DNA of 64,000 nt from Mesorhizobium sp. (GTDB lineage Bacteria; Pseudomonadota; Alphaproteobacteria; Rhizobiales; Rhizobiaceae). Both the position numbers and the translations under genes were made by a program. The stretch is from contig SAJS01000017.1 in NCBI GenBank assembly GCA_004017535.1, positions 62,001 to 126,000 on the forward strand, read 5' to 3'. The notes under the pieces were generated by a model. That model was not told the origin of the DNA. It searched no databases and was given only the letters and a program-made list of their open reading frames with translations. Shown one piece after another: positions 1 through 64,000 of this stretch (position 1 is its first letter; the number at the start of each line of letters is the position of its first letter).

Positions 1-2
1 CG

Positions 3-836
3 CAGGATGCCATCAAGAAGCAGGGCGGGCTGGCCGAACTGACGGGCGCGGTCGCAAGGCAGGCGCAGATCCTGCCCTCGCCGATCAACGACTGGCTGGG
101 CGGCATTGCCGGCGACACAAGTGGCCTGTCGCAGAAGGCCGTCACCAACGAGCTCAACGCCATTTGGCGGGCGGACATCCTGCCCTTCTGCCAGGCGGCG
201 CTCAACAACCGCTATCCGTTCAGCCCGGAGAGCGCGGTCGACGTCAACGTGCGCGACTTCCAGCGCCTGTTCGGGCCGACCGGCCTGATCGACGCCTTCA
301 CCAACGACCATCTCATCAACTATGTCGACACCGCCAGCGAGCCGTGGAAATGGCGCGCCGACTTCGGCCTCGACCCGGCGGCGCTGGCAGCCTTCGAGCA
401 GGCGCGTCATATCCGCGACGACCTGTTCCCCGGCGGCACCGGGCCGGTGATGAATTTCACGCTGGAGCCGAAGGATCTGTCGCCCAACGTGGCGCGGGTG
501 ACGCTCAACCTCGATGGCCAGAATCTCGTCTACTACAACAACGCGACGAGGCCGCAGCCGATGACATGGCCAGGCAAGGACGGCACCGGCGTGATCTCGC
601 TCGCCTTCCAGCCGGTCGACGGCTCGCCCGAAGTGATGCTCAACGAGACCGGCAGCTGGGCGTGGCTCAGAATGCTGCGCGGCGGCCGCTTCAACGCGAC
701 CAAGCTCACCGACGTCTACAGCCTGCGGCTCGGCACCAAGGGGATGTGGGCCGATTTCGAACTCAAGGCGGCCAGCGTCGAGAACCCGTACACGCTAGAG
801 ATGTTCAAGAAGTTCACATGTCCGCCGCAGATCTGA
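3..836 (+). CDS. tssM: TssM (IcmF/ImpL) type VI membrane-complex protein, C-terminal part
   Basis: The gene is cut by the left edge, and the frame is open from base 3 to a TGA at 834-836 (277 residues visible). TssM is the inner-membrane/periplasmic core of the T6SS trans-envelope complex. The visible part matches the extracytoplasmic C-terminus of the family: a segment with FCQAALNNRYPFSPES, then FGPTGLIDAF, then a beta-rich tail ending LEMFKKFTCPPQI. The same pattern (NGRYPFAADSSED, FAPGGLMDRFF, FSCPKAF) occurs in the complete TssM further along this window, so these are two TssM paralogues. The tagF start overlaps the end of this gene by 19 bases, which implies a shared transcript. Family assignment is firm; whether the N-terminal half is intact cannot be seen. 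Confidence 0.88.
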   Translation, partial: QDAIKKQGGLAELTGAVARQAQILPSPINDWLGGIAGDTSGLSQKAVTNELNAIWRADILPFCQAALNNRYPFSPESAVDVNVRDFQRLFGPTGLIDAFTNDHLINYVDTASEPWKWRADFGLDPAALAAFEQARHIRDDLFPGGTGPVMNFTLEPKDLSPNVARVTLNLDGQNLVYYNNATRPQPMTWPGKDGTGVISLAFQPVDGSPEVMLNETGSWAWLRMLRGGRFNATKLTDVYSLRLGTKGMWADFELKAASVENPYTLEMFKKFTCPPQI

Positions 837-1360
837 TCCTGCCCGGCTTCTACGGCAAGATGCCCGCCGCCGGCGATTTCGTTACGCGGCGGCTGCCGGG
901 CGATTTCGTGCGCGTGTGGGACCGCTGGCTGGCGCAACACATCGTGCCGCTGCTCGGGGTGGAGACCTGGCCGACAGGCACGGCGCTGCGTTTCCTCAGC
1001 GGCCCTGCTTCATTCGGTTGCGCGGCCGGCCTGGTGCTGCAAAGCGCCGACAGGGTGGGTCGGCAATTTCCATTGAGCGTCGTCGCCAGGCTCCCCGAGG
1101 CGCCACTCAAGCTGGCTTATGCCGACGCTTGGTTTGAAAGCATCGAAAATGCGGCGCTGGCCGCGCAACGCGGAGAGCTGACGCCCGACGAACTCGACTC
1201 GGCGCTGGCCGCCCTGCCCATTCCGCTTGTCGATGGCGAACTCGATGTAATCGACGATCTCGTGATGTGGACGGCGCATACGGATATTTTCGACGTCGAT
1301 GCGCAGAGGCCGCAGCCGACGCTCGGGCAGATCTTCGCCGCGAGTTGGGAGACCAGCTGA
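818..1360 (+). CDS. tagF: TagF/ImpM family T6SS accessory protein
   Basis: This is a 180-residue protein. The N-terminus (LPGFYGKMPAAGDFVTRRLP, then FVRVWDRWLAQ) is the characteristic start of the TagF/ImpM family, where a glycine-phenylalanine-glycine-like loop precedes GDF. TagF acts in the cytoplasm as a post-translational brake on T6SS assembly, linked in other bacteria to the FHA protein and the PpkA/PppA threonine-phosphorylation route. Those partners are all encoded further along this window. The ATG at 818 overlaps the end of tssM, and the stop shares bases with the next start (TGATG at 1358-1362), so translational coupling is likely. Length is close to the usual single-domain form; there is no fused phosphatase domain. 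Confidence 0.88.
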   Translation: MSAADLILPGFYGKMPAAGDFVTRRLPGDFVRVWDRWLAQHIVPLLGVETWPTGTALRFLSGPASFGCAAGLVLQSADRVGRQFPLSVVARLPEAPLKLAYADAWFESIENAALAAQRGELTPDELDSALAALPIPLVDGELDVIDDLVMWTAHTDIFDVDAQRPQPTLGQIFAASWETS

Positions 1361-2448
1361 TGTTCGTCAGCCAGAACACCACCCCGTTTCTCGCTGAGAC
1401 TTTTCCCTACCAGGACAAGCATTGCGTGAAGTTCTGCGTCGCGGTCGTGCGCGCGACATACGATGTCGATGAGCAAGGCAACTGCACGCCCAGCAAAGCG
1501 CAGTCGCCTTTCGTGTACGCCGATACGCATTACGGCGATCCGGAATCCACCTCCATCCGCGTCGAGACCGACTTCGCTCCCGTCAAGCCCACATGCGAGG
1601 TCCTGCTCGATGCGGTGGCGATGGCGCCGCCTGGACAACAGGCCGAATCGGTCGAAGTGCGCCTGGTCGGCCCGGGATTGGACAAGCGGGCGGTGGTTAC
1701 CGGCCAGAGGCGCTGGTTCAGGGGCGGGCTTGGCATCCAGGCTTCCCGGCCGACACCCTTCGTTTCGATGCCCCTGGCATGGCACCTCACCTTCGGCGGC
1801 ACTGATCGAACGGATCCAGACCCGGCAACGCATCGCAGCGACGCGGTCAACCCGATCGGCAGCGGCTATCTTGCCGGCCAGGGCAATATTGACGGCACAC
1901 CTTTGCCGTGCGTCGAGCACCCCCAGTCGCGGATGCGCATCTGGAACGACCGGCCGCGCCCGATCGGCTTCGGCCCGGTGCCGCGCTTTGCCAAGGACCG
2001 TGCGCGCTATGCCGGCACCTACGACAAATACTGGATGGAGAACGTGTTGCCGTTTCTGCCGCAGGATTTCGACGACCGCTACTTTCAGGCCGCGCCGGAG
2101 GACCAGTGGCTCGACAAACTTTCCGAAGGCATGATGTTTGGCTGCGCCGGCATGAGCAGGAGCGGTATCTTCAAAGTCAGGCTGCCGGCGCTGTCAGTGC
2201 CGGTGCGGTTCATGTACGACGACAGGACCGAGCACAAGGTGGCGACGCCGGACACGCTGACCATCGTGCCGCATGAAGGCAGGATCGTGCTGGTGGGGCG
2301 GGTCGGCACGAAGCTGCCGCGCAAATTCGTACGGCTGCAGCAGGTCCAGGTGGGGCCGCCGCCCAAAGAGCCTGCAGTCAAGCCGCACTATGCCGGCCTT
2401 GGCGAGGCGGTCGCTGCGCTCTCCAAGCTGCGAGGCCGACGCCGATGA
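1360..2448 (+). CDS. DUF2169 family protein, probable T6SS effector adaptor/chaperone
   Basis: This 362-residue soluble protein resembles the DUF2169 family: an early segment with FCVAVVRATYDVD, central tryptophan-rich patches such as RRWFRGGLGIQASRPTPF and SMPLAWHLTFGGTD, then PIGFGPVPRF and WMENVLPFLPQDFDDRYFQAAPEDQ. DUF2169 proteins are recognised as adaptors that load PAAR-like effectors on VgrG; in Agrobacterium one is needed for delivery of a DNase effector. Here the gene sits two genes before a DUF4150 (PAAR-like) putative effector, so it is inferred to serve that protein. Its ATG overlaps the stop of tagF, and its own end overlaps the next gene by ATGA, giving a tightly coupled run. 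The chaperone role in this strain is inferred from family and position. Confidence 0.82.
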   Translation: MFVSQNTTPFLAETFPYQDKHCVKFCVAVVRATYDVDEQGNCTPSKAQSPFVYADTHYGDPESTSIRVETDFAPVKPTCEVLLDAVAMAPPGQQAESVEVRLVGPGLDKRAVVTGQRRWFRGGLGIQASRPTPFVSMPLAWHLTFGGTDRTDPDPATHRSDAVNPIGSGYLAGQGNIDGTPLPCVEHPQSRMRIWNDRPRPIGFGPVPRFAKDRARYAGTYDKYWMENVLPFLPQDFDDRYFQAAPEDQWLDKLSEGMMFGCAGMSRSGIFKVRLPALSVPVRFMYDDRTEHKVATPDTLTIVPHEGRIVLVGRVGTKLPRKFVRLQQVQVGPPPKEPAVKPHYAGLGEAVAALSKLRGRRR

Positions 2449-3452
2449 CGGTCGTCAGCTGCGTCAGCCTCGTTTCGCCCGTCGGCTACAGCGCCGCCGC
2501 GACCTGCGCGGCGCTGCGGGCCGGCATCGCGACGTTCGAGGAACTCGATTATCGCGACCGCATGGCGGTACCGATCCGCGGCGCGCGCGTCGACGCCATC
2601 GCGCCGTCCAGACGCGGGCGTGAGCGGCTGCGCGCGCTAGCGCGTTTGGTGTTGGAACACGTCGAACCCGACATCAGAGCGGCGCTGCCCTGGGCGCAGA
2701 TGCCGCTGATCCTTTGCACCCGCGAGAAGGAAACGCCCGGCGCGCGGCTGAACGGCATGTTCGCGGACCTACGTTTTCCCGACGGCTCCGCGGTGAACGA
2801 GCGGCGCACGGCGCATATCGCGGCCGGCCAGCCTGCCGCCTTCGCGGCGCTGATGCAGGCGCGCAAGATGCTCGACGAAGGGGCTGCGGCATGCCTTGTC
2901 CTCGCGATCGACAGCCTCATCGACGCGCGCACTCTGGCCTGGCTCGACCGCCATATGCGGCTGAAGACTAGCGTGACGACGGACGGGCTGATCCCCGGCG
3001 AGGCCGCATGCCTGGCGGTCGTCAGCCACCGTCCGCTGATGCCGCGCCATGTCGCGATACGCGGCCTGGGGCTTGGCGAAGAGACGGCGACGGCGATCAG
3101 CGAGGAGCCCTTCCGTGCCAACGGACTGGCAGGAGCCTTGAAGGCAGCGCTCGCCTCGGCGCGCACTGAAATGCACGAGGTGGCCTTCCGCCTCAGTGAC
3201 GTGGCGGGTGAATCCTATGCCTTCGAGGAACTCGTCATCGCGCAGATGCGCAACATGCGCCAGTCGCGGCCGGAACAACCGGTGTGGCACGCCGCCGACT
3301 GCATCGGCGACACCGGGGCGGCCGCAGGGCTGATTCAGCTTGCATGGGCGGAGCAGGCTTTCAGCCGTAAATACGCCCCTGGCGCATTAGGTGCGCTACA
3401 TGGCAGCTCAATGGCCTTCGGCGGGCGCGCCGCTGCGATAGTCTCTGCTTGA
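2445..3452 (+). CDS. Beta-ketoacyl-synthase-like (thiolase-fold) protein of the T6SS effector module
   Basis: The 335-residue product looks like a thiolase-fold protein related to beta-ketoacyl synthases. It has an N-terminal GYSAAATCAALRAG segment, a middle ACLVLAIDSLIDARTLAWLD where ketosynthases usually carry the nucleophilic cysteine elbow, and a glycine-rich tail ending HGSSMAFGGRAAAIVSA. The elbow shows Asp-Ser (AIDSL) rather than a clear catalytic Cys, so ordinary condensing activity is doubtful. Such genes recur between DUF2169 and DUF4150 genes in proteobacterial T6SS islands, and their role there is not established. The ATGA overlap with the preceding gene and the 9-base gap to the putative effector place it in the same transcript. 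A structural or loading function, or modification of cargo, are both only guesses. Confidence 0.7.
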   Translation: MTVVSCVSLVSPVGYSAAATCAALRAGIATFEELDYRDRMAVPIRGARVDAIAPSRRGRERLRALARLVLEHVEPDIRAALPWAQMPLILCTREKETPGARLNGMFADLRFPDGSAVNERRTAHIAAGQPAAFAALMQARKMLDEGAAACLVLAIDSLIDARTLAWLDRHMRLKTSVTTDGLIPGEAACLAVVSHRPLMPRHVAIRGLGLGEETATAISEEPFRANGLAGALKAALASARTEMHEVAFRLSDVAGESYAFEELVIAQMRNMRQSRPEQPVWHAADCIGDTGAAAGLIQLAWAEQAFSRKYAPGALGALHGSSMAFGGRAAAIVSA

Positions 3453-3461
3453 GGAGGGGAG

Positions 3462-4508
3462 ATGACCAAGAACGTCTTCGCCGGAATGTGGGAAATTGCC
3501 GCCGAGAACGGGATGAACAAGTCTATCGCACGGTTTCCGGACGTGTGCATGTCGCCACCTTCGCCGCCGGCCGGCCCGATTCCGATCCCTTACCCGGATA
3601 CGTCGTTCTCGAACAATCTGCAGTCTGCCTCAACCACGGTGAAGATCGGTGGCAAGGGGGCGGCACTGGCCCAGAAGTCTTACTACAAGGAGCCGGTGCT
3701 GGGCGACGAGGCAGCGACACGCACCTTTGGCGCAAACGTTGTGACGCATCAGATCACCGGTAAGACCTTCTTCCAGGCCTGGTGCATGGACGTGAAGTTC
3801 GAAAGCAAGAACGTCTGCAGGCATTTCGATATCACGACCAGCAATCATGCTTCCGCGGCGACCACGACCGCACCGCTTGTGTCGTTGGAAATGCAGAACC
3901 TCGCCGATTCGCAATATGCCATCGACAACGGTGTTTGCCCCTGCTGCGGCGATGCGTTGCACGAGTGGCAGCGCGATCCGGACAGCACTGAAACGCCCAA
4001 GAAGCCTTACAAGGCAGTCACATCAACGGAATTCTGGCAATCACGCGTCGATCGGCTGCCGGCAGGCGCAAACAAGACCAATATGGAGGCGAAATTCAAG
4101 GATTTCGTGATGGCGAAAAGCGCGGCACGCGCGAACAGTCGCGCCGGAGGCGCTGGCTGCAACAACGTCCATCCTAGTGAGACGAGTGGTTGCGCCATCC
4201 ATTTCGAGATACCGCAAGGTAAACGACATCCAGACCCGGACAATCCTGGCGATGTTCTGACGACATCAGGGCTGTGCGCAAAGGATTTTGGACATGCCAA
4301 GAAGATGCGCATCGATGCAGTTTGGTCAGCGAGAACCGGAACTCCAGCGGTGGCCGGCACGTCGCGAAATCATATTACACCGAAACAGGCCGGCGGATGC
4401 AACGACCCGAACAATGTGGTCCCGGAAAACATGATGGGTGGCCCCGAATGCCAAGAGATCGAGGATCTGCAGAGCGATCTTGAGGTCGGAACCAACAGTC
4501 TGGTCTGA
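3462..4508 (+). CDS. DUF4150 (PAAR-like) T6SS effector with cysteine/histidine-rich C-terminal putative nuclease domain
   Basis: The first ~100 of 348 residues match DUF4150, a PAAR-like domain that caps the VgrG spike (FPDVCMSPPSPPAGPIPIPYPDTS then TTVKIGGKGAALAQKSYYK). The remainder is the likely toxin. It has a CPCC pair (GVCPCCGDALHEW), a CNNVHP..SGCAIHFEI segment and a terminal NHITPKQAGGC (Asn-His at about 303-304) followed by NNVVPENM and GPECQEIEDLQ. The conserved Asn-His plus paired cysteines suggests a zinc-supported HNH/GHH-like nuclease fold, but this is inferred from pattern only. It follows DUF2169 and ketosynthase-like genes and is itself followed by a candidate immunity gene. 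The 3' part is visibly less G+C rich than upstream T6SS genes, which is common for exchanged toxin cassettes. A strong GGAGGGGAG-type ribosome site lies just before the ATG. Confidence 0.78.
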   Translation: MTKNVFAGMWEIAAENGMNKSIARFPDVCMSPPSPPAGPIPIPYPDTSFSNNLQSASTTVKIGGKGAALAQKSYYKEPVLGDEAATRTFGANVVTHQITGKTFFQAWCMDVKFESKNVCRHFDITTSNHASAATTTAPLVSLEMQNLADSQYAIDNGVCPCCGDALHEWQRDPDSTETPKKPYKAVTSTEFWQSRVDRLPAGANKTNMEAKFKDFVMAKSAARANSRAGGAGCNNVHPSETSGCAIHFEIPQGKRHPDPDNPGDVLTTSGLCAKDFGHAKKMRIDAVWSARTGTPAVAGTSRNHITPKQAGGCNDPNNVVPENMMGGPECQEIEDLQSDLEVGTNSLV

Positions 4509-4524
4509 GAGCGAGGATTCGCGT

Positions 4525-5364
4525 TTGACACAAGAGAGTTTCGCTTCCGATCAGCCGTTCCGGCCCTTGGCTCTTGGATTCTTCATTGAAGAAAACAACG
4601 AATCGACTGACACCAAGCCGATCGTGCAGGGTTCCGACTGGCAGCGGATTTATGCCATAAATCTACTCTGCCGACAGGGTGACTTCTCCAAAACGCACCA
4701 CGTCGCTCCAATTCTCATGCGCAATACCGAAAGCTTGATCTGGTCGGCGGGCGTTAACATCATCGCGTCTGCTAGCAGGTGGGAAGATGTGCAGAAAGCG
4801 CTGAATGTCTTTCAGGAACGCATCGACACACCGTGGGTTCGGTACAATATGTCGCTATTGCTCGGGCTGTCCTGCGACCTGCGCGCGGTCGACCCGCTGC
4901 TGATGATATACGGGCGCTGCACAGACCCCGAGGAGGATGGGGATCAGACACTGCGTGAGCTTTCCTATTTGCTGGAAGCCGCAAACAAGGAGATATTCGG
5001 TGGCGGCGGAGCCGAAATCGAGCATCAGCGCATCGTGAATCTCGCTGCGCCCCTGCGAGATGCGCTCTCCCATTCGGTTCAAGGGACTAAGGTATTCGAA
5101 AGCGAGACGTTCGATGTCGTAAGGCTCGCAACGCGTCTATTGGCGCAGGCGGAGAACGGAAATTTGCAGAGCGAGCGGTTTTATCGTGGCAGGCTGATAT
5201 TCGAAGCAAATACAGGCGTGAATTGTTCTTCATTCTTTAATGAGCTGGGGCGTCCAGACCGTCTATCCATCATGGCCATTCTCGAGGAATTCTTCGACGG
5301 CAACCCGCGAGAAAAGTATAAGCCCGGGCAGCGCTACTTCTTTGGCCATCCGATCCTACCCTAG
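4525..5364 (+). CDS. Candidate immunity protein to the adjacent DUF4150 effector
   Basis: I do not recognise the family. The reading frame gives 279 residues from a TTG at 4525, preceded at a sensible distance by AGGA. An ATG at 4438 in the same frame would overlap the effector by 71 bases and is less likely. There is no signal peptide or membrane segment. The sequence is mostly helical with acidic patches (LGFFIEENNES, DPEEDGDQTLRELSYLLEA, AILEEFFDGNPREKY). Coding is supported by an undisturbed long frame with non-local, A+T-richer codon use. Its position 16 bases after the putative toxin gene, on the same strand and just before a convergent gene, is the classic place for a cognate immunity gene; that role is inferred from position alone. 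Confidence 0.62.
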   Translation: MTQESFASDQPFRPLALGFFIEENNESTDTKPIVQGSDWQRIYAINLLCRQGDFSKTHHVAPILMRNTESLIWSAGVNIIASASRWEDVQKALNVFQERIDTPWVRYNMSLLLGLSCDLRAVDPLLMIYGRCTDPEEDGDQTLRELSYLLEAANKEIFGGGGAEIEHQRIVNLAAPLRDALSHSVQGTKVFESETFDVVRLATRLLAQAENGNLQSERFYRGRLIFEANTGVNCSSFFNELGRPDRLSIMAILEEFFDGNPREKYKPGQRYFFGHPILP

Positions 5365-5371
5365 TCTAGGA

Positions 5372-6445
5372 TCACGCCACGCGGTTTTGAGCCCGCCAGA
5401 ACTCCACCCGATCCGGGACAGCGACGCCCACGACCTCGTCACCGAAAAACTCTGCAAACGCCGGTCCCAAATCCGTCGGATCGACCGTAAACAGCTTCGT
5501 CTCCTCCCGCGCTTCCGGAAAAAGCTCCAGAAAAGCCGCGCATGCCGCGACAGCCAGATAGGGCTCGCGCATGCGCTCGATGAGCCAGGCCAGAACGGAT
5601 CTGTCGCCCAGCATGCCGATGCCGCGGACGGCAAGCGGCGCTGTCCGTTGCGACTTCATCAGCCCTCCCATCCAGGCGCGAACGTCCTTGTCCGGTCCGG
5701 CTTTTGCCAATGCGCGCATCGCAATCATTGCATCCGGGCCGGCGGTGGTAGCGATTTTCCTGAGTTCCCGCCGCGCGAGGTCCCCCGACCCCAATTCGAC
5801 GAGCGCCCATGAGGCCCAAAGCCGGACGCGCTCATCCTCGTGGTCAAGCGCGGCATGGACATCGCGCGCCAGATCGAAGCGCCGCAGTTGACCGGCAAGA
5901 CGCAGGGCCGCGGCGCGCACCCTGAAATCGTGATCCTTACCCAGCTTGGCCAAAGTGGTGCCTGGGTCGACTTTATGCTCGATACATGCCGAAATGCCGA
6001 GGAAGCGCAGGAAGGCATCCCGGTCGCCTATCCATTCGCGAACAAAGGGCCCGATGACCGCCGGCTTGTGCCATGCCAGCGCGCCAACCAAGCCCCTGGC
6101 ATCGTCGCTTGTCACACGTCCCAATTCGACTGACTGCGCCACCTTCTTGCTGTCGGCCAGTTCAAGAGCCATCCACGCGAAAGCGAACAGCTCGCCCTTG
6201 TCCGGGAAGTCCTCGTGCTGCGCGATCAGAAACGGCCACGCGGGGGCGCCGGCGATGCGCAGGGCGTCCAGGTTTATCTCGAGTCGCTCGTCGATCTCGG
6301 CGATGACCTTGGCGTCGGGCGGATCCTCAGCTGACCAACTGTCACGCTGCGCCCACAGGAAGGCAGCAAGCTCCGCGTGCTGGCGTATGACTTCAGCCGC
6401 GACGCGGGCCGGCCGTGGCCCCTGTGCCTTCAACGGAGTCCGCAT
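5372..6445 (-). CDS. HEAT-repeat T6SS accessory protein (TIGR02270-like)
   Basis: This is a 357-residue protein with HEAT-like helical repeats across its centre (for example VRAAALRLAGQL, ALDHEDERVRLWASWALVELG, AMIAMRALAKAG, LAVRGIGMLGDRSVLAWLIE). It resembles the TIGR02270 family encoded beside vgrG and DUF2169/DUF4150 genes in T6SS islands; the biochemical role is unknown, and scaffolding or effector loading is plausible for a solenoid. The start is set at ATG 6445 because it overlaps the stop of the preceding gene (ATGA), giving a vgrG, DUF6484, HEAT-protein operon on this strand. It converges with the candidate immunity gene, with only seven bases between the stops. There is no secretion signal. 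Confidence 0.75.
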   Translation of the reverse strand: MRTPLKAQGPRPARVAAEVIRQHAELAAFLWAQRDSWSAEDPPDAKVIAEIDERLEINLDALRIAGAPAWPFLIAQHEDFPDKGELFAFAWMALELADSKKVAQSVELGRVTSDDARGLVGALAWHKPAVIGPFVREWIGDRDAFLRFLGISACIEHKVDPGTTLAKLGKDHDFRVRAAALRLAGQLRRFDLARDVHAALDHEDERVRLWASWALVELGSGDLARRELRKIATTAGPDAMIAMRALAKAGPDKDVRAWMGGLMKSQRTAPLAVRGIGMLGDRSVLAWLIERMREPYLAVAACAAFLELFPEAREETKLFTVDPTDLGPAFAEFFGDEVVGVAVPDRVEFWRAQNRVA

Positions 6446-6876
6446 CAATTCAGGTTGATCGAGCCGCCGCGAATGCGCTGGGCACCACTGGCGTGGCTGG
6501 TGATATGAGCGCCGCGAATTGTGATGCGGCCGTCCGCCTCCATCAGGATGGTCGCCTTGCCACATCTCAGCTCCAAGCGTTCCTCAGCGATGATCTGCAC
6601 ACGCCGCCCGTCACGGATAACTTGCGGAGCCGTCTTCGCGCGGTTGGGATCGATGATCCGACCGACGATCAAAGGCCTGCGAGGGTTGCCTTCCTGGAAC
6701 AGCAAGGCCACCTCACAGCCGATCATATCGGAAGACAACTCGCACAGGCTGCGCGCGGGCAACGCCGTTTTTTCCGGATTGCCGGGGAAAACGACGAGCG
6801 GCGCCTCCTCCCCGAAACCCAGGAAGGCACCGATCACCACTCCGTCAATCTTGGCCCTGACCTTGCTCATCGTCAC
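6445..6876 (-). CDS. DUF6484-like small beta protein downstream of vgrG
   Basis: The product is 143 residues: a DGVVIGAFLGFGEEAPLVVFPGNP opening, then CEVALLFQEGNPRRPLIVGRI, and a short beta tail (GKATILMEADGRITIRGAHITSHASG) that imitates the end of a VgrG spike. This arrangement fits DUF6484, small proteins found next to vgrG in many T6SS loci. The tail motif VLMEADGRITIRG is close to the one at the end of the neighbouring VgrG (IVMKKDGTIIIEGKDI), suggesting a shared beta-prism element, possibly forming part of the spike tip or a mini-spike. It starts immediately after the vgrG stop and its own stop overlaps the next gene. Function is inferred from context only. Confidence 0.7.
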   Translation of the reverse strand: MTMSKVRAKIDGVVIGAFLGFGEEAPLVVFPGNPEKTALPARSLCELSSDMIGCEVALLFQEGNPRRPLIVGRIIDPNRAKTAPQVIRDGRRVQIIAEERLELRCGKATILMEADGRITIRGAHITSHASGAQRIRGGSINLN

Positions 6877-6878
6877 CC

Positions 6879-9203
6879 TCAGTTCTCGTTGATCGAGGAG
6901 CCTTTGATGATCACGTCGCCCGAGGCCTTGATGTTGACCTTGCCTGAGCCCTTGACGGTTATATCCTTGCCCTCGATGATGATCGTCCCGTCCTTTTTCA
7001 TCACAATCTGCGCGCTGCCTGTTTTCAAGGTGATGCTCTCCTTGGCATCTAGCGTAAAATTCTTGCCGACGTCGATGACGCCGCTCTCGCCGACATCGAT
7101 CTTGCTGCCCTTGGCGATCTTGAGCATATGACCGCCACCGATGTCGGTGGCATCGTTGGAGGCGATGCTGGCACTGCGCGAGGCGCCTACGCTTGTCGCT
7201 TGCGATGCGCCGATCGCAACGGTTTGTCCGGCACCGATGTTGATATCTTGCCCCGCGCCAATGTCCCAGGAATCACCGGCGCCAATGGAATGGCTTTGAC
7301 TGATGCCCACCGTCACGGAGCGCGTCGCGCCAATCGTGTTAGTCTGCGACGCGCCAACTGTCCTCGCCTCAGCCGCCCCCACCGTATCGACGCGCGCGAC
7401 ACCCACCGTGACCGTCTGGTTGAGCCCCACCGTCTGCGAATGGTTGGCGTCGATGTTCTCGGTTGAATTCGAAACGACATGGATCGTCTCATTCGCCATC
7501 ACCGTCAGCGAGCGGTTCGCGCCCACCGTTTCGGTGTCATTGCTGCCGATATTCGTCGTCTGGTCGACGCCGATCTTGACCGTCTTGTTGTTGCCGACGT
7601 CCTCGTCGAGGTTGTGGCCGACGGAGTGCTTGGCGTCATGGTCGATGCGGTCGGACTGGTCGTGCTGGACCGTCTTGTTGCGGTCGTGCTTGATCAGCAG
7701 GTGGTGGTCTTTCTGGGCCTGGAAATTGACCAGCTCGGAGCCTGCCTTGTCCTCGAACATCAGCTCGTTGTAGCCGCCGCCGCCCTTCGAGGAATTCGAC
7801 TTCCAGCCCGATTGCGTGGCGTTGCCCGGCAGGCCATAGGGCGGCATCTGCGAGGCGTTGTAGACGCGGCCGGTGATGATCGGCAGGTCCGGGTCGCCCT
7901 CGATGAAATCGACGATGACCTCCTGGCCGATGCGCGGGATCTGGATGAAACCCCAGTTGCTGCCGGCCCAGGTCTGCGAGACGCGCACGAAGCAGGATGA
8001 GTTCTGGTCCTTCTTGCCGAGGCGGTCCCAGTGGAACTGCACCTTCACGCGGGCATATTTGTCGGTGAATATCTCCTCGCCCGAAGGGCCGACGACGGTC
8101 GCGGTCTGCGGGCCGCGCATGATCGGCCGCGGCGTGATGCGCGGCGGGCGGTAGGGCAATTTGGTGGGCGCGACGCCCAGCACCACCTTGAAATTCTCGT
8201 TGTGGGCCTCATTCTGGGTGCGATAGCCCGGGTCGAACAACCGGTATTCGGCGCTGACCACAAGATAGTCCTGGTTCTGGTCGTCGCGCGGAAAGCTCTC
8301 CAGCGTGAACTTGCAGCCGGAAAAAAGGCCGCGCACCGTGCCAACCGCGGTGCTGTGCTGGTGCACGGCCTGAAGCTCCTCGCGGCGGATCCCGGCGATC
8401 TTGTCGCCGCGCCCGACATCGAGATGCGCGCCTGGCTGGCGATAGTTCTCGCCAGAGGCTTCCTTATGGGCGAAAGGCTGGGCGGATTTCGCCATCAGAT
8501 CGGCGCCGGGCTTCTCGAAATCATAATCCGTATGCGCATAGGCGCCCGGCCGCACCGCGCTGCCCGGAATCCATTCGGTGATGTATTCGACATCGCGCCG
8601 CGAGGCTTGGCCCTCGAAATTGTAAAGCACCTTCTCGTAACCGGGGGCCGGCTTCAGCTTGCTCATCGCGTCGCAGAGGATGAGCGTGTGCTTGCCCTCG
8701 TCATGCTCGAAGAAATAGAAAATGCCTTCATGCTCGAGCAGCCGCTGCACGAAATCGAGATCGCTCTCGTCATACTGCACGCAATATTCGCGCTGGGGGT
8801 AGGAGCCCTGCAGCCGCTTCTCGAATTTGGCGATGCCATATTTCGAGAAGATCTTCTCGACGATCTCCACCGCCGTCATGTTCTGGAAGATGCGGCAATC
8901 CGTGGTGTTGCCGAGGAACCAGAGCCATGGCCTGACGGTCGCCTCGTAGAAGGCCAGCCGGTCCTCGATGCGGGTCAGCTTGAAATCCGACACGAGGCCG
9001 CTGAACCAGCGCTTCGGGTCGGATTCGCCCTCGACCGAAACGACGCCGCCCAGCATCTTCAGCGGGTCGATGTCGCGGTTCTTCGAGACGAAGCCGACCG
9101 TATAGGCGAAGCAGCGGCTGATCTCATCGCGGCCGATGAGATGGGTGAAGGTCAGGTCGGCGCCAGCCGGCGTCTGTACAACCGTGGCACGTTCGTTCGG
9201 CAT
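6879..9203 (-). CDS. vgrG: VgrG/TssI T6SS spike protein with long repetitive beta-helix tail
   Basis: The 774-residue VgrG forms the trimeric puncturing tip of the T6SS. The N-terminal gp27-like part runs to about residue 380 (FTHLIGRDEISRCFAYTVGF, QYDESDLDFVQRLLEHEGIFYFFEH). It is followed by the gp5-like OB region (VKVQFHWDRLGKKDQNSSCFVRVSQTWAGSNWGFIQIPRIGQEVIVDFIEGDPD) and the NELMFEDKAGSE segment that marks the family. Residues about 515-690 are a run of roughly 7-8-residue units built on Val/Ile-Gly-x-x (for example NIGSNDTETVGANRS), predicted to make a long needle. The extreme C-terminus carries the DGTIIIEGKDITVKGSG element and no separate toxin domain, so it should act as a carrier. 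It is divergent from the FHA gene and first in a three-gene run. Confidence 0.95.
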   Translation of the reverse strand: MPNERATVVQTPAGADLTFTHLIGRDEISRCFAYTVGFVSKNRDIDPLKMLGGVVSVEGESDPKRWFSGLVSDFKLTRIEDRLAFYEATVRPWLWFLGNTTDCRIFQNMTAVEIVEKIFSKYGIAKFEKRLQGSYPQREYCVQYDESDLDFVQRLLEHEGIFYFFEHDEGKHTLILCDAMSKLKPAPGYEKVLYNFEGQASRRDVEYITEWIPGSAVRPGAYAHTDYDFEKPGADLMAKSAQPFAHKEASGENYRQPGAHLDVGRGDKIAGIRREELQAVHQHSTAVGTVRGLFSGCKFTLESFPRDDQNQDYLVVSAEYRLFDPGYRTQNEAHNENFKVVLGVAPTKLPYRPPRITPRPIMRGPQTATVVGPSGEEIFTDKYARVKVQFHWDRLGKKDQNSSCFVRVSQTWAGSNWGFIQIPRIGQEVIVDFIEGDPDLPIITGRVYNASQMPPYGLPGNATQSGWKSNSSKGGGGYNELMFEDKAGSELVNFQAQKDHHLLIKHDRNKTVQHDQSDRIDHDAKHSVGHNLDEDVGNNKTVKIGVDQTTNIGSNDTETVGANRSLTVMANETIHVVSNSTENIDANHSQTVGLNQTVTVGVARVDTVGAAEARTVGASQTNTIGATRSVTVGISQSHSIGAGDSWDIGAGQDINIGAGQTVAIGASQATSVGASRSASIASNDATDIGGGHMLKIAKGSKIDVGESGVIDVGKNFTLDAKESITLKTGSAQIVMKKDGTIIIEGKDITVKGSGKVNIKASGDVIIKGSSINEN

Positions 9204-9511
9204 GGGTCGTGCCCCTCCTCGACGCGGCCGCCAGTGTGATGGTTTGAAAACCCCGCTCTATTAACTGCATCACGTTCGGGAGCGTTCGAATTCACCGCAC
9301 CGTATCCGCGTCAGCCTAGCACATGTTTGAGGGAGGCCAAATAATAGCGATGGCTGAAGCGTGCAGATGCGCCGGTGTGAAACGCTCCTCTCCCGCTCGG
9401 CTTGCAAGCTGCTAGAATAGCAGAGCAATTCCGGAAGGGCGCTCAACGGTTTTCCGCCCGGAATTGCGCGCAAGATAAGCATTTATTGACCAAGTTCGGC
9501 GACGCTTCCGG
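9204..9511. promoter_or_regulatory. Divergent intergenic region between vgrG and the FHA gene
   Basis: These 308 bases separate the vgrG transcript from the oppositely directed FHA-tssL-tssM transcript, so at least two promoters must lie here. I see no gene. The only distinctive structure is the dispersed palindromic repeat at 9423-9470. No convincing -24/-12 (RpoN) or -35/-10 pair could be assigned by eye. Confidence 0.5.
9423..9470 (+). repeat. Dispersed ~47-bp palindromic repeat, copy 1
   Basis: It begins GAGCAATTCC and ends GGAATTGCG, with a central CGGTTTTCCG, so the outer arms (GCAATTCC and GGAATTGC) are inverted repeats. Two further copies occur at 10661-10706 (opposite orientation) and 23879-23925 (same orientation). 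This pattern fits a small mobile intergenic palindrome of Mesorhizobium-like genomes. Confidence 0.75.
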
Positions 9512-10594
9512 ATGTTCATCTCTCTCCAGATCAGCAATGTCGACAGGCTGCCAGCCGGCACCGCCGCCAGCTATACCGCCCGCGACCGCAGCTTCGAGAT
9601 CGGCCGCGAGAATTGCGACTGGACGCTGACCGATCCGGACAAATTCATCTCGGGCCGGCATTGCGAGGTCCGCTACCAGGCGGGTTCCTTCTGGCTGTAC
9701 GACCTCTCGCGCAACGGCACTTTCGTCAACGGCTCCAGCCAGCGCATGGCCGGGCCGCATCGGCTGGCACAGGGCGACCGGCTGCTGATCGGCCGTTATG
9801 TCGTCGGCGTTTCGATCAATGACGAGAAAGCGGCGACCGGACATCCGCAGACCAGGACCGGTTCGACGCAGCGCGAGCTGCCGCCCTCGACCGGCCGCCC
9901 GCTGGAGCCCGGCCACGAGCCGTTCTTCAATTCGGCGGAGCAGCGACCGGCCGGGGCGGCGCCCGTCTCGACATCCTCGGCGTTGCAACAGCCGGGGCCG
10001 GCAGCCCCACCCAATCGGCCCGCGGAAGCGGATGCTATATTGCGCGAGATCGCCAGGGCGGCGGGTATCGCTCCCGACTTGCTGCAGTCGCGCGATCCGC
10101 ATCAGGTCGCGGCTGAGATCGGCGCGGTGCTGAGAACCACCGTCGAGCAACTGTCCCTGCTGCTCAAGGCGCGCGCGGCAGCGAAGGTGCTCGCCAAGAG
10201 CGCGAACCGCACGATGATCGGCGCCGAGGACAACAACCCGCTGAAATTCGTGCCGGGCGCCGACGACATATTGGAGATCATGTTCGCCAGGCGCAGGGCG
10301 GGCTATCTCGATGCCAGGCGCAGTATCGAGGATGCGTTCCGCGACCTGAAAGCCCACGAAATCGCCACCTACGCCGCCATGCAGGCGGCGCTGTCGCGGC
10401 TGCTCGACGACCTGTCGCCGGAGGCGATCGCCAAGAAGATCCCGCCTGCGTCCTTCTCGTCCAGGAAGAGCCAGGCCTGGGATGCGCTCGTCGCGACATG
10501 GCGGACGATGGAAGACAAGCATGAGAACGGCATGCTGGATGTCTTCCTCGCCTATTTCACCGAAGCCTACGCCAAGGCCGACAAGCAGAAATAG
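9512..10594 (+). CDS. tagH: FHA-domain T6SS protein (TagH/ImpI/Fha type)
   Basis: This is a 360-residue cytoplasmic protein. Residues about 20-105 form a forkhead-associated domain with the phosphothreonine-binding signatures FEIGRENCDWTL, FISGRHCEV and LYDLSRNGTFVNG. A proline/glutamine-rich linker to about 175 follows, then the helical C-terminal part typical of T6SS FHA proteins (LREIARAAGIAPDLL, ANRTMIGAEDNNPLKF, KSQAWDALVATWRTMEDKHENGMLDVFLAYFTEAYAKA). In the threonine-phosphorylation pathway the FHA domain binds phosphorylated partners produced by the PpkA-type kinase and reset by the PP2C phosphatase; both are encoded about 6 kb downstream in the same direction. The start ATG at 9512 gives the domain its full first strand (MFISLQISN). 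Confidence 0.92.
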   Translation: MFISLQISNVDRLPAGTAASYTARDRSFEIGRENCDWTLTDPDKFISGRHCEVRYQAGSFWLYDLSRNGTFVNGSSQRMAGPHRLAQGDRLLIGRYVVGVSINDEKAATGHPQTRTGSTQRELPPSTGRPLEPGHEPFFNSAEQRPAGAAPVSTSSALQQPGPAAPPNRPAEADAILREIARAAGIAPDLLQSRDPHQVAAEIGAVLRTTVEQLSLLLKARAAAKVLAKSANRTMIGAEDNNPLKFVPGADDILEIMFARRRAGYLDARRSIEDAFRDLKAHEIATYAAMQAALSRLLDDLSPEAIAKKIPPASFSSRKSQAWDALVATWRTMEDKHENGMLDVFLAYFTEAYAKADKQK

Positions 10595-10608
10595 CCGCAC
10601 GGGCCCAA

Positions 10609-10645
10609 GCGCATTTCACCGTTTCACGGAAACGGTGAAATGCGC
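10609..10645 (+). terminator. Strong 17-bp hairpin after tagH, possible terminator
   Basis: GCGCATTTCACCGTTTC (10609-10625) and its exact complement (10629-10645) are separated by three bases, forming a very stable hairpin 15 bases after the tagH stop. The downstream tract (CGTCTTCTTATTTT) is only moderately T-rich, so this is a plausible but not textbook intrinsic terminator. It could also be an RNA-stabilising or repeat-derived palindrome. Confidence 0.5.
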
Positions 10646-10660
10646 CGTCTTCTTATTTTC

Positions 10661-10706
10661 ACGCAATTCCAGACGGAAAACCGCTCACACTTTCCTGGAA
10701 TTGCTC
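10661..10706 (-). repeat. Dispersed ~47-bp palindromic repeat, copy 2
   Basis: Read on the minus strand this is GAGCAATTCC...GTGTGAGCGGTTTTCCGTCT...GGAATTGCGT in outline, matching the copies at 9423-9470 and 23879-23925. The ends are complementary, so it can fold as a hairpin in either orientation. Confidence 0.75.
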
Positions 10707-10991
10707 TAACCACGCCGGCCGTATGTGACGGGTCTCATAGAAGAAGCCGCCGCTTCGAGCATCTTGCTTCCCGATTTCAATCGGCGGCCCGTTCCAATTG
10801 GATATCCGGGCGACTAGAATGCACAAGGACGCCAGCCCGGCGGGCAAGGCGGCGAGGCTTGGGGCGTGTGCAGCAATGTCATGTTTCGGCGAGATGAGCC
10901 TTTCCAAGCGGCCCGCCGCCGAGGTTCAGCCTGAAACGCGTTTCCCCGATCGAAAACATGCCCCTTGCAGCTTGACGGCGGGGCGTCGCCG

Positions 10992-12524
10992 ATGAGCTCG
11001 AAGGACGATCCCTCCGGGCCGGCGGACAAGACCGTCATCCGCGCGCCGCGGCCGAAGCAGAGACCCCTTACGGCTGCCGAGGGATCCGGTCCGGAAAGCG
11101 TGCGGCCAGCCCTATCGCCTTCCCGCGAAGCGACGGTGTTCGATCCCGGTGGCGGCCGGCAGATGCCCACCGGCTGGTCGTCCGGAACCGTGCTCTTCCA
11201 AGGGCCAACTCCGGGAACAGCCGCGAATGCGTTGCCGGGCGTGCAGCAGGATGCCTTGCTCGACGCCGCCTCCGGCGTGAAATACGCTGCCGCCAATCCG
11301 ATCCTTGCCGCGGCGGCACCGCTGTTGATGCTTCTCGGTCAATTGCGGCTGATGCCGGTCGACCGGCAAGCCGCACCCTTGGCGGAGCATATTGCCGACG
11401 CGATCGAGACCTTCGACCTTGCTATCGCAAAGGCAGTCGTGGCCGAGGAAGACGCACGGATCGCCAAATTCGCGCTTTGCGAAACCGCCGACGACCTTGT
11501 CGGCAATCTGCCATGGCCGAGCAAGGACAGTTGGCTTCAGCACAGCCTGGTGGCGCGGTTCTTTCACACCCAACCGACCGGAGCCGGTTTCTACGAAGCC
11601 CTCAACAACCTTCTCGCCACGCCGGAAGCGCATTACGACCTGCTCGAACTGATGCATGCCTGCCTGTCGCTGGGCTTCGAGGGCCAGTATCGCGGGCTGC
11701 CCAGGGAACGAGACACGCTCGAACGCGTCCGGCGCGACGTCTACGACACGCTGCGCTACTTCAAGCCGCGTGCCGGCGAAGACATCTCGCCGCGCTGGCA
11801 ACACATGGCGGCGGCGCTGCCGAAGCCGAGGGCACGGCTGCCGCTCTGGGCGGTCGCTGCCGCCGCCGCGACGCTGGTCACGGCGGCTTTCTTCGGGCTG
11901 CGGGTGCTGATCACCGATGAAGGCGACGCGACCGCCGGCGAGTTGCTGGCGCTCAACCCCTCGACGCCCGTCACCATCGAGCGCGCCAGCGTGGCGGCGC
12001 CCACTGAGCCGGAGCAAGCCACCTCGCCGCCGCCCGCTGTTCCGGACACCGCCCAGATCGACCGCATCAGCGCCGCCCTTGCCAAGGAGATCGCCAGCGG
12101 CGGACTGAGCGTCGGCGAAAGGGGCGCGTTCATCGTCGTCGAGATCAACAATCAGCTTCTGTTCGCGCCCGGCCAGGCGGAGCCGAAGCCGCAGTTCCAG
12201 CCGATCGCGACCGACATCGCCACCACGCTTGACGCCGAATCCGGGCCGATCCAGATCGTCGGCCACACCGATAATGTGAAGCCGAAGAAATCGAGCCAGT
12301 TCAAATCGAATTTCGACCTCTCGGTCGCTCGCGCCAAGGCCGTGCAGTCGATAATTGCCAAGCAGGTGAAGGATCCGTCGCGGCTCAGTGCCGACGGCAA
12401 GGGCGAGGACGAACCGATCGCAGACAATGGCACGGCGGACGGCCGCGCCAAGAACCGCCGCGTCGACGTGATGATCCCGAAACAGGAGAGCTTGCAGACC
12501 AGTGCTGTGGAGAACGGCGGCTGA
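10992..12524 (+). CDS. tssL: TssL (DotU/ImpK) fused to a C-terminal OmpA-like peptidoglycan-binding domain
   Basis: This 510-residue inner-membrane protein anchors the T6SS to the cell wall. After a low-complexity start, residues about 95-265 form the cytoplasmic DotU domain (NPILAAAAPLLMLLGQLR, KFALCETADDLVG, SLVARFFHTQPTGAGFYEALNNLL, MHACLSLGFEGQYRG). One membrane helix follows (LPLWAVAAAAATLVTAAFFGLRVLI, about 278-302), then a Pro-rich periplasmic linker and an OmpA-like domain (IVGHTDNVKPKKSS, LSVARAKAVQSIIAKQV, SADGKGEDEPIADN, KNRRVDVMI). ATG 10992 is preferred over the in-frame TTG at 10965, since neither has a strong ribosome site and the ATG gives the usual start. Its stop overlaps the tssM start (TGATG), the normal tssL-tssM coupling. 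Confidence 0.93.
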   Translation: MSSKDDPSGPADKTVIRAPRPKQRPLTAAEGSGPESVRPALSPSREATVFDPGGGRQMPTGWSSGTVLFQGPTPGTAANALPGVQQDALLDAASGVKYAAANPILAAAAPLLMLLGQLRLMPVDRQAAPLAEHIADAIETFDLAIAKAVVAEEDARIAKFALCETADDLVGNLPWPSKDSWLQHSLVARFFHTQPTGAGFYEALNNLLATPEAHYDLLELMHACLSLGFEGQYRGLPRERDTLERVRRDVYDTLRYFKPRAGEDISPRWQHMAAALPKPRARLPLWAVAAAAATLVTAAFFGLRVLITDEGDATAGELLALNPSTPVTIERASVAAPTEPEQATSPPPAVPDTAQIDRISAALAKEIASGGLSVGERGAFIVVEINNQLLFAPGQAEPKPQFQPIATDIATTLDAESGPIQIVGHTDNVKPKKSSQFKSNFDLSVARAKAVQSIIAKQVKDPSRLSADGKGEDEPIADNGTADGRAKNRRVDVMIPKQESLQTSAVENGG

Positions 12525-15500
12525 TGCGCTGGATTCTGCGGATCTTCAGCCTGGCCGCGCTTGCCGGTTTCTCGGCGGCGGTCTGGTATGCAGGCCCGCT
12601 GATCCGCTTCGCCGAGACGCGCCCGCTCGGGCCCGTGTGGCTGAGGGCCACGATCATCGGTGTCACCGTTGCGGCGCTCGCGCTGTTCTACGGGATCCGC
12701 TTCTGGCAGCGGCGCAAGGCGCAAAAGGCGCTGGAAGCGGCCATCGCGCGCAGCGACGAGCGCAACGACGATTCCCAGGTGCTCGAAGCGCGCATGAGCG
12801 AAGCCATCGCAACGCTGAAGCGGACGAGCGGCAAGCGCAATTTCCTCTATGACATTCCCTGGTACATCATCATCGGCCCGCCAGGCGCCGGCAAGACGAC
12901 CGCGCTGGTCAATTCCGGGCTGAAGTTCCCGCTTGCCGGCTCCGGCAGCGCGCAGCCGGTGGCCGGCGTCGGCGGCACGCGGTCCTGCGACTGGTGGTTC
13001 ACCGACCAAGCGGTGCTGATCGATACGGCCGGCCGCTATACGACGCAGGAGTCCGACCGCGAGCGCGACAAGGCAAGCTGGCTGGCGTTCTTGGGATTGC
13101 TCAAGAAGCAGCGCACCAGGCAACCGATCAACGGTGTCATCCTCGCCATCAGCCTGTCGGACCTCATCGGCTTCGACGACCGGCAGCTCGAGGCACATGT
13201 CACCGAGATCAGGAGCCGCCTGCGTGAATTGCACGAGACGCTGAAGATCCAGTTCCCGGTCTATCTGCTCTTCACCAAGGCCGATCTCGTCGCCGGCTTC
13301 ATGGATTATTTCGGCGCTTTTGACGAGGCGCGCCGGCGCAAGGTGTGGGGCGCGACATTCCAGACCGCCGACCGCACTAGGAACATGGCCAGCGAAGCGC
13401 CGGCGGAATTCAACGGGCTGGCGAAGCGGCTCGCCGAGGAGGTCACCGACCGCCTGCAGGAAGAGAACGACCCGGTGGCGCGGATCGCGCTGTTCGGCTT
13501 CCCGGCGCAGTTCGGCGCGCTGAAGACCCGGATAACGCAGTTCATCGGCAGCCTGTTCGACACATCGCGCAGCCAGGTCAATGTCAGCCTGCGCGGGCTC
13601 TATTTCTCGTCGGGCACGCAGGAAGGAACGCCCTTCGACCAGGTGCTGGGCGCGATCGGCCGCAGTTTCGGCAGCGCTTCGCAGGCGCACCTTTCCGGCG
13701 CCGGCAAGAGCTTCTTCCTGCATGATCTCCTGACCGAAGTGATTTTCCCGGAATCGGGGTGGGTGTCCTTCGACAGGGCGGCCGAGCGGCGCATCAGATT
13801 GGCCAGATTCGGCGGCCTTGCCGCGATCGCGCTAGCGGCCTCGGCGGCGCTCGGCGTGCTGGGCCTCAGCTTCTTCGCCAACAGAGAGCTGATCGCCTCC
13901 ACCAGGCAAGCCATGGCGCATTATCGCGACAGCGCCGACAGCCTGTTGAAGAGCACGACGGTGACCGACGTCGACCTCGAAAACGTCATCGGTCCGCTCG
14001 ACCAGTTGCGCAACCTGCCGGCGGGCGTCGAAAATGGCGACCAGGGCAGGCCGATCGAGGAGACGTTCGGGCTCAGCCAGCGCGAGCGGCTGCTGTCGGC
14101 CTCCAAGACCGCCTACCGGCAGGCGCTGGAGCGAAGCTTCCGCTCACGGCTGCTGGTGCAGGCCGAGCGGACGATCCAGGCCAGAATGGCCGATCCGATC
14201 GCGCTCTACGAGCCGCTCAAGATCTACCTGATGCTGGGCGGCAAGGCGCCGAAGGTGGACGACGAGCTGATCGTCTCCTGGATGAAGCAGGACTGGGAGG
14301 AGAACCGCTATCCAGGCGAGAACAACCGCGAGGGCCGCGCGCAGCTCGAAAAGCATCTTCGCGCCATGCTTGCGCTCGACGACGCCTATGATCCAACCTT
14401 CGCGCTCAACCAACCGCTGGTCGAGGCCGCGCAGCGCTCGCTCGGACGCATGAGCCTCGCCGACCGCGCCTCGGCGCAGATCAAGTCGGCGGTCTACGCA
14501 GCGAGGCTGCAGGATTTCTCCGTCGCCGCGAAAGCCGGTCCGGAAGCGCAGTTGCTGTTCGAGCGCACGGATGGCAGCGAGCTCGCCGATCTCAGCGTTC
14601 CCGGCCTTTACACGCGTGCCGGGTTCAGCCGCTTCTTCCTGCCGCAGCTGTCGCGCATCGCGCAGATGCTCGTCGACGACCAGTGGGTGCTCGGCGGGGG
14701 CGGCGAACAGGGCGGTATCGACCAGGATCTGCCCAAGCTCGGTCCCGAACTCATCGACCGCTACGGCAAGGAATTCGCCGCCGCCTGGAACGGCGTGCTC
14801 GACCAGCTGAAGCTCAAGGCGATGCTGAAGGACAAGCCGCAATATCTCGCGCTTTCCGCCCTCGCCGCGCCGGACTCGCCTCTCGATCAGCTGTTCACGG
14901 CGATCGCCGACGAGACCGCGTTGACCAAGGGCGACAGTGCCGGCGAGGGCGACACCGGGACGACTGAGCCGGATCCCGCGAGCTTGGCCAAGGGCCTCGC
15001 CCGCATAGGCCTGCAGATCGCCGGCGGCAAGTCGCAGAGCCGGGCGGGCGCAAGCTCGGCCGTTGCGCAGAACGCCGGCGCGAGCGTCGAGGCGCAGTTC
15101 CGCTCGTTCCAGGCATTGGTCAGCGGCAACCCCGGCCGCCGGCCGCTCGATGCGCTGACGCAGAATTTCCATGACATTTTTCAGAGCCTGAAGCTCGCCG
15201 CCGATGTCCCCACGCAGACCGAGCGCGTCAACGCCAATCTGCAGCTGCAGATCTCGACCTTGCGGGCCAATGTCTCGCGTCTGCCCAAGCCCCTGGCGCG
15301 CATGGTCAATGCGGCGGCGGACGAATTCGAGGGCAATGTCGCGGAGACCTCGGTCGCCAACCTCAACCAGACCCTCGACCAGACGGTGACGCGCCCTTGC
15401 GAGGAGGCGGTCAACGGCCGCTACCCCTTCGCCGCCGACAGCAGCGAGGACATCTCGATGGCGGATTTCGCCAAGCTGTTCGCGCCTGGCGGCCTAATGG

Positions 15501-16054
15501 ACCGTTTCTTCGCGCAAAACCTTGCGCCGCTCATCGACATGACCGGGCAGGAATGGAGCTGGAAGCAGAATGCGCGCTCCAGCAAGGACCTTGCGAAATC
15601 GACCTTGAAGGCATTCCAGGCGGCGGCGGAAATCCGCGCCGCCTTCTTCCCGTCGGGCGGATCGACGCCGTTGGTGTCGATCACCTTCACGCCCACCTCG
15701 CTGAACAGCGAAGCCGACAGCGCAGTGCTCAACGTGGACGGGCAGACAGTGCAGAGCGCGCAGGCAGGCAGCGCGCCGAGCATCGTGACATGGCCGAGCG
15801 GCGCCGCGTCCGGATCGGCGAGCCTCAGCCTCATGCCGGAAATGCCCGGACGCGAGTCCGCGCTCAAATTCGAAGGGCCGTGGGCATTGAAGAGGCTTTT
15901 CGACAAGGCGACCATCAGCGGCGACGGCGCCAGCACCGAGGCGCGCTTCGTGATCGGCGGACGCGATGTCGCCTACACGATCCAGGCCGGCTCAGGGGCC
16001 AACCCGCTCATCCTGCCGGCCTTGTCAGGCTTCAGCTGCCCGAAGGCGTTCTGA
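12524..16054 (+). CDS. tssM: TssM (IcmF/ImpL) type VI membrane-complex protein, complete
   Basis: At 1176 residues this is the usual length for full TssM. Two membrane helices near residues 8-24 and 42-60 flank a short periplasmic hairpin. The cytoplasmic NTPase-like domain has a Walker A motif GPPGAGKTT (118-126), WFTDQAVLIDTAGRYTTQ as the Walker B region and YLLFTKADLVAGF. A third helix lies at about 428-450 (GLAAIALAASAALGVLGLSFFA). The long periplasmic part ends in the beta-rich C-terminus (NGRYPFAADSSED ... LPALSGFSCPKAF). With TssL it forms the trans-envelope core. It is a second TssM in this locus, homologous to the partial one at the left edge. Translation is coupled to tssL by overlapping TGATG. 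Confidence 0.96.
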   Translation: MRWILRIFSLAALAGFSAAVWYAGPLIRFAETRPLGPVWLRATIIGVTVAALALFYGIRFWQRRKAQKALEAAIARSDERNDDSQVLEARMSEAIATLKRTSGKRNFLYDIPWYIIIGPPGAGKTTALVNSGLKFPLAGSGSAQPVAGVGGTRSCDWWFTDQAVLIDTAGRYTTQESDRERDKASWLAFLGLLKKQRTRQPINGVILAISLSDLIGFDDRQLEAHVTEIRSRLRELHETLKIQFPVYLLFTKADLVAGFMDYFGAFDEARRRKVWGATFQTADRTRNMASEAPAEFNGLAKRLAEEVTDRLQEENDPVARIALFGFPAQFGALKTRITQFIGSLFDTSRSQVNVSLRGLYFSSGTQEGTPFDQVLGAIGRSFGSASQAHLSGAGKSFFLHDLLTEVIFPESGWVSFDRAAERRIRLARFGGLAAIALAASAALGVLGLSFFANRELIASTRQAMAHYRDSADSLLKSTTVTDVDLENVIGPLDQLRNLPAGVENGDQGRPIEETFGLSQRERLLSASKTAYRQALERSFRSRLLVQAERTIQARMADPIALYEPLKIYLMLGGKAPKVDDELIVSWMKQDWEENRYPGENNREGRAQLEKHLRAMLALDDAYDPTFALNQPLVEAAQRSLGRMSLADRASAQIKSAVYAARLQDFSVAAKAGPEAQLLFERTDGSELADLSVPGLYTRAGFSRFFLPQLSRIAQMLVDDQWVLGGGGEQGGIDQDLPKLGPELIDRYGKEFAAAWNGVLDQLKLKAMLKDKPQYLALSALAAPDSPLDQLFTAIADETALTKGDSAGEGDTGTTEPDPASLAKGLARIGLQIAGGKSQSRAGASSAVAQNAGASVEAQFRSFQALVSGNPGRRPLDALTQNFHDIFQSLKLAADVPTQTERVNANLQLQISTLRANVSRLPKPLARMVNAAADEFEGNVAETSVANLNQTLDQTVTRPCEEAVNGRYPFAADSSEDISMADFAKLFAPGGLMDRFFAQNLAPLIDMTGQEWSWKQNARSSKDLAKSTLKAFQAAAEIRAAFFPSGGSTPLVSITFTPTSLNSEADSAVLNVDGQTVQSAQAGSAPSIVTWPSGAASGSASLSLMPEMPGRESALKFEGPWALKRLFDKATISGDGASTEARFVIGGRDVAYTIQAGSGANPLILPALSGFSCPKAF

Positions 16055-16171
16055 GATGGCCGGATCGCGTCTTCATTTCGATACTCTAATGTACACGCTT
16101 ATGGCAGAGTGGCGTGGGCACGCGGCCCATGGCTGGTCGCAGAGGACGCTCGCTGAGCGCTTGGTGGCAAA

Positions 16172-16951
16172 TTGAGCACTGTCGCCCTTCCCATCGACAG
16201 CTTCGGCGTCAGCCACAAGGGCTGCGTGCGCGACCACAATGAGGACAATTACCTCATCGAACCGCAGACCGGGATTTGGGTGGTGGCCGACGGCATGGGC
16301 GGGCATGAGGCCGGCGAGGTCGCCTCGGCCAGTATCGTCGACCATCTGGCGACGATCGGCATTGCGAGCTCGGCCCCGGATCTTCGCGCCCGCTTCGAGG
16401 ACCGGCTCAGCCGCGCCAATGCCGAGATCCGGGGCATATCGCGATCGCGTGGCATCACCATCGGCTCCACTTTCGCGGCCCTGCTTGCCATGGATGGGCG
16501 CTTCGCCTGCCTGTGGGCCGGCGACAGCCGCATCTATCTCGTGCGCAACGGCTCGATCTTCCAGGTCTCGAAGGATCACACCGAGGTGCAGGAACTGCTC
16601 GACCGCGGCATGATCAGCGCGGAGGAGGCGCGCAGCTGGCCGCGACGCAACGTGATCACCCATGCGGTCGGCGTCACCGACGAGCTCGAGATCGATTTCC
16701 AGCAAGGCGAGCTGATGCCGGGCGATGTTTTCGTCCTCGGCACCGACGGGCTGACGGCGCATGTCAGCGACGCCGAGATCGAGGCCGCGGCCAGGTCCGC
16801 CACGCCGCGGGCGGCATGCCAGGCCCTCCTGGATACGGTGCTGGCGCGCGGCGGTACCGACAATGTGACGATCGTACTTGTGAAGATCGGCGGCGGGCGC
16901 AACGGCGCGCCCCATCCGGATCGGTCCGCAGTGGAGGGCCTGGCCCGATGA
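16172..16951 (+). CDS. pppA: PP2C-family protein phosphatase of the T6SS (PppA/Stp1 type)
   Basis: This 259-residue PP2C phosphatase shows all metal-binding motifs in order: VRDHNEDNYLIE, WVVADGMGGHEAGEVAS, STFAALLAMDGRF, LWAGDSRIYLVRNG, VFVLGTDGLTAHVSD and GGTDNVTIVLVKIG. In the T6SS threonine-phosphorylation pathway it reverses the action of the kinase on the FHA protein and on membrane components. The start is a TTG at 16172; no ATG lies in frame between it and the first conserved motif, and GGTGG precedes it. The last bases overlap the kinase start (ATGA-like, 16948-16951), so phosphatase and kinase are translated as a coupled pair. A 24-codon frame at 16101-16175 ends over the TTG but has no features. 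Confidence 0.92.
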   Translation: MSTVALPIDSFGVSHKGCVRDHNEDNYLIEPQTGIWVVADGMGGHEAGEVASASIVDHLATIGIASSAPDLRARFEDRLSRANAEIRGISRSRGITIGSTFAALLAMDGRFACLWAGDSRIYLVRNGSIFQVSKDHTEVQELLDRGMISAEEARSWPRRNVITHAVGVTDELEIDFQQGELMPGDVFVLGTDGLTAHVSDAEIEAAARSATPRAACQALLDTVLARGGTDNVTIVLVKIGGGRNGAPHPDRSAVEGLAR

Positions 16952-19434
16952 GCGACGACGACAAGACCCGGATCTCGGCGAACGTCACCTATACCGGCGT
17001 CGGCACGCAGCTCAGCGGCATTTACGAGCTCGACGAGCGGATCGCCTCGGGCGGCATGGGCGAAGTCTATCGCGGCCACAACATCCAGACCGGCGACCAC
17101 GTGGCGATCAAGATCGTGCTGCCCGAATTCGCCCGCGACCAGACGATCCTGTCGCTGTTCCGCAAGGAAGCGTCGATCCTCAATCATCTCTCGCATGACG
17201 CGGTGGTGCGCTACCACGTGTTCACCATCGACCCGGGGATCGGCCGCCCCTATCTCGCGATGGAGTTCGTGGACGGCCAGTCGCTGTTCGACATCATGCG
17301 GCGCGGGCCGATGCCAAGCGACGATGTGCGCCGGCTTTGCCACCGCCTCGCCTCGGGCTTGAGCGCCGTGCATCAGGCCGGCGCGGTGCACCGCGACCTC
17401 TCGCCGGACAACATCATCCTGCCCGGCGGCCGGGTCGAGCGCGCCAAGATCATCGATTTCGGCATTGCGCGCTCGGCGACCGTCGGGGGCGAAACGCTGA
17501 TCGGCGGAAAATTCGCCGGAAAATACAATTATGTTTCGCCGGAACAACTCGGCCTCTATGGCGGGGAGGTCAGCGAGCAATCGGATATCTACAGCCTCGG
17601 CCTGGTGCTGGCTGCGGCGCTGCGCGGCAAGCCCCTCGACATGAGCGGCTCGCAATATGAGGTCATCGAGAAGCGCCGGACCGTGCCGGACTTGTCGGAT
17701 ATCGATCCCGATTTCCACGAATTGATCGAAGCCATGCTACAGCCGGATCCGCGCGACCGGCCGGCCAGCATGGCCGAGATCGCCCGGGCGACGCGCGGTG
17801 AGGATCTCGAGCCGACATTGCCCCCGCCGGTACCGTTCGGCGCGCGCGAACGCTCGGGCCTGCCGCGCGCCGGCTGGACGGCGCCGCCGGACTCCAAGCC
17901 CCAGACACCGGCTCCTTCCGGCGAGCCGCGTTTCGTCGAGCATGTGCGGCCCGCCTACCTTTCGGAGCCACGGCCCGCGCCGGCCGCCACCCCGGCCAGC
18001 GCGCCCGCACCGGCCGCGCCCAAAAAGCCTTCGCGCATGCCTGCTATCGCCGGTGGCGCCGCGGCGATCGCCGTCCTGGCGGCGGCGGGCCTCTATTTCA
18101 GTGGCGTCCTGGCGCCTATGCCGGTGGCGGAGACACCCAAGCCGCTGACTCCGAAACCGGCCGCCGAGACCGCCAAACCAGTGGCCGAGGCGCAGCAAGC
18201 GGAGACGCCGAAACCTCAGCCGCAGGCCCCGGCCACGGCTCAGCCGGAAGCACCGAAATCCGACACGGCGAAGCCATCCGCCCAATCTGAAGCGGAGGCC
18301 AAGACGCCCGTGGAGCAGCCAGCCACTCAGCCGGAGAGCGAGGCCAAAAGCCAGACGCCTCAGGTCGAGACCAAACCGGTGCAGCCCTCGGTGCAACAGT
18401 CGCCTGCGCCGGCTCCCGGGCCAACGGCCACCGAAGGCCAGAAACCGACGCGGCCGGCAAGCGAGCCGGCGGTGAAGGCGCCGGAACCGAGCCAGGCGGC
18501 TGAGAACAAGCCGGCGCAAGAGGCAAATCCGCCGGCAGCCAAGCCCAGCGTGAAAGACCTCGTGGACATGCTTTCCAAGCTGCCCAAGCCGAACGCATCC
18601 CCGCCCCCGGCTTCGCAAAGCCGGGCATCGACGCAGCCGACCCCCTCGCCGGCCGAGCCGAAGACCCCGACAGCCAGCCAGCCGGCAACGCCAACCCAGC
18701 CAGCCCAGCAGCCGCAACAGCCGGCGACAAAGCAGCCCGAGACCGACGTTGCCATCAATGTGCCGAAGCCGTCGCTTCCGTCACCGGAAGACGACATGGC
18801 CAAGTGGAACGAGCAGCGCTCCTGGGTGCGCGATTTCAGCGGCGGCAATTGCTTCTACGCCAACGTGACATCCGGACCCGGCGGCGCCCCCACGATCGAG
18901 GGCTACGGAACGGCGGTACAGCCCTTCGAACAATTGCTCGGCGATTTCCAGTCCAGGTTCCATATCGAGCCGGACATCAGCGTGCGCCTCATCACGCTTT
19001 CCCAGTGCGGCGTGCCGACCTTCCTTCGCTTCCTCGACCGAAGCTCGGCCGCAAAGCCGCAGCTTGTGCTCGACAAGACATCGATCCCGGATGGTGCGCC
19101 GGTCAGCGGCGCGCTCTATACGGGCGGCGGACTCGTCTCCAACATCATGCTGATCGACCACAAGGGCGTCGCCTTCAACCTTGACGACCGCATGGTGGCG
19201 CAAACCGACAAGGTGACCTTCAACATCCCGATCGGCCTTGCCGCCGCAGACAAGGCGGCCGGCAAGGCGGTGCCGCAGATCATGCTGGTGATCACCGGGC
19301 CCAAGGACATCCAGGCCGCCATGTTCTCAAGGCCGACGCCGGCCTCGGAGCTGTTGCCCAAGATCCTTGAAGAGATTGAGGCCGACGGCTCGCAGTTCTC
19401 TGCCACAGCCACCTATTTCCGGCTCGGCGGATAG
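16948..19434 (+). CDS. ppkA: T6SS Ser/Thr protein kinase (PpkA type) with membrane helix and periplasmic C-terminal domain
   Basis: The product has 828 residues. The Hanks-type kinase domain spans about 25-290: glycine loop IASGGMGEVY, VAIKIV with lysine 55, catalytic HRDLSPDN (His 148, Asp 150), DFGIARS and YVSPEQL. The HRDL motif carries serine where most Ser/Thr kinases have lysine. After a linker, one membrane helix (AGGAAAIAVLAAAGLYFSGVL, about 367-387) is followed by ~225 residues rich in Pro, Ala, Lys, Gln and Glu, and a folded end domain (about 617-828: WVRDFSGGNCFYANV, LITLSQCGVPTFLRFLDRS). The outer part probably senses a cell-envelope signal while the inner kinase phosphorylates the FHA partner. 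It is coupled to the phosphatase gene by overlap. Confidence 0.93.
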   Translation: MSDDDKTRISANVTYTGVGTQLSGIYELDERIASGGMGEVYRGHNIQTGDHVAIKIVLPEFARDQTILSLFRKEASILNHLSHDAVVRYHVFTIDPGIGRPYLAMEFVDGQSLFDIMRRGPMPSDDVRRLCHRLASGLSAVHQAGAVHRDLSPDNIILPGGRVERAKIIDFGIARSATVGGETLIGGKFAGKYNYVSPEQLGLYGGEVSEQSDIYSLGLVLAAALRGKPLDMSGSQYEVIEKRRTVPDLSDIDPDFHELIEAMLQPDPRDRPASMAEIARATRGEDLEPTLPPPVPFGARERSGLPRAGWTAPPDSKPQTPAPSGEPRFVEHVRPAYLSEPRPAPAATPASAPAPAAPKKPSRMPAIAGGAAAIAVLAAAGLYFSGVLAPMPVAETPKPLTPKPAAETAKPVAEAQQAETPKPQPQAPATAQPEAPKSDTAKPSAQSEAEAKTPVEQPATQPESEAKSQTPQVETKPVQPSVQQSPAPAPGPTATEGQKPTRPASEPAVKAPEPSQAAENKPAQEANPPAAKPSVKDLVDMLSKLPKPNASPPPASQSRASTQPTPSPAEPKTPTASQPATPTQPAQQPQQPATKQPETDVAINVPKPSLPSPEDDMAKWNEQRSWVRDFSGGNCFYANVTSGPGGAPTIEGYGTAVQPFEQLLGDFQSRFHIEPDISVRLITLSQCGVPTFLRFLDRSSAAKPQLVLDKTSIPDGAPVSGALYTGGGLVSNIMLIDHKGVAFNLDDRMVAQTDKVTFNIPIGLAAADKAAGKAVPQIMLVITGPKDIQAAMFSRPTPASELLPKILEEIEADGSQFSATATYFRLGG

Positions 19435-19445
19435 CATGGACGCCG

Positions 19446-19940
19446 ATGGATCTTCGCAGCCCGCGTTCCTTGTGCCCGCCCTCGCCACGCAAGCTGCGTA
19501 GCCGGCTTCGATTGCCGTTGCCGGGTCGCATCACGCTTGCCGCGCTGCTGGGCGCGGCGCTGCTCTCGATGCTTTCGCCCGGCAAGGCGCATGCCGAATT
19601 CACCGTCTGCAACCAGACGCTCGACGTGGTCAATCTCGCCGTCGGACAGAAGGTCGACAATGCCGACCAGACGGACGGCTGGTGGACGATCGGCGCCAAT
19701 CAGTGCGTAAACGTCATCCGCGAGGAGCTGGCCAACCGCTACATCTATCTCTACGCCACGGACGTCTTCGGCCACGCGATCCTCAACGGGTCGACCGAGA
19801 TGTGCATCGACCGGCGGCGCTTTTCCATCCGCGGCATCGAGGAGTGCTGGCAGCGCGGCCATATCGCGGCGCGCTTCGTCGAGGTCGATACGCAGGAGCA
19901 GGTGCGCTGGACCTATTTCCTGACCGGAAACAGCCCGTGA
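19446..19940 (+). CDS. DUF1036 periplasmic protein of the T6SS locus
   Basis: This 164-residue protein has an arginine-rich N-terminus and a signal-peptide-like helix ending SPGKAHA (cleavage expected at about residue 50). The mature part begins EFTVCNQTLDVVNLAVGQKVD, contains WWTIGANQCVNVIREEL and NRYIYLYATDVFG, and has four cysteines (CNQT, QCVN, MCID, ECWQ) likely to form two disulfides. This is the DUF1036 family, predicted periplasmic proteins whose role is unknown. It lies 11 bases after the kinase, and its stop overlaps the GTG start of the peptidoglycan hydrolase, so it belongs to the same envelope-oriented transcript. A later ATG could shorten the signal region. Confidence 0.85.
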   Translation: MDLRSPRSLCPPSPRKLRSRLRLPLPGRITLAALLGAALLSMLSPGKAHAEFTVCNQTLDVVNLAVGQKVDNADQTDGWWTIGANQCVNVIREELANRYIYLYATDVFGHAILNGSTEMCIDRRRFSIRGIEECWQRGHIAARFVEVDTQEQVRWTYFLTGNSP

Positions 19941-22378
19941 CGCACGCGATCGACACGAGCTTCAAACAGAAGAAGCTGGCGCGGCTGGCCGAGCGGCGGC
20001 GCAGGCTGTGGCGCCGGGCTCTTGCCGGCCTTGCCACGCTCGCCGTCGTTGCTTCGGCCACCGGCTTCTATCTGACCAGGGACTATTGGTCGTTCGGCGA
20101 CGAGGACGAGGAGCTGCATCCGGTCGAGGGCATGGAAGACGTCCCGCCCGACGCGTCAGTCTATGTGCCGGCGATCATCGACCTTGCCGGCGACCCGATG
20201 TGGATCACGCTGGCGCCCGATGCCGAGACCGCGACGAAGGGCAAGACCGTCGCGCGTCCGGCCGAGCTCGACAGCTCGGGGGCCTCGCCGCAGATCGAGA
20301 TCCTCTCCGACGTGATGCTGAGCGCCAGCGAAAAGTTCATGACGACGATCCCTTCGACGCAGGAAGATTTCGCCTTCTTCCAGGCGCAGCGGCAGGCCGC
20401 TCCCAGGCCCTCGGCTACGGCGCCCGTCGACCAGCAACCGGCCCCGCCCGCCCCGGCCGCGGCGCCGGACGATCAACTGGGCGATCCGCAAGGCGACCTG
20501 CAGAACGATCTCCAGGCGGCACCGGACGACAGCGACGCCGGCTCGGCGCCCAAGGCGGACGCCGACGCCCCCGAGGCCGGCTGGGGCGAGACCATCGACC
20601 AGGGCGAGGCAGCACTCCCCGCCTTCAAGAAAACCGCGATCGAGAACAACACGACCGTCGCGACCGTCACCAGCGAGTATCAGCGCTTCGAGGCGACCGA
20701 GGACACGTTCGTGAAGATCCTCAACGACCGCAGCCTGGACAGCGTGGCGCTCGACGCGCATTTCTCCGCCGACGACGCCAAGCTTGCCGGCGAGGCGCTG
20801 AAGGCGCTGTTCAACCGCGACGGGCTGGAAGCCGGCTTTGTGGTGGCCATGCGCGGGTTCCGGCCGAACCGCGAGACGACGACCATGTCGCTGATGCAGG
20901 TCTCCGTCTACGCCAAGAATGTCTATGTCGGCACGCTGACGCGCAATGCGGCCGGCGCCTTCGTGTCGGGCGTCGACCCCTGGGTCCGCGAGGACCTGTT
21001 CAACTATTCCGGCGCCTCGGACCAAGGGGGCCCCAAGCGGCAGTACCGCCTGCTCGACGCGATATATTCGACCGCGGCGCGCAACAAGGTGCCGACCAAC
21101 GTCATCGGCGAGGCGATCATGTACCTGTCCCGCGGGCAGGACCTCGACGCCTTCGCAAGCGAGGATCAGCGCCTGGTGCTGATCTATTCGCAGACGCCAC
21201 GCGGACAGGGCCAGATTTCCGGAAGGGTGCTTTACGTCGGCGTCCAGGGTACAGACAGGAGTCTGGACTGTTTCGTCTTCCAGCAGAGCGACGGCCAATA
21301 TGCCTGCGTGACCGGCGACGACCAGGTCCGCTCGCTGGCCGTCACCAACGGCATGGTCACGCCGGTGGCCGGAGTGATGACCTCGACCTTCGGCCCGCGC
21401 ATGCACCCGATTCTCGGAACGGTTCGGATCCACAAGGGCGTCGACTGGGCGGCACCGGTCGGCACGCCGGTCATGGCCGCCTTCGACGGCGAGATCTCGT
21501 TCCAAGGCGATGGCGGCAGCTATGGCAATCTGGTGAAGATCACGCATGCCAACGGCCGCGAGACGCGCTATGCGCATATGCAGAAATTCGCCATTGCAAG
21601 CGGCGTCGGCACCAGGGTGAAGGCCGGCGACATCATCGGCTATATCGGCACCACCGGGCTTTCGACCGGGCCGCATCTGCATTTCGAGCTCTACCAGAAC
21701 GGCGAGGCTATCGACCCGCTGGGGACGGTCACCACGGTGGCTACCGCCGTTGCCGTCAGCTCCGGCGGTTCCGGCGATACTGCCGTCGAAACGCTCACCG
21801 ACCGGATCGTGCATGTCGAAAGTGGCGGCAGCGCGCGGGCCAAGAACCCGCTTTCCTCGGCGACCGGCGCCGGCCAGTTCATCTCCAAAACCTGGATCCG
21901 GATGATGAACACCTATCGGCCCGACCTTGCCCGCTCGCTTTCGACCGCCGACCTGCTCGCGCTTCGCTACGACGCGACACTGTCGCGCGAAATGGTGCGC
22001 AACCTGGCGCGCGAGGGCGAGGCCTATCTGCGCGCGCGCGGCCACCAGATCACCGCCGGTCGCCTCTATCTTTGCCATTTCCTCGGAATGGAAGGCGCGG
22101 CCCAGGTTCTGGCGGCGCCCGGCTCGACTCAGTTGAGCGCGGTGCTCGGGTCGGCCGTCATTCAGGCCAACCCGTTCCTCACCGGCAAGACCGCGAGCTA
22201 CGTCGTGGACTGGGCCGAGCGGAAGATGGGGCAGAAAGTGCCGCGCGTGGCGACCGACCAGGGCCAGCCGACGACGACCACGACCGAGGTGCGGCAGACG
22301 TCGCCGGAATTCGAGAAATACAAGCAGGCGATCACCGCGCTGATAGGCTCCCTCCAGGAGACGCTGGAGCCCGGTTAG
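19937..22378 (+). CDS. Two-domain peptidoglycan hydrolase: M23 metallopeptidase plus lytic-transglycosylase-like domain
   Basis: This 813-residue envelope protein starts at GTG 19937, overlapping the DUF1036 stop. A basic N-terminus and one membrane helix (LAGLATLAVVASATGFYL, about 27-45) precede a Pro/Ala/Asp-rich region and a central domain of unknown type (about 230-460). The M23/LytM endopeptidase domain follows: HKGVDWAAPVGTPV with His 499 and Asp 503, and HLHFELY at 580-585, the complete zinc set. The last ~200 residues look lysozyme-like (IVHVESGGSARAKN, SATGAGQFISKTWIRMM, with Glu in HVESGG as candidate catalyst). One protein could therefore cut both peptide stems and glycan strands. 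As last gene of the kinase transcript it probably opens the wall for T6SS assembly; delivery as an effector is possible but no cargo signal is visible. Confidence 0.88.
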   Translation: MTHAIDTSFKQKKLARLAERRRRLWRRALAGLATLAVVASATGFYLTRDYWSFGDEDEELHPVEGMEDVPPDASVYVPAIIDLAGDPMWITLAPDAETATKGKTVARPAELDSSGASPQIEILSDVMLSASEKFMTTIPSTQEDFAFFQAQRQAAPRPSATAPVDQQPAPPAPAAAPDDQLGDPQGDLQNDLQAAPDDSDAGSAPKADADAPEAGWGETIDQGEAALPAFKKTAIENNTTVATVTSEYQRFEATEDTFVKILNDRSLDSVALDAHFSADDAKLAGEALKALFNRDGLEAGFVVAMRGFRPNRETTTMSLMQVSVYAKNVYVGTLTRNAAGAFVSGVDPWVREDLFNYSGASDQGGPKRQYRLLDAIYSTAARNKVPTNVIGEAIMYLSRGQDLDAFASEDQRLVLIYSQTPRGQGQISGRVLYVGVQGTDRSLDCFVFQQSDGQYACVTGDDQVRSLAVTNGMVTPVAGVMTSTFGPRMHPILGTVRIHKGVDWAAPVGTPVMAAFDGEISFQGDGGSYGNLVKITHANGRETRYAHMQKFAIASGVGTRVKAGDIIGYIGTTGLSTGPHLHFELYQNGEAIDPLGTVTTVATAVAVSSGGSGDTAVETLTDRIVHVESGGSARAKNPLSSATGAGQFISKTWIRMMNTYRPDLARSLSTADLLALRYDATLSREMVRNLAREGEAYLRARGHQITAGRLYLCHFLGMEGAAQVLAAPGSTQLSAVLGSAVIQANPFLTGKTASYVVDWAERKMGQKVPRVATDQGQPTTTTTEVRQTSPEFEKYKQAITALIGSLQETLEPG

Positions 22379-22782
22379 GTCCTTAACACAGAAGTTTTGA
22401 CCGGTTGGCTATGTGTGCGTTGGCATGCCTTGGCGATTGGCCGGGACGCCTATCGCGATCGTCATCCACGGGCGGAGCAAGGAGCCTTCAGCTCATCGCC
22501 AGCGTTTGCGCTGGCTACCGCAACGTTGATGGCCTTGCCCGACAAGTCTGCAATCTTTCACTGTGTTGAGGAACTAGCCGGTTGACCAAACCTCGCGTTT
22601 TTGGATCGGCCGATTGGTTTTAGATACTCACGCAGGAATTTCGGGCCCCCCTCGTGAACCAAATCTGTGGTCGAGATCACAGACGCTCAAGAGACGATTT
22701 TGGCAGAAGCGACGTTGTCGCTTACGACACTCAGCATGCGCAGACATCGATAACGCGCCCCAAGGGGCGGAGGGCTGATCCC
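22379..22782. other. Intergenic region between the hydrolase gene and the broken caspase gene
   Basis: The 404 bases contain no supported gene. Short frames (for example 22397-22585) show no family features and no ribosome site. The composition is less G+C rich than the flanks, consistent with a promoter region for the caspase gene. No clear hairpin terminator was seen after the hydrolase stop. Confidence 0.5.
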
Positions 22783-23829
22783 ATGAAAGCGTTCGCCACC
22801 CTTCTGGGCGGGTTGATCCTGCTGTTCCACGCCGCGTTCGGCGCCCAGGCCGCCACGCGCGACGGCAAACGTGTCGCGCTGGTCATCGGCAACAGCAAAT
22901 ACGTCAATGCCGTCGCTTTGCCCAACCCGGCGAACGATGCCCGCCTTATCGCGTCCACGCTGCGCAACGCCGGCTTCGAGGTGATCGAAGGCGTCGACCA
23001 GGACAATGCCGGCATGCACAGCCTGATCAGCAAATTCACCGAAGAGTCCTACAATGCCGACCTCGCCGTCATCTACTATGCCGGGCACGGCATGCAGGTC
23101 GACGGCAGGAACTACCTTATCCCGGTCGATGCCGAGCTGACGTCGCCGGCCTATCTCAAGACCCGCACCGTCCAGATCGACGAGTTCATGACGGCGCCGC
23201 TGCCAGCGTGCGCGCCAGCGGGTTGTCGCGGCAGGCGTCGAGGATGATGATGCCGACAGCGGGGTCGGCCGGCAGCGCTGCCGAAGAGCCGCTCGCTCGG
23301 CGCCGGCCTGGCGCCGGTCGACGCAAAGGCCGACGGCATGGGCACGGGCGGCGTCCTGATCGCCTATGCGACCGATCCCGGCGCCATCGCCTTCGACGGC
23401 AACGGCGCCATCGCGCTCGACCGCAATGGCCGCATCGACCTGCAATTGCGTATCGAAGCGCTGGGCAACGAGCTCGGCCAGGTCGACGGCAATATCGGCC
23501 CGAGGACGCGCCAGGCGATCGGCGTCTGGCAAGGCAAGAACGGCCTGCCCTCAACCACCTATCTGACGCGCGAACAGCTGGCTCTGCTGGTGATCCAGAC
23601 CGACCCGATGATGGATGCCGTGCGCGCCAGGAACGCCGCCGACCAGGCGCGCGCCGCGCCGACCAAGAAACAGGTCGCGCAGAAGACCCGCACGCTGGAC
23701 CCGACGGCGCAGCAAAAGCCGCGCCGGAAACAGACGCAGGTCGTTCAGCGCCGCCGCAACAGCGACACCGTGGTTCGCGAGGACGCGCCGCCGCCGAGAG
23801 AAAACAACGACTTCCTGACCAGGCGCTGA
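22783..23829 (+). pseudogene. Caspase-like (peptidase C14) protein with peptidoglycan-binding tail, interrupted by an 80-bp inversion
   Basis: From ATG 22783 the product has a signal peptide (LLGGLILLFHAAFGAQA), KRVALVIGNSKYVNAVALPNPANDA and YYAGHGMQVDGRNYLIPVDA with the caspase histidine at residue 102. At 23198 the frame loses homology and stops at TGA 23245-23247. The missing segment GIIILDACRDNPLARTL, with the catalytic cysteine, lies on the opposite strand at 23198-23277. Re-inverting that segment on paper gives one open frame of 348 residues through to 23829, with cysteine at 154, continuing LPKSRSLGAGLAPVDAKADGMGTGGVLIAYATDPGAIAFDG. Residues about 225-285 resemble PG_binding_1 (NELGQVDGNIGPRTRQAIGVWQ). 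The part equivalent to the caspase small subunit (SPFTTALL in the paralogues) is also absent, a possible second lesion. As read, only 154 residues are made, without the active cysteine. Confidence 0.85.
23198..23277 (-). other. Inverted 80-bp segment carrying the caspase catalytic-cysteine motif
   Basis: The ends are a perfect 7-bp inverted repeat, CGCTGCC (23198-23204) and GGCAGCG (23271-23277). The right end lies inside a 12-bp palindrome GGCAGCGCTGCC (23271-23282). Read on the minus strand the segment encodes LPADPAVGIIILDACRDNPLARTLAA in the exact phase needed to fill the gap in the plus-strand caspase gene. Exact breakpoints can lie anywhere within the 7-bp arms. Confidence 0.85.
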
Positions 23830-23878
23830 TCTTCGGCAGCGGCGTTGTGATCGGCAACGCGACCAAGAATTGATCGTT

Positions 23879-23925
23879 GAGCAATTCAAGGAAAGTGTGA
23901 AGCGGTTTACCGCCTAGAATTGCGT
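23879..23925 (+). repeat. Dispersed ~47-bp palindromic repeat, copy 3
   Basis: It begins GAGCAATTC, has AGGAAAGTGTGAAGCGGTTT in the centre and ends AGAATTGCGT. It is the same element as at 9423-9470 and, inverted, at 10661-10706. It sits 50 bases after the end of the broken caspase gene. Confidence 0.75.
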
Positions 23926-23939
23926 CCAAACAGACAGCA

Positions 23940-23976
23940 ACAAAAGGGGAGCCGGCGTTTTGACCGAGCTCCCCTT
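23940..23976 (-). terminator. Intrinsic terminator for the OmpA-family gene
   Basis: On the minus strand AAGGGGAGC, a 15-base loop and GCTCCCCTT form a 9-bp stem that is followed directly by further T residues (TTTTG). It lies 43 bases past the stop of the OmpA-family gene, the expected place for its terminator. Confidence 0.7.
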
Positions 23977-24018
23977 GACCTGTTTCGCTGTTGACGGGTC
24001 GGCTTGCCTGCGGCCCGT

Positions 24019-24555
24019 CTATTCCGTCCTGATGCGCATTTCCACGCGGCGGTTCACCGGATCGTATGGATTGGCGACCCGCGGATGCGACTTGCCGAGG
24101 CCGATCGCTTCGAGCCGCGCCGATTCAACGCCGTTGGCTTCGAGGAAAGCGGCCACCGACTGCGCTCTCCGCTGCGAGAGGCCCTGGTTGTAGCTGTCCG
24201 TGCCGGTCGCGTCGGTGTGGCCTTCGACGACGAAGCTGAACGTGCTCAGCCTGTTGTCCTTCAGCGCCTTGGCGAACTCGTCCAGCTCCGTGCGAGCGGT
24301 CTGGTCGAGCTGGGCCGAATCCAGGGCGAAGTTGATCATCATGTCGAGGCCGGCCTTCTGGGGCGGCGCCTCGTTCTTCTCGGCCTTGCTCTTGCACTCT
24401 TCCTCGGTGCCGACGCAGATGCCGCGTGAGGCGCCAAGATTACCCTGGCCGGCGAAGAACTTTACGATGTCTTCCGATTTCTGAAGCGGATCGGCGTAGA
24501 CGTGCGTTGAAAAAAGCACGGCCGCCAATGCCAAGGCTGAGCTGCCCCACCGCAT
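24019..24555 (-). CDS. OmpA-family peptidoglycan-associated periplasmic protein
   Basis: This 178-residue protein has a signal peptide (MRWGSSALALAAVLFSTHVYA) and a C-terminal OmpA-like domain (about 70-178). The domain shows MINFALDSAQLDQTARTELDEFAKAL, VEGHTDATGTDSYNQGLSQRRAQSVAAFLEANG and the closing NRRVEMRI, with the aspartate and arginine that grip diaminopimelate. A short segment with two cysteines (GICVGTEEECKSKA) precedes the domain. The start at ATG 24555 has AGGAG eight bases upstream; ATG 24561 is in frame but too close to it. The gene stands alone on this strand, ends at a clear terminator, and is divergent from the DUF6931-like gene. It probably tethers an envelope partner to the wall; whether that is the T6SS is unknown. 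Confidence 0.87.
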   Translation of the reverse strand: MRWGSSALALAAVLFSTHVYADPLQKSEDIVKFFAGQGNLGASRGICVGTEEECKSKAEKNEAPPQKAGLDMMINFALDSAQLDQTARTELDEFAKALKDNRLSTFSFVVEGHTDATGTDSYNQGLSQRRAQSVAAFLEANGVESARLEAIGLGKSHPRVANPYDPVNRRVEMRIRTE

Positions 24556-24742
24556 GACCATCACTCCTGTTTTGACCTGTTTCGAGCGGGTTTCGCTGGC
24601 GCGGACTATATCAAATCCCAAAGCGATTGTCTGTGAACAAGCGCACGTTGCCGATGGCCGCCGCCTGATAAGGTTGAGGCTTGACCGGCGCTTGGCCGCG
24701 GGTTTCAGTGCTGTTTGTGCCAATGCTCTGGGTGTGGCAGCG

Positions 24743-25303
24743 ATGGCCAATGAACTCGGATACAGAACGGCAAGGGATCTGTTTCTTGCCTGTCCCGCGA
24801 TCGCCCGGGACATGAAGTCTCCGGCCGTGGCCCAAGCCCCGCTGGAATTCTGCCGCGCGCTGCTCGCCGGACGCGTGCCGGAGGAAGCCGTCACGTTCTG
24901 CGCCTATCTCCTGCCCGAGCGCGCCGCGGTCTGGTGGGGGCATGAATGCCTCAGCCATCTCGCCGAGCTGCTTGCCGAAAGGGATCTCGAATTGCTGGCG
25001 CTTGTCAGCGAATGGGTGGGCGAGCCTGGCAATCCTCGCCATCGGGCGGCGCTCAGCAGCGCTGTCGATCCGTCGCCGGCGACGCCTGCTGCCTGGATCG
25101 CCTTGTCGGCGGCGTGGCGCGACCCGGCCTTCGATATGCTGTCGACCGGGTTCCCCGCCGCCCACGCCGTCAATGCCGGGATCCTGGCGGGGCTGGCGCG
25201 CGTTTCGACCGCCGACCGCTTCGCCGTGCTTTCCGCCTTTGTCGAAATGGGCATCCAGATGGTGGAGATGGAAGCGCAGCGACAATCGGTCGACGCGTAT
25301 TAG
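24743..25303 (+). CDS. T6SS-locus helical protein, DUF6931-like
   Basis: The 186-residue product from ATG 24743 is helical, with no signal peptide. Recognisable features are RTARDLFLACPAIARDMKSP near the start and a central YLLPERAAVWWGHECLSHLAELL, where a double tryptophan follows an acidic-basic pair; this resembles the DUF6931 proteins encoded in T6SS gene neighbourhoods. The later part alternates ala-rich helices (TPAAWIALSAAWRDPAF, HAVNAGILAGLARVSTADRFAVLSAFVEMGIQM). An earlier start at 24554 would add a segment lacking features that crosses the divergent promoter. Family naming is from memory of the pattern and is moderate; function is unknown. Confidence 0.6.
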   Translation: MANELGYRTARDLFLACPAIARDMKSPAVAQAPLEFCRALLAGRVPEEAVTFCAYLLPERAAVWWGHECLSHLAELLAERDLELLALVSEWVGEPGNPRHRAALSSAVDPSPATPAAWIALSAAWRDPAFDMLSTGFPAAHAVNAGILAGLARVSTADRFAVLSAFVEMGIQMVEMEAQRQSVDAY

Positions 25304-25345
25304 GGGCTTTTCGTCGGAGAGGATCGAGACGCTTCTAATCCAGGG

Positions 25346-26551
25346 TCATTTGCAGCCGCCTTGCGCCCACCTGGCGAGCGCAACCTTGAAGCGGGTGCCG
25401 AGCGGGTGTTGCAGGCGCAAGACGGAAACGTCGTTGGCGGCGAAATTCTTCGCCTGCTCGCAAAGGCGGGCCTCGTTCCACTCGTGACAGCCGTCGCAGT
25501 GCTTGCCTTGCCAGACCGATTTGTCGAGGCCTTCGACCGGGCTGAAAAGCGGCTCCCCCTTGATCAACTGGGCTATGCTCTTGCCGTCGATCGCCGGGTC
25601 GCCGAACTTGACCGGCCGATCGAAAAGGATCGGCCCGTCCGTCGCCAGTTTCGGGATCTTCTCGCGCAGCGCATTGAGGGCAAGCTGGTCGTCGGTCTGG
25701 GCCGATGCCGGGCCGGTGTTGCGCGTCTCGGAACCGGCTTCGGCCTGCGGCGCGCTTGCCTCGCCGACGATCAGCGGCGCATTGAGGTCGACCTTATGCA
25801 GCACGACCTCGGTGGTCAGCGAGACGTTGATCCAGGGGCGCTGCTTGCCGGCGGTCGCCTTGAAGACGTCGCTGGTCACCCTGTTCATGGCTTCGGTGAC
25901 GGAGACGTTGGCTTCGCCGATATGCTGGAGCAGCGCGGTGGTGAAGGGTGAGTGGTCGCCGGACCCATCATAAGCCAGCTGGTTCGGGCTGGCGGCGAAA
26001 GCGACCAGCGTGCCGGCACCGCCATTCTCGATTGGGATCTCCGCAAGGCCGCTGCTTGCGCCTTTTATGCCGGCGCTCTTCGCCAGCACGTCGGCAAGCG
26101 GGTTGTCGCGGCACGCATCCAGGAACACCAGCCTTATGCTGGTCTCACGCGACATCTGACGCAGGACGAAATCGACCGACACGGCCTCGAAATCGAGCGA
26201 GGTCTCGTCCTCGAGGGCAGCATCGACCGGCAGCAGATAGTTCTTGCCTGCGACCTGCAGGCCATGGCCGGCGTAGAAGAAAAGCGCGATGTCGGCGCCG
26301 CGCACCTGCTTTGCAAACTGCGCGACCGTGGCCTGCGTCTGCTGCTTGGTAAGGTCGAATCCAGAGACCACCTCGAAGCCGAGGTCCTTGAGCCGATCGG
26401 CCATGGCCTGGCCATCCCGCGCCGGATTGGCGAGGGGCGCGGCATGCTGATATTGCGAGTTGCCGAGCACCAGAGCGACGCGCCGCTCGGCGCTCGCGGC
26501 CGTCAACGTCACCAGCAAGGCAAGCGCTGCAAGTCCGGCGATGCGAAACAT
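25346..26551 (-). CDS. Caspase-like (peptidase C14) secreted protein with cysteine-rich CXXCH tail
   Basis: The 401-residue protein has a signal peptide (MFRIAGLAALALLVTLTAASA) and a caspase domain at about 22-275: RRVALVLGNSQYQHAAPLANP, FFYAGHGLQVAGKNYLLPVDA with His 96, FLDACRDNPLADVL with Cys 147, and the small-subunit part GTLVAFAASPNQLAYDGSGDHSPFTTALL. Both catalytic residues are present. After a variable linker the last 50 residues hold CDGCHEW (Cys 352, Cys 355, His 356) with further cysteines at 364 and 400. CXXCH is the pattern for covalent heme c, but a disulfide-bonded domain is equally possible. It lies 40 bases after the YceI-OmpA gene on the same strand. The acidic S1 pocket needed for Arg/Lys cleavage cannot be checked by eye. 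Confidence 0.88.
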   Translation of the reverse strand: MFRIAGLAALALLVTLTAASAERRVALVLGNSQYQHAAPLANPARDGQAMADRLKDLGFEVVSGFDLTKQQTQATVAQFAKQVRGADIALFFYAGHGLQVAGKNYLLPVDAALEDETSLDFEAVSVDFVLRQMSRETSIRLVFLDACRDNPLADVLAKSAGIKGASSGLAEIPIENGGAGTLVAFAASPNQLAYDGSGDHSPFTTALLQHIGEANVSVTEAMNRVTSDVFKATAGKQRPWINVSLTTEVVLHKVDLNAPLIVGEASAPQAEAGSETRNTGPASAQTDDQLALNALREKIPKLATDGPILFDRPVKFGDPAIDGKSIAQLIKGEPLFSPVEGLDKSVWQGKHCDGCHEWNEARLCEQAKNFAANDVSVLRLQHPLGTRFKVALARWAQGGCK

Positions 26552-26591
26552 GCCACCGCAAAAGGCGATCGGAGCGGAACTCACCGCCACC

Positions 26592-27692
26592 TCAGTTGGC
26601 GAGCTTCGTGGCGGAGAACTCGATCCGCCGGTTGAGCGCCTTGTTCTTGGGCGTGTCGTTGGCGGCGACCGGCTTGTCCTCGCCATAGCCGGCGGAACTG
26701 ATCTGGCTGCGCGGAACACCGTCGGCGACCAACGCATCGGCGACCGCCTGGGCACGCCGCTCGGAGAGCGCCTTGTTCGCCTCGGGCGATCCGTCGGAAT
26801 CGGTGTAGCCCGACACCTCGACCTTCAGGGTCGGGCATTTGCCGACGACGCCCTCGACCTCCGCCAGCAGCGGGCGGCTCTTCGCGTCCAGCCTTGCGCT
26901 TGCCTGGCGGAAATAGATGGCGCCGGTGCGCGAAAGCACGGCAAAGCGGTTGAGGCACTCCTCGTCGTTGAAATTGGACTTCGCCGCATCGGTGGCGACA
27001 GGCCCCACCTCGGTGGTCGAAGCGGCAACCGTCTGCACGGCGGCCGGCTTGGCGCCTTCGGCGTTGAAGACGAAATCGAAGGACACCGAGGCTGTGGGCA
27101 CGATGTTGGTCACATTGGCGGCCTGCTGCAATTTGTCGATGTTGGGCAAGAGGCCGAAATCCTCGACATGGACAGCGACAGGCGCTTCCGAAGCGACGGA
27201 AACCTGCGTGTCGCTGATCATGGTGACGACGACACTCGCCTCGAGATCCTTGTCGACGCCATGCAGGCTGAGGCGGAACGGCAAGGTCGTCTTCACCCGG
27301 CGCTTGGTCGCGAGGTCCGCGAACGCCGCGGGGTCCACCTTGGCCGTCACCTCGGCCGTCGGATAGGTGAATGTCTCGAAGAACAGGAAGCGCATGCGCA
27401 CATTGCGCAGGTCGACGCCCGTGTCGACGGAATTAAGGTCGAAGCTGATTTTGGCGTCGCCGGCCGAGCTCAGCGTGCCGGTGATGTTCCTGATCTTGTT
27501 GGTCTCGACGATCGTGTTCTTCTTGACCGACTGGTAGGTGAGCACGGAGGCCGAGGGATCAAGCGTCCAGTTCGGCGCGGCGCTTGCCGTTTGCGATCCG
27601 AAGATCAGCAGGCCCAGCAACGCGGCAAGGACAACGCCAAAAGCCGCGGCCTTGGCGCGCAGCTTTTGCCAGAATGCAACGATTTCGAACAT
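26592..27692 (-). CDS. YceI-like lipid-binding domain fused to an OmpA-like domain
   Basis: This is a 366-residue envelope protein. A membrane/signal helix (AAAFGVVLAALLGLLIFGSQTASA) is followed by a YceI-type lipocalin-like domain (about 40-215: NWTLDPSASVLTYQSVKKN, GTLSSAGDAKISFDLNSVDTGVDLRNVRMR, FPTAEVTAKVD-like FTYPTAEVTAKVD, PFRLSLHGVDKDLEASVVV, VEDFGLLPNIDKLQ). YceI domains bind polyprenoid or other long hydrophobic chains. A linker leads to an OmpA-like domain (about 262-366: VSGYTDSDGSPEANKALSERRAQAVADALV, GYGEDKPVAANDTPKNKALNRRIEF). ATG 27692 is chosen because it begins just before the hydrophobic helix. It is first of a two-gene run with the CXXCH caspase, suggesting a joint envelope task; the substrate is unknown. 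Confidence 0.85.
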   Translation of the reverse strand: MFEIVAFWQKLRAKAAAFGVVLAALLGLLIFGSQTASAAPNWTLDPSASVLTYQSVKKNTIVETNKIRNITGTLSSAGDAKISFDLNSVDTGVDLRNVRMRFLFFETFTYPTAEVTAKVDPAAFADLATKRRVKTTLPFRLSLHGVDKDLEASVVVTMISDTQVSVASEAPVAVHVEDFGLLPNIDKLQQAANVTNIVPTASVSFDFVFNAEGAKPAAVQTVAASTTEVGPVATDAAKSNFNDEECLNRFAVLSRTGAIYFRQASARLDAKSRPLLAEVEGVVGKCPTLKVEVSGYTDSDGSPEANKALSERRAQAVADALVADGVPRSQISSAGYGEDKPVAANDTPKNKALNRRIEFSATKLAN

Positions 27693-27838
27693 GGAACGCC
27701 CCCGCCAGGACAACCCGATCTCGATACCGGCACGTGGCGGGAGCATAGAGCACTTGCCCCTGCTTGGCGAGCGGTTCTAGGTGAAGTGACAGCTGGATCA
27801 ACCATCTAGAGAGATCCGGTGATCTCGGTCGACTCTCG

Positions 27839-28108
27839 CTACCAACTGTGCCCGCCTCCCGCACCTCCGCCCAAAGGCGTAATAACAGGCGGCGTATCAT
27901 TCTGAACGGGTTTGATCAGTTTCTTAGCAGTCACCTTCTTCCGTTTGATGACCTTCGGCGCAGTAGTCGTACGAACGACCTTGGTTCGGTGCTTTGTAGC
28001 CGGTGCCGGCTCAACCTTAGGGGTTACGGTGGTGCATCCGGTGGTCGCCAAGACACCGGATAAGACCGTTGCGATGATTGCCTGTTTTAACGCCCTGCCC
28101 ACCACCAT
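27839..28108 (-). CDS. Small lipoprotein-like protein with basic middle
   Basis: The 89-residue product has a hydrophobic N-terminus ending in VLATTGC, a loose lipobox that would place the lipidated cysteine near residue 25. Next comes a Lys/Arg/Thr-rich segment (KHRTKVVRTTTAPKVIKRKKVTAKKL) and a Gly-rich end. I recognise no family. It starts 12 bases after the stop of the large caspase gene on the same strand, so it is probably cotranscribed with it. The basic stretch could contact peptidoglycan, lipopolysaccharide or nucleic acid. Coding is supported by the ordered signal and position; A+T content is somewhat higher than in neighbouring genes. Confidence 0.6.
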   Translation of the reverse strand: MVVGRALKQAIIATVLSGVLATTGCTTVTPKVEPAPATKHRTKVVRTTTAPKVIKRKKVTAKKLIKPVQNDTPPVITPLGGGAGGGHSW

Positions 28109-28120
28109 TTCTCCTTATGC

Positions 28121-30670
28121 TCAGAACAAGTCTCGACGCGGGTTGGCTTGTTCCCAGACAGCTCTCGCCGTCTTGATCAATTGGTCGTCGACCGAACCAC
28201 CCGCTGGGATTTTCGATTTGAGTTCCGACCGCAACTGCTTGAGGGCAGCCGTCTTTGGCTTTGCGCCAAACTGCGCCAGCATTGTCTTTGCACTCGGCAG
28301 CTCGTCACGAAGATCAAGTCCGACCGCAAATGCTAGATACCGGACAGCCACCGCCTGATCGGCCTTGTTGCCCTTCTGCATCTCAAGAGCCGCTCGATCG
28401 TATGCACCGGAATAATCACCACGAGCGGCTGCCAGTTCGAACAGCTTTTGCGCCTCGGCTAAATCCTTCGGGACTCCAACGCCATCCCGGTACATGCGCG
28501 CAAGACTGGCAGGAGCATAGGGCTGGCCAAGATCCATCGCCTCCTGGAAAAGCGCCTGCGCCTGTTTCGGGTCCTGTTCGATGCCCCTGCCGGTGAGATA
28601 GTTGCGGCCGAGAAGGTTCATCGAATACATGTCCTGCCGCTCAACGCCGGCCTTGAGAAAGGCCACGGCCCGGGCCGGGTCGGCCGGCACACCATTGCGA
28701 CCATCCGTAAAGATCGAAGCAAGCTCGTTCATGGCATAGGTATGCCCCATCGCCGCGCCCTTGAGCAGCAAGTCCAATCCCTTGCTTGGGTCGCGCTGGA
28801 CGCCGAAACCATTGAACAGAGCGCGGCCCCACGCGGTCATCCCGTAAGGATCTCCCTTGTCAGATGCAGCGGAATAGAAGGTGTTTGCTTTCGCGGGATC
28901 GACAGCCGTTCCGATTCCAGACGCGACGATATAACCGAGCTCGAACACAGCGCGGACATGTCCCTTGTCGGCGGCGTCCTGGATTGCCTTCTTCGCCTCA
29001 TCGACCTTGCCGGCGGCGAGCATCGCGCGACCGAGTTCGTAGTGGAAACGCGCCACATCGGGATAGGCTTTCACCGCCGCCCGGCAGGCCTCCATCGCGT
29101 CTGCGCCGATCTCGTTCGGCAACAGGCCGGGGACGACGCCCTGCAGGTCCAAAGGCTCGCCTGCCTTCTGGTCGCACGGATCGACACTGGGCGACAGCTT
29201 CATCGTCGCCGGCTTTGACGGTGTGTTGTCGGCCGTGATTTCGACCCCGACGATCAATGGCTGGGCCGCGCCTATCTGCGGTTCGTAGCGCAGTTTATCG
29301 ACTTCATCGGCCATCAGGCTCGATTGCGGCGCCAGGGTCCGGTCCGGCAGGGACAGCGTCCCGGTCGCCGGATAGCTCGCGAGCTTCACGCTGACCGCCG
29401 GATCCTTGGTCGGCAAATCCAGCTTCAGCGGAACCGGGCCGACACCAACCGGAACGTTCACGTCGTGGTTCTCGATCGCCTCGGCGGCGCCGGCGATGTG
29501 GATGCCGCGCTCCACCACCTGCTGCTTCTGCTCGGACTCCAGCGAGGCCACGAGCTGCTTGCCGGCGGCGCCGTTGCCGTTCTTGACCCGGAACACCAGT
29601 ATGCCTTGCGATCCGCCGCCCCATTCGTCATGCGTGGCGTAGGCCAGCATATCGACCTGGTCCTCGGCGTCGACGCCCTTCGGCACATCCATCTGGAGAC
29701 GCGGCAGATCCTTGCCCTCTATCGGCTGGCCCGTCGCGACCGGCTTGCCGTCCAGGATCAGACGCCCCAGCCCCGGCGGCCTTTCGATGCTGATGGTGAC
29801 GGCGCCGCCGTCGACATCGACCGGCACAGGCAGATCGAGCGCGACAGGCCCGACGCCCGACGGCACGGTCTTTTCCAGCACCGGCGGCAAAGCCGGCCGG
29901 CTGGCGCGGCGCATCAGCACCACCTCGTCGATCAGCGAGGAATTCTCCCACGGGACCTGCGCCCCCTTGGTGGCCTCGACGACATCGCGGCGCACGGCCG
30001 CCATCACGGAGCGTATCTCCTGGTTCGGCGCCAGCGCGCGGCGTGAGAAGGCGGATGAGAACGGGCTGAGATCGCCGGAGCCGTCATAGGCGACGGCGCC
30101 CGGCTCGGTGGCGAAGGCGATCAGCGTGTTCAGCGAGCTCTTCACCTGCGCAAGGCCGGTGCCGCCGGCCGCGATCAACTGGTCGCGCAGCCAGTAGTCC
30201 TTGCGCGGGAACGGGTTGTTGCGGCAGGCGTCGAGGATGATCACCTGGATCTTCGATTTGGCGCGCAATTGCTGCAGGACATCGTCGAGCTTGACTGCCT
30301 GGACCTCGATGTCGGCCGCAGCCTTGAGCGACGCATCGACCGGGATCAGGAAATTCTCGCCGCCAATCTGAAAGCCGTGGCCCGAATAATAGACGACCGC
30401 CAGATCGGCGCCGTCCGCCGCCGCGAGGTAATTGCGGAACTCCTTCTCGAACTGGAGCTTGGTCAGGTCCTTGGCGACGAACACATCGAATCCGGCCAGC
30501 CGAAACGTGTTCGACACGTCCTCGGCATCCTTGTCGGGATTCTTGAGCGCCGGGATTTCGCGATATTCGGAATTGCCGATGACGAGCGCAACCCTGCGAT
30601 CGGCCTTGGCCTGCACCGTCGCGAGGCCCACGAGGATCAAGGCTGCAATCAGCGCGCAGCATCGCAGCAT
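28121..30670 (-). CDS. Large secreted caspase-like protein with beta-repeat region and Sel1 repeats
   Basis: This is an 849-residue protein from ATG 30670 (an in-frame start 58 codons earlier lacks features). The signal peptide MLRCCALIAALILVGLATVQA precedes a caspase domain (about 24-260): RRVALVIGNSEYREIPALKNP, YYSGHGFQIGGENFLIPVDA with His 98, ILDACRNNPF with Cys 149, and LIAFATEPGAVAYDGSGDLSPFSSAF. Residues about 285-530 contain two similar beta segments (VGPVALDLPVP..GLGRLILDGKPV and VGPVPLKLDLP..TGTLSLPDRTL, each followed by a DLPRLQ/KLRYEP motif) that recall cadherin/CSPG-like repeats. Residues about 570-790 are Sel1-type helical repeats (AVFELGYIVASGIGTAVDPAKANTFYSAASDKGDPYGMTAWGRALFNGFG and following), a protein-binding solenoid. 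Both catalytic residues are kept, so it should be an active envelope protease with its own docking platform. Confidence 0.88.
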   Translation of the reverse strand: MLRCCALIAALILVGLATVQAKADRRVALVIGNSEYREIPALKNPDKDAEDVSNTFRLAGFDVFVAKDLTKLQFEKEFRNYLAAADGADLAVVYYSGHGFQIGGENFLIPVDASLKAAADIEVQAVKLDDVLQQLRAKSKIQVIILDACRNNPFPRKDYWLRDQLIAAGGTGLAQVKSSLNTLIAFATEPGAVAYDGSGDLSPFSSAFSRRALAPNQEIRSVMAAVRRDVVEATKGAQVPWENSSLIDEVVLMRRASRPALPPVLEKTVPSGVGPVALDLPVPVDVDGGAVTISIERPPGLGRLILDGKPVATGQPIEGKDLPRLQMDVPKGVDAEDQVDMLAYATHDEWGGGSQGILVFRVKNGNGAAGKQLVASLESEQKQQVVERGIHIAGAAEAIENHDVNVPVGVGPVPLKLDLPTKDPAVSVKLASYPATGTLSLPDRTLAPQSSLMADEVDKLRYEPQIGAAQPLIVGVEITADNTPSKPATMKLSPSVDPCDQKAGEPLDLQGVVPGLLPNEIGADAMEACRAAVKAYPDVARFHYELGRAMLAAGKVDEAKKAIQDAADKGHVRAVFELGYIVASGIGTAVDPAKANTFYSAASDKGDPYGMTAWGRALFNGFGVQRDPSKGLDLLLKGAAMGHTYAMNELASIFTDGRNGVPADPARAVAFLKAGVERQDMYSMNLLGRNYLTGRGIEQDPKQAQALFQEAMDLGQPYAPASLARMYRDGVGVPKDLAEAQKLFELAAARGDYSGAYDRAALEMQKGNKADQAVAVRYLAFAVGLDLRDELPSAKTMLAQFGAKPKTAALKQLRSELKSKIPAGGSVDDQLIKTARAVWEQANPRRDLF

Positions 30671-30963
30671 GGCAAAATCCCTAACCGCTATGACCTGTCG
30701 GCCACAAGAATTCAGCTTGCGACGCGGAGGTCTGTTAAAGAGTTCACAATCCGACCGGGCAGGATGGAACCCTTGCACTAACGACAGGATGCATGCGTAT
30801 CGTCCAATCGCGCTCAGATTACCGCAGCAGCTTCGGTACCGCAACGACGGAACGGATACGCAACAACGAATCGCGATCGCCGGCGTGTGCTCTCAGCCCG
30901 ACCATTGCCTCCGCGCCGCACTGCGCGTTTATTAAAAGCGCCGAAGCAGCAGCCGAGAACCAG

Positions 30964-33699
30964 ATGCTGATAGAGACGAAGCTCCAGCCGCCCCATTTGC
31001 GCGACGCCCTTGTTCAAAGACCGCGGCTGCTGCATACCCTGGACGCCGCGACGGCGCGAAAGCTGACGGTGGTGACGTCGCCCGCCGGCTTCGGCAAATC
31101 GACTCTCCTCTCGCAATGGGCCGCGGGCATATCCGGCGGCATCGCCCAGGTCGCGTGGCTGTCGATCGACCGGCTGGACAACGATCTTGCCCGCTTCCTC
31201 AAATATCTCGCCGCCGCCTTTCACCGCGTCGATCCCGACATCGCCGGCAACGCGGAATCGCTGATCGACTCCAGCCCGGTGACGCCGGTCGATTCCATCC
31301 TCACCGCCATCATCAACCAATTGTCGCGCCGCACCGCGCCGATCTACCTCGTTCTCGATGACGCCCATTTGATCGTCTCGGGCGAGACCGCCGCCTGCAT
31401 CAACATGCTGGTCGCCTATGCGCCGCCCGCCTTGCGCATCGTGCTCGCAACCCGGGGCGAGCTGCCGCTCGAGCTTGCCCATATGAAGATGAAGGGGCAT
31501 GTCGTCAGCCTGGGCGACAGCGACCTGCGCTTTTCACTCGAGGAGACCGAGGACTATTTTGCCGATATCTGCGGCCTCGACCTCGCCGTCTCGGCCGTGG
31601 TGGCGCTCCACCACAAGACCGAAGGCTGGCCAGCCGGCCTGCAGCTTGCCGCTTTAGCCTTGGCTCATGAGGGGTCGAGAGAAGCCTTTATCGCCGAATT
31701 TTCCGGCAGCCAGCGCGACGTGGCAATGTTCCTGACCCACGACGTGCTCGCCCGGCAGGCGCCCGAGATCCAGGATTTCCTGCTCAGGACCTCTATCCTC
31801 GACCGCTTCTGCCTGGGCCTGGTGGAGGCGGTCTGTCCGGGACAGGACTGCGCTGCGGCGCTGGCGACCATCGAGCACTCGAACCTTTTCCTCATCGCGC
31901 TCGATTCCTCGGGACAATGGTTCCGCTATCACCACCTGTTCTCGGAGTTCCTGCGCAACAAGCTGGATGGCTGGGCGCCCGGGGCACGCAGGGACCTGCA
32001 TCGCTCAGCCGCCGCCTGGCTGGCAGCCCGAGGCTATATCTCCGACGCGGTCGACCATGCGCTTGCCAGCGGCGACGCCGACCATGCGGCGCGCCTGGTC
32101 GAGGAATGCGCCATGCCGCTGACCATGCAGGGCCATATCCCCAAGCTGACGGAGTGGCTGAACCAGCTTCCGGCGGACCTCATCGCCGCCCGCCCCCGCC
32201 TGCTCCTGGCGCGTGTCTGGGCGCAGTTCCACATGAGTCGGCCACGCCAGGCAGTCCGCATCCTCAAACAGGCCAAGACCCTGATCGGGCAGCTTGCCGA
32301 GCGCGGCGAGATCGACCGCGCGACCACCCGCTCGCTCAAGGCCGAACTGCAGACGCTGACGGCCGGCGTCATCAGCGCCACCGACCGTTCCCGCACGGCG
32401 ACCCGGGTCGCCTCGCGCTGGCTTGCGGATTTTCCCGAAGACGAGCCTTTCGCGCGCGGCACGCTCGCCAATATCTGCGCCTTCAGCCACTATTCGCTCG
32501 GCGAGCTGGATGCCGCACGCTTGCGAAGCCTCGCGGCACGCGACCATCATGCCGCCGCCAACTCGGTCTTCGGCATCGTCTATTGCGACCTGTTGCTAGG
32601 CCTGGTCGAAATCTCCGCGGGCAACCTCGCCGAGGCGCACCAATTGCTCGACCGCGCCTGCCGGCTCGCCCGCGAGCGCCTGGGACCCGGCTCCTACACG
32701 GAAGCGATGACGGCGATCTTCCATGTCGAGCTCGCCTACGAATGGAACGACCTGCAGGGCGCCGAGCGCATCCTGCACCAGCACCGGCAGATCATCGAGG
32801 AATGCGGGCTGGTCGTGCACGAGATGGCCTGCAAGCTGCATCTGGCGCGGCTCTCCGCCGCGCATGGGCGACACGACGAGGCCATCGTCTTTCTCGAACG
32901 CGCCGAACGGCTGGGCATCGAGAAGCGCTACCGCCGGCTGACCGCGGCTGCGCTGAACGAGCGGGTGCGGCTGCTTTTGTCGCGCGGTGACGTCCGCGCC
33001 GCACGGCTGGCGCTGCGCTCGCGCGGCATCGAGCCTTCGGCCGAGAGCCGGCCCGCCCCTGTCCATCCGCTCGACGAATACGCCCATATCGGCGCCGCGC
33101 GCGTGCTGATCGCCGAGGGCCACCCGGCGAAGGCCATCGCCGTGCTCGACCGCATCGCCGAACGCATGCGCCGCGACGGCCGCCTGCGCGGTTTCATGCA
33201 GGTGCGGGCGCTTGTCGCGATCGCCGCGCACAGCGCGGGCGAAACGCTGCTGGCGCTGGCGGCGGCGGTCGACGTCGTCACGTTGGCGCTGCCGCAGAAC
33301 GCATTGCGCTCCCTCATCGATGAGGACCTTCCCATGCGCGAGGTGCTGGAATTCGCACGCTCACGAATTCCGGCCTGGTCGCGCAATTCGAGCACAGCCA
33401 CCTTTGTCGACACTCTTCTGCGCGAACTGGGCAAGACCGCGCCCGAACGCGCGCGCCCGATAGCGATCGCCGGGAGGAAGCAGATGCTGAGCAGCAAGGA
33501 AACCGATGTCGCTGCCCTGCTTCTGCGCGCCTACACCAACCGCCAGCTGGCGGAGTCGCTGTCCATGGCGCCCGACACGGTGAAGTGGCACCTGAAGAAC
33601 ATCTTCGGCAAGCTCGGCGTCTCAAGCCGGACGGAAGCCGTCCTCAAGCTGAAGGAAATCGGGCTCGACGCAGCCACCGAACGGCAGTTGGCCGGCTAA
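30964..33699 (+). CDS. MalT-type LuxR-family transcriptional regulator (STAND ATPase)
   Basis: This is a 911-residue regulator with the MalT layout. The start ATG 30964 gives the standard opening LIETKLQPPHLRDALVQRPRLLHTL; the frame is open upstream to 30793 but that part has no features. An ATPase domain follows with Walker A SPAGFGKSTLL (from about residue 40), LVLDDAHLI as Walker B and VLATRGELPLELA. The middle is a long helical TPR-like sensor region. The C-terminal LuxR helix-turn-helix (about 840-905) reads LSSKETDVAALLLRAYTNRQLAESLSMAPDTVKWHLKNIFGKLGVSSRTEAVLKLKEIGL. Such proteins activate transcription on binding a small inducer. The next genes encode an amidohydrolase and an ABC importer, the likely targets. 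It is divergent from the large caspase gene. Confidence 0.9.
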   Translation: MLIETKLQPPHLRDALVQRPRLLHTLDAATARKLTVVTSPAGFGKSTLLSQWAAGISGGIAQVAWLSIDRLDNDLARFLKYLAAAFHRVDPDIAGNAESLIDSSPVTPVDSILTAIINQLSRRTAPIYLVLDDAHLIVSGETAACINMLVAYAPPALRIVLATRGELPLELAHMKMKGHVVSLGDSDLRFSLEETEDYFADICGLDLAVSAVVALHHKTEGWPAGLQLAALALAHEGSREAFIAEFSGSQRDVAMFLTHDVLARQAPEIQDFLLRTSILDRFCLGLVEAVCPGQDCAAALATIEHSNLFLIALDSSGQWFRYHHLFSEFLRNKLDGWAPGARRDLHRSAAAWLAARGYISDAVDHALASGDADHAARLVEECAMPLTMQGHIPKLTEWLNQLPADLIAARPRLLLARVWAQFHMSRPRQAVRILKQAKTLIGQLAERGEIDRATTRSLKAELQTLTAGVISATDRSRTATRVASRWLADFPEDEPFARGTLANICAFSHYSLGELDAARLRSLAARDHHAAANSVFGIVYCDLLLGLVEISAGNLAEAHQLLDRACRLARERLGPGSYTEAMTAIFHVELAYEWNDLQGAERILHQHRQIIEECGLVVHEMACKLHLARLSAAHGRHDEAIVFLERAERLGIEKRYRRLTAAALNERVRLLLSRGDVRAARLALRSRGIEPSAESRPAPVHPLDEYAHIGAARVLIAEGHPAKAIAVLDRIAERMRRDGRLRGFMQVRALVAIAAHSAGETLLALAAAVDVVTLALPQNALRSLIDEDLPMREVLEFARSRIPAWSRNSSTATFVDTLLRELGKTAPERARPIAIAGRKQMLSSKETDVAALLLRAYTNRQLAESLSMAPDTVKWHLKNIFGKLGVSSRTEAVLKLKEIGLDAATERQLAG

Positions 33700-33733
33700 A
33701 GCAATCTTCGGTCCGCAATTGCGCGGCGACAAG

Positions 33734-33768
33734 AACCACCCGAATGGGTGGGCTCAAAAAACCACCCG
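33734..33768 (+). promoter_or_regulatory. Candidate operator: repeated AACCACCCG boxes before the amidohydrolase gene
   Basis: AACCACCCG occurs at 33734-33742 and again at 33760-33768, a 26-bp spacing. The first copy is half of an inverted repeat CCACCC-GAAT-GGGTGG (33736-33751). It lies about 75-105 bases before the start of the class II deacetylase homologue and just after the LuxR-type gene. Binding by that regulator is inferred. Confidence 0.5.
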
Positions 33769-33840
33769 TTACCCGAAGGTGTCGGGACAGCGCTAATGTA
33801 GCGGGCCATCATCCGGCCGAGATACGCTGGGTGGTGCCGC

Positions 33841-34941
33841 ATGGCGACTGGTTTCGTTTTCCACGAACTTTATCTTTGGCACAACACCTGGAACTGGAAC
33901 CAGGTCTTCCCGCCGAGCCTGACGGTCCAGCCTGGCACGCATGCCGAAAATCCCGAGACCAAGCGGCGCCTGCGCAACCTGCTGGAAGTGAGCGGCATCC
34001 TCGACCATCTGGTCACCATCAAGCCGCGGCGCGCCACCGTGGAGGAGCTGTCGCGGGTCCACACGCCGGCGCATATCGCCAAGATCAGGGAGATCAGCGA
34101 TCGCGGCTATGGCGATGCCAGTTCGCTGACCCCCCTTGGCGCCGGCAGTTACGAGATCGCGCTTCTTGCCGCCGGCGGCGCCATCAAGGCGATGGAGGCC
34201 GTCATCACCGGCGAGGTCGACAATGCCTATGCGCTGATCCGTCCTCCGGGGCATCACGCCACCGCCGATGTCGGCATGGGCTTTTGCCTGTTCTCGAACG
34301 CGGCCATCGCCATCCGCCATGCACAGCAGTTGCACGGCCTCACGCGCATCGCGACCGTCGACTGGGACGTGCATCACGGCAACGGCACGCAGTCGATCTT
34401 CTACGACGATCCGAGCGTGCTTTCGATCTCGCTGCATCAGGACAATCTGTTCCCGGCCAATTCCGGTGCGATTGCTGAAAATGGCGAGGGCAAGGGCAAG
34501 GGCTTCAACATCAACGTCCCGCTGCCGCCGGGGTCCGGTCCCGGCGCCTATGCCGCGGCCTTCGAGCGCGTGGTGATCCCGGCGCTGACGCGCTTCAAGC
34601 CGGAGCTGATCGTGGTGCCCTCGGGCTTCGATGCTTCCGGAGTCGATCCGATGGGGCGCATGCTTATGAATTCCAGCGGTTACCGCAGGCTGGCGCGCAT
34701 ACTGCTCGACGCGGCGCGCGCGCTGTGCGGCGGGCGCCTGGTGATGACGCATGAGGGTGGCTACTCCGAAATGTACGTGCCCTATTGCGGCCTAGCGGTG
34801 ATCGAGGAGCTCTGCGGGCACCGCACGGGCGTCGAGGACCCGTGGGACCAGTTGATGGGACAATGGGGTGGAATGTCGGCGCAGCCGCATCAGACGGCAA
34901 TCATCGACCAGGCTGCCGAACTGGTCAAAAACATAAACTGA
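33841..34941 (+). CDS. Class II histone deacetylase / acetylpolyamine amidohydrolase family enzyme
   Basis: This 366-residue zinc amidohydrolase has the full arginase/deacetylase-fold set: RPPGHHATADVGMGFCLFSN (tandem histidines), VDWDVHHGNGTQSIFYDDPSVLSISLHQ (zinc Asp and His) and VVPSGFDASGVDPMGRM (zinc Asp). It would remove acetyl or similar acyl groups from amines, most likely small acetylated polyamines or amides rather than histones in a bacterium. The opening FVFHELYLWHNTWNWNQVFPP is typical of bacterial class II members found beside transporters. It lies 20 bases before the ABC substrate-binding protein gene, so uptake and deacylation appear linked. The start at ATG 33841 gives the expected N-terminus. 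Confidence 0.9.
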   Translation: MATGFVFHELYLWHNTWNWNQVFPPSLTVQPGTHAENPETKRRLRNLLEVSGILDHLVTIKPRRATVEELSRVHTPAHIAKIREISDRGYGDASSLTPLGAGSYEIALLAAGGAIKAMEAVITGEVDNAYALIRPPGHHATADVGMGFCLFSNAAIAIRHAQQLHGLTRIATVDWDVHHGNGTQSIFYDDPSVLSISLHQDNLFPANSGAIAENGEGKGKGFNINVPLPPGSGPGAYAAAFERVVIPALTRFKPELIVVPSGFDASGVDPMGRMLMNSSGYRRLARILLDAARALCGGRLVMTHEGGYSEMYVPYCGLAVIEELCGHRTGVEDPWDQLMGQWGGMSAQPHQTAIIDQAAELVKNIN

Positions 34942-34961
34942 CAAAAACAAGGGGAATCGAG

Positions 34962-36311
34962 ATGAAGCGCAGTTCGAAACTGACCACTCCGAATGTGATT
35001 GCCGGCTCTCGCCGCAATTTCCTGATCAAGGGCGGCCTTGCGACCGCCGCGACGCTGACCGGCATGCCGGCCATGCTGTTTTCGATGAACAACGAGGCGC
35101 GCGCCGAAGGCGACCCGATCCCGGTCGGCCAGTGCGGGCCGACCACCGATTTCGCCGCGCCCGACGGCATCGAGTTCAAGAACGGCCTGACGCTTGCCTG
35201 CGAGGAGATCAACGCGCTGGGCGGCATCCTCGGCCGGCCGCTCGAGCCGTCCTTCGAGGACACCGCGCAGATGGGAGACGCCACCAACGTTCAGGCGGCG
35301 CAGCGACTCGTCGACCGGCACGGCGTGCACGCCATCCTCAACGGTTACAACATCGGCTCCGGCGCCGCGATCCAGGAGGTCGCCGCCGACAACGGCATCA
35401 TCTACGTCCACTACGACACCACGATCGGCCACAACAATCTGGTGAAGTCCAACCCGGACCGCTACTGGGGTTCGTTCCAGGGCGATCCGGCCGAATACTG
35501 GTATGGCCCCGGCTTCCTGAAATTCCTGCAGGGACTGGAGGAGAACGGCGAGTGGAAGCGCAAGAACAACAAGATGGCGGTGATCCTGTCGGCCGGCGTC
35601 TATGCCTCCAACATCGCCAACGCCGTCAAGGAACAGGCCAAGAGCTACGGCTGGGACATCAGCCTGTTCGAGACCGTCAGCGTGCCTGCTTCCGAATGGG
35701 GACCGACGCTGGCCAAGATCCGCCAGGATCCGCCGGCGGTGATCTGCATCACGCACTTCCTGCCGGCCGATCTCGGGCAGTTCGCGCTGCAGTTCGCCTC
35801 GAACCCGACGCCGAGCCTGGTCTATATGCAATACGGCCCGTCGATCCCAGCCTTCCGCGACATCGCCAAGCAGGCCGCCAACGGCATCATCTACGCGACC
35901 GTCGTAGGCGCGCTGCAGGACGAGATCGGCACGGCCTTCGAGAAGCGCTACAAGGAAAAGTTCGGCCCGAACGCCGGCCATAATTCCGGTGCGCAGCCCT
36001 ATGACGGCGCCTATGTCTGGGCGACAGCCGCCGCACTTGCCGGCGGCACGGGCGAACCCGGCAACAACGACCAGAACCGCAAGGTTGCAGCCCGGATGAG
36101 CTCGATGATATGGCGCGGCGTGACCGGCACGACCCGCTTCATGCCGCTCGAGAACGCAGCCTACACCTATCCCACGCAGGTCAACGATTCATCGCTCGGC
36201 ATGCCGCATCAGTTCCTGCAGATCCAGGACTACACCAAGGGTCCCGGCCTGATCGCGCCGGCGCCATACGGCACGACCAAGTTCATGATGCCGCCATGGA
36301 TCAAGGCCTAG
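34962..36311 (+). CDS. ABC transporter substrate-binding protein (urea/amide/branched-chain type) with Tat-like signal
   Basis: This is a 449-residue periplasmic binding protein of the Leu/Ile/Val-urea-amide class. The N-terminus has a twin-arginine pattern, SRRNFLIKGGLATAATLTGMPAMLF, with cleavage expected after ARA near residue 47. The mature part starts IPVGQCGPTTDFAAPDGIEFKNGLTLACEEINALGGILGRPLEPSFEDTAQMGD, the usual first lobe. A GGGGAA ribosome site precedes the ATG. It is followed directly by two ATPases and two permeases, giving a complete transporter. The ligand is unknown; acetylated amines or short amides are suggested by the neighbouring amidohydrolase. Confidence 0.9.
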   Translation: MKRSSKLTTPNVIAGSRRNFLIKGGLATAATLTGMPAMLFSMNNEARAEGDPIPVGQCGPTTDFAAPDGIEFKNGLTLACEEINALGGILGRPLEPSFEDTAQMGDATNVQAAQRLVDRHGVHAILNGYNIGSGAAIQEVAADNGIIYVHYDTTIGHNNLVKSNPDRYWGSFQGDPAEYWYGPGFLKFLQGLEENGEWKRKNNKMAVILSAGVYASNIANAVKEQAKSYGWDISLFETVSVPASEWGPTLAKIRQDPPAVICITHFLPADLGQFALQFASNPTPSLVYMQYGPSIPAFRDIAKQAANGIIYATVVGALQDEIGTAFEKRYKEKFGPNAGHNSGAQPYDGAYVWATAAALAGGTGEPGNNDQNRKVAARMSSMIWRGVTGTTRFMPLENAAYTYPTQVNDSSLGMPHQFLQIQDYTKGPGLIAPAPYGTTKFMMPPWIKA

Positions 36312-36315
36312 CCGG

Positions 36316-37116
36316 ATGACGCAAGACGCCGCCGCGACGCCATTGCTGTCGTGCAGGCATGTCGGCAAGTCATTCGGCGCGCTCGCGGCGGTCCGCGATC
36401 TGTCCTTCGATGTCGGGGCTGGAGAAATCCTCGGCATCGGCGGACCGAACGGTGCCGGCAAGACGACGCTGTTCGAGGTGATCTCGGGGCTGAATCCGGC
36501 CACCAAAGGCGCTATCGTGCTCGACGGCCAGGACATCACCGGGCATGCGCCCGAGCAGATCTGTCATGCCGGCGTTGCCCGCACGTTCCAGCTCAACGCC
36601 GGCTTCGACAGCATGACCGCGCGCGAGAACGTGCTGGTCGGCGCCTATTTTGGCCGCAACAACCGGGCCGTGCCGACGCTGCGCGCCGGCCGCGCGGCGC
36701 ATGAGGCCGCCGATGCCGCGCTTGAGATGCTCGGCATCGCCGACCGCGCCGACAAAGTCACCGGCAAGCTGCCGGTGCTTGACCGCAAGCTCTTGATGAT
36801 GGCCAGCGCCATGGCGACGAAGCCGAAACTGCTTCTGATGGACGAGCCCGTCGGCGGCCTTACGGCGCGCGAGGTCGATCGTGTGATGGATGCCGTGCGC
36901 GCCATCAAGGCGGCAGGCGTCACCATCATCCTCATCGAGCATGTGATGCGCTTCCTGGTGCGCCTCTCCGACCGCATCATGATCATGCATCACGGCGAAA
37001 AGATATTCGAAGGCCTGCCGACGAAGCTCCTCGACGACCGCACCGTTGTCGACGTCTATCTCGGCCAGGGTGCCTCCGAGCGGCTGCGCTCCTTCATGGA
37101 AAACACGCATGGCTGA
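36316..37116 (+). CDS. ABC transporter ATPase, LivG type
   Basis: This 266-residue nucleotide-binding subunit has Walker A GPNGAGKTTLFE, family-typical QICHAGVARTFQLNAGFDSMTARENVLVGAYF, Walker B LLLMDEPVGGL and the switch histidine in LIEHVMRF. The signature motif is unusual: where LSGGQ-type sequence is expected it reads KLPVLDRKLLMMASAMA, so the canonical SGG(Q/E) is missing, a feature known in some urea/amide-type LivG members. It begins four bases after the binding-protein stop and overlaps the second ATPase by eight bases. Confidence 0.9.
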   Translation: MTQDAAATPLLSCRHVGKSFGALAAVRDLSFDVGAGEILGIGGPNGAGKTTLFEVISGLNPATKGAIVLDGQDITGHAPEQICHAGVARTFQLNAGFDSMTARENVLVGAYFGRNNRAVPTLRAGRAAHEAADAALEMLGIADRADKVTGKLPVLDRKLLMMASAMATKPKLLLMDEPVGGLTAREVDRVMDAVRAIKAAGVTIILIEHVMRFLVRLSDRIMIMHHGEKIFEGLPTKLLDDRTVVDVYLGQGASERLRSFMENTHG

Positions 37117-37819
37117 GGCAACTCTCGAGATCGTAGACGCGAGCGCCGGCTATGCCGGCCGCATCGTGCTCGACGCCATCAAACTTTCGGCAAGGAAGGG
37201 CCAGCTCACCGCCATTGTCGGCCCCAACGGCCATGGCAAGAGCACCCTGCTCAAGGCGATTTCCGGGCTGGTGCCGGTGACGTCCGGCGAGATCCACCTG
37301 GATGGCCTCCGCATCGACCGCCTGCGCCCCGACCAGATCGTCGAACGCGGCGTCATCCAGGTTCCGCAGGGCGACCTGCTCTTTCCGGCGATGACCGTGC
37401 ACGAGAACCTTTTGATGGGCGCATATGCAAACAGCGGCGGACTGGCCGAACGGCTCGATTTCGTCTTCACGCTGCTGCCCAAGCTGAAGGAGCGCCGCAA
37501 CCAGACCGCCGGCACGCTTTCCGGCGGCGAGCGCCGCATGTGCGGCATCGGCCGCGGCCTAATGGCCGGCGGCGAGGTGCTGATGCTGGACGAGCCCTCG
37601 CTCGGACTGGCGCCAATCGTCATCGAGCAAATCTACGAGGTCATCTTCAATCTCAGGCGGGAGGGCCGGACCATCCTTCTGGTCGAGGAAAATGCGGAGC
37701 GGATCGCCGAACATGCCGACATGATCCACCTGCTCGACAATGGCCGCATCGCCTGGTCGGGCCTGGGCGCCGAACTGATGGCGCGCCCGGAAATCGTCGA
37801 AACCTATCTCGGAGTGTGA
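37109..37819 (+). CDS. ABC transporter ATPase, LivF type
   Basis: This is a 236-residue nucleotide-binding subunit. It has Walker A GPNGHGKSTLLK, where His replaces the more usual Ala, signature TLSGGERRMCGIGRGLM, Walker B VLMLDEPSLGLAP and ILLVEENAERI in place of the switch His (Glu-Glu-Asn, normal for LivF). A start at ATG 37109 overlaps the LivG-type gene by eight bases, and an in-frame frame opening at 37046 is not needed. With the LivG-type subunit it powers the two permeases that follow three bases later. Confidence 0.92.
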   Translation: MAEATLEIVDASAGYAGRIVLDAIKLSARKGQLTAIVGPNGHGKSTLLKAISGLVPVTSGEIHLDGLRIDRLRPDQIVERGVIQVPQGDLLFPAMTVHENLLMGAYANSGGLAERLDFVFTLLPKLKERRNQTAGTLSGGERRMCGIGRGLMAGGEVLMLDEPSLGLAPIVIEQIYEVIFNLRREGRTILLVEENAERIAEHADMIHLLDNGRIAWSGLGAELMARPEIVETYLGV

Positions 37820-37822
37820 GCG

Positions 37823-38701
37823 ATGGACGTCCTGATCCAGATCGTCGCTTCCGGCCTGACGCTCGGCGCCATGTACGCGGTTGCCACCATCGGCCTCTCG
37901 CTGGTCTACGGCTCGCTCAACATGCTCAACATGGCGCATGGCGCCATCCTGACGCTCGGCGGCTATATCTGCTACGCGGCCATCGTCCATGCCGGCCTGC
38001 ATCCAGCACTGGCGCTGATCGCCGCCGCGTTCTTTTGCGCGCTGGTCGGCCTTATGATCTATTTCAGCGCGGCGCTGCCGCTGCTCAGGGCCGAGAATTT
38101 CGAGACCAACATCTTCATCGCCACGATCGGCATCGGCAGCGTCATAGAGAACCTGATGCTCAAGGGTTTTGGACCTTATCCGATCCCGCAGCCGCTCGCG
38201 GTCGACGGCCAGGTCGTCATCGGCAATGTGCACATCCCGCTGCAGAACGTCTTCATCCTCGGCGTCGCTATCGTGCTGATGGTTGGGGTCGCCATCCTCC
38301 TGCAGCGCACCAGCGCCGGCCGCGCCATCCGAGCCACTTCGATGAACCGCGAGGCGGCGCAGCTCATGGGCGTCAGGGTCGGCCGCGTCTACGCGCAGGT
38401 GCTGGCGCTCTCCGGGGCGCTCGCCGCGGTTTCCGGCATCATGATCAGCTCGATCGCCACGCTGACGCCGGTGATGGGCGGCGACCCCATGCTGAAGGCC
38501 TTCATCGTCTGCGTGGTTGCGGGCCTTGGCAATGTCTACGGCGCGGTGGTCGCGGCGATCGCGCTTGGGCTGCTCGAGGCCGCCACGCAATATGTGCTCG
38601 GCGTGCGCTGGAGCTTCGCCACCTTGCTGCTTCTCGTCATCCTCGTGCTTATCTGGCGGCCCTACGGCCTGTTCGGCAAACAGCAGGTGGTGCGCCTATG
38701 A
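37823..38701 (+). CDS. Branched-chain/urea/amide-type ABC permease, LivH type
   Basis: The 292-residue integral membrane protein has about eight hydrophobic helices. The LivH hallmarks are the opening IVASGLTLGAMYAVATIGLSLVYGSLNMLNMAHGAILTLGGYI and the cytoplasmic coupling loop SAGRAIRATSMNREAAQLMGVRVGRVYAQVLALSGALAAVSG, where the EAA-like loop contacts the ATPases. It ends WRPYGLFGKQQVVRL, typical of the family. It starts three bases after the LivF-type stop and overlaps the next permease by ATGA. Confidence 0.93.
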   Translation: MDVLIQIVASGLTLGAMYAVATIGLSLVYGSLNMLNMAHGAILTLGGYICYAAIVHAGLHPALALIAAAFFCALVGLMIYFSAALPLLRAENFETNIFIATIGIGSVIENLMLKGFGPYPIPQPLAVDGQVVIGNVHIPLQNVFILGVAIVLMVGVAILLQRTSAGRAIRATSMNREAAQLMGVRVGRVYAQVLALSGALAAVSGIMISSIATLTPVMGGDPMLKAFIVCVVAGLGNVYGAVVAAIALGLLEAATQYVLGVRWSFATLLLLVILVLIWRPYGLFGKQQVVRL

Positions 38702-39672
38702 CATCGATCCGCCGCGACATCCTTATCGGCCTTGCCTGCCTAGTTCTCGCCATCGCGCTGCCGTTCGCCATGCCAGGGCGCTATGTCATCACGCAGTCGA
38801 CGCTGTTCTTCATCTGGGCGATCGTGGTGGTGCAGTGGAACCTCGTACTCGGCATAGGCGGCATCTTCTCCCTGGCGCAGATGGCGCTGTTCGCCACCGG
38901 CGCCTACGCCACCGCGATGCTGGGCTTCTACTGGAAGGTGCCCATGCTTGCCGCCATCCCGATGGCCGGCCTGATCACCGTCGCGGTCGGCATGCTGATC
39001 GGCCTCGCCTGCCTGCGCCTGCGCGGCCCTTACGTGGCTCTGCTGACGCTGGCGATCGCGCAGGTCATGTATGTGCTCATCGTCAACGACACCGATTGCT
39101 TCACCACCACCGGCGGCTGCATGCCGCTGTTCGGCGGCGTGCGCGGCATCGGCCAGTTCGGCGACATCGGCCTGCGCGCGCTGTTCCCATCGAAATGGTA
39201 CGTCGCCCACTATTATGTCGGGCTGACGCTGCTGGCGGTCGCGGTGACGATCTCGATCGTCGTCATCCGGGGGCCGCTCGGCCTCGCCTTCCGGGCGCTT
39301 CGAGACAATCCAGGCTACGCCATGTCGCGCGGCATCAGCCGTTTCAAATACCAGCTCTGGATCTTCGCCGTATCCGCCTTCTTCACCGGCATCGCAGGCG
39401 GCTTCTACGCCATCCATTTCCGCGTCGTCGGCCCGACGGTGTTTTCCTTCTCGACGCTGCTGTTCCTGATCGCGATGATCGTCATCGGCGGCCTCGGCTC
39501 GATATGGGGACCCCTGCTCGGCGCCGCCGTGCTGATGCTGGCCGACGAAGGGATGCGGGAGTTGTCCGACTACCGCAATATCGGCCTTGGGCTGCTGCTG
39601 GCGGTCTTCGTCATCGCATGGCCGAACGGACTGAACGGCTGGCTGCAGAGGAGCCGAACCAATCGCGGTTGA
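38698..39672 (+). CDS. Branched-chain/urea/amide-type ABC permease, LivM type
   Basis: This 324-residue polytopic membrane protein is the second permease. LivM hallmarks are VVQWNLVLGIGGIFSLAQMALFATGAYATAMLG, LRLRGPYVALLTLAIAQVMY, the coupling loop GPLGLAFRALRDNPGYAMSRGISRFKYQLWIFAVSAFFTGIAGGFYA and VIGGLGSIWGPLLGAAVL. An ATGA overlap joins it to the LivH-type gene. It ends the five-gene transporter and converges with the MDR oxidoreductase gene, with only 29 bases between stops. Confidence 0.93.
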   Translation: MTSIRRDILIGLACLVLAIALPFAMPGRYVITQSTLFFIWAIVVVQWNLVLGIGGIFSLAQMALFATGAYATAMLGFYWKVPMLAAIPMAGLITVAVGMLIGLACLRLRGPYVALLTLAIAQVMYVLIVNDTDCFTTTGGCMPLFGGVRGIGQFGDIGLRALFPSKWYVAHYYVGLTLLAVAVTISIVVIRGPLGLAFRALRDNPGYAMSRGISRFKYQLWIFAVSAFFTGIAGGFYAIHFRVVGPTVFSFSTLLFLIAMIVIGGLGSIWGPLLGAAVLMLADEGMRELSDYRNIGLGLLLAVFVIAWPNGLNGWLQRSRTNRG

Positions 39673-39701
39673 CGACAGCTTCCATCGGCACTGCCTCCGG
39701 G

Positions 39702-40802
39702 TCAGGCGCCGCTCCACATCGCGTCCGGCACCACGACCAGCTTGCCGACGAAGTCCTTGGCCATGAAGTTCGTCTGGGCGCGGTGGAAGTCCGAGAGCTT
39801 GTAGACGCCGCCGACCAGCGGCTTGATCTTCTTTTCCTCGATGTAGCGGACGATGCGGCGGAAGTCGGCGCGCGTGCCCTGGCTGGAGCCGTGGAGCTGA
39901 AGCTGCTTCAGATACATGGTGCGCAGATCGAGCTGCACGACCGGACCGGCAATGGCGCCGGCCGTGGTGTAGCGGCCCTCGGGCCGCAGGATCCGCAAGA
40001 GGTCGTTGAAGATGGCGCCGCCCACGAGGTCGGCCACCACGTCGATGGGCTGGCCGCCGGTCGCTTCGTTGACGGCGGCGGGCAGGTCGGCCACGCCGCG
40101 CGTGATCACCTTTTCGGCGCCGATGTCGAGCACGGCCTGCTCCTTGCCCTTGCCGACGACGGCATAGGGAACGGCGCCGCGCGCCCTGGCCAGCTGCACG
40201 ATGCCGGAGCCGACGCCGCCCGAGGCGCCGGTGACCAGCACCCGTTCGCCGGACTTCAGCGCGGCACGCTCCAGCATCTGCTCGCCGGTGAGATAGGCGC
40301 AGCAGAAAGTGGCGAGCTCGACATCGCTCAAGTCCGTGTCGACGACATGCGCGTTCTCGGCCGGCAGCGCCTGGTATTCGGCGTAACCGCCGTCGCGGCC
40401 ATGGCCCATATAGTCGATGTCGGCCAGCGAATCGTCGTCGCGGTTGTAGATCGAGAAGTCGACCATGACGCGCTCACCGATGCGATTGGAGGACACGCCG
40501 TCGCCGACGGCGACGATGGTGCCCACGGTGTCAGTGCCCTGGATGCGCGGGAAGGTGAGCGTGTTGCCTTGCCGGCGCCAGGTCGATACCGCGGCCGCAT
40601 CCTCCTCCGTGCCATAGGCGCCCTGGCGCACCCAGACATCGGTGTTGTTCATGCCGCAGGCGCTGACCTTGACCAGCACCTCGCCGGCGGCAGGTGCCGG
40701 CACTTTCACATCGGTGCGGTAGACGAGCTTCTCCAGGCCGCCATGGCCGGTAAGCTGCACGGCGGCCATGGTGGCGGGAACGGTTCTGGTCATGGCATTC
40801 AT
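39702..40802 (-). CDS. Medium-chain (MDR) zinc-type alcohol dehydrogenase/quinone-oxidoreductase family protein
   Basis: This is a 366-residue oxidoreductase. The N-terminal GroES-like domain shows VKVSACGMNNTDVWVRQGAYG and GTDTVGTIVAVGDGV. The Rossmann domain has VLVTGASGGVGSGIVQLARARGA as the NAD(P)-binding loop, then VADLVGG and GRYTTAGAIAGPVVQLDLRTMYLKQLQLHGSSQGTRADF. The short version of the catalytic zinc region makes either a zinc dehydrogenase or a quinone-reductase-like enzyme possible. It starts 22 bases after the doeD stop on the same strand, so it is the third gene of a doeC-doeD-MDR transcript. It is not part of the known ectoine pathway; handling of an aldehyde by-product or a hydroxyectoine-derived alcohol is a guess. 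Confidence 0.85.
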   Translation of the reverse strand: MNAMTRTVPATMAAVQLTGHGGLEKLVYRTDVKVPAPAAGEVLVKVSACGMNNTDVWVRQGAYGTEEDAAAVSTWRRQGNTLTFPRIQGTDTVGTIVAVGDGVSSNRIGERVMVDFSIYNRDDDSLADIDYMGHGRDGGYAEYQALPAENAHVVDTDLSDVELATFCCAYLTGEQMLERAALKSGERVLVTGASGGVGSGIVQLARARGAVPYAVVGKGKEQAVLDIGAEKVITRGVADLPAAVNEATGGQPIDVVADLVGGAIFNDLLRILRPEGRYTTAGAIAGPVVQLDLRTMYLKQLQLHGSSQGTRADFRRIVRYIEEKKIKPLVGGVYKLSDFHRAQTNFMAKDFVGKLVVVPDAMWSGA

Positions 40803-40824
40803 GTCGCTTCTCGGATATCGCTTC

Positions 40825-42204
40825 TCAGATGCTGGCGAGGACGCTGTTCACAGCGTCGGCGGTCTTTTCGACGACAATGTCGGCCTCCTCGCGCGTCAGG
40901 CAGAGCGGCGGCGCGAAGCCGAGGATGTCGCCCTGCGGCATGGCGCGGCCGATGACGCCGCTGGCGGCCAGCGCCGCGGCGATCTGCGGCCCCACTTTAA
41001 GCGTCGGATCGAAGAAAACGCGGTCGTCGCGGTCCTTGACGAACTCGATCGCAGCCAGCATGCCGTCGCCACGTACCTCCCCGACATTTTTGTGGCCGCC
41101 GACTGCCTTGGCGAGCTCTGCGCGGAAGTAAGCGCCGGTCTCGCCGGCATTCCGCACCAGGTCCATCTCGTCGATCAGTTCTAGATTGGCGACGCCCGCG
41201 GCAACGCAGATCGGGTGCGCCGAATAGGTCCAGCCATGGCCGAGCGAGCCAAGCTTGTCGGAGCCCTTGACCAGCACCTGCCAGAACTTGTCGGAAACGA
41301 TGACGCCGGAGAGCGGCGCATAGGCCGAGGTCAGGCCCTTGGCGATGGTGATCAGGTCCGGCTTGATGCCGTAATGGTCGGAGCCGAACATGGTGCCGAG
41401 ACGACCGAAGCCGGTCACCACCTCGTCGGCGACGAGCAGCACGTCGTATTTGTTCAGCACGGCCTGGATTTTCTGCCAGTAGCCGGCCGGCGGCGGCACG
41501 ATGCCGCCGGTGCCGAGGATCGGCTCACCGATGAACGCGGCGACCGTGTCAGGGCCTTCGGCGAGGATCATTTCCTCGAGCTTGTCGGCGCAATGTTGCG
41601 AGAACTGCTCCTCGGTCATCGAGCGGTCGGCGCGGCGGAAATAATAGGGCGCCTCGGTGTGCAGAATCGGGGCGCGCGGCAGGTCGAAGGCGTTGTGGAA
41701 CAGCTCGAGCCCAGTCAGCGACCCGGTCATCACGCCGGAACCGTGGTAGCCGCGCCAGCGCGAGATGATCTTCTTCTTTTCAGGACGGCCGAGGACGTTG
41801 TTGTAGTACCAGATCAGCTTGATGTTGGTCTCGTTGGCGTCTGAGCCGGAGAGGCCGAAATAGACACGGCTCATGCCCTTCGGCGCGCGGTCGATGATCA
41901 TCTTGGCAAGCGTGATCGAGGCCTCCGTGGCGTGGCCGACATAGGCGTGATAATAGGCCAGGTTCTTCGCCTGCTCGGCGATTGCGTCGGCAATCTTCTG
42001 GCGGCCATAACCGACATTGACGCAATAGAGGCCGGCAAAGGCATCGATGCTCTTCTTGCCGGTGTTGTCCCAGACCGTGACGCCCTCGCCGCCGGCCATG
42101 ATGCGCGCCGGTGACTCGCCGCGTGCGTGCGTGCCCATATGCGTCGAGGGATGGAAGAAGTGGTCGCGATCCCAGGCCGAAAGTTCGTTGGATTGTTCGA
42201 GCAT
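40825..42204 (-). CDS. doeD: DoeD: 2,4-diaminobutyrate aminotransferase of ectoine catabolism
   Basis: This is a 459-residue class III PLP aminotransferase. It contains the glycine-tyrosine pair ISRWRGYHGSGVMTGSLTG, the catalytic block VLLVADEVVTGFGRLGTMFGSDHYGIKPDLITIAKGLTSAYAPLSG with lysine in AKGL binding PLP, and LGHGWTYSAHPICVAAGVANLEL. In ectoine degradation DoeD converts L-2,4-diaminobutyrate to aspartate semialdehyde. Identification relies on the family plus the position next to doeC, doeX and the whole ehu-eut-doe cluster. ATG 42204 has AGGAG upstream. It lies 35 bases after doeC on the same strand. Confidence 0.88.
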   Translation of the reverse strand: MLEQSNELSAWDRDHFFHPSTHMGTHARGESPARIMAGGEGVTVWDNTGKKSIDAFAGLYCVNVGYGRQKIADAIAEQAKNLAYYHAYVGHATEASITLAKMIIDRAPKGMSRVYFGLSGSDANETNIKLIWYYNNVLGRPEKKKIISRWRGYHGSGVMTGSLTGLELFHNAFDLPRAPILHTEAPYYFRRADRSMTEEQFSQHCADKLEEMILAEGPDTVAAFIGEPILGTGGIVPPPAGYWQKIQAVLNKYDVLLVADEVVTGFGRLGTMFGSDHYGIKPDLITIAKGLTSAYAPLSGVIVSDKFWQVLVKGSDKLGSLGHGWTYSAHPICVAAGVANLELIDEMDLVRNAGETGAYFRAELAKAVGGHKNVGEVRGDGMLAAIEFVKDRDDRVFFDPTLKVGPQIAAALAASGVIGRAMPQGDILGFAPPLCLTREEADIVVEKTADAVNSVLASI

Positions 42205-42239
42205 TTTTTTCTCCTTGCAGGGAATTCTTCCGGCGTGCG

Positions 42240-43733
42240 CTAGGCCACGTCGAGACAAAGGTATTTCAGATCGGTGAAGGCTTCGAGCCCGTGTCGTGAG
42301 CCCTCGCGGCCAATGCCGGACTGCTTGACGCCGCCGAAGGGGATCGGCGCGCCGGTGATCTTGACGCGGTTGATCGCGACCATGCCGTAGTCCAGCGCAC
42401 GCCCCATGCGCGCCTGCCGCGCGCCGTGCTCGGTGACGACATAGGCGACGAGGCCATATTCGGTGGCGTTGGCGCGGGCGACGACTTCAGCCTCGTCGTC
42501 GAACGATGTTACGGCGGCGACCGGGCCGAACGTTTCCTCATGCATGATCAGCGCTTTGTCCGGCACATCGACAAGCAGCGTCGGCTGGTAAAACAGTGGG
42601 CCGGCAGCGTGACGCTTGCCGCCGGTCAGGCAACGGGCGCCATGAGCAACGGCATCGGCCACCTGCTCCTCCACTTTCTTGACCGCGCGCTCATGCATCA
42701 ACGGCCCGATCTCGGCGTCCGCGGATAGCCCGTTGCCGACGCGAAGCTTCTCGATGCGGCGCGCGAAAGCGGCGCAAAAGCGGTCATAGATCGGCCGCTG
42801 CACATAGATGCGGTTGGCGGCGAGGCAATCCTGGCCGGAGGTGGCGAATTTGGCGTCCAGCGCGATCGTGACGGCCTTGTCGATATCGGCGTCGTCGAAA
42901 ATGATCAGCGGCGCATGGCCGCCAAGCTCCATGACCAGGCGCTTCATCGTCGCGGCACTCTGCGCGGCGATCAGCCGGCCGACTTCGGTCGATCCGGTGA
43001 AGCTCATGGCGCGGACCCGGGCATCGGCGCACATCGCGCCGACAATGGTGCGCGCGTCGCCGGTGACGACGTTGAAGACGCCGGCCGGCAGCCCGGCGCG
43101 CTCGCCGAGCTCGGCCAGAGCCAGCGCCGAGAGCGGTGTTTCGGAGGACGGATGCGCCACCACCGTGCAGCCAGCGGCAAGCGCGGCCGCGGCCTTGCGG
43201 GTGAGCATGGCCGACGGGAAATTCCAGGGCGTGACGACGCCGACCACGCCGAGCGGCTCGCGACGCACACTCATCTCGGCATTGGGCAGGTGGCTGGTGA
43301 CGCTTTCGGCGTTGAGGCGTTTCGCCTCCTCGGCATACCATTCGACGAAGGAGGCGGCGTAGTCGATCTCGCCAAGCGATTCCTTCAGCGGCTTGCCCTG
43401 CTCGAGCGTCATCAGCAGCGCCAGATCGTCCTTGGCGGCGACGATCAGATCGTACCATTTTCGCAAAATTTTCGAGCGCTCCTGCGGCAGCAGTGCCCGC
43501 CACACAGGAAACGCACGGGATGCTGCGTTGATCGCCTTCGTCGTCTGGGCGGCATCGAGCGCAGCAACAAATGCGACGGTAGCGCCGGTTGCCGGATCGG
43601 TGACTTCAAAACTTGCCGCCGCCTCGCTTGCCGTCCAGTGGCCGTCGACATAGGCGAGCGCGCGCAGCAGGCGACGATCGGCGAGGCGGTCGAGCGCTTC
43701 ATGGTGGTTGGTGCGGGCAAAATGCGCGGACAT
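42240..43733 (-). CDS. doeC: DoeC: aldehyde dehydrogenase (aspartate-semialdehyde dehydrogenase) of ectoine catabolism
   Basis: The 497-residue enzyme belongs to the succinate-semialdehyde-dehydrogenase group of the ALDH family: VVTPWNFPSAMLTRKAAAALAAGCTVVAHPS, FTGSTEVGRLI, catalytic Glu in MELGGHAPLIIFDDAD, catalytic Cys in FATSGQDCLAANRIYVQ, and EETFGPVAAV. In the ectoine pathway this enzyme (DoeC, also annotated Ssd) oxidises aspartate semialdehyde to aspartate. The start at ATG 43733 has GGGAGAA just upstream; the frame is open 52 codons further but without homology. It is first of the doeC-doeD-MDR run and lies downstream of doeX on the same strand. Confidence 0.88.
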   Translation of the reverse strand: MSAHFARTNHHEALDRLADRRLLRALAYVDGHWTASEAAASFEVTDPATGATVAFVAALDAAQTTKAINAASRAFPVWRALLPQERSKILRKWYDLIVAAKDDLALLMTLEQGKPLKESLGEIDYAASFVEWYAEEAKRLNAESVTSHLPNAEMSVRREPLGVVGVVTPWNFPSAMLTRKAAAALAAGCTVVAHPSSETPLSALALAELGERAGLPAGVFNVVTGDARTIVGAMCADARVRAMSFTGSTEVGRLIAAQSAATMKRLVMELGGHAPLIIFDDADIDKAVTIALDAKFATSGQDCLAANRIYVQRPIYDRFCAAFARRIEKLRVGNGLSADAEIGPLMHERAVKKVEEQVADAVAHGARCLTGGKRHAAGPLFYQPTLLVDVPDKALIMHEETFGPVAAVTSFDDEAEVVARANATEYGLVAYVVTEHGARQARMGRALDYGMVAINRVKITGAPIPFGGVKQSGIGREGSRHGLEAFTDLKYLCLDVA

Positions 43734-43917
43734 CAGTTGGGTTCTCCCGGTGCCGAGGCGATAGGGAGAGACTAGTCGCGCGATCGAGACAAAGAGGCTG
43801 TTTCGACGGTCCGATGTAGAGAGATTGTCTCTGTTTGTACGGGAGAGCAGGTCGATCTCTCTAGCTTGCCGGCTAGCGGGTGCCACCAAACGGTGAGAAT
43901 TGGCCGAGGCTCCTCAG

Positions 43918-43968
43918 CTTCGTCATCCTAGGCGAAGCAGGAGCGCAGCTCCGTCGCGGATGACGAAG
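43918..43968. repeat. Intergenic palindrome with 11-bp perfect arms
   Basis: CTTCGTCATCC (43918-43928) and GGATGACGAAG (43958-43968) are exact inverted repeats around 29 bases (CTAGGCGAAGCAGGAGCG in part). It resembles the GTCATCC...GGATGAC intergenic elements repeated in Mesorhizobium genomes. It sits in the 278-bp gap between doeX and doeC, where it could also shape the transcript. Confidence 0.65.
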
Positions 43969-44011
43969 TGCGGACGTTTGGGCTAATCTCCACGCTGATC
44001 GCGAGCCCGCC

Positions 44012-44503
44012 TCACCCTTGCTCCGGCAGCAGGTCGGCCACCGGCAGAACGGTCTCGTCCTTGACCGTCTTGGTGACGATGTAGGTGAAGTAGCGATCGA
44101 TGCCGATCTCGCGTTCGAGCAGCCCGTCGACCAGCCGCTGATAGGCATCGATGTCGCGCGCCATCACCTTCAGCACGTAATCGACGCCTCCGCCCACCGA
44201 CCAGCAGGCGACGATCTCCGGAACATCGCGCACCACCCGCTCGAACCGGTCGAAGTCGGCCTGGCGGTGGTTGGCGAGGGTCACCTCCATCAGCACCGTC
44301 GCCACCGGCGCGATGACGCGCATGGCGATCGCGGCGTGATAGCCGGAGACGATGCCGGCTTTCTCCAGCTTGCGCAGCCGCATCCAGCACGGCGTTGGCG
44401 ACAGGCCGACCTTCTCGGCCAGCGCCAGCTTGGTGATGCGCCCGTCGCGCTGGATGGCGTCGAGAATCCTGAGATCGATCGGGTCGAGCTTCGCTGCCGC
44501 CAT
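44012..44503 (-). CDS. doeX: DoeX: Lrp/AsnC-family regulator of ectoine catabolism
   Basis: This 163-residue regulator has an N-terminal helix-turn-helix (LDPIDLRILDAIQRDGRITKLALAEKVGLSPTPCWMRLRKLEKAGIV) and the C-terminal ligand-sensing RAM domain (VLMEVTLANHRQADFDRFERVV, VACWSVGGGVDYVLKVMARDIDAYQRLVD). AsnC-type DoeX accompanies ectoine-degradation genes in many proteobacteria and responds to pathway intermediates such as diaminobutyrate. Here it is divergent from enuR across 83 bases, so both regulators probably act on the same control region, and it precedes doeC-doeD on its own strand. Confidence 0.9.
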   Translation of the reverse strand: MAAAKLDPIDLRILDAIQRDGRITKLALAEKVGLSPTPCWMRLRKLEKAGIVSGYHAAIAMRVIAPVATVLMEVTLANHRQADFDRFERVVRDVPEIVACWSVGGGVDYVLKVMARDIDAYQRLVDGLLEREIGIDRYFTYIVTKTVKDETVLPVADLLPEQG

Positions 44504-44586
44504 GCGGTATCCGCCTTTCGTTCAGGACACCATGACGATGCATTATTTCGATTGTCAATTGCACTGATTTCGATCTCTAATAAGTC
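44504..44586. promoter_or_regulatory. Divergent control region between doeX and enuR
   Basis: In 83 A+T-rich bases, TTGTCA (44552-44557) and TCTAAT (44576-44581) are 18 bases apart and could be a -35/-10 pair for enuR; transcription would then begin at or next to the ATG (leaderless mRNA). GTCATGACATTAT (44584-44596) overlaps the enuR start codon. A near-identical GTCATGATATTAT occurs before ehuA, which makes it an operator candidate. Confidence 0.5.
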
Positions 44587-45972
44587 ATGACATTATGGCA
44601 GCCAGATCCTGCTCTCATCCGCCGCCCGGCCTATCTCTCGCTGGCCGACCAGTTCGCCCGAGCGATCCATGACGGGCGGCTGGCCAACGGCACGCGGCTA
44701 CCGACGCACCGCCGGCTGGCGGACGATCTGAAACTTTCGGTGCAGACGGTCAGCCGCGCTTATGAGGAATTGATCCGCCGCGGCCTGATTTCCGGCGAGG
44801 TCGGCCGCGGCAGCTTCGTCCAGACGCAGCGCCGAGAACCGGAGCCGCCCTACATCCCGGAGCGGCTGGGCGAGGTCATCGACCTTTCCATCCTGAAGCC
44901 GGTCTGCGAGCCGATGCATCTGGAGAAATTGAAGCAGGCCCTGGGCTGGCTCTCTGAGAACCTGCCGTCCAGCTCGGCGCTGTCGTTTCGGCCGAACATG
45001 GTTTTCCCGCGTCACCGCGCGGTGGCGGTCGAGTGGCTGAAGCTGTGCGGGCTCGAAGCATCGCCGCAGAACATCAGCCTCACCAATGGCGCCACCGCCG
45101 GCATGACGGTCGCGCTGATGAGCGTGGCGCCGCCCGGCTCGACCGTCGCCACCGAGGCGATCGGCCACCACACGCTGGTGCCACTTGCGCGCTATCTTGG
45201 CTTCAACCTCGAAGGGCTGCCGATCGACGCCAACGGGCTGATCCCCGAGGCGCTCGACGAGGCCTGCCGTCTTTCGGATATCCGCGCCGTCTTCGTCCAG
45301 CCTTCCGTGATCAACCCGACGGCGACCTTGATGGACGCCACCCGGCGCGAGCAGATCGCCGCGGTTGCCCGCAAGCACGACATCGCCATCATCGAGAACG
45401 ACGTGCTCGGGCCGCTGGTCGAAGGCCGGCCGCCAGCGGTCGCCGCCTTTGCGCCGGAGCGGACGCTCTACGTCACCTCCTTCACCAAGATCACTGTGCC
45501 CGGCCTGCGCATCGGCTATCTGGCAGTGCCGGACCGCTATGTGGCCGCCGTCGCCAACCGCCACCTCGTCTCGAACTGGATGGCGACGCCGATGGTGGCG
45601 GAGATCGCCACGCGCTGGGTGAAAGACGGCACAGCCTTGGAGCTCGTGAATTGGCAGCGCGCGGCGCTGAGGCGACGCCAGGAGATCGCCGCGGAAGTCC
45701 TGGCAGGCGTCGACTATCGCGTCCATCGCGACGGGCTGCATCTGTGGCTGGAGCTGCCGGGCGACCGCGCCGAGGAGAGCTTTGTCTCTCAGGCGCGCCT
45801 GCGCGGGGTGGCGATCGCGCCGGGCACCTCGTTTCGCATCGCCGACACGACTTGGCATCCGGCCGTGCGCATCTCGCTCGGATCGACCACCGAGGGGGAA
45901 CTGCGGGCAGGCTTGAGCGTTGTCGCCAAGCTGCTGCTCGGCGATCCGGAGCATCTCCTGCTCGCCATCTGA
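44587..45972 (+). CDS. enuR: EnuR: MocR/GntR-type regulator of ectoine uptake and catabolism
   Basis: This 461-residue MocR-class regulator has a GntR winged helix (about 12-75: ADQFARAIHDGRLANGTRLPTHRRLADDLKLSVQTVSRAYEELIRRGLISGEVGRGSFVQ) fused to an aminotransferase-like domain. The latter keeps SLTNGATAGMTVAL, VQPSVINPTATLMD, IIENDVLGPLVEG and a PLP lysine in YVTSFTKITVPGLRIGYL (Lys 301). EnuR in marine bacteria represses ectoine genes and is released when PLP-bound protein reacts with ectoine-derived intermediates. Position between doeX and ehuA makes this assignment strong. It has no clear ribosome site ahead of ATG 44587, consistent with a very short leader. Confidence 0.9.
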   Translation: MTLWQPDPALIRRPAYLSLADQFARAIHDGRLANGTRLPTHRRLADDLKLSVQTVSRAYEELIRRGLISGEVGRGSFVQTQRREPEPPYIPERLGEVIDLSILKPVCEPMHLEKLKQALGWLSENLPSSSALSFRPNMVFPRHRAVAVEWLKLCGLEASPQNISLTNGATAGMTVALMSVAPPGSTVATEAIGHHTLVPLARYLGFNLEGLPIDANGLIPEALDEACRLSDIRAVFVQPSVINPTATLMDATRREQIAAVARKHDIAIIENDVLGPLVEGRPPAVAAFAPERTLYVTSFTKITVPGLRIGYLAVPDRYVAAVANRHLVSNWMATPMVAEIATRWVKDGTALELVNWQRAALRRRQEIAAEVLAGVDYRVHRDGLHLWLELPGDRAEESFVSQARLRGVAIAPGTSFRIADTTWHPAVRISLGSTTEGELRAGLSVVAKLLLGDPEHLLLAI

Positions 45973-46020
45973 TGCACAAATGGAGTTCAGATTGCCCTGA
46001 AATTGTGCCACGCCCGAAAT

Positions 46021-46059
46021 ATTGTCATGATATTATTTTCCCAATTGACATGATTTGAC
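46021..46059 (+). promoter_or_regulatory. Candidate EnuR/DoeX operator before ehuA
   Basis: This A+T-rich segment holds GTCATGATATTAT (46024-46036), matching 12 of 13 bases of the box over the enuR start codon. It is followed by AATTGACATGATTTGAC. The AATTGACA sub-motif is the complement of TTGTCAATT in the doeX-enuR gap. It lies 50-90 bases before the ehuA start, the right place for control of the uptake operon. Confidence 0.5.
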
Positions 46060-46108
46060 GCGTTTCGCATCGTTAAGGGCATAGGCTTCTCCAGAACGGG
46101 GAAATGGA

Positions 46109-46894
46109 TTGCCCGCGCCCATCATCAAGGTCGATGCGATTTCGAAGAGCTTCGGCACCTTCAAGGTGCTGGACGGTTTGTCGATGCAAGTGATGCCGGG
46201 CGAGAAGCTGGCGCTGATCGGCCCGTCCGGCTCCGGCAAGACGACTATCCTGCGCATCCTGATGACGCTGGAGAAGATCGACGGGGGCCATATCCAGGTC
46301 GATGGCGAGCAGCTCTATCACATGGAGCGCAACGGCCAGCTGCTGCCAGCCGACGAGCGGCACCTGGCCAGGATGCGCCAGAAGATCGGCATGGTCTTCC
46401 AGCTCTTCAATCTCTTCCCGCACAAATGCGTCATGGACAATGTGACCCTGGCGCCCATGCTGACCAAGGGCGTCGCGCGCGCCGCCGCCGAGAAGCGGGC
46501 GATGGAACTGCTCGACATGGTCGGTCTCGCCGACAAGGCGAAAGCGATGCCGGCGCAGCTTTCCGGCGGCCAGAAGCAGCGCGTGGCGATCGCGCGCGCC
46601 CTGGCGCTGTCACCCAAGATCATGCTGTTCGACGAGGTCACTTCGGCGCTCGATCCTGAGCTCGTCGAGGAAGTGCTCAACGTCATGCGCAAGCTCGCGG
46701 CCGAGACCGACATGACGATGCTTCTGGTCACCCATGAGATGGGCTTCGCCCACGACTTCGCCGACCGCGTGCTGTTCTTCGACCGCGGCAGGATCGTCGA
46801 GGAAGGCAAGCCGGATGAGATTTTCCGCCATCCCAAACAGGAAAGAACGCAGAGCTTCCTGAAGAAGATCATCGCGGCCGGACATCGCGTCTGA
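46109..46894 (+). CDS. ehuA: EhuA: ectoine/hydroxyectoine ABC transporter ATPase
   Basis: This is a 261-residue polar-amino-acid-type ATPase with Walker [14 protein letters not shown]-loop [18 protein letters not shown], signature [17 protein letters not shown], Walker [21 protein letters not shown] and switch HEMGF. The start is a TTG at 46109, preceded by CGGGGAAA; the nearby ATG at 46104 is in another frame. In Sinorhizobium meliloti EhuA energises ectoine and hydroxyectoine uptake; gene order here (ehuA-B-C-D-eutA...) is the same, which supports the assignment beyond general family membership. Confidence 0.92.
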
Positions 46895-46988
46895 CCGTAA
46901 TGCAAACGGGCGACGTGAGTCGTTCCGAAGGCGGCGGCGAGAGCCGTCAATCGAGCAAACCAAGAAGAGAAACAAGGAGTTGGGAACG

Positions 46989-47840
46989 ATGAAGAAACTT
47001 GGCATTCTGGCTGGCGTCGCCGGCCTCGCAGTGAGCACGATGCTGCTCGCCTCCGGCGCGCGTTCGGCCGACGATGCAAAGCTGGAGCAGCTCAAGCAGC
47101 AGGGCTTTGCCCGCGTCGCCATCGCCAACGAGCCGCCCTATACGGCGGTGGCCGCCGACGGCAAGGTCTCGGGCGCGGCGCCGGACGTGGCGCGTGAGAT
47201 TTTCAAGCGTCTCGGCGTCAACGACATCGTCGCCTCCATCTCCGAATATGGCGCCATGATCCCCGGCCTGCAGGCTGGACGCTTCGACGTCGTCACTGCC
47301 GGCCTGTTCATGAAGCCGGAGCGTTGCGCGGCGGTCGCCTATTCCGAACCGGTGCTGTGCGATGCCGAGGCGATGCTGGTGAAGAAGGGCAATCCGAAAG
47401 GCTTCAAGAGCTATGAGGATATCGCCAAGGACAGCTCCGCCACCGTCGGCGCGCCCGGCGGCGGCACCGAGGAGAAGCTGGCGCTCAATGCCGGCGTGCC
47501 GCGCGAGCGCGTCATCGTCGTGCCGGACGGCCAGAGCGGCCTGAAGATGGTGCAGGACGGCCGCATCGACGCCTATTCGCTGCCGGTCCTTTCGATCAAC
47601 GACCTGATGAAGAAGGCCAATGATCCGAACCTCGAAGTGATCGCGCCGGTGCAGGGCGCTCCGGTCTATTGCGACGGCGCCGCCTTCAAGAAGGGCGACG
47701 AGGCGCTGCGCGACGCCTATGACGTCGAACTCGCCAAGCTGAAGAAGTCCGGCGAGTTCGCCAAGATCATCGAGCCCTACGGCTTCTCCGCCAAGGCGGC
47801 GATGTCGACGACACGCGAGAAGCTCTGCGCGGCGAAGTAA
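46989..47840 (+). CDS. ehuB: EhuB: ectoine/hydroxyectoine-binding protein
   Basis: The 283-residue periplasmic binding protein has a signal peptide (MKKLGILAGVAGLAVSTMLLASGARSA) and family-3 solute-binding features: GFARVAIANEPPYTAVAADGKVSGAAPDVAREIFKRLGV, FDVVTAGLFMKPERCAAVAYSEPVLCDAEAMLV and TVGAPGGGTEEKLAL. Aromatic residues in PPYTA and SEYG segments fit a ligand cage for a compact zwitterion. ATG 46989 is chosen because AAGGAG lies ten bases before it, although an in-frame TTG exists nine bases earlier. It follows ehuA after a 94-base spacer and is followed by a repeat-filled gap before ehuC. Confidence 0.92.
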   Translation: MKKLGILAGVAGLAVSTMLLASGARSADDAKLEQLKQQGFARVAIANEPPYTAVAADGKVSGAAPDVAREIFKRLGVNDIVASISEYGAMIPGLQAGRFDVVTAGLFMKPERCAAVAYSEPVLCDAEAMLVKKGNPKGFKSYEDIAKDSSATVGAPGGGTEEKLALNAGVPRERVIVVPDGQSGLKMVQDGRIDAYSLPVLSINDLMKKANDPNLEVIAPVQGAPVYCDGAAFKKGDEALRDAYDVELAKLKKSGEFAKIIEPYGFSAKAAMSTTREKLCAAK

Positions 47841-47852
47841 GGCGCTCTTTTG

Positions 47853-48020
47853 CCTTCTTCCCGCTTGCGGGGGAGAAGGTGTCACGAAGTGACGGATGAG
47901 GGGCGACGCCGAGTTCTGACAGGCTGGCTCTGCCCCGCATCTGCCTACCCATCCTACGCAGCAGTTGCGCTGCCGCCCGGGAGGGTGAACCGGCATCTCT
48001 GCCTCTCTGAGCGGGGCAGA
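47853..48020. repeat. Composite rhizobial intergenic repeat between ehuB and ehuC
   Basis: The left part folds as CCTTCTTCCCGC/GCGGGGGAGAAGG, followed by GTCACGAAGTGAC (47881-47893), the well-known hairpin element of rhizobial spacers. A second long palindrome joins TCTGCCCCGC (47929-47938) to GCGGGGCAGA (48011-48020). It sits inside the ehu operon, where folded RNA could raise binding-protein output relative to the permeases. Confidence 0.75.
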
Positions 48021-48056
48021 TCGCCAAGCCATCAATGTTGGGAAACTTCTAGTTTC

Positions 48057-48716
48057 ATGACCCAGTGGTCCGGCTATCTCGGCCTGATATTGCAGGGAGC
48101 GCTTGTCACCATCGAGCTGACGCTGATGGGGTCGGTGCTGGCGCTGATCATGGCCTTCCTGGCCGGCATGGGGCGCGTGTCGCGCTTCTTCATCCTGCGC
48201 GCGATCGCCACGACTTATATCGAATTCTTCCGCGGCACCTCGATCTTCGTGCAGCTGTTCTGGGCCTATTTCGTGCTGCCTTTCGCCGGCCTGTCGCTGA
48301 CGCCGCTGCAGGCCGGTGTGCTGGCGCTGGGCCTGAATGTCGGCGCCTATGCGGCGGAAGTGGTGCGCGGCGCCATCCTGTCGGTCGGCCGCGAGCAATA
48401 TGAGGCCTGCACGGCGCTCAACCTCGGCCGCTGGCAAGGCATGCGCCATGTGATCCTGCCGCAGGCGCTGCTGGTCATGCTGCCGACCTTCGGCAACAAC
48501 GCCATCGAACTGCTCAAGGCGACCTCGGTCGTCTCGCTGATCTCGCTCGCCGACCTGACCTTCCAGGCGCAGGTGGTGCGTTCGCAGACCGGCAGCACGC
48601 TGATGCCGTTCCTATCGGTGCTGATCATCTATTTCGCGCTGGCGCTGATCATCTCCTGGGGCGTGCGCACGCTTGAACGCCGCATGGCCCGCGGCCTTGA
48701 TGGAGTGCGCGTCTGA
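48057..48716 (+). CDS. ehuC: EhuC: ectoine/hydroxyectoine ABC permease
   Basis: This 219-residue amino-acid-type permease has about five membrane helices: YLGLILQGALVTIELTLMGSVLALIMAFLAG, TYIEFFRGTSIFVQLFWAYFVLPF, GAYAAEVVRGAILSVGREQYEACTALNLGRWQGMRHVILPQALLVMLP (the EAA coupling loop) and a final LIIYFALALIISWGV. Start at ATG 48057 matches the family N-terminus; the open frame further upstream runs through the intergenic repeat and is not used. It is followed by a five-codon frame and ehuD. Confidence 0.93.
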   Translation: MTQWSGYLGLILQGALVTIELTLMGSVLALIMAFLAGMGRVSRFFILRAIATTYIEFFRGTSIFVQLFWAYFVLPFAGLSLTPLQAGVLALGLNVGAYAAEVVRGAILSVGREQYEACTALNLGRWQGMRHVILPQALLVMLPTFGNNAIELLKATSVVSLISLADLTFQAQVVRSQTGSTLMPFLSVLIIYFALALIISWGVRTLERRMARGLDGVRV

Positions 48717-48732
48717 TGGACTGGGCCAAATA

Positions 48733-49392
48733 ATGGATTGGGATTGGAACTTCGTCTGGGAGATCATGCCGACCCTGATCCAGGGCGTGAAGATCACCAT
48801 TTTGGCGACCATTCTGGGCTCGATCCTGGCCGCGATCGTCGGGCTTGGGATTGCGCTTGCGCGGCGCTCGGAGAACCGGATCGTCGCGCGCAGCGTCGGC
48901 TGGTTCGCCGAGTTCATCCGCGGCACGCCGCTTCTGGTGCAGCTCTATTTCATCTTCTACGTGCTGCCCGATATCGGCATCCTTTTGCCGCCGCTGGTGG
49001 CCGGCGTCATCGGGCTCGGGCTGCACTACGGCACCTACACGGCCGAGGTCTACCGCGCCGGCATCGACAATGTGCCGCGCGGCCAGTGGGAAGCCGCCAA
49101 GGCCTGCAATCTGAATGGTCGCCACACCTGGACGCACATCATCCTGCCGCAGGCGATCCCGCCGATGATCCCTGCCCTGGCCAATTATTTCATCGCCATG
49201 TTCAAGGAAACGCCGCTGCTTTCGGCGATCACGGTGCTTGAGCTGATGAACCAGGCGAAGAGCGTCGCCAACACCTATTACCGCTACATCGAGCCGATGA
49301 CGCTGGTCGGCGCCTTCTTCCTCGTCATCAGCCTCTGCTCCGTCGTGCTGCTGCGCTGGCTGGAGCATCGCTACGGCAGGATCGAAAGATGA
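48733..49392 (+). CDS. ehuD: EhuD: ectoine/hydroxyectoine ABC permease
   Basis: This is a 219-residue permease paired with EhuC. The coupling loop reads YGTYTAEVYRAGIDNVPRGQWEAAKACNLNGRHTWTHIILPQAIPPMIPAL, and FAEFIRGTPLLVQLYFIFYVLP is the family motif in the second helix region. Between ehuC and ehuD a five-codon frame (MDWAK, 48716-48733) overlaps both the ehuC stop (TGATG) and this start (TAATG), which would let ribosomes step across. The gene end overlaps eutA by ATGA. Confidence 0.93.
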   Translation: MDWDWNFVWEIMPTLIQGVKITILATILGSILAAIVGLGIALARRSENRIVARSVGWFAEFIRGTPLLVQLYFIFYVLPDIGILLPPLVAGVIGLGLHYGTYTAEVYRAGIDNVPRGQWEAAKACNLNGRHTWTHIILPQAIPPMIPALANYFIAMFKETPLLSAITVLELMNQAKSVANTYYRYIEPMTLVGAFFLVISLCSVVLLRWLEHRYGRIER

Positions 49393-50174
49393 AAGTCATG
49401 AAAGCATTGCCCGAGATCCGCCTCGAAACGGCGCGCCCCGCGCTTGACGCGCGTCCGCTGGAAAAGCGCGTCGGGCTGATCGCCTTGGCCACCGACCACA
49501 CCAGCGAGGTGGACTTCCGCCGGATGGTGGCGAGCGAGCGGATCGGCGTCTATGTGGCGCGCATCCCTTACGCCAATCCGACGACGCCGGAAAATCTGCG
49601 CAAGATGCAGCCATCGTTATCGGCGGGCGCGGCGCTGATCCTGCCGGACGAGCCGCTCGATGCCGTCTGCTACTCCTGCACCTCAGCTTCGGTGGTGATC
49701 GGCGATGCCGAGATTGAAGCTGCGATCCAGGCGGCCAAGCCCGGCGTGCCCGTGGTCACGCCGCCGATGGCCGGAATGCGCGGCCTGAACGCCTTTGGGG
49801 TGAAGCGCATCAGCATTCTCACCCCCTACACCGTCGAGACAAGCCGGCCGATGGCTGCCTATTTCGCCGCGCACGGCTTCGACATCCAGAGCTTCACCTG
49901 CCTCGGCTTCGAGGATGACCGCGAGATGGCCCGAATCAGGCCGGCTTCCCTCATCGACATGGCGCGCAAAGTCACGCATCCGCAGGCCGATGCGCTGTTC
50001 GTCTCCTGCACCGCGTTGCGCGCCGCGCTTGCCGTCCCCGGCATGGAAGAGGCGATCGGGCGTCCGGTCGTCACCAGCAACCAGGCCAGCGCCTGGAACT
50101 GCCTGCGGCTCTGCGGCGACGAGACGCCGCGACCGGAGTTCGGCCGCTTGTGGACCAAGCCGCTGGCGCAGTGA
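49389..50174 (+). CDS. eutA: EutA: Asp/Glu racemase-like protein of hydroxyectoine utilisation
   Basis: This 261-residue protein has the Asp/Glu/hydantoin racemase fold with both active-site cysteine regions: AVCYSCTSASVVIGDAEIE and ALFVSCTALRAALAVPGMEEAIGRPVVTSNQASAWNCLR. VVTPPMAGMRGLNAFGVKRISILTPYTVETSRPM is typical of the maleate-isomerase/racemase subgroup. EutA acts with EutB and EutC on the route from hydroxyectoine to ectoine, probably by inverting a stereocentre. It overlaps ehuD by four bases and is followed 19 bases later by eutB. Confidence 0.9.
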   Translation: MKVMKALPEIRLETARPALDARPLEKRVGLIALATDHTSEVDFRRMVASERIGVYVARIPYANPTTPENLRKMQPSLSAGAALILPDEPLDAVCYSCTSASVVIGDAEIEAAIQAAKPGVPVVTPPMAGMRGLNAFGVKRISILTPYTVETSRPMAAYFAAHGFDIQSFTCLGFEDDREMARIRPASLIDMARKVTHPQADALFVSCTALRAALAVPGMEEAIGRPVVTSNQASAWNCLRLCGDETPRPEFGRLWTKPLAQ

Positions 50175-50193
50175 TCGTAATGCCGTGATCGAA

Positions 50194-51180
50194 ATGCTTG
50201 TTACGCTTCAGCATATTCGCGCCGCGCGCGAACGCATTGCCGGCAAGGTCGAGCGGACACCCTGTGTGGTGTCGCAAAGCTTGTCGGAGCGCGTGGGGCA
50301 TCCTGTTCATCTCAAGCTGGAGCACCACCAGACCACCGGCGCCTTCAAGCTGCGCGGCGCTTCCAACGCGATTGCGGCGTTGAGCCCGGAAGAAAAATCG
50401 CGCGGCGTCGTCGCCGCCTCGACCGGCAATCACGGCCGCGCGCTGGCGCATGCGGCGAAGCTCGAAGGTATGCGCGCGGTGATCTGCATGTCGAAGCTGG
50501 TGCCGGAGAACAAGCTCGATGCCATCCGCCGCCTGGGCGCCGAAGTGCGCATTGTGGGCAACAGCCAGGACGACGCCCAGCAGCAGGTCGACAGGCTGGT
50601 TGCGGAGGAAGGGCTGGCCATGCTGCCGCCCTTCGATCATCCCGATGTCATCGCCGGGCAAGGCACGCTTGGGCTGGAAATCATGGAGCAGGTTCCGGGC
50701 GCAGCATGCGTGCTGGTGCCGGTCTCCGGCGGTGGGCTCGCGGCCGGCGTGGCGGCAGCCGTCAAAGGCGTGAGCCCGCGCACGAAAGTCATCGGCATCT
50801 CGATGGCGCGGGGCGCCGCGATGAAAGCCAGCATCGACGCAGGCCGGCCCGTGCAGGTCGAGGAACTGCCGACGCTGGCGGACTCGCTCGGCGGCGGCAT
50901 CGGCCTCGACAACCGACTGACCTTCGCGATGTGCCGCGACCTGCTCGACGACGTGATCCTGCTTGCCGAGGACGAGATCGCCGCCGGCATTCGCCATGCC
51001 TATGAAAAGGAACGCGAGATCGTCGAGGGCGCGGGTGCCGTCGGCATCGGCGCGCTGCTTGCCAGCAAGGTCAAAGTGAGCGGCCCGACTGTGCTGATCC
51101 TCTCCGGGCGCAACATCGACATGAGCCTGCACCGCCGCATCGTCTGCGGCGAATCCTCCGTGAAGGAGCGCGCCGCATGA
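50194..51180 (+). CDS. eutB: EutB: threonine-dehydratase-like PLP enzyme of hydroxyectoine utilisation
   Basis: The 328-residue enzyme is a fold-type II PLP protein: LEHHQTTGAFKLRGASNAI with the PLP lysine, STGNHGRALAHAAKLEGMRAVICM (Asn loop), ADSLGGGIGLDNRLTF and VPVSGGGLAAGVAAAV (phosphate-binding glycines). It is thought to dehydrate the hydroxy-derivative, with EutC completing the conversion to ectoine. ATG 50194 is used; an in-frame GTG at 50185 is an alternative. Its stop overlaps the eutC start (ATGA). Confidence 0.9.
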   Translation: MLVTLQHIRAARERIAGKVERTPCVVSQSLSERVGHPVHLKLEHHQTTGAFKLRGASNAIAALSPEEKSRGVVAASTGNHGRALAHAAKLEGMRAVICMSKLVPENKLDAIRRLGAEVRIVGNSQDDAQQQVDRLVAEEGLAMLPPFDHPDVIAGQGTLGLEIMEQVPGAACVLVPVSGGGLAAGVAAAVKGVSPRTKVIGISMARGAAMKASIDAGRPVQVEELPTLADSLGGGIGLDNRLTFAMCRDLLDDVILLAEDEIAAGIRHAYEKEREIVEGAGAVGIGALLASKVKVSGPTVLILSGRNIDMSLHRRIVCGESSVKERAA

Positions 51181-52169
51181 GCCGGATGACCATTCTCACC
51201 GAAGCAGAACTGCGCAAGATCGTGACGCTCGACCTGGAAGCCGTCGTCTGCGTCGAGAACGCCTTTCGCGCCCTGGCCACGCTGCCGGTGGCGATGCCGC
51301 CAATCTTGAGGCTCGACATTCCCGAGCATCGCGGCGAGGTCGATGTGAAGTCCGCCTATGTGCCGGGCATAGACGGCTTCGCCGTCAAGATCAGCTCCGG
51401 CTTCTTCGACAATCCGAAGCTCGGCCTTCCGAGCGGCGGCGGCATGATGGTGCTGCTTTCGGCCAAGACCGGCGTGGTCGAGGCGCTGCTGCTCGACAAT
51501 GGCTATCTGACCGATATCCGCACGGCGGCCGCCGGCGCGGTCGCGGCCAGGCATCTGTCGCGCGAGGACTCCAAGGTCGCGGCGATCTTCGGCGCCGGTC
51601 TCCAGGCCGGCTTGCAGTTGGAAGCGCTGCGCCTGGTACGGCCTATCGAGGAAGCACGGATCTGGGCGCGAGATGCCGCCAAGGCCGAGGCAACCGCCGC
51701 CCGCCTGCGCGACAGGCTGGGCATCATGGTTCGCGCCGAGCCGGATGCCGCGAACGCGGCAGCCGGCGCCGACATCATCGTGACCACGACGCCATCGACC
51801 GAACCGCTGATCAAGCCCGGTTTCGTTTCCGCCGGACAACACATCACCGCGATGGGCTCGGATGCCGAGCACAAGAACGAGATCGCGCCAGCGATCCTGC
51901 GCATGGCAGATCTCTATGTAGCCGACAGCGCGAAGCAGACGCGGCGCCTCGGCGAGCTTCACCATGCCATCGACGCAGGCGTAATGGCTGCTGACGCCGA
52001 GGTCACCGAGCTTGGCCAGATCATCGCCGGCAGCAAGCACGGCCGGCGCTCGGCCAGCGACATCACCATCGCTGATCTCACCGGCACCGGCGTGCAGGAC
52101 ACCGCGATCGCCACGCTTGCGCGCGATCGCGCGCGGGCGGCGAACGCCGGAACGATTTTCGAGAGCTAG
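51177..52169 (+). CDS. eutC: EutC: ornithine-cyclodeaminase-like enzyme of hydroxyectoine utilisation
   Basis: This is a 330-residue member of the ornithine cyclodeaminase/mu-crystallin family: VDVKSAYVPGIDGFAVKISSGFFDNPKLGLPSGGGMMVLLSAKTG, LTDIRTAAAGAVAARHLSRED, NAD-binding AAIFGAGLQAGLQLEAL and IIVTTTPSTEPLI. It likely provides the NAD-dependent reduction step after EutB. The start at 51177 overlaps eutB by four bases; ATG 51186 is also possible. DoeA follows after 38 bases. Confidence 0.9.
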   Translation: MSRMTILTEAELRKIVTLDLEAVVCVENAFRALATLPVAMPPILRLDIPEHRGEVDVKSAYVPGIDGFAVKISSGFFDNPKLGLPSGGGMMVLLSAKTGVVEALLLDNGYLTDIRTAAAGAVAARHLSREDSKVAAIFGAGLQAGLQLEALRLVRPIEEARIWARDAAKAEATAARLRDRLGIMVRAEPDAANAAAGADIIVTTTPSTEPLIKPGFVSAGQHITAMGSDAEHKNEIAPAILRMADLYVADSAKQTRRLGELHHAIDAGVMAADAEVTELGQIIAGSKHGRRSASDITIADLTGTGVQDTAIATLARDRARAANAGTIFES

Positions 52170-52207
52170 TACCGGCCGCAAGGCCCAACAAACGAGGACC
52201 AAGAACA

Positions 52208-53386
52208 ATGCAGCCAAACTTGAAATTCTCGCGGAGCGAATTTGCCGATCGCCTCGCTAAGACGCGCAAAGCCATGGAGGCCAAGGGCGTCGATCTTTTG
52301 ATCGTCAGCGATCCCTCCAACATGGCCTGGCTGACGGGTTATGACGGCTGGTCCTTCTACGTGCATCAGGCGGTCATCGTGCCGCCTACGGGCGAGCCGG
52401 TCTGGTACGGTCGCGGGCAGGACGCCAACGGCGCCAAGCGCACAGCCTATCTCGCGCATGACAACATCATCGGCTACGCCGACCATTATGTGCAGTCGAC
52501 CGAGCGGCATCCGATGGATTATCTCGCCAGCGTGCTGGCCGAGCGCGGCTGGGACAAGCTCTCCATCGGCGTCGAGATGGACAATTACTGGTTCTCGGCG
52601 GCTGCCTTCGCAGCTCTTCAGAAGCATTTGCCCAATGCCCGTTTCGCCGACGCCACCGCGCTGGTGAACTGGCAGCGCGCAGTGAAGAGCCCGACCGAGA
52701 TCGAGTATATGCGCAATGCCGCCCGCATCGTCGAGGCGATGCACCAGCGCATCGTCGACAGGATAGAAGTCGGCATGCGCAAATGCGATCTCGTCGCCGA
52801 GATCTACGATGCCGGCACGCGCGGCGTCGCCGGCATCGGCGGTGACTATCCGGCGATCGTGCCGTTGCTGCCGTCAGGGGCGGACGCCTCGGCGCCGCAT
52901 CTCACTTGGGACGACAAGCCGATGAAGGCGAATGAAGGCACGTTCTTCGAGATCGCCGGCTGCTATAACCGCTATCATTGCCCGCTGTCGCGCACCGTCT
53001 TCCTTGGCAAGCCGACGCAGGCGTTCCTCGATGCCGAGAAGGCGACGCTGGAAGGCATGGAAGCGGGCCTGGCCGCCGCAAAACCAGGCAACACCTGCGA
53101 GGACATCGCCAATGCCTTCTTCGCCGTCCTGATGAAATACGGCATCGTCAAGGACAACCGCACCGGCTACCCAATCGGTATCTCCTATCCGCCGGACTGG
53201 GGCGAGCGCACCATGAGCCTGCGCCCCGGCGACCGCACCGAGCTCAGGCCTGGCATGACCTTCCATTTCATGACGGGACTGTGGCTGGAGACGATGGGGC
53301 TGGAGATCACCGAGTCGATCCTGATCACCGACACCGGCGTCGAATGCCTGGCCAATGTGCCGCGCAAGCTCTTCGTGAAGGACTGA
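52208..53386 (+). CDS. doeA: DoeA (EutD): ectoine hydrolase
   Basis: This 392-residue protein of the M24 creatinase/prolidase-like fold has the creatinase-type N-terminus (SEFADRLAKTRKAMEAKGVDLLIVSDPSNMAWLTGYDGWSFYVHQ) and a pita-bread C-terminal half (RTVFLGKPTQAFLDAEKATLEGMEAGLAAAKPGNTCEDIANAFF). DoeA opens the ectoine ring to N-alpha-acetyl-diaminobutyrate, the metabolite that serves as the EnuR inducer. Length equals that of characterised ectoine hydrolases. It is preceded by GAGGACC, follows eutC by 38 bases, and precedes doeB by five. Confidence 0.93.
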   Translation: MQPNLKFSRSEFADRLAKTRKAMEAKGVDLLIVSDPSNMAWLTGYDGWSFYVHQAVIVPPTGEPVWYGRGQDANGAKRTAYLAHDNIIGYADHYVQSTERHPMDYLASVLAERGWDKLSIGVEMDNYWFSAAAFAALQKHLPNARFADATALVNWQRAVKSPTEIEYMRNAARIVEAMHQRIVDRIEVGMRKCDLVAEIYDAGTRGVAGIGGDYPAIVPLLPSGADASAPHLTWDDKPMKANEGTFFEIAGCYNRYHCPLSRTVFLGKPTQAFLDAEKATLEGMEAGLAAAKPGNTCEDIANAFFAVLMKYGIVKDNRTGYPIGISYPPDWGERTMSLRPGDRTELRPGMTFHFMTGLWLETMGLEITESILITDTGVECLANVPRKLFVKD

Positions 53387-53391
53387 GGCCG

Positions 53392-54396
53392 ATGTCAGCT
53401 CTGCGTCCATCGCCGGTCGCGCCGACCGTCGACTTCGAGCGCGACGGCGTCCAGCACGGCTTCCTGCGCCTGCCCTACAGCCGCGACGATTCCGCCTGGG
53501 GATCGGTGATGATCCCGGTCTGCGTCATCCGCAATGGCAAGGGCTCGACGGCGCTGCTGACCGGCGGCAATCACGGCGACGAGTATGAGGGGCCATTGGC
53601 GCTTTACGAGCTCGCCCGCACGCTCGACCAGAGACAAGTCTCCGGCACGGTCATCATCGTCCCGGCGATGAACTATCCGGCGTTCCGGGCCGGCACCCGC
53701 ACCTCGCCGATCGACAAGGGCAACATGAACCGCTCTTTTCCCGGCCGCCCCGACGGCACGGTGACGGAAAAGATCGCCGACTACTTTCAACGTGAATTGC
53801 TGCCGCGCGCGGACCTCGTCTTCGACTTCCACTCGGGTGGCAAAACACTGGACTTCGTCCCGTTCTGCGCCGCGCATACGCTGCCCGACAAGGCGCAGGA
53901 AAGGAAGGCCTTCGCCGCGGTCGAAGCGTTCTCGGCGCCGTTCTCGATGCGCATGACCGAGATCGATGCCGTCGGAATGTATGACACTGCGGCCGAGGAG
54001 ATGGGCAAGGTCTTCGTCACCACCGAGCTCGGCGGCGGCGGGACGTCTCGTGCCGAGACGGTGCGGATTGCCCGGCGCGGTATCCTCAACGTGCTGCGCC
54101 ACGCCGGCATCGTCAATGGTGCGGTCGAGAAGGGCAGAACGCAGTGGCTCGACATGCCGTCGGGCGATTGCTTCGCCTTCGCCGAGGAGGACGGGATGAT
54201 CGAGACCACGATCGATCTCCGCGAGCCTGTCGAGCATGGCCAAGTGGTCGCCCGCATCCATCCGGTCGGCCGCACCGGCCAGGCGCCGCAAGAGATCAGG
54301 GCCCGGATGTCGGGGCTGCTCGCCGCGCGTCACTTCCCGGGCCTGGTCAAGGCGGGTGATTGCGTCTCAGTGCTGGCCGTGGCCGTCCAGGGATAA
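53392..54396 (+). CDS. doeB: DoeB (EutE): N-acetyl-2,4-diaminobutyrate deacetylase
   Basis: This is a 334-residue zinc deacetylase of the succinylglutamate-desuccinylase/aspartoacylase family: ALLTGGNHGDEYEGPLALYELAR (zinc His and Glu), GNMNRSFPGRPDGTVTEKIADYF, LVFDFHSGGKTLDFVPF (third zinc His) and FVTTELGGGGT (catalytic Glu). It converts the DoeA product to L-2,4-diaminobutyrate and acetate, handing on to DoeD. It is the last gene of the plus-strand ectoine operon and converges with the response-regulator gene eight bases beyond. Confidence 0.93.
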   Translation: MSALRPSPVAPTVDFERDGVQHGFLRLPYSRDDSAWGSVMIPVCVIRNGKGSTALLTGGNHGDEYEGPLALYELARTLDQRQVSGTVIIVPAMNYPAFRAGTRTSPIDKGNMNRSFPGRPDGTVTEKIADYFQRELLPRADLVFDFHSGGKTLDFVPFCAAHTLPDKAQERKAFAAVEAFSAPFSMRMTEIDAVGMYDTAAEEMGKVFVTTELGGGGTSRAETVRIARRGILNVLRHAGIVNGAVEKGRTQWLDMPSGDCFAFAEEDGMIETTIDLREPVEHGQVVARIHPVGRTGQAPQEIRARMSGLLAARHFPGLVKAGDCVSVLAVAVQG

Positions 54397-54404
54397 CCTT
54401 GGTC

Positions 54405-54950
54405 TTACTGCACCACGCGCTTCTCGAGCTTGCGAGCAAGCGTGCGCCGGTGCAGGCCGAGGCGGCGAGCGGTTTCCGAGATGTTGAAGCCGGTCTCGAC
54501 CAGCGTCTCGTGGATGCGCTCCCATTCGAGGTTCTTGATCGAGGTGGGACGGCTGGTGAGCGGCACCGACACATCGCCCTCGTCGCGGCCGAAGGCGGCT
54601 TCGATGTCGTCGGTGTTGGCGGGCTTGGCCAGATAGTGACAGGCGCCGAGCTTGATTGCCTCGACCGCCGTGGCGATGCTGGCAAAACCTGTCAGCACCA
54701 CGATGCGCATCGACGGGTCGCGGGCGCTGAGAAGCTTGACGCATTCGAGGCCCGATCCCGCTCCGAGCTTGAGGTCGACGACGGCGTAGGCCGGAACGGC
54801 CCTCTCCAGCGCGGCCATCACGGCGTCGCGGTCGTGGCAGACCACGACGTCATAGTCGCGCTTCTCAAACGAGCGTTTGAGCGTGCGCGCGAAAGTCGCG
54901 TCGTCCTCGACGACGAACAGGGATCGATCAGGCTCTACGGTCGCCTCCAT
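54405..54950 (-). CDS. RegA/ActR/PrrA-family redox response regulator
   Basis: This 181-residue two-component regulator has a receiver domain (LFVVEDDATFARTLKRSFEKRDYDVVVCHD, phosphorylation Asp in AVVDLKLGAGSG, VVLTGFASIATAVEAIKLGACHYLAKPA) and a Fis-type DNA-binding end (LEWERIHETLVETGFNISETARRLGLHRRTLARKLEKR). The HTH core SETARRLGLHRRTLARKL follows RegA/ActR, though the linker differs from the strongly conserved ActR of rhizobia, so this may be a second paralogue devoted to the cyo oxidase. Its start overlaps the kinase gene by 23 bases. Confidence 0.88.
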   Translation of the reverse strand: MEATVEPDRSLFVVEDDATFARTLKRSFEKRDYDVVVCHDRDAVMAALERAVPAYAVVDLKLGAGSGLECVKLLSARDPSMRIVVLTGFASIATAVEAIKLGACHYLAKPANTDDIEAAFGRDEGDVSVPLTSRPTSIKNLEWERIHETLVETGFNISETARRLGLHRRTLARKLEKRVVQ

Positions 54951-56271
54951 CGGTCAGCGCCGCCAGAGGCAGCGAAAGGGTAACGCAGGCGCCCTCGCCC
55001 ATGTTGCGCGCCGAAACGTCGCCGCCGAGCTTGCGCACGACATTGAACACCAGGAAGAGGCCCAGGCCGCCGCCCGCACGCCCCTTGCTCGACATATAGG
55101 GCTGGCCGAGCCCGGCCAAAATATCCTTGTCGAAACCCGGTCCGCGATCCTCGACGGTGAACACCAGCTTCTCATCCTGCCGCTCGGCAGCGATGCCGAC
55201 CCAATCGTGCGACGCTTCCAGCGCATTGTCGAGCACATTGAAGATCACTTGCCGCAGCGCCGTGTCGGACACGATCGGTTCGTCGGGTTCGAAACCGTTG
55301 CTGAAGTCCAGCCTCGAAGGCTGGCGGCTGACGCGCCACTCCTGGACGAGGTCGTCGAGGAAGTGGCGGATCGTGGTGCGAATCGTGCCCTCGCCCCGCG
55401 CCTGGCCGGAGGACATGAGGATGCCCGTGACGATGCTTTTGCAGCGCTCGATCTGCGCCTGCATCTCAGCCACGTCCTCGGAGAGCTCACGGTTGCGCTT
55501 GACGCCTTGCGTCTGGCGCCAGTCGGACAGGATGACAGATATGGTCGAGAGCGGGGTGCCCAGTTCATGCGCGGCGCCGGAGGCGAGCAGGCCCATGCGC
55601 ACGATGTGGTCTTCCTCGGCCGAACGCTGGCGCAGGTCCGCGAGATAGGCATCGCGTTCGCGCAGGTTGCGGTTGATGCGCGTCATGAAGATGACGATCA
55701 GGCCGGCCGCCAGCACGAAGCAGATGAACATGCCGCGCAGATGCAGGTCGCTGCCGCCGTGATGCGAAAGCGCGATCGGCTGGAAGACGAAGATGAGGAA
55801 GACGAAGCAGGCCGAGGCGGCCACCACAAGGATCCAGGTCGACCATGGCGCCAGCAGCGCTGCGCCGAGGGTGATCTGCAGCAGATAGAGCGAGACGAAC
55901 GGGTTCGAGGCGCCGCCGCTCAGATAAAGCTGCGTGGTCAGCGCCGCCATGTCGAAAATCAGCGCGACGAAAAGCTGCGCGTTGCTAATGCGGCGATTGC
56001 CGCGCAGGGCGAGCAGGCTGAAGATGTTCAACGCGACGAGGAAAAGCACCACGCCAGCCATCTCGGTAAGCGGCAGCGGGATGGCGAACCAGTATTGCGT
56101 CACCAGGATGGTCAGCACCTGCCCCGCCACCGCTAGCCAGCGCAAGTGGATGAGGAGCAGCAGGTTCTTCCTGTTCGTCACGTCGGCGTTCGAGGCGGCG
56201 CTCCCGTGGCCGGCAAGAGGAGTCGCTGGGAATGGCTTGCCGTGATGAAGCCGCGCGATCGAGATGTTCAT
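54928..56271 (-). CDS. RegB/ActS/PrrB-family redox-sensing histidine kinase
   Basis: This 447-residue kinase has six N-terminal membrane helices with the quinone-linked RegB motif GGASNPF (in LYLSGGASNPFVSLYLL). The H-box is GLLASGAAHELGTPLSTISVIL, followed by the redox cysteine region in QIERCKSIVTGIL. ATPase motifs are VIFNVLDNALEAS, VEDRGPGFD and GGGLGLFLVFNVV. RegB/RegA pairs sense the redox state through the quinone pool and cysteine oxidation and control terminal oxidases. Overlaps with both the response-regulator gene and SURF1 place it in the same transcript as the cytochrome o oxidase. Confidence 0.92.
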   Translation of the reverse strand: MNISIARLHHGKPFPATPLAGHGSAASNADVTNRKNLLLLIHLRWLAVAGQVLTILVTQYWFAIPLPLTEMAGVVLFLVALNIFSLLALRGNRRISNAQLFVALIFDMAALTTQLYLSGGASNPFVSLYLLQITLGAALLAPWSTWILVVAASACFVFLIFVFQPIALSHHGGSDLHLRGMFICFVLAAGLIVIFMTRINRNLRERDAYLADLRQRSAEEDHIVRMGLLASGAAHELGTPLSTISVILSDWRQTQGVKRNRELSEDVAEMQAQIERCKSIVTGILMSSGQARGEGTIRTTIRHFLDDLVQEWRVSRQPSRLDFSNGFEPDEPIVSDTALRQVIFNVLDNALEASHDWVGIAAERQDEKLVFTVEDRGPGFDKDILAGLGQPYMSSKGRAGGGLGLFLVFNVVRKLGGDVSARNMGEGACVTLSLPLAALTDGGDRRA

Positions 56272-57080
56272 CTTGCCGCGTCCCGCTTCCGACGCCGGGC
56301 AAAAATCGGCCTGGCGATGGCGATCGCCAGCATCGCCGCCAGGGCGAACCAGGTCAAAGCATAGACCAGATGGGCGTTGCGGAACGTGACGACAGTCAGG
56401 CCGCCGCGCGGCCAGCTGTCCGCGCCGGACGCCTCCGCATCGATGAAATAGGGCGCGACATCGGTCAGGCCGCGCGTCTTGGCGATTGCCGCGACGTCGC
56501 GCGAATACCAGCGATCGGCCGCCGGATCGTTGCTGCGCAGGAAACCGCCGCCGGGCTCGCTGATGCGCAACAGCCCGTCAATCGCCGTAGGCGACCTCGG
56601 GCCGCCGCTCTCTTGTTGAAATTCGGCCTTGCGTTCCTGCGGAACGAAGCCGCGGTTGACGAAGACCGTGAAGCCGCGGTCGTCGCGCATCGGCGTCAGC
56701 ACCCAATAGCCGCCGCCAAGCTCGGTCACCGCCTGCACCAGCGTGTTGGCTCCGCCGGAGAAACTGCCGGTGAGGCGTACGTGGCGATATTCATGGCCGG
56801 CCGCGTTGATATCAGCCCATGTCGCGGGTGCTGGCGCTTCGACGACCGGAGCATGGACACGCTGGTCGACGCGGGCGATCAGGTCGAGTTTCCAGGCCCG
56901 TCTTTCCAGCTGCCAGATGCCGAGCCCAAGAAACACCAGAACGCCGACAAGTCCGAGCAGCGCAAGCAAGAACCGCGACGCGGAGCCTTTCGACGGCGCG
57001 GCGTGAGTGCCTGTATCTGCCCGGCCGACCGTGACTTTTGCCTTGAGATTGGCCCTCCCCACGCCCGAGACAGGGCTCAT
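56268..57080 (-). CDS. SURF1-family oxidase assembly protein
   Basis: This 270-residue protein has two membrane helices: FLLALLGLVGVLVFLGLGIWQLERRAWKLDLI near the start, with the SURF1 signature GxWQxxR-K, and TWFALAAMLAIAIARPIF at the end. Between them lie LTGSFSGGANTLVQAV, GYWVLTPM, VFVNRGFVPQE and YFIDAE, all typical of SURF1. It helps assemble heme-copper oxidases, here probably the cytochrome o oxidase encoded just upstream. The start overlaps the cyoD stop (ATGA), and its end overlaps the kinase start. Confidence 0.92.
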   Translation of the reverse strand: MSPVSGVGRANLKAKVTVGRADTGTHAAPSKGSASRFLLALLGLVGVLVFLGLGIWQLERRAWKLDLIARVDQRVHAPVVEAPAPATWADINAAGHEYRHVRLTGSFSGGANTLVQAVTELGGGYWVLTPMRDDRGFTVFVNRGFVPQERKAEFQQESGGPRSPTAIDGLLRISEPGGGFLRSNDPAADRWYSRDVAAIAKTRGLTDVAPYFIDAEASGADSWPRGGLTVVTFRNAHLVYALTWFALAAMLAIAIARPIFARRRKRDAAR

Positions 57081-57451
57081 GGCATCTCCCGCATCTCGTG
57101 GAGCCCGGGCATCATGTTGGCGTTGAGATGGTACATCACCCAGAGCGAGCCGCTCAGCACGATGACGACGAGGATCACCGTGAAGATGAGCGCCAGCATC
57201 GACCATCCGCCCTCGGAGGCCGGGTTCATGTGCAGGAAGAAGATCATGTGGACGACGATCTGCACCGCGGCGAAGGCCATAATGATGACGGCCGTGGCCT
57301 GCTTGTTGTCGATGACGCCATCCATCACCAGCCAGAACGGAATGGCGGTGAGGATCACCGACAGGAAGAAGCCGATCAGATAGCCCTTCAGCGAACCGTG
57401 CGCGGCGCCGCCATGCGCGTGGTCATGGCCGGCATGATCATGAGCGCTCAT
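57077..57451 (-). CDS. cyoD: CyoD: cytochrome o ubiquinol oxidase subunit IV
   Basis: This is a 124-residue membrane protein with a histidine-rich start (MSAHDHAGHDHAHGG) followed by three helices: LIGFFLSVILTAIPFWLVM, AVIIMAFAAVQIVVHMIFFLHM and MLALIFTVILVVIVLSGSLWVM. FFLHMNPASEGGW is the family motif. The histidines could bind a metal during assembly. ATGA overlaps join it to cyoC and SURF1. Confidence 0.94.
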   Translation of the reverse strand: MSAHDHAGHDHAHGGAAHGSLKGYLIGFFLSVILTAIPFWLVMDGVIDNKQATAVIIMAFAAVQIVVHMIFFLHMNPASEGGWSMLALIFTVILVVIVLSGSLWVMYHLNANMMPGLHEMREMP

Positions 57452-58074
57452 CGCAAAGTCCCCATGAGATAGACGAAGGTGAAGACGCCGATCCAGACGA
57501 CGTCGAGGAAGTGCCAGAACATCGAGAGGCACATCAGCCGGCGGCGGTTGGCCTCGATGAGGCCGTGTCTCGCGACCTGCACCATCAGCGTCACCATCCA
57601 GACGATGCCGAAGGTGACATGCAGGCCGTGCGTGCCAACCAGCGTGAAGAAGGACGACAGGAAGGCGCTGCGCTGCGGCGTCGCGCCCTCATGGATCATA
57701 TGCGCGAACTCGTAGAGCTCGATGGACAGGAATGCGAGGCCGAACAGCATGGTCACCGCGAGCCAGCTTTGCGTCGCGCCGACACGGCCCTTGTCCATGG
57801 TCAGCATGGCAAAGCCATAGGTGATCGAGGAGAGCAGCAGCATGGTGGTGTTGACCGCCACCAGGCCGAGATCGAACAGGTCCTTCGGAGCAGGACCCGC
57901 CGCGTAATTGCCGCCGAGCACGCCAAAGGCCGCGAACAGCATGGCGAAGATCAGGCAGTCGCTCATCAGGTAGAGCCAGAAGCCGAGCATGGTGCTGCCG
58001 CCTTCGGCGTGCGCATGCTCTTCTTCCAGGTGGAAGACCGGCTCGGCGCCAGCCGTGATTGCCGTCGATGCCAT
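57448..58074 (-). CDS. cyoC: CyoC: cytochrome o ubiquinol oxidase subunit III
   Basis: This 208-residue polytopic protein has five membrane helices with the subunit III motifs LGFWLYLMSDCLIFAMLFAAFGVL, HMIHEGATPQRSAFLSSFFTLVGTHGLHVTFGIVW and MLSMFWHFLDVVWIGVF-like CLSMFWHFLDVVWIGVFTFVYLMG. ATG 58074 is preferred; a TTG at 58080 would overlap the cyoB stop. It is part of the cyoABCD run. Confidence 0.94.
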   Translation of the reverse strand: MASTAITAGAEPVFHLEEEHAHAEGGSTMLGFWLYLMSDCLIFAMLFAAFGVLGGNYAAGPAPKDLFDLGLVAVNTTMLLLSSITYGFAMLTMDKGRVGATQSWLAVTMLFGLAFLSIELYEFAHMIHEGATPQRSAFLSSFFTLVGTHGLHVTFGIVWMVTLMVQVARHGLIEANRRRLMCLSMFWHFLDVVWIGVFTFVYLMGTLR

Positions 58075-58076
58075 GC

Positions 58077-60083
58077 TCAAGCCTTAGCCCCCTCAGCGGC
58101 GAGGAGCGCCGTCCTCGCCTCTTCCGTTTGCGCGACCTCGGCCGCCGGGATGTTAAAGTCGCGGTGATAATTGAAGGTATGGCCGATCGCGGTGGCGATG
58201 AGGCAGACGAAGCTCAGCGCCGCCAGCCACCACATGTACCAGATCAGGCCGAAGCCGAGGGCGACGCTGAAGATAGCCAGGATGACCCCGGTACCGGTGT
58301 TCTTCGGCATGTGGATCGGCTTGAAGCCGGTGAGCGGGCGCCGGTAGCCGGCCCTCTTCATGTCGAACCAGGCGTCGTTGTCGCGGATGACCGGCGTAAA
58401 AGCGAAATTATAGGCCGGCGGTGGCGAGGAGGTCGACCATTCGAGTGTGCGGCCGTCCCAGGGGTCGCCGGTGACGTCGGCCAGTTCGGCCCGCTTTCGG
58501 ATCGAGACGAAGATCTGGACCAGGAAGGCGGCGATGCCGCAGGCGATCAGCGCCGCGCCGAAGGCGGCGATGACGAACCAGATCTGCAGCGAGGGGTCGT
58601 CGAAGACGCGCATGCGGCGCGTCACGCCCATCAGGCCGAGGATATAGAGCGGCATGAAGGCGAACCAGAAGCCGAGCACCCAGCACCAGAACGAGACCTT
58701 GCCCCAGAACGGATCGAGCCTGAAGCCGAAGGCCTTTGGCCACCAGTAGGCGATGCCGGCAAACAGGCCGAACAGCACGCCGCCGATGATGACGTTGTGG
58801 AAATGCGCGATCAGGAACAAGCTGTTGTGAAGCACGAAGTCGGCCGGCGGGACCGCAAGCAGCACGCCTGTCATGCCGCCGACGACGAAGGTGAGCATGA
58901 AGGCCACCGTCCACATCATAGGCAGTTCGAAGCGGATGCGGCCTCGATACATGGTGAACAGCCAGTTGAACATCTTTGCCCCGGTCGGGATCGAGATGAT
59001 CATCGTGGTGATGCCGAAGAAGGAATTGACGCTGGCGCCGGAGCCCATGGTGAAGAAGTGGTGCAGCCAGACCAGATAGGACAAGATCGTGATGACCACC
59101 GTGGCGTAGACCATCGAGGTGTAGCCGAACAGGCGCTTGCCGGAGAAGGTCGAGGTGACCTCGGAGAATACGCCGAACAGCGGCAGGATAAGGATATAGA
59201 CCTCCGGGTGGCCCCATATCCAGATGAGATTCACATACATCATCGGGTTGCCGCCGAAGTCGTTGGTGAAGAAGTTGGTGCCGACATAGCGGTCGAGCGC
59301 CAAGAGCGTGAGCACCGCCGTCAGCACCGGGAACGACGCCACGATCAGCACGTTGGTGCAGAGCGAGGTCCAGGTGAAGATGGGCATGCGCATCATGGTC
59401 ATGCCGGGCGCGCGCATCTTGATGATGGTGCAGATCAGGTTGATGCCCGATAAGGTCGTGCCGACGCCGGCGACCTGCAGCGCCCATATGTAATAATCGA
59501 CGCCGACGTCCGGACTGTAATTGATGCCCGAGAGCGGCGGATAGGCCAGCCAGCCGGTGCGGGCGAACTCGCCCACGAACAGCGAGGCCATGACCAGGAT
59601 GGCGCCGCCCACCGTCATCCAGAAGCTGAAATTGTTGAGGAACGGGAAGGAGACATCGCGCGCGCCGATCTGCAGCGGCACGACGAAGTTCATCAGCCCG
59701 GTGACGAAGGGCATCGCCACGAAGAAGATCATGATCACGCCATGCGCGGTGAAGATCTGGTCGTAGTGATGGGCGTTGAGGTAGCCGTCCGAACCGTTGA
59801 AGGCGATCGCCTGCTGCAGGCGCATCATGATGGCGTCGGAGAAGCCGCGAAGCAGCATGACGAGACCGAGCACCATGTACATGATGCCGATCTTCTTGTG
59901 GTCGACGCTGGTGAACCACTCGCGCCAGAGATAGCCCCAGAGCTTGAAATAGGTGATGGCGCCAAGAACCGCGAAGCCGCCAAGCACCACCACGATGAAG
60001 GTGACGACGACGATCGGCTCGTGCAGCGGCAGCGACTCCAAAGTGAGGCGGCCGAAGATGAATTTGGTCAGCGTCTCAGGCAT
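58077..60083 (-). CDS. cyoB: CyoB: cytochrome o ubiquinol oxidase subunit I
   Basis: This 668-residue heme-copper oxidase subunit has the low-spin heme histidine in [21 protein letters not shown], the CuB/tyrosine motif [14 protein letters not shown], the double histidine [12 protein letters not shown] and the distal pair [12 protein letters not shown]. These prove a catalytically complete subunit. It transfers electrons from ubiquinol to oxygen and pumps protons. GGAATGG precedes ATG 60083, ten bases after cyoA. Confidence 0.96.
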
Positions 60084-60093
60084 CCGCCATTCC

Positions 60094-61275
60094 TCACAAT
60101 TCGAAGCGCAGCAGGCCGAACGACGGCGTCCCGGCGTCGGCGCGGCGGCTGCCGGCGCCTGGCGCAAGCAAGCCGACGCCGCGCAGCGGGGACAGGTCCC
60201 TGAGCGGCCAATCCCTGTCATCGTCATTGCGGGCCGCGCGCGAAGCGGCTGCCGCTTCTTCTGCGGTGCAGATGCTGGCTACATAGGACGGATCGCTGCC
60301 GAACACCGCCCCGCGCCGGGCAAGCTTGTCATATTGCAGCGGCAGGGTGTTCCGAACGCCGGCGAGCCCGAGGCCGCCCTTGGCATCGATCGACATCATC
60401 TCGTTCATGCACATCTTGCCAGGCTCGACGCACAGATTGAGGACGGCGCCGTAGAGCTCGGGATCAACGGAGGCATAGTGCCGGACCGGCTCGTTCTCGC
60501 TCGGGCGTTCAAGCTCGAGATAGGTTTCGCGGTTGAGCGTGGCCGGCGCGCTCTTGGCCTGCGCCACCCAATCGGCGAAGGCCAGGTCCGAGACGCCGTG
60601 GAAGGCGAAGCGCATGCCGGAGAATCCGGCGCCGCTGTAATTGGCCGAGAAGCCGGCATAGGTGCCTGGACGGTTAATGACGGCGTGCAGCTTCGTCTCC
60701 ATGGCGGGCATGGCGTAGATCTGCCCGGCAAGGGCTGGAATGTAGAAGGAATTCATCACCGTCGACGAGGTGATGCGGAAGTCGATCGGCTGGTTGACCG
60801 GGGCCGCCAGCTCATTGACGGATGCGATGCCGTAGTCCGGATAGATGAAGAGCCATTTCCAGTCGAGCGCGACGACTTCGACCCTGAGCAGCTTATGGTT
60901 CTGCGTGACCGGCTGTCCGGGCTCGATGCGGTCGATGCGCCGGTAAGGATCGAGCAGATGCGTGCCGAGCCAGGTCAGCGCGCCGAGGCATATGATGATG
61001 AGCAGAGGCGCTGCCCAGATCACCAGCTCCAGCTTGGTCGAATGGTCCCAGTCGGGCGTGTAGGTCGCCGTCGTGCTGGACTGCCGGTAGCGCCAGGCGA
61101 ACAGCACGGTCAGCGCCATGACGGGCACGATGATGAGCAGCATCAAAAGGGTAGAGACGACGAGGAGGTCACGCTGCTGTACTGCCACGTCGCCCGCAGG
61201 CGCCAGCACGACGAAGTCGCAGCCGCTGAGCAGCACGGCCAGGGGGAACAGAAGCAAGGCTCCGGATCGTTTCAT
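60094..61275 (-). CDS. cyoA: CyoA: cytochrome o ubiquinol oxidase subunit II
   Basis: This is a 393-residue lipoprotein with lipobox AVLLSGC (lipid on Cys near residue 19), two membrane helices ([25 protein letters not shown] and [23 protein letters not shown]) and a cupredoxin-like domain ([49 protein letters not shown]). It lacks CuA cysteines, as expected for a quinol oxidase. The tail from about 330 is longer than in E. coli. It is the first gene of the transcript and shares an upstream region with the MFS gene. Confidence 0.95.
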
Positions 61276-61366
61276 CAAATGCTGCTCTCGATCATCCGGC
61301 GCAACAGGCCTATCATGTTGCAATGCGGTATCGACCAACGGCTACCGCTGACGGGCCTGAGACGAC

Positions 61367-61385
61367 ATTGGACAATTTGTCCAAT
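61367..61385. promoter_or_regulatory. Perfect 19-bp palindrome between cyoA and the MFS gene
   Basis: ATTGGACAA-T-TTGTCCAAT is an exact inverted repeat with 9-bp arms. It lies about 90 bases upstream of both cyoA and the divergent transporter gene in a 198-base spacer that holds no gene. Its symmetry and place make it a probable operator for a dimeric regulator; the protein is not identified. Confidence 0.7.
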
Positions 61386-61473
61386 GCCCAGTCGGCGCGG
61401 CTTTGGCGAAAGTGTGCAACGCACAATGAGATGACAATCGCGTCCTGCATATAACTCGGTGGCGGCGGAATAG

Positions 61474-62787
61474 ATGGCTGAAACTTCGACTGCCGAAACT
61501 GACAGCAGGCTGATCGGCTCGCATCACGGCCAGGTCAGCGCTGGCGATATCGCTGTCGGCGTGATCATCGGCAGAACGTCGGAGTTCTTCGATTTCTTCG
61601 TCTACGCGATCGCTTCCGTGATCGTGTTCCCCAAGCTTGTCTTTCCGACGCACGATCCGCTGGTCGGAACGCTTTACTCTTTCGCCATCTTCGCGCTGGC
61701 CTTCATCGCGCGTCCGTTCGGCACGGTGCTGTTCATGGCGATCGACCGCGCCTATGGCCGTGGCGCCAAGCTGACAATCGCGCTGTTCCTGCTTGGCACC
61801 TCGACCGTCGCCATGGCGTTCCTGCCGTCCTATGAAGATGTCGGCGCTGTCGCCGCCTGGCTGCTGGCGCTTACCCGCTTCCTGCAGGGGCTGGCGCTCG
61901 GCGGAACATGGGATGGGCTGCCCTCGCTGCTGGCGCTGAACGCGCCGCAGAACCGGCGCGGCATCTATGCGATGATCCCGCAGCTCGGCGCACCGATCGG
62001 GCTTATCGTGGCAAGCTCGCTGTTCGCCTTCTTCGTCGCCAATCTCTCGGCCGACGATTTCTTCGCCTGGGGCTGGCGCTATCCGTTCTTCGTCGCTTTC
62101 GCCATCAATGTCGTGGCGCTGTTTGCCAGGCTGCGCATCGTCGTCACGCCCGAATTCTCGAAGCTCTACGAGAGCGGCGACCTGCAGCCGACCCGCATCA
62201 GGGACATGATCAGCACGGAAGGCCGCAACGTCGTCGTCGGCGCCTTCGCGCCGCTGGCGAGCTTCGCACTGTTCCATATGGTGACGGTGTTCCCGCTGTC
62301 ATGGGTGTTCCTGTTCACCAATGAAGGGCCGGAGCGCTTCCTGGTCATCGAGGCGGTGAGCGCACTGTTCGGCATCGCCGCGATCGTCGCATCGGGCCCG
62401 CTGGCCGACCGCGTCGGACGCCGCGCCCTGCTCGGCGGCGGCGCCGTCGCCATCGCCGCTTTCAGCGGCTTTGCCCCGCAGCTTCTCAATGGCGGCACCG
62501 TCGGCGAGACCGTGTTCATGGTGCTGGGCTTCATCCTGCTGGGCCTGAGCTTCGGACAATCCTCGGGCGTCGTCGCGTCGAGCTTCTCGCGCCAGCATCG
62601 CTATACCGGCTCGGCGGTGACATCGGACCTCGCCTGGATGTTCGGCGCCGGCTTCGCGCCGCTTGCCGCGCTGCTGCTGGCCGGCACTTTCGGCCTCATC
62701 GCCGCCGGCGCTTATCTGCTTTCAGGCGCGGCCTGCACGCTGATCGCGCTGTGGATCGACAGGCAGGCGTCAACGACAGGCCGCTAG
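61474..62787 (+). CDS. MFS transporter, metabolite:H+ symporter (MHS) type
   Basis: This 437-residue protein has 12 predicted membrane helices. The MHS-type loop motif between helices 2 and 3 is FGTVLFMAIDRAYGRGAKLTIALFLLGTSTVAMAFLPSY, and the second-half equivalent is GPLADRVGRRALLGGG. FLQGLALGGTWDGLPSLLALNAPQNRRGIYAMIPQLGAPIGL carries the usual substrate-region motif. Family members carry dicarboxylates, citrate or compatible solutes; no specific substrate can be assigned. Divergent arrangement with cyoA is seen in related bacteria. Confidence 0.88.
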   Translation: MAETSTAETDSRLIGSHHGQVSAGDIAVGVIIGRTSEFFDFFVYAIASVIVFPKLVFPTHDPLVGTLYSFAIFALAFIARPFGTVLFMAIDRAYGRGAKLTIALFLLGTSTVAMAFLPSYEDVGAVAAWLLALTRFLQGLALGGTWDGLPSLLALNAPQNRRGIYAMIPQLGAPIGLIVASSLFAFFVANLSADDFFAWGWRYPFFVAFAINVVALFARLRIVVTPEFSKLYESGDLQPTRIRDMISTEGRNVVVGAFAPLASFALFHMVTVFPLSWVFLFTNEGPERFLVIEAVSALFGIAAIVASGPLADRVGRRALLGGGAVAIAAFSGFAPQLLNGGTVGETVFMVLGFILLGLSFGQSSGVVASSFSRQHRYTGSAVTSDLAWMFGAGFAPLAALLLAGTFGLIAAGAYLLSGAACTLIALWIDRQASTTGR

Positions 62788-62822
62788 TACTCGGCCGCTA
62801 GCACGTTGTCGCGGGCACCCAA

Positions 62823-63842
62823 TCAGACCTGGTAGAAATCCCGATACCATTCGACGAAGCGCGGGACGCCGACCTCGATCGGGATCCTGGGCTTGAAGCC
62901 GGTCACCTCCTCGAGCGAGGTGATGTCGGCGTAGGTCGCCAGCACGTCGCCTGGCTGGAGCGGCATCAGGTTGCGGATTGCCTTGCGCCCAAGCGCGTCT
63001 TCCAGCACGTCGATCAGCCGGCTTAGTTGGACGGGTGAGCTGTCGCCGATGTTGTGGATCCTGTACGGCGCATTGCTGGTCGCGGGATCCGGGGCAGCGC
63101 TTGTCCAATCGGGATTGGGCGCCGCGGGATGCTCCATGACGCGGATCATGCCCTCGACGATGTCGTCGATGTAGGTGAAGTCCCGCTGCATGTTGCCATG
63201 GTTGAAGACGTCGATCGGCTGGCCGGCGAGGATGGCCTTGGTGAAGATGAACAAGGCCATGTCGGGCCGGCCCCACGGACCGTAGACGGTGAAGAAACGC
63301 AAGCCAGTGGTCGGCAGCCCGAACAAATGGCTGTAGGTATGAGCCATCAGCTCGTTCGCCTTCTTGCTGGCGGCATAGAGGCTCAAGGGATGGTCGGCGG
63401 AATCATGGACCGAGAACGGCATGCGCGTGCTGCCGCCATAGATCGAGCTCGACGATGCATAGACGAGATGACCGACCGAGGCCTGACGGCACCCTTCCAG
63501 GACGTTGAGGAAGCCGTTGAGGTTGCTCCGCGCATAGACGTGCGGATTGATCAGCGAATAGCGGACCCCGGCCTGCGCGGCGAGATTGACGACGATCTCC
63601 GGCGCGGCGGAAGCAAAGACCGCCGAGACGCCATCGCGGTCGGCGAGGTCGACATGCTCGAAGCGAAAATTCGCGAACGCTTTCAGCCGCTCGAGCCGTG
63701 CCTGCTTCAGGGCAACGTCGTAGTACTCGTTCATGGAATCGAGGCCGACAACCTGCCGACCTTCGGCGAGCAGCCGGTGGCAGAGGTGAAAGCCGATGAA
63801 GCCGGCTGCGCCGGTGATCAGGATAGGTCTGCTCGACGTCAA
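62823..63842 (-). CDS. NAD-dependent nucleotide-sugar epimerase, UDP-glucuronate 4-epimerase type
   Basis: The 339-residue enzyme is an extended short-chain dehydrogenase: NAD loop ILITGAAGFIGFHLCHRLL, LDSMNEYYDVALKQARLERL (typical of UDP-glucuronate 4-epimerase), VVNLAAQAGVRYSLINP, YASSSSIYGGSTRMPF, catalytic YAASKKANELMAHTYSHLFGLPTTGLRFFTVYGPWGRPDMALF and FNHGNMQRDFTYIDDIVEG. It should interconvert UDP-glucuronate and UDP-galacturonate for surface polysaccharide. It is followed, on the other strand, by the start of an unknown gene. Confidence 0.9.
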   Translation of the reverse strand: MTSSRPILITGAAGFIGFHLCHRLLAEGRQVVGLDSMNEYYDVALKQARLERLKAFANFRFEHVDLADRDGVSAVFASAAPEIVVNLAAQAGVRYSLINPHVYARSNLNGFLNVLEGCRQASVGHLVYASSSSIYGGSTRMPFSVHDSADHPLSLYAASKKANELMAHTYSHLFGLPTTGLRFFTVYGPWGRPDMALFIFTKAILAGQPIDVFNHGNMQRDFTYIDDIVEGMIRVMEHPAAPNPDWTSAAPDPATSNAPYRIHNIGDSSPVQLSRLIDVLEDALGRKAIRNLMPLQPGDVLATYADITSLEEVTGFKPRIPIEVGVPRFVEWYRDFYQV

Positions 63843-63860
63843 TCCATGCCCCCAAACGTT

Positions 63861-64000
63861 GTGGTCAGACCGGACCGATCTTTCGCCGACAGCCCGGGGT
63901 CACGTCCGGAATTCCTCAAGCCGGTCGAGAACTTGCGCCTTTTATGGCAGGCCGTCGACGAATTCAACGATACGCCTTTCTCCGCCGTCTCGATACGCTT
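63861..64000 (+). CDS. Possible 5' end of an unidentified gene, cut by the window edge
   Basis: An open frame runs to the right edge and reads RPEFLKPVENLRLLWQAVDEFNDTPFSAVSIR, which looks like real protein. A GTG at 63861 is the only start candidate visible. I do not recognise the family. The upstream neighbour makes a surface-polysaccharide sugar, so a related gene is possible but unproven. Confidence 0.35.
   Translation, partial: MVRPDRSFADSPGSRPEFLKPVENLRLLWQAVDEFNDTPFSAVSIR

Follow-up and report, generated by a model that had tools for sequence, protein, structure and literature searches.

The window analysed here (the whole 64-kb stretch of DNA, G000:C8:62001-126000) comes from a genome of 6.86 Mb in 73 contigs belonging to the genus Mesorhizobium, and contains a plus-strand gene that, judging from its sequence, is the remnant of a metacaspase. 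The features at and near this gene are as follows.

22783..23829, plus strand: apparently broken metacaspase gene (Peptidase_C14 and PG_binding_1), from translation, Pfam searches of separate pieces and intact orthologues
23194..23278, minus strand: inverted block that bears the active-site segment (read on the minus strand as IIILDACRDNPLARTL), given at its outermost limits with a 4-bp GCGC ambiguity at each end, from blastn, reversed-block alignment and identity counts
23198..23204, plus strand: CGCTGCC, left arm of a 7-bp inverted pair
23245..23250, plus strand: in-frame stops, two consecutive TGA (codons 155-156), within the inverted block, from translation
23271..23277, plus strand: GGCAGCG, right arm of the same pair
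23401..23407, plus strand: deletion scar (528 bp, in frame, 3-bp GCG match) with loss of the p10 region and linker, from alignment to relatives, anchor distance and the p10 motif
23819..23822, plus strand: 1-base loss relative to 8/8 aligned relatives, C-terminus altered and shortened, frame stop at 23829
25346-26755 and 28121-30844, minus strand: two further caspase-domain genes within 8 kb, adjoining OmpA/YceI, M23 peptidase and Ser/Thr kinase genes

Near relatives encode a product of 538-539 amino acids from the same metacaspase gene, and the intact orthologue P0001, to which MALT1 chains are the best-matching solved structures by sequence, has the caspase p20 His and Cys motifs through which it resembles prokaryotic metacaspases (orthocaspases) with Peptidase_C14 and PG_binding_1 domains. 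The window copy begins with a hydrophobic stretch, which is followed by the N-terminal half of a caspase p20 domain, by nonsense with two TGA codons, and by a peptidoglycan-binding domain. When the pieces were run separately against Pfam, positions 1-102 of the PF00656 profile were matched by the piece at 22783-23187 (E 9e-22) and PF01471 was matched by the piece at 23281-23823 (E 7.5e-9). Unlike the orthocaspases, the window copy has neither an in-frame Cys segment nor a p10 motif; its p20 His and Cys do not share a single open frame because of a stop at codon 155 and the position of the Cys segment on the minus strand, and translation confines the internal stops of the frame 22783-23829 to the inverted segment. 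The initial annotation had correctly located a stop in this segment, at 23245, but had counted one TGA where there are two adjacent ones. Members of the metacaspase family that have lost the catalytic dyad are not uncommon; the Cys-His pair is reported to be intact in 84% of bacterial members and in 75% of alphaproteobacterial ones (PMC3501461). Most of these losses are substitutions rather than inversions.

As had been claimed in the initial annotation, the active-site stretch missing from the plus-strand frame is read from the minus strand at 23198-23277. It has the sequence GIIILDACRDNPLARTL and lies within a minus-strand open reading frame at 23186-23929, and the accompanying proposal of an inversion of ~80 bp across the catalytic-cysteine segment is borne out by comparison with related loci. 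In blastn searches, the 80-bp segment matched the loci of 29/29 relatives, solely in the orientation opposite to that of their gene, with 83.5-96.3% identity and a best E value of 2.4e-33, which excludes a chance match. Moreover, allowing one reversed block lowered the number of mismatches over 180 bases from 61 to 9 against L009 and from 62 to 10 against L008, and the best register of the block was identical in all 29 relatives. Relative to L008 and L009 the block is reversed exactly in place and without change of length, source and target coordinates agreeing to within a few bases in more distant relatives, and blastn of the metacaspase locus aligned straight through the inversion. Equally good limits against L008 and L009 are obtained with a start at 23194-23198 and an end at 23274-23278, giving a block of 77-85 bp, and in these two comparisons GCGC is found at 23194-23197 and 23275-23278, although a 4-bp match is often expected by chance. 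The identity of the block to L009 (74/77) is about that of the flanks (392/408, 116/120 and 397/406), as is the case for L008 (block 71/77; flanks 395/408, 118/120 and 397/406), and the block is therefore the gene's own DNA reversed. At the level of the assembled sequence, an ~80-bp in-place inversion can be regarded as confirmed.

The 7-bp pair CGCTGCC/GGCAGCG, between which the segment had originally been placed, does exist, with a spacer of 66 nt between its arms, but it does not set the breakpoints. We rejected it as a recombination site because such pairs are commonplace (raw counts in the 64-kb window are 149 for spacers of 60-72 nt and 15 for exactly 66 nt), because its arms are seldom found together in relatives (2/29, and 1/46 readable named loci of 55, the one being L044 from the same genome as L009), and because the breakpoints coincide with GCGC instead. 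The arms do not show the conservation expected of inverted repeats that serve as recombination sites. What is seen is the pattern of a micro-inversion, namely a length-neutral reversal in place, short inverted matches at its ends, and a derived state in one lineage.

Two other lesions are present in the same gene. The 528 bases (176 codons) found at 23404 in L008, L009, L010 and L011 are absent from the window, and the stretch missing relative to four more distant relatives is 513-537 bases. The distance between anchors across this deletion is 42 in the window compared to 570 in L008, L009 and L011 (the anchor was not found in L010), and the p10 motif RPWHN(A/S)SL, which is kept in 29/29 and 55/55 relatives' loci, is absent from the window copy. 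At the junction, GGCAACGGCG on the left meets AGCGCC on the right, with GCG common to both; a 13-bp direct repeat suggested by overlapping blast ends was rejected because direct reading gives only the 3-bp match. The small-subunit region is thus missing, as had been remarked at the outset, but the fact that it was removed by a discrete in-frame deletion ~126 bp downstream of the inversion had been overlooked, as had the loss of one base near 23820. Similarly, the uninterrupted 348-codon frame said to be restored on re-inversion is a fair description as far as stops are concerned, but such a frame would still be without 176 codons and would end in a changed C-terminus. With the p10 region deleted and the C-terminus shifted whichever way the segment lies, neither orientation would be expected to give an intact, normal caspase. 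The peptidoglycan-binding part has also been lost in other lineages (products of 410-443 amino acids), and the p10 motif is retained there. Over 313 codons of surviving sequence, branch-specific changes number 2 nonsynonymous and 4 synonymous in the window, 1 and 3 in L008, and 2 and 8 in L009; no relaxed constraint is apparent, which speaks against a dead gene, although changes this few settle little and the lesions may be very young. This absence of decay suits a very young pseudogene or an error alike.

The distribution of the inverted state was assessed in 146 Mesorhizobium genomes, the window's own included, of which 140 gave some match; from among the matches listed, 79 orthologous loci were picked by hand, again including the window's own. 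The segment has the gene orientation, which is the ancestral one, in 77/78 loci of other genomes, the remaining locus (G097) being without a segment match among the matches listed, and the inverted state is confined to the window's genome among the loci scored. In the 67 genomes left unscored, the matches listed were only paralogue-like, weak or C-terminal (e.g., G052), or there were none. In a second collection, which overlaps the first, 55/55 named loci are in gene orientation and the frame is open up to and past the His and Cys motifs in 54/55. In these overlapping sets, none of the relatives scored is inverted and 1 locus is unscored. In L098, from 1501 (Mesorhizobium erdmanii USDA 3471), the same caspase gene is independently broken by an insertion that interrupts it after codon 123, and its downstream frame has DACGDN where relatives have DACRDN. 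As for the window's own assembly, the best 2 of 5 segment matches are the segment itself and a 40-base match in a neighbouring caspase gene, with no second full-length copy among the matches listed; a store of cassettes elsewhere was rejected given this one full-length match among those listed in the genome. Searches of plasmid records gave partial matches only.

An intergenic repeat with inverted ends lies upstream of the caspase gene at 22376-22575. In G076 this repeat occupies the same site in the opposite orientation and has extra internal sequence, and the site looks empty in G058. The inversion of 22380-22560 relative to G076 is thus a second one near the gene, which we count against the explanation given below. 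It is matched in 129/146 genomes of the genus, on both strands, and would appear to behave like a small dispersed element, for which no clear name was found in the literature. We considered whether its inversion was part of the same event as that of the gene; because the repeat is dispersed on both strands across the genus, no such link is needed, though one may exist. Colinear matches are missing over ~25320-27850 in G076 and ~27800-30540 in G058, which implies that the content of the caspase cluster varies between close species. Farther along, at 30770-39700, are frames that by eye resemble a LuxR-type regulator, a deacetylase and a branched-chain-type ABC transporter, and this region has no colinear match in the compared stretches of G076 and G058.

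On the basis of these observations, it is highly probable that a chromosomal Mesorhizobium metacaspase gene has recently been pseudogenised, with a one-way, microhomology-mediated micro-inversion being accompanied by a deletion and a base loss. In the proposed history, a template switch would have taken a polymerase onto the opposite strand, or microhomology-mediated break-induced repair (MMBIR) would have operated, with a subsequent jump back, at the 4-bp GCGC matches. The resulting micro-inversion of ~80 bp would have reversed the DNA for the catalytic-cysteine segment and placed two stops in frame, the 528-bp deletion with its 3-bp match would have taken out the small-subunit region, either together with the inversion or on its own, and the 1-base loss would have altered the C-terminus; in whichever order they arose, these changes would have abolished function in the living strain. 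The lean toward a one-way mutation in the initial annotation is supported by the uniqueness of the state among the loci scored, the commonplace nature of the short repeats, the rarity of the arms in relatives and the two further lesions. We infer a replication or repair mechanism from the reversal in place, the 3-4 bp matches and the nearby microhomology deletion, all of which fit template switching or MMBIR; no driver or regulator of reversal was found at the locus. The loss also seems tolerable given that the genome contains five other caspase-domain genes without internal stops, and that the gene is independently broken in L098.

Short reverse-complement replacements of this kind, made in place without change of length and with short inverted matches at their ends, are known from template-switch and MMBIR microinversions (PMC8604942, PMC8755829). 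Yeast inverted-repeat spacer inversions have spacers of 2-5 bp and arms of >9 bp (Abraham and Hazkani-Covo 2021, PMC8604942), and primate microinversions span 17-33 nt, with an MMBIR route being proposed (Potapova et al. 2022, PMC8755829). The Mesorhizobium block differs from both in having a bacterial host and in being longer (~80 bp); its spacer, at 66 nt, also exceeds those described in yeast, and its matches are shorter than the yeast arms. We count these differences in length against our explanation. In a variant of the micro-inversion explanation, the odds of which overlap those of the explanation itself, inversion and deletion would stem from a single complex microhomology-mediated event with several polymerase jumps. 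The proximity of the two rearrangements and the presence of a short GCG or GCGC match at every junction speak for this idea, as does the MMBIR route already put forward for microinversions (PMC8755829), but GCG is frequent in GC-rich DNA and the shared motifs may be due to chance, independent lesions build up in a gene that is already dead, and the 1-base loss stands apart. We entertain a single event only tentatively.

The library or assembly artefact also raised in the initial annotation, in which the inversion, and perhaps the deletion also, would be a chimera of the draft assembly that is absent from the strain, is unlikely. The state is seen in one draft genome of 73 contigs only, and what survives of the gene looks constrained, as though it were intact in the cell. 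Against an artefact, the locus is situated at ~85 kb of a 128-kb contig, away from the edges, and carries three lesions of different kinds within one gene, and junction matches of 3-4 bp are far below assembler overlap lengths. In addition, no other nested inversion was found in the aligned parts of contig C8 (88 kb against G076, 99 kb against G058) in a search that is blind to inversions of a few tens of bases or smaller and in which the upstream repeat, lying between aligned blocks, is uncounted. Raw counts of indels that are not multiples of 3 (57 against G076 and 68 against G058) were dropped as a control, since the placing of gaps in diverged and intergenic stretches makes them too high, and were replaced by a comparison of neighbouring frames. 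Several other frames were flagged in this comparison; in three that were followed up, the only stop falls at the N-terminal end of the compared frame or close to it, and others may be antisense frames or frames with differing starts.

Chanin et al. are said to have described intragenic invertons in bacteria in Nature in 2024, and the initial annotation had raised the idea that the active-site segment might flip back and forth to turn the caspase on and off. The 7-bp inverted pair that flanks the block, and the preservation of length and phase by the inversion, are in keeping with such a switch. Set against it are the loss of the p10 region, which leaves no normal caspase in either orientation, the presence of both arms in so few relatives and of so many comparable pairs in the window, and the absence of a second orientation among the matches listed for the assembly and of an inverted state among the relatives scored. 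Moreover, contig C8 has no match to the serine- or tyrosine-recombinase families (PF00239 and PF00589); the genome as a whole has 6 resolvase-domain and 12 integrase-domain matches, and a recombinase from elsewhere might possibly act on the segment. If repeated template switching or a trans-acting recombinase flipped the segment back and forth in the living strain, the population would contain two p10-less caspase fragments, with and without the active-site cysteine, which we think very improbable. Yeast template-switch spacers are reported to flip back on perfect 10-11 bp arms (PMC8604942), and a reversible flip here is conceivable solely as a rare, undirected event. The locus shares with bacterial invertons, intragenic ones included, the reversal of a segment between inverted repeats inside a gene, but differs from those of PMC11892184 and PMC11868660. 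Two states are not in evidence, the contig lacks a recombinase-family match, the arms are short and rarely shared by relatives, and the gene has been broken in other ways too. The literature matches listed include no description of a bacterial caspase switched by inversion. A reversible on/off switch is unsupported and exceedingly doubtful.

The micro-inversion is a clean case of tens of bases being reversed inside a coding gene of a bacterium, next to a microhomology deletion. Inversions of this kind are easily misread as clusters of substitutions, and could be taken for invertons. The sequence feature is real and its meaning appears to be ordinary, namely a metacaspase paralogue that has become a pseudogene in one lineage. 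All that caspase biology can take from it is that this paralogue can be lost from a genome in which five other caspase-domain genes are present.
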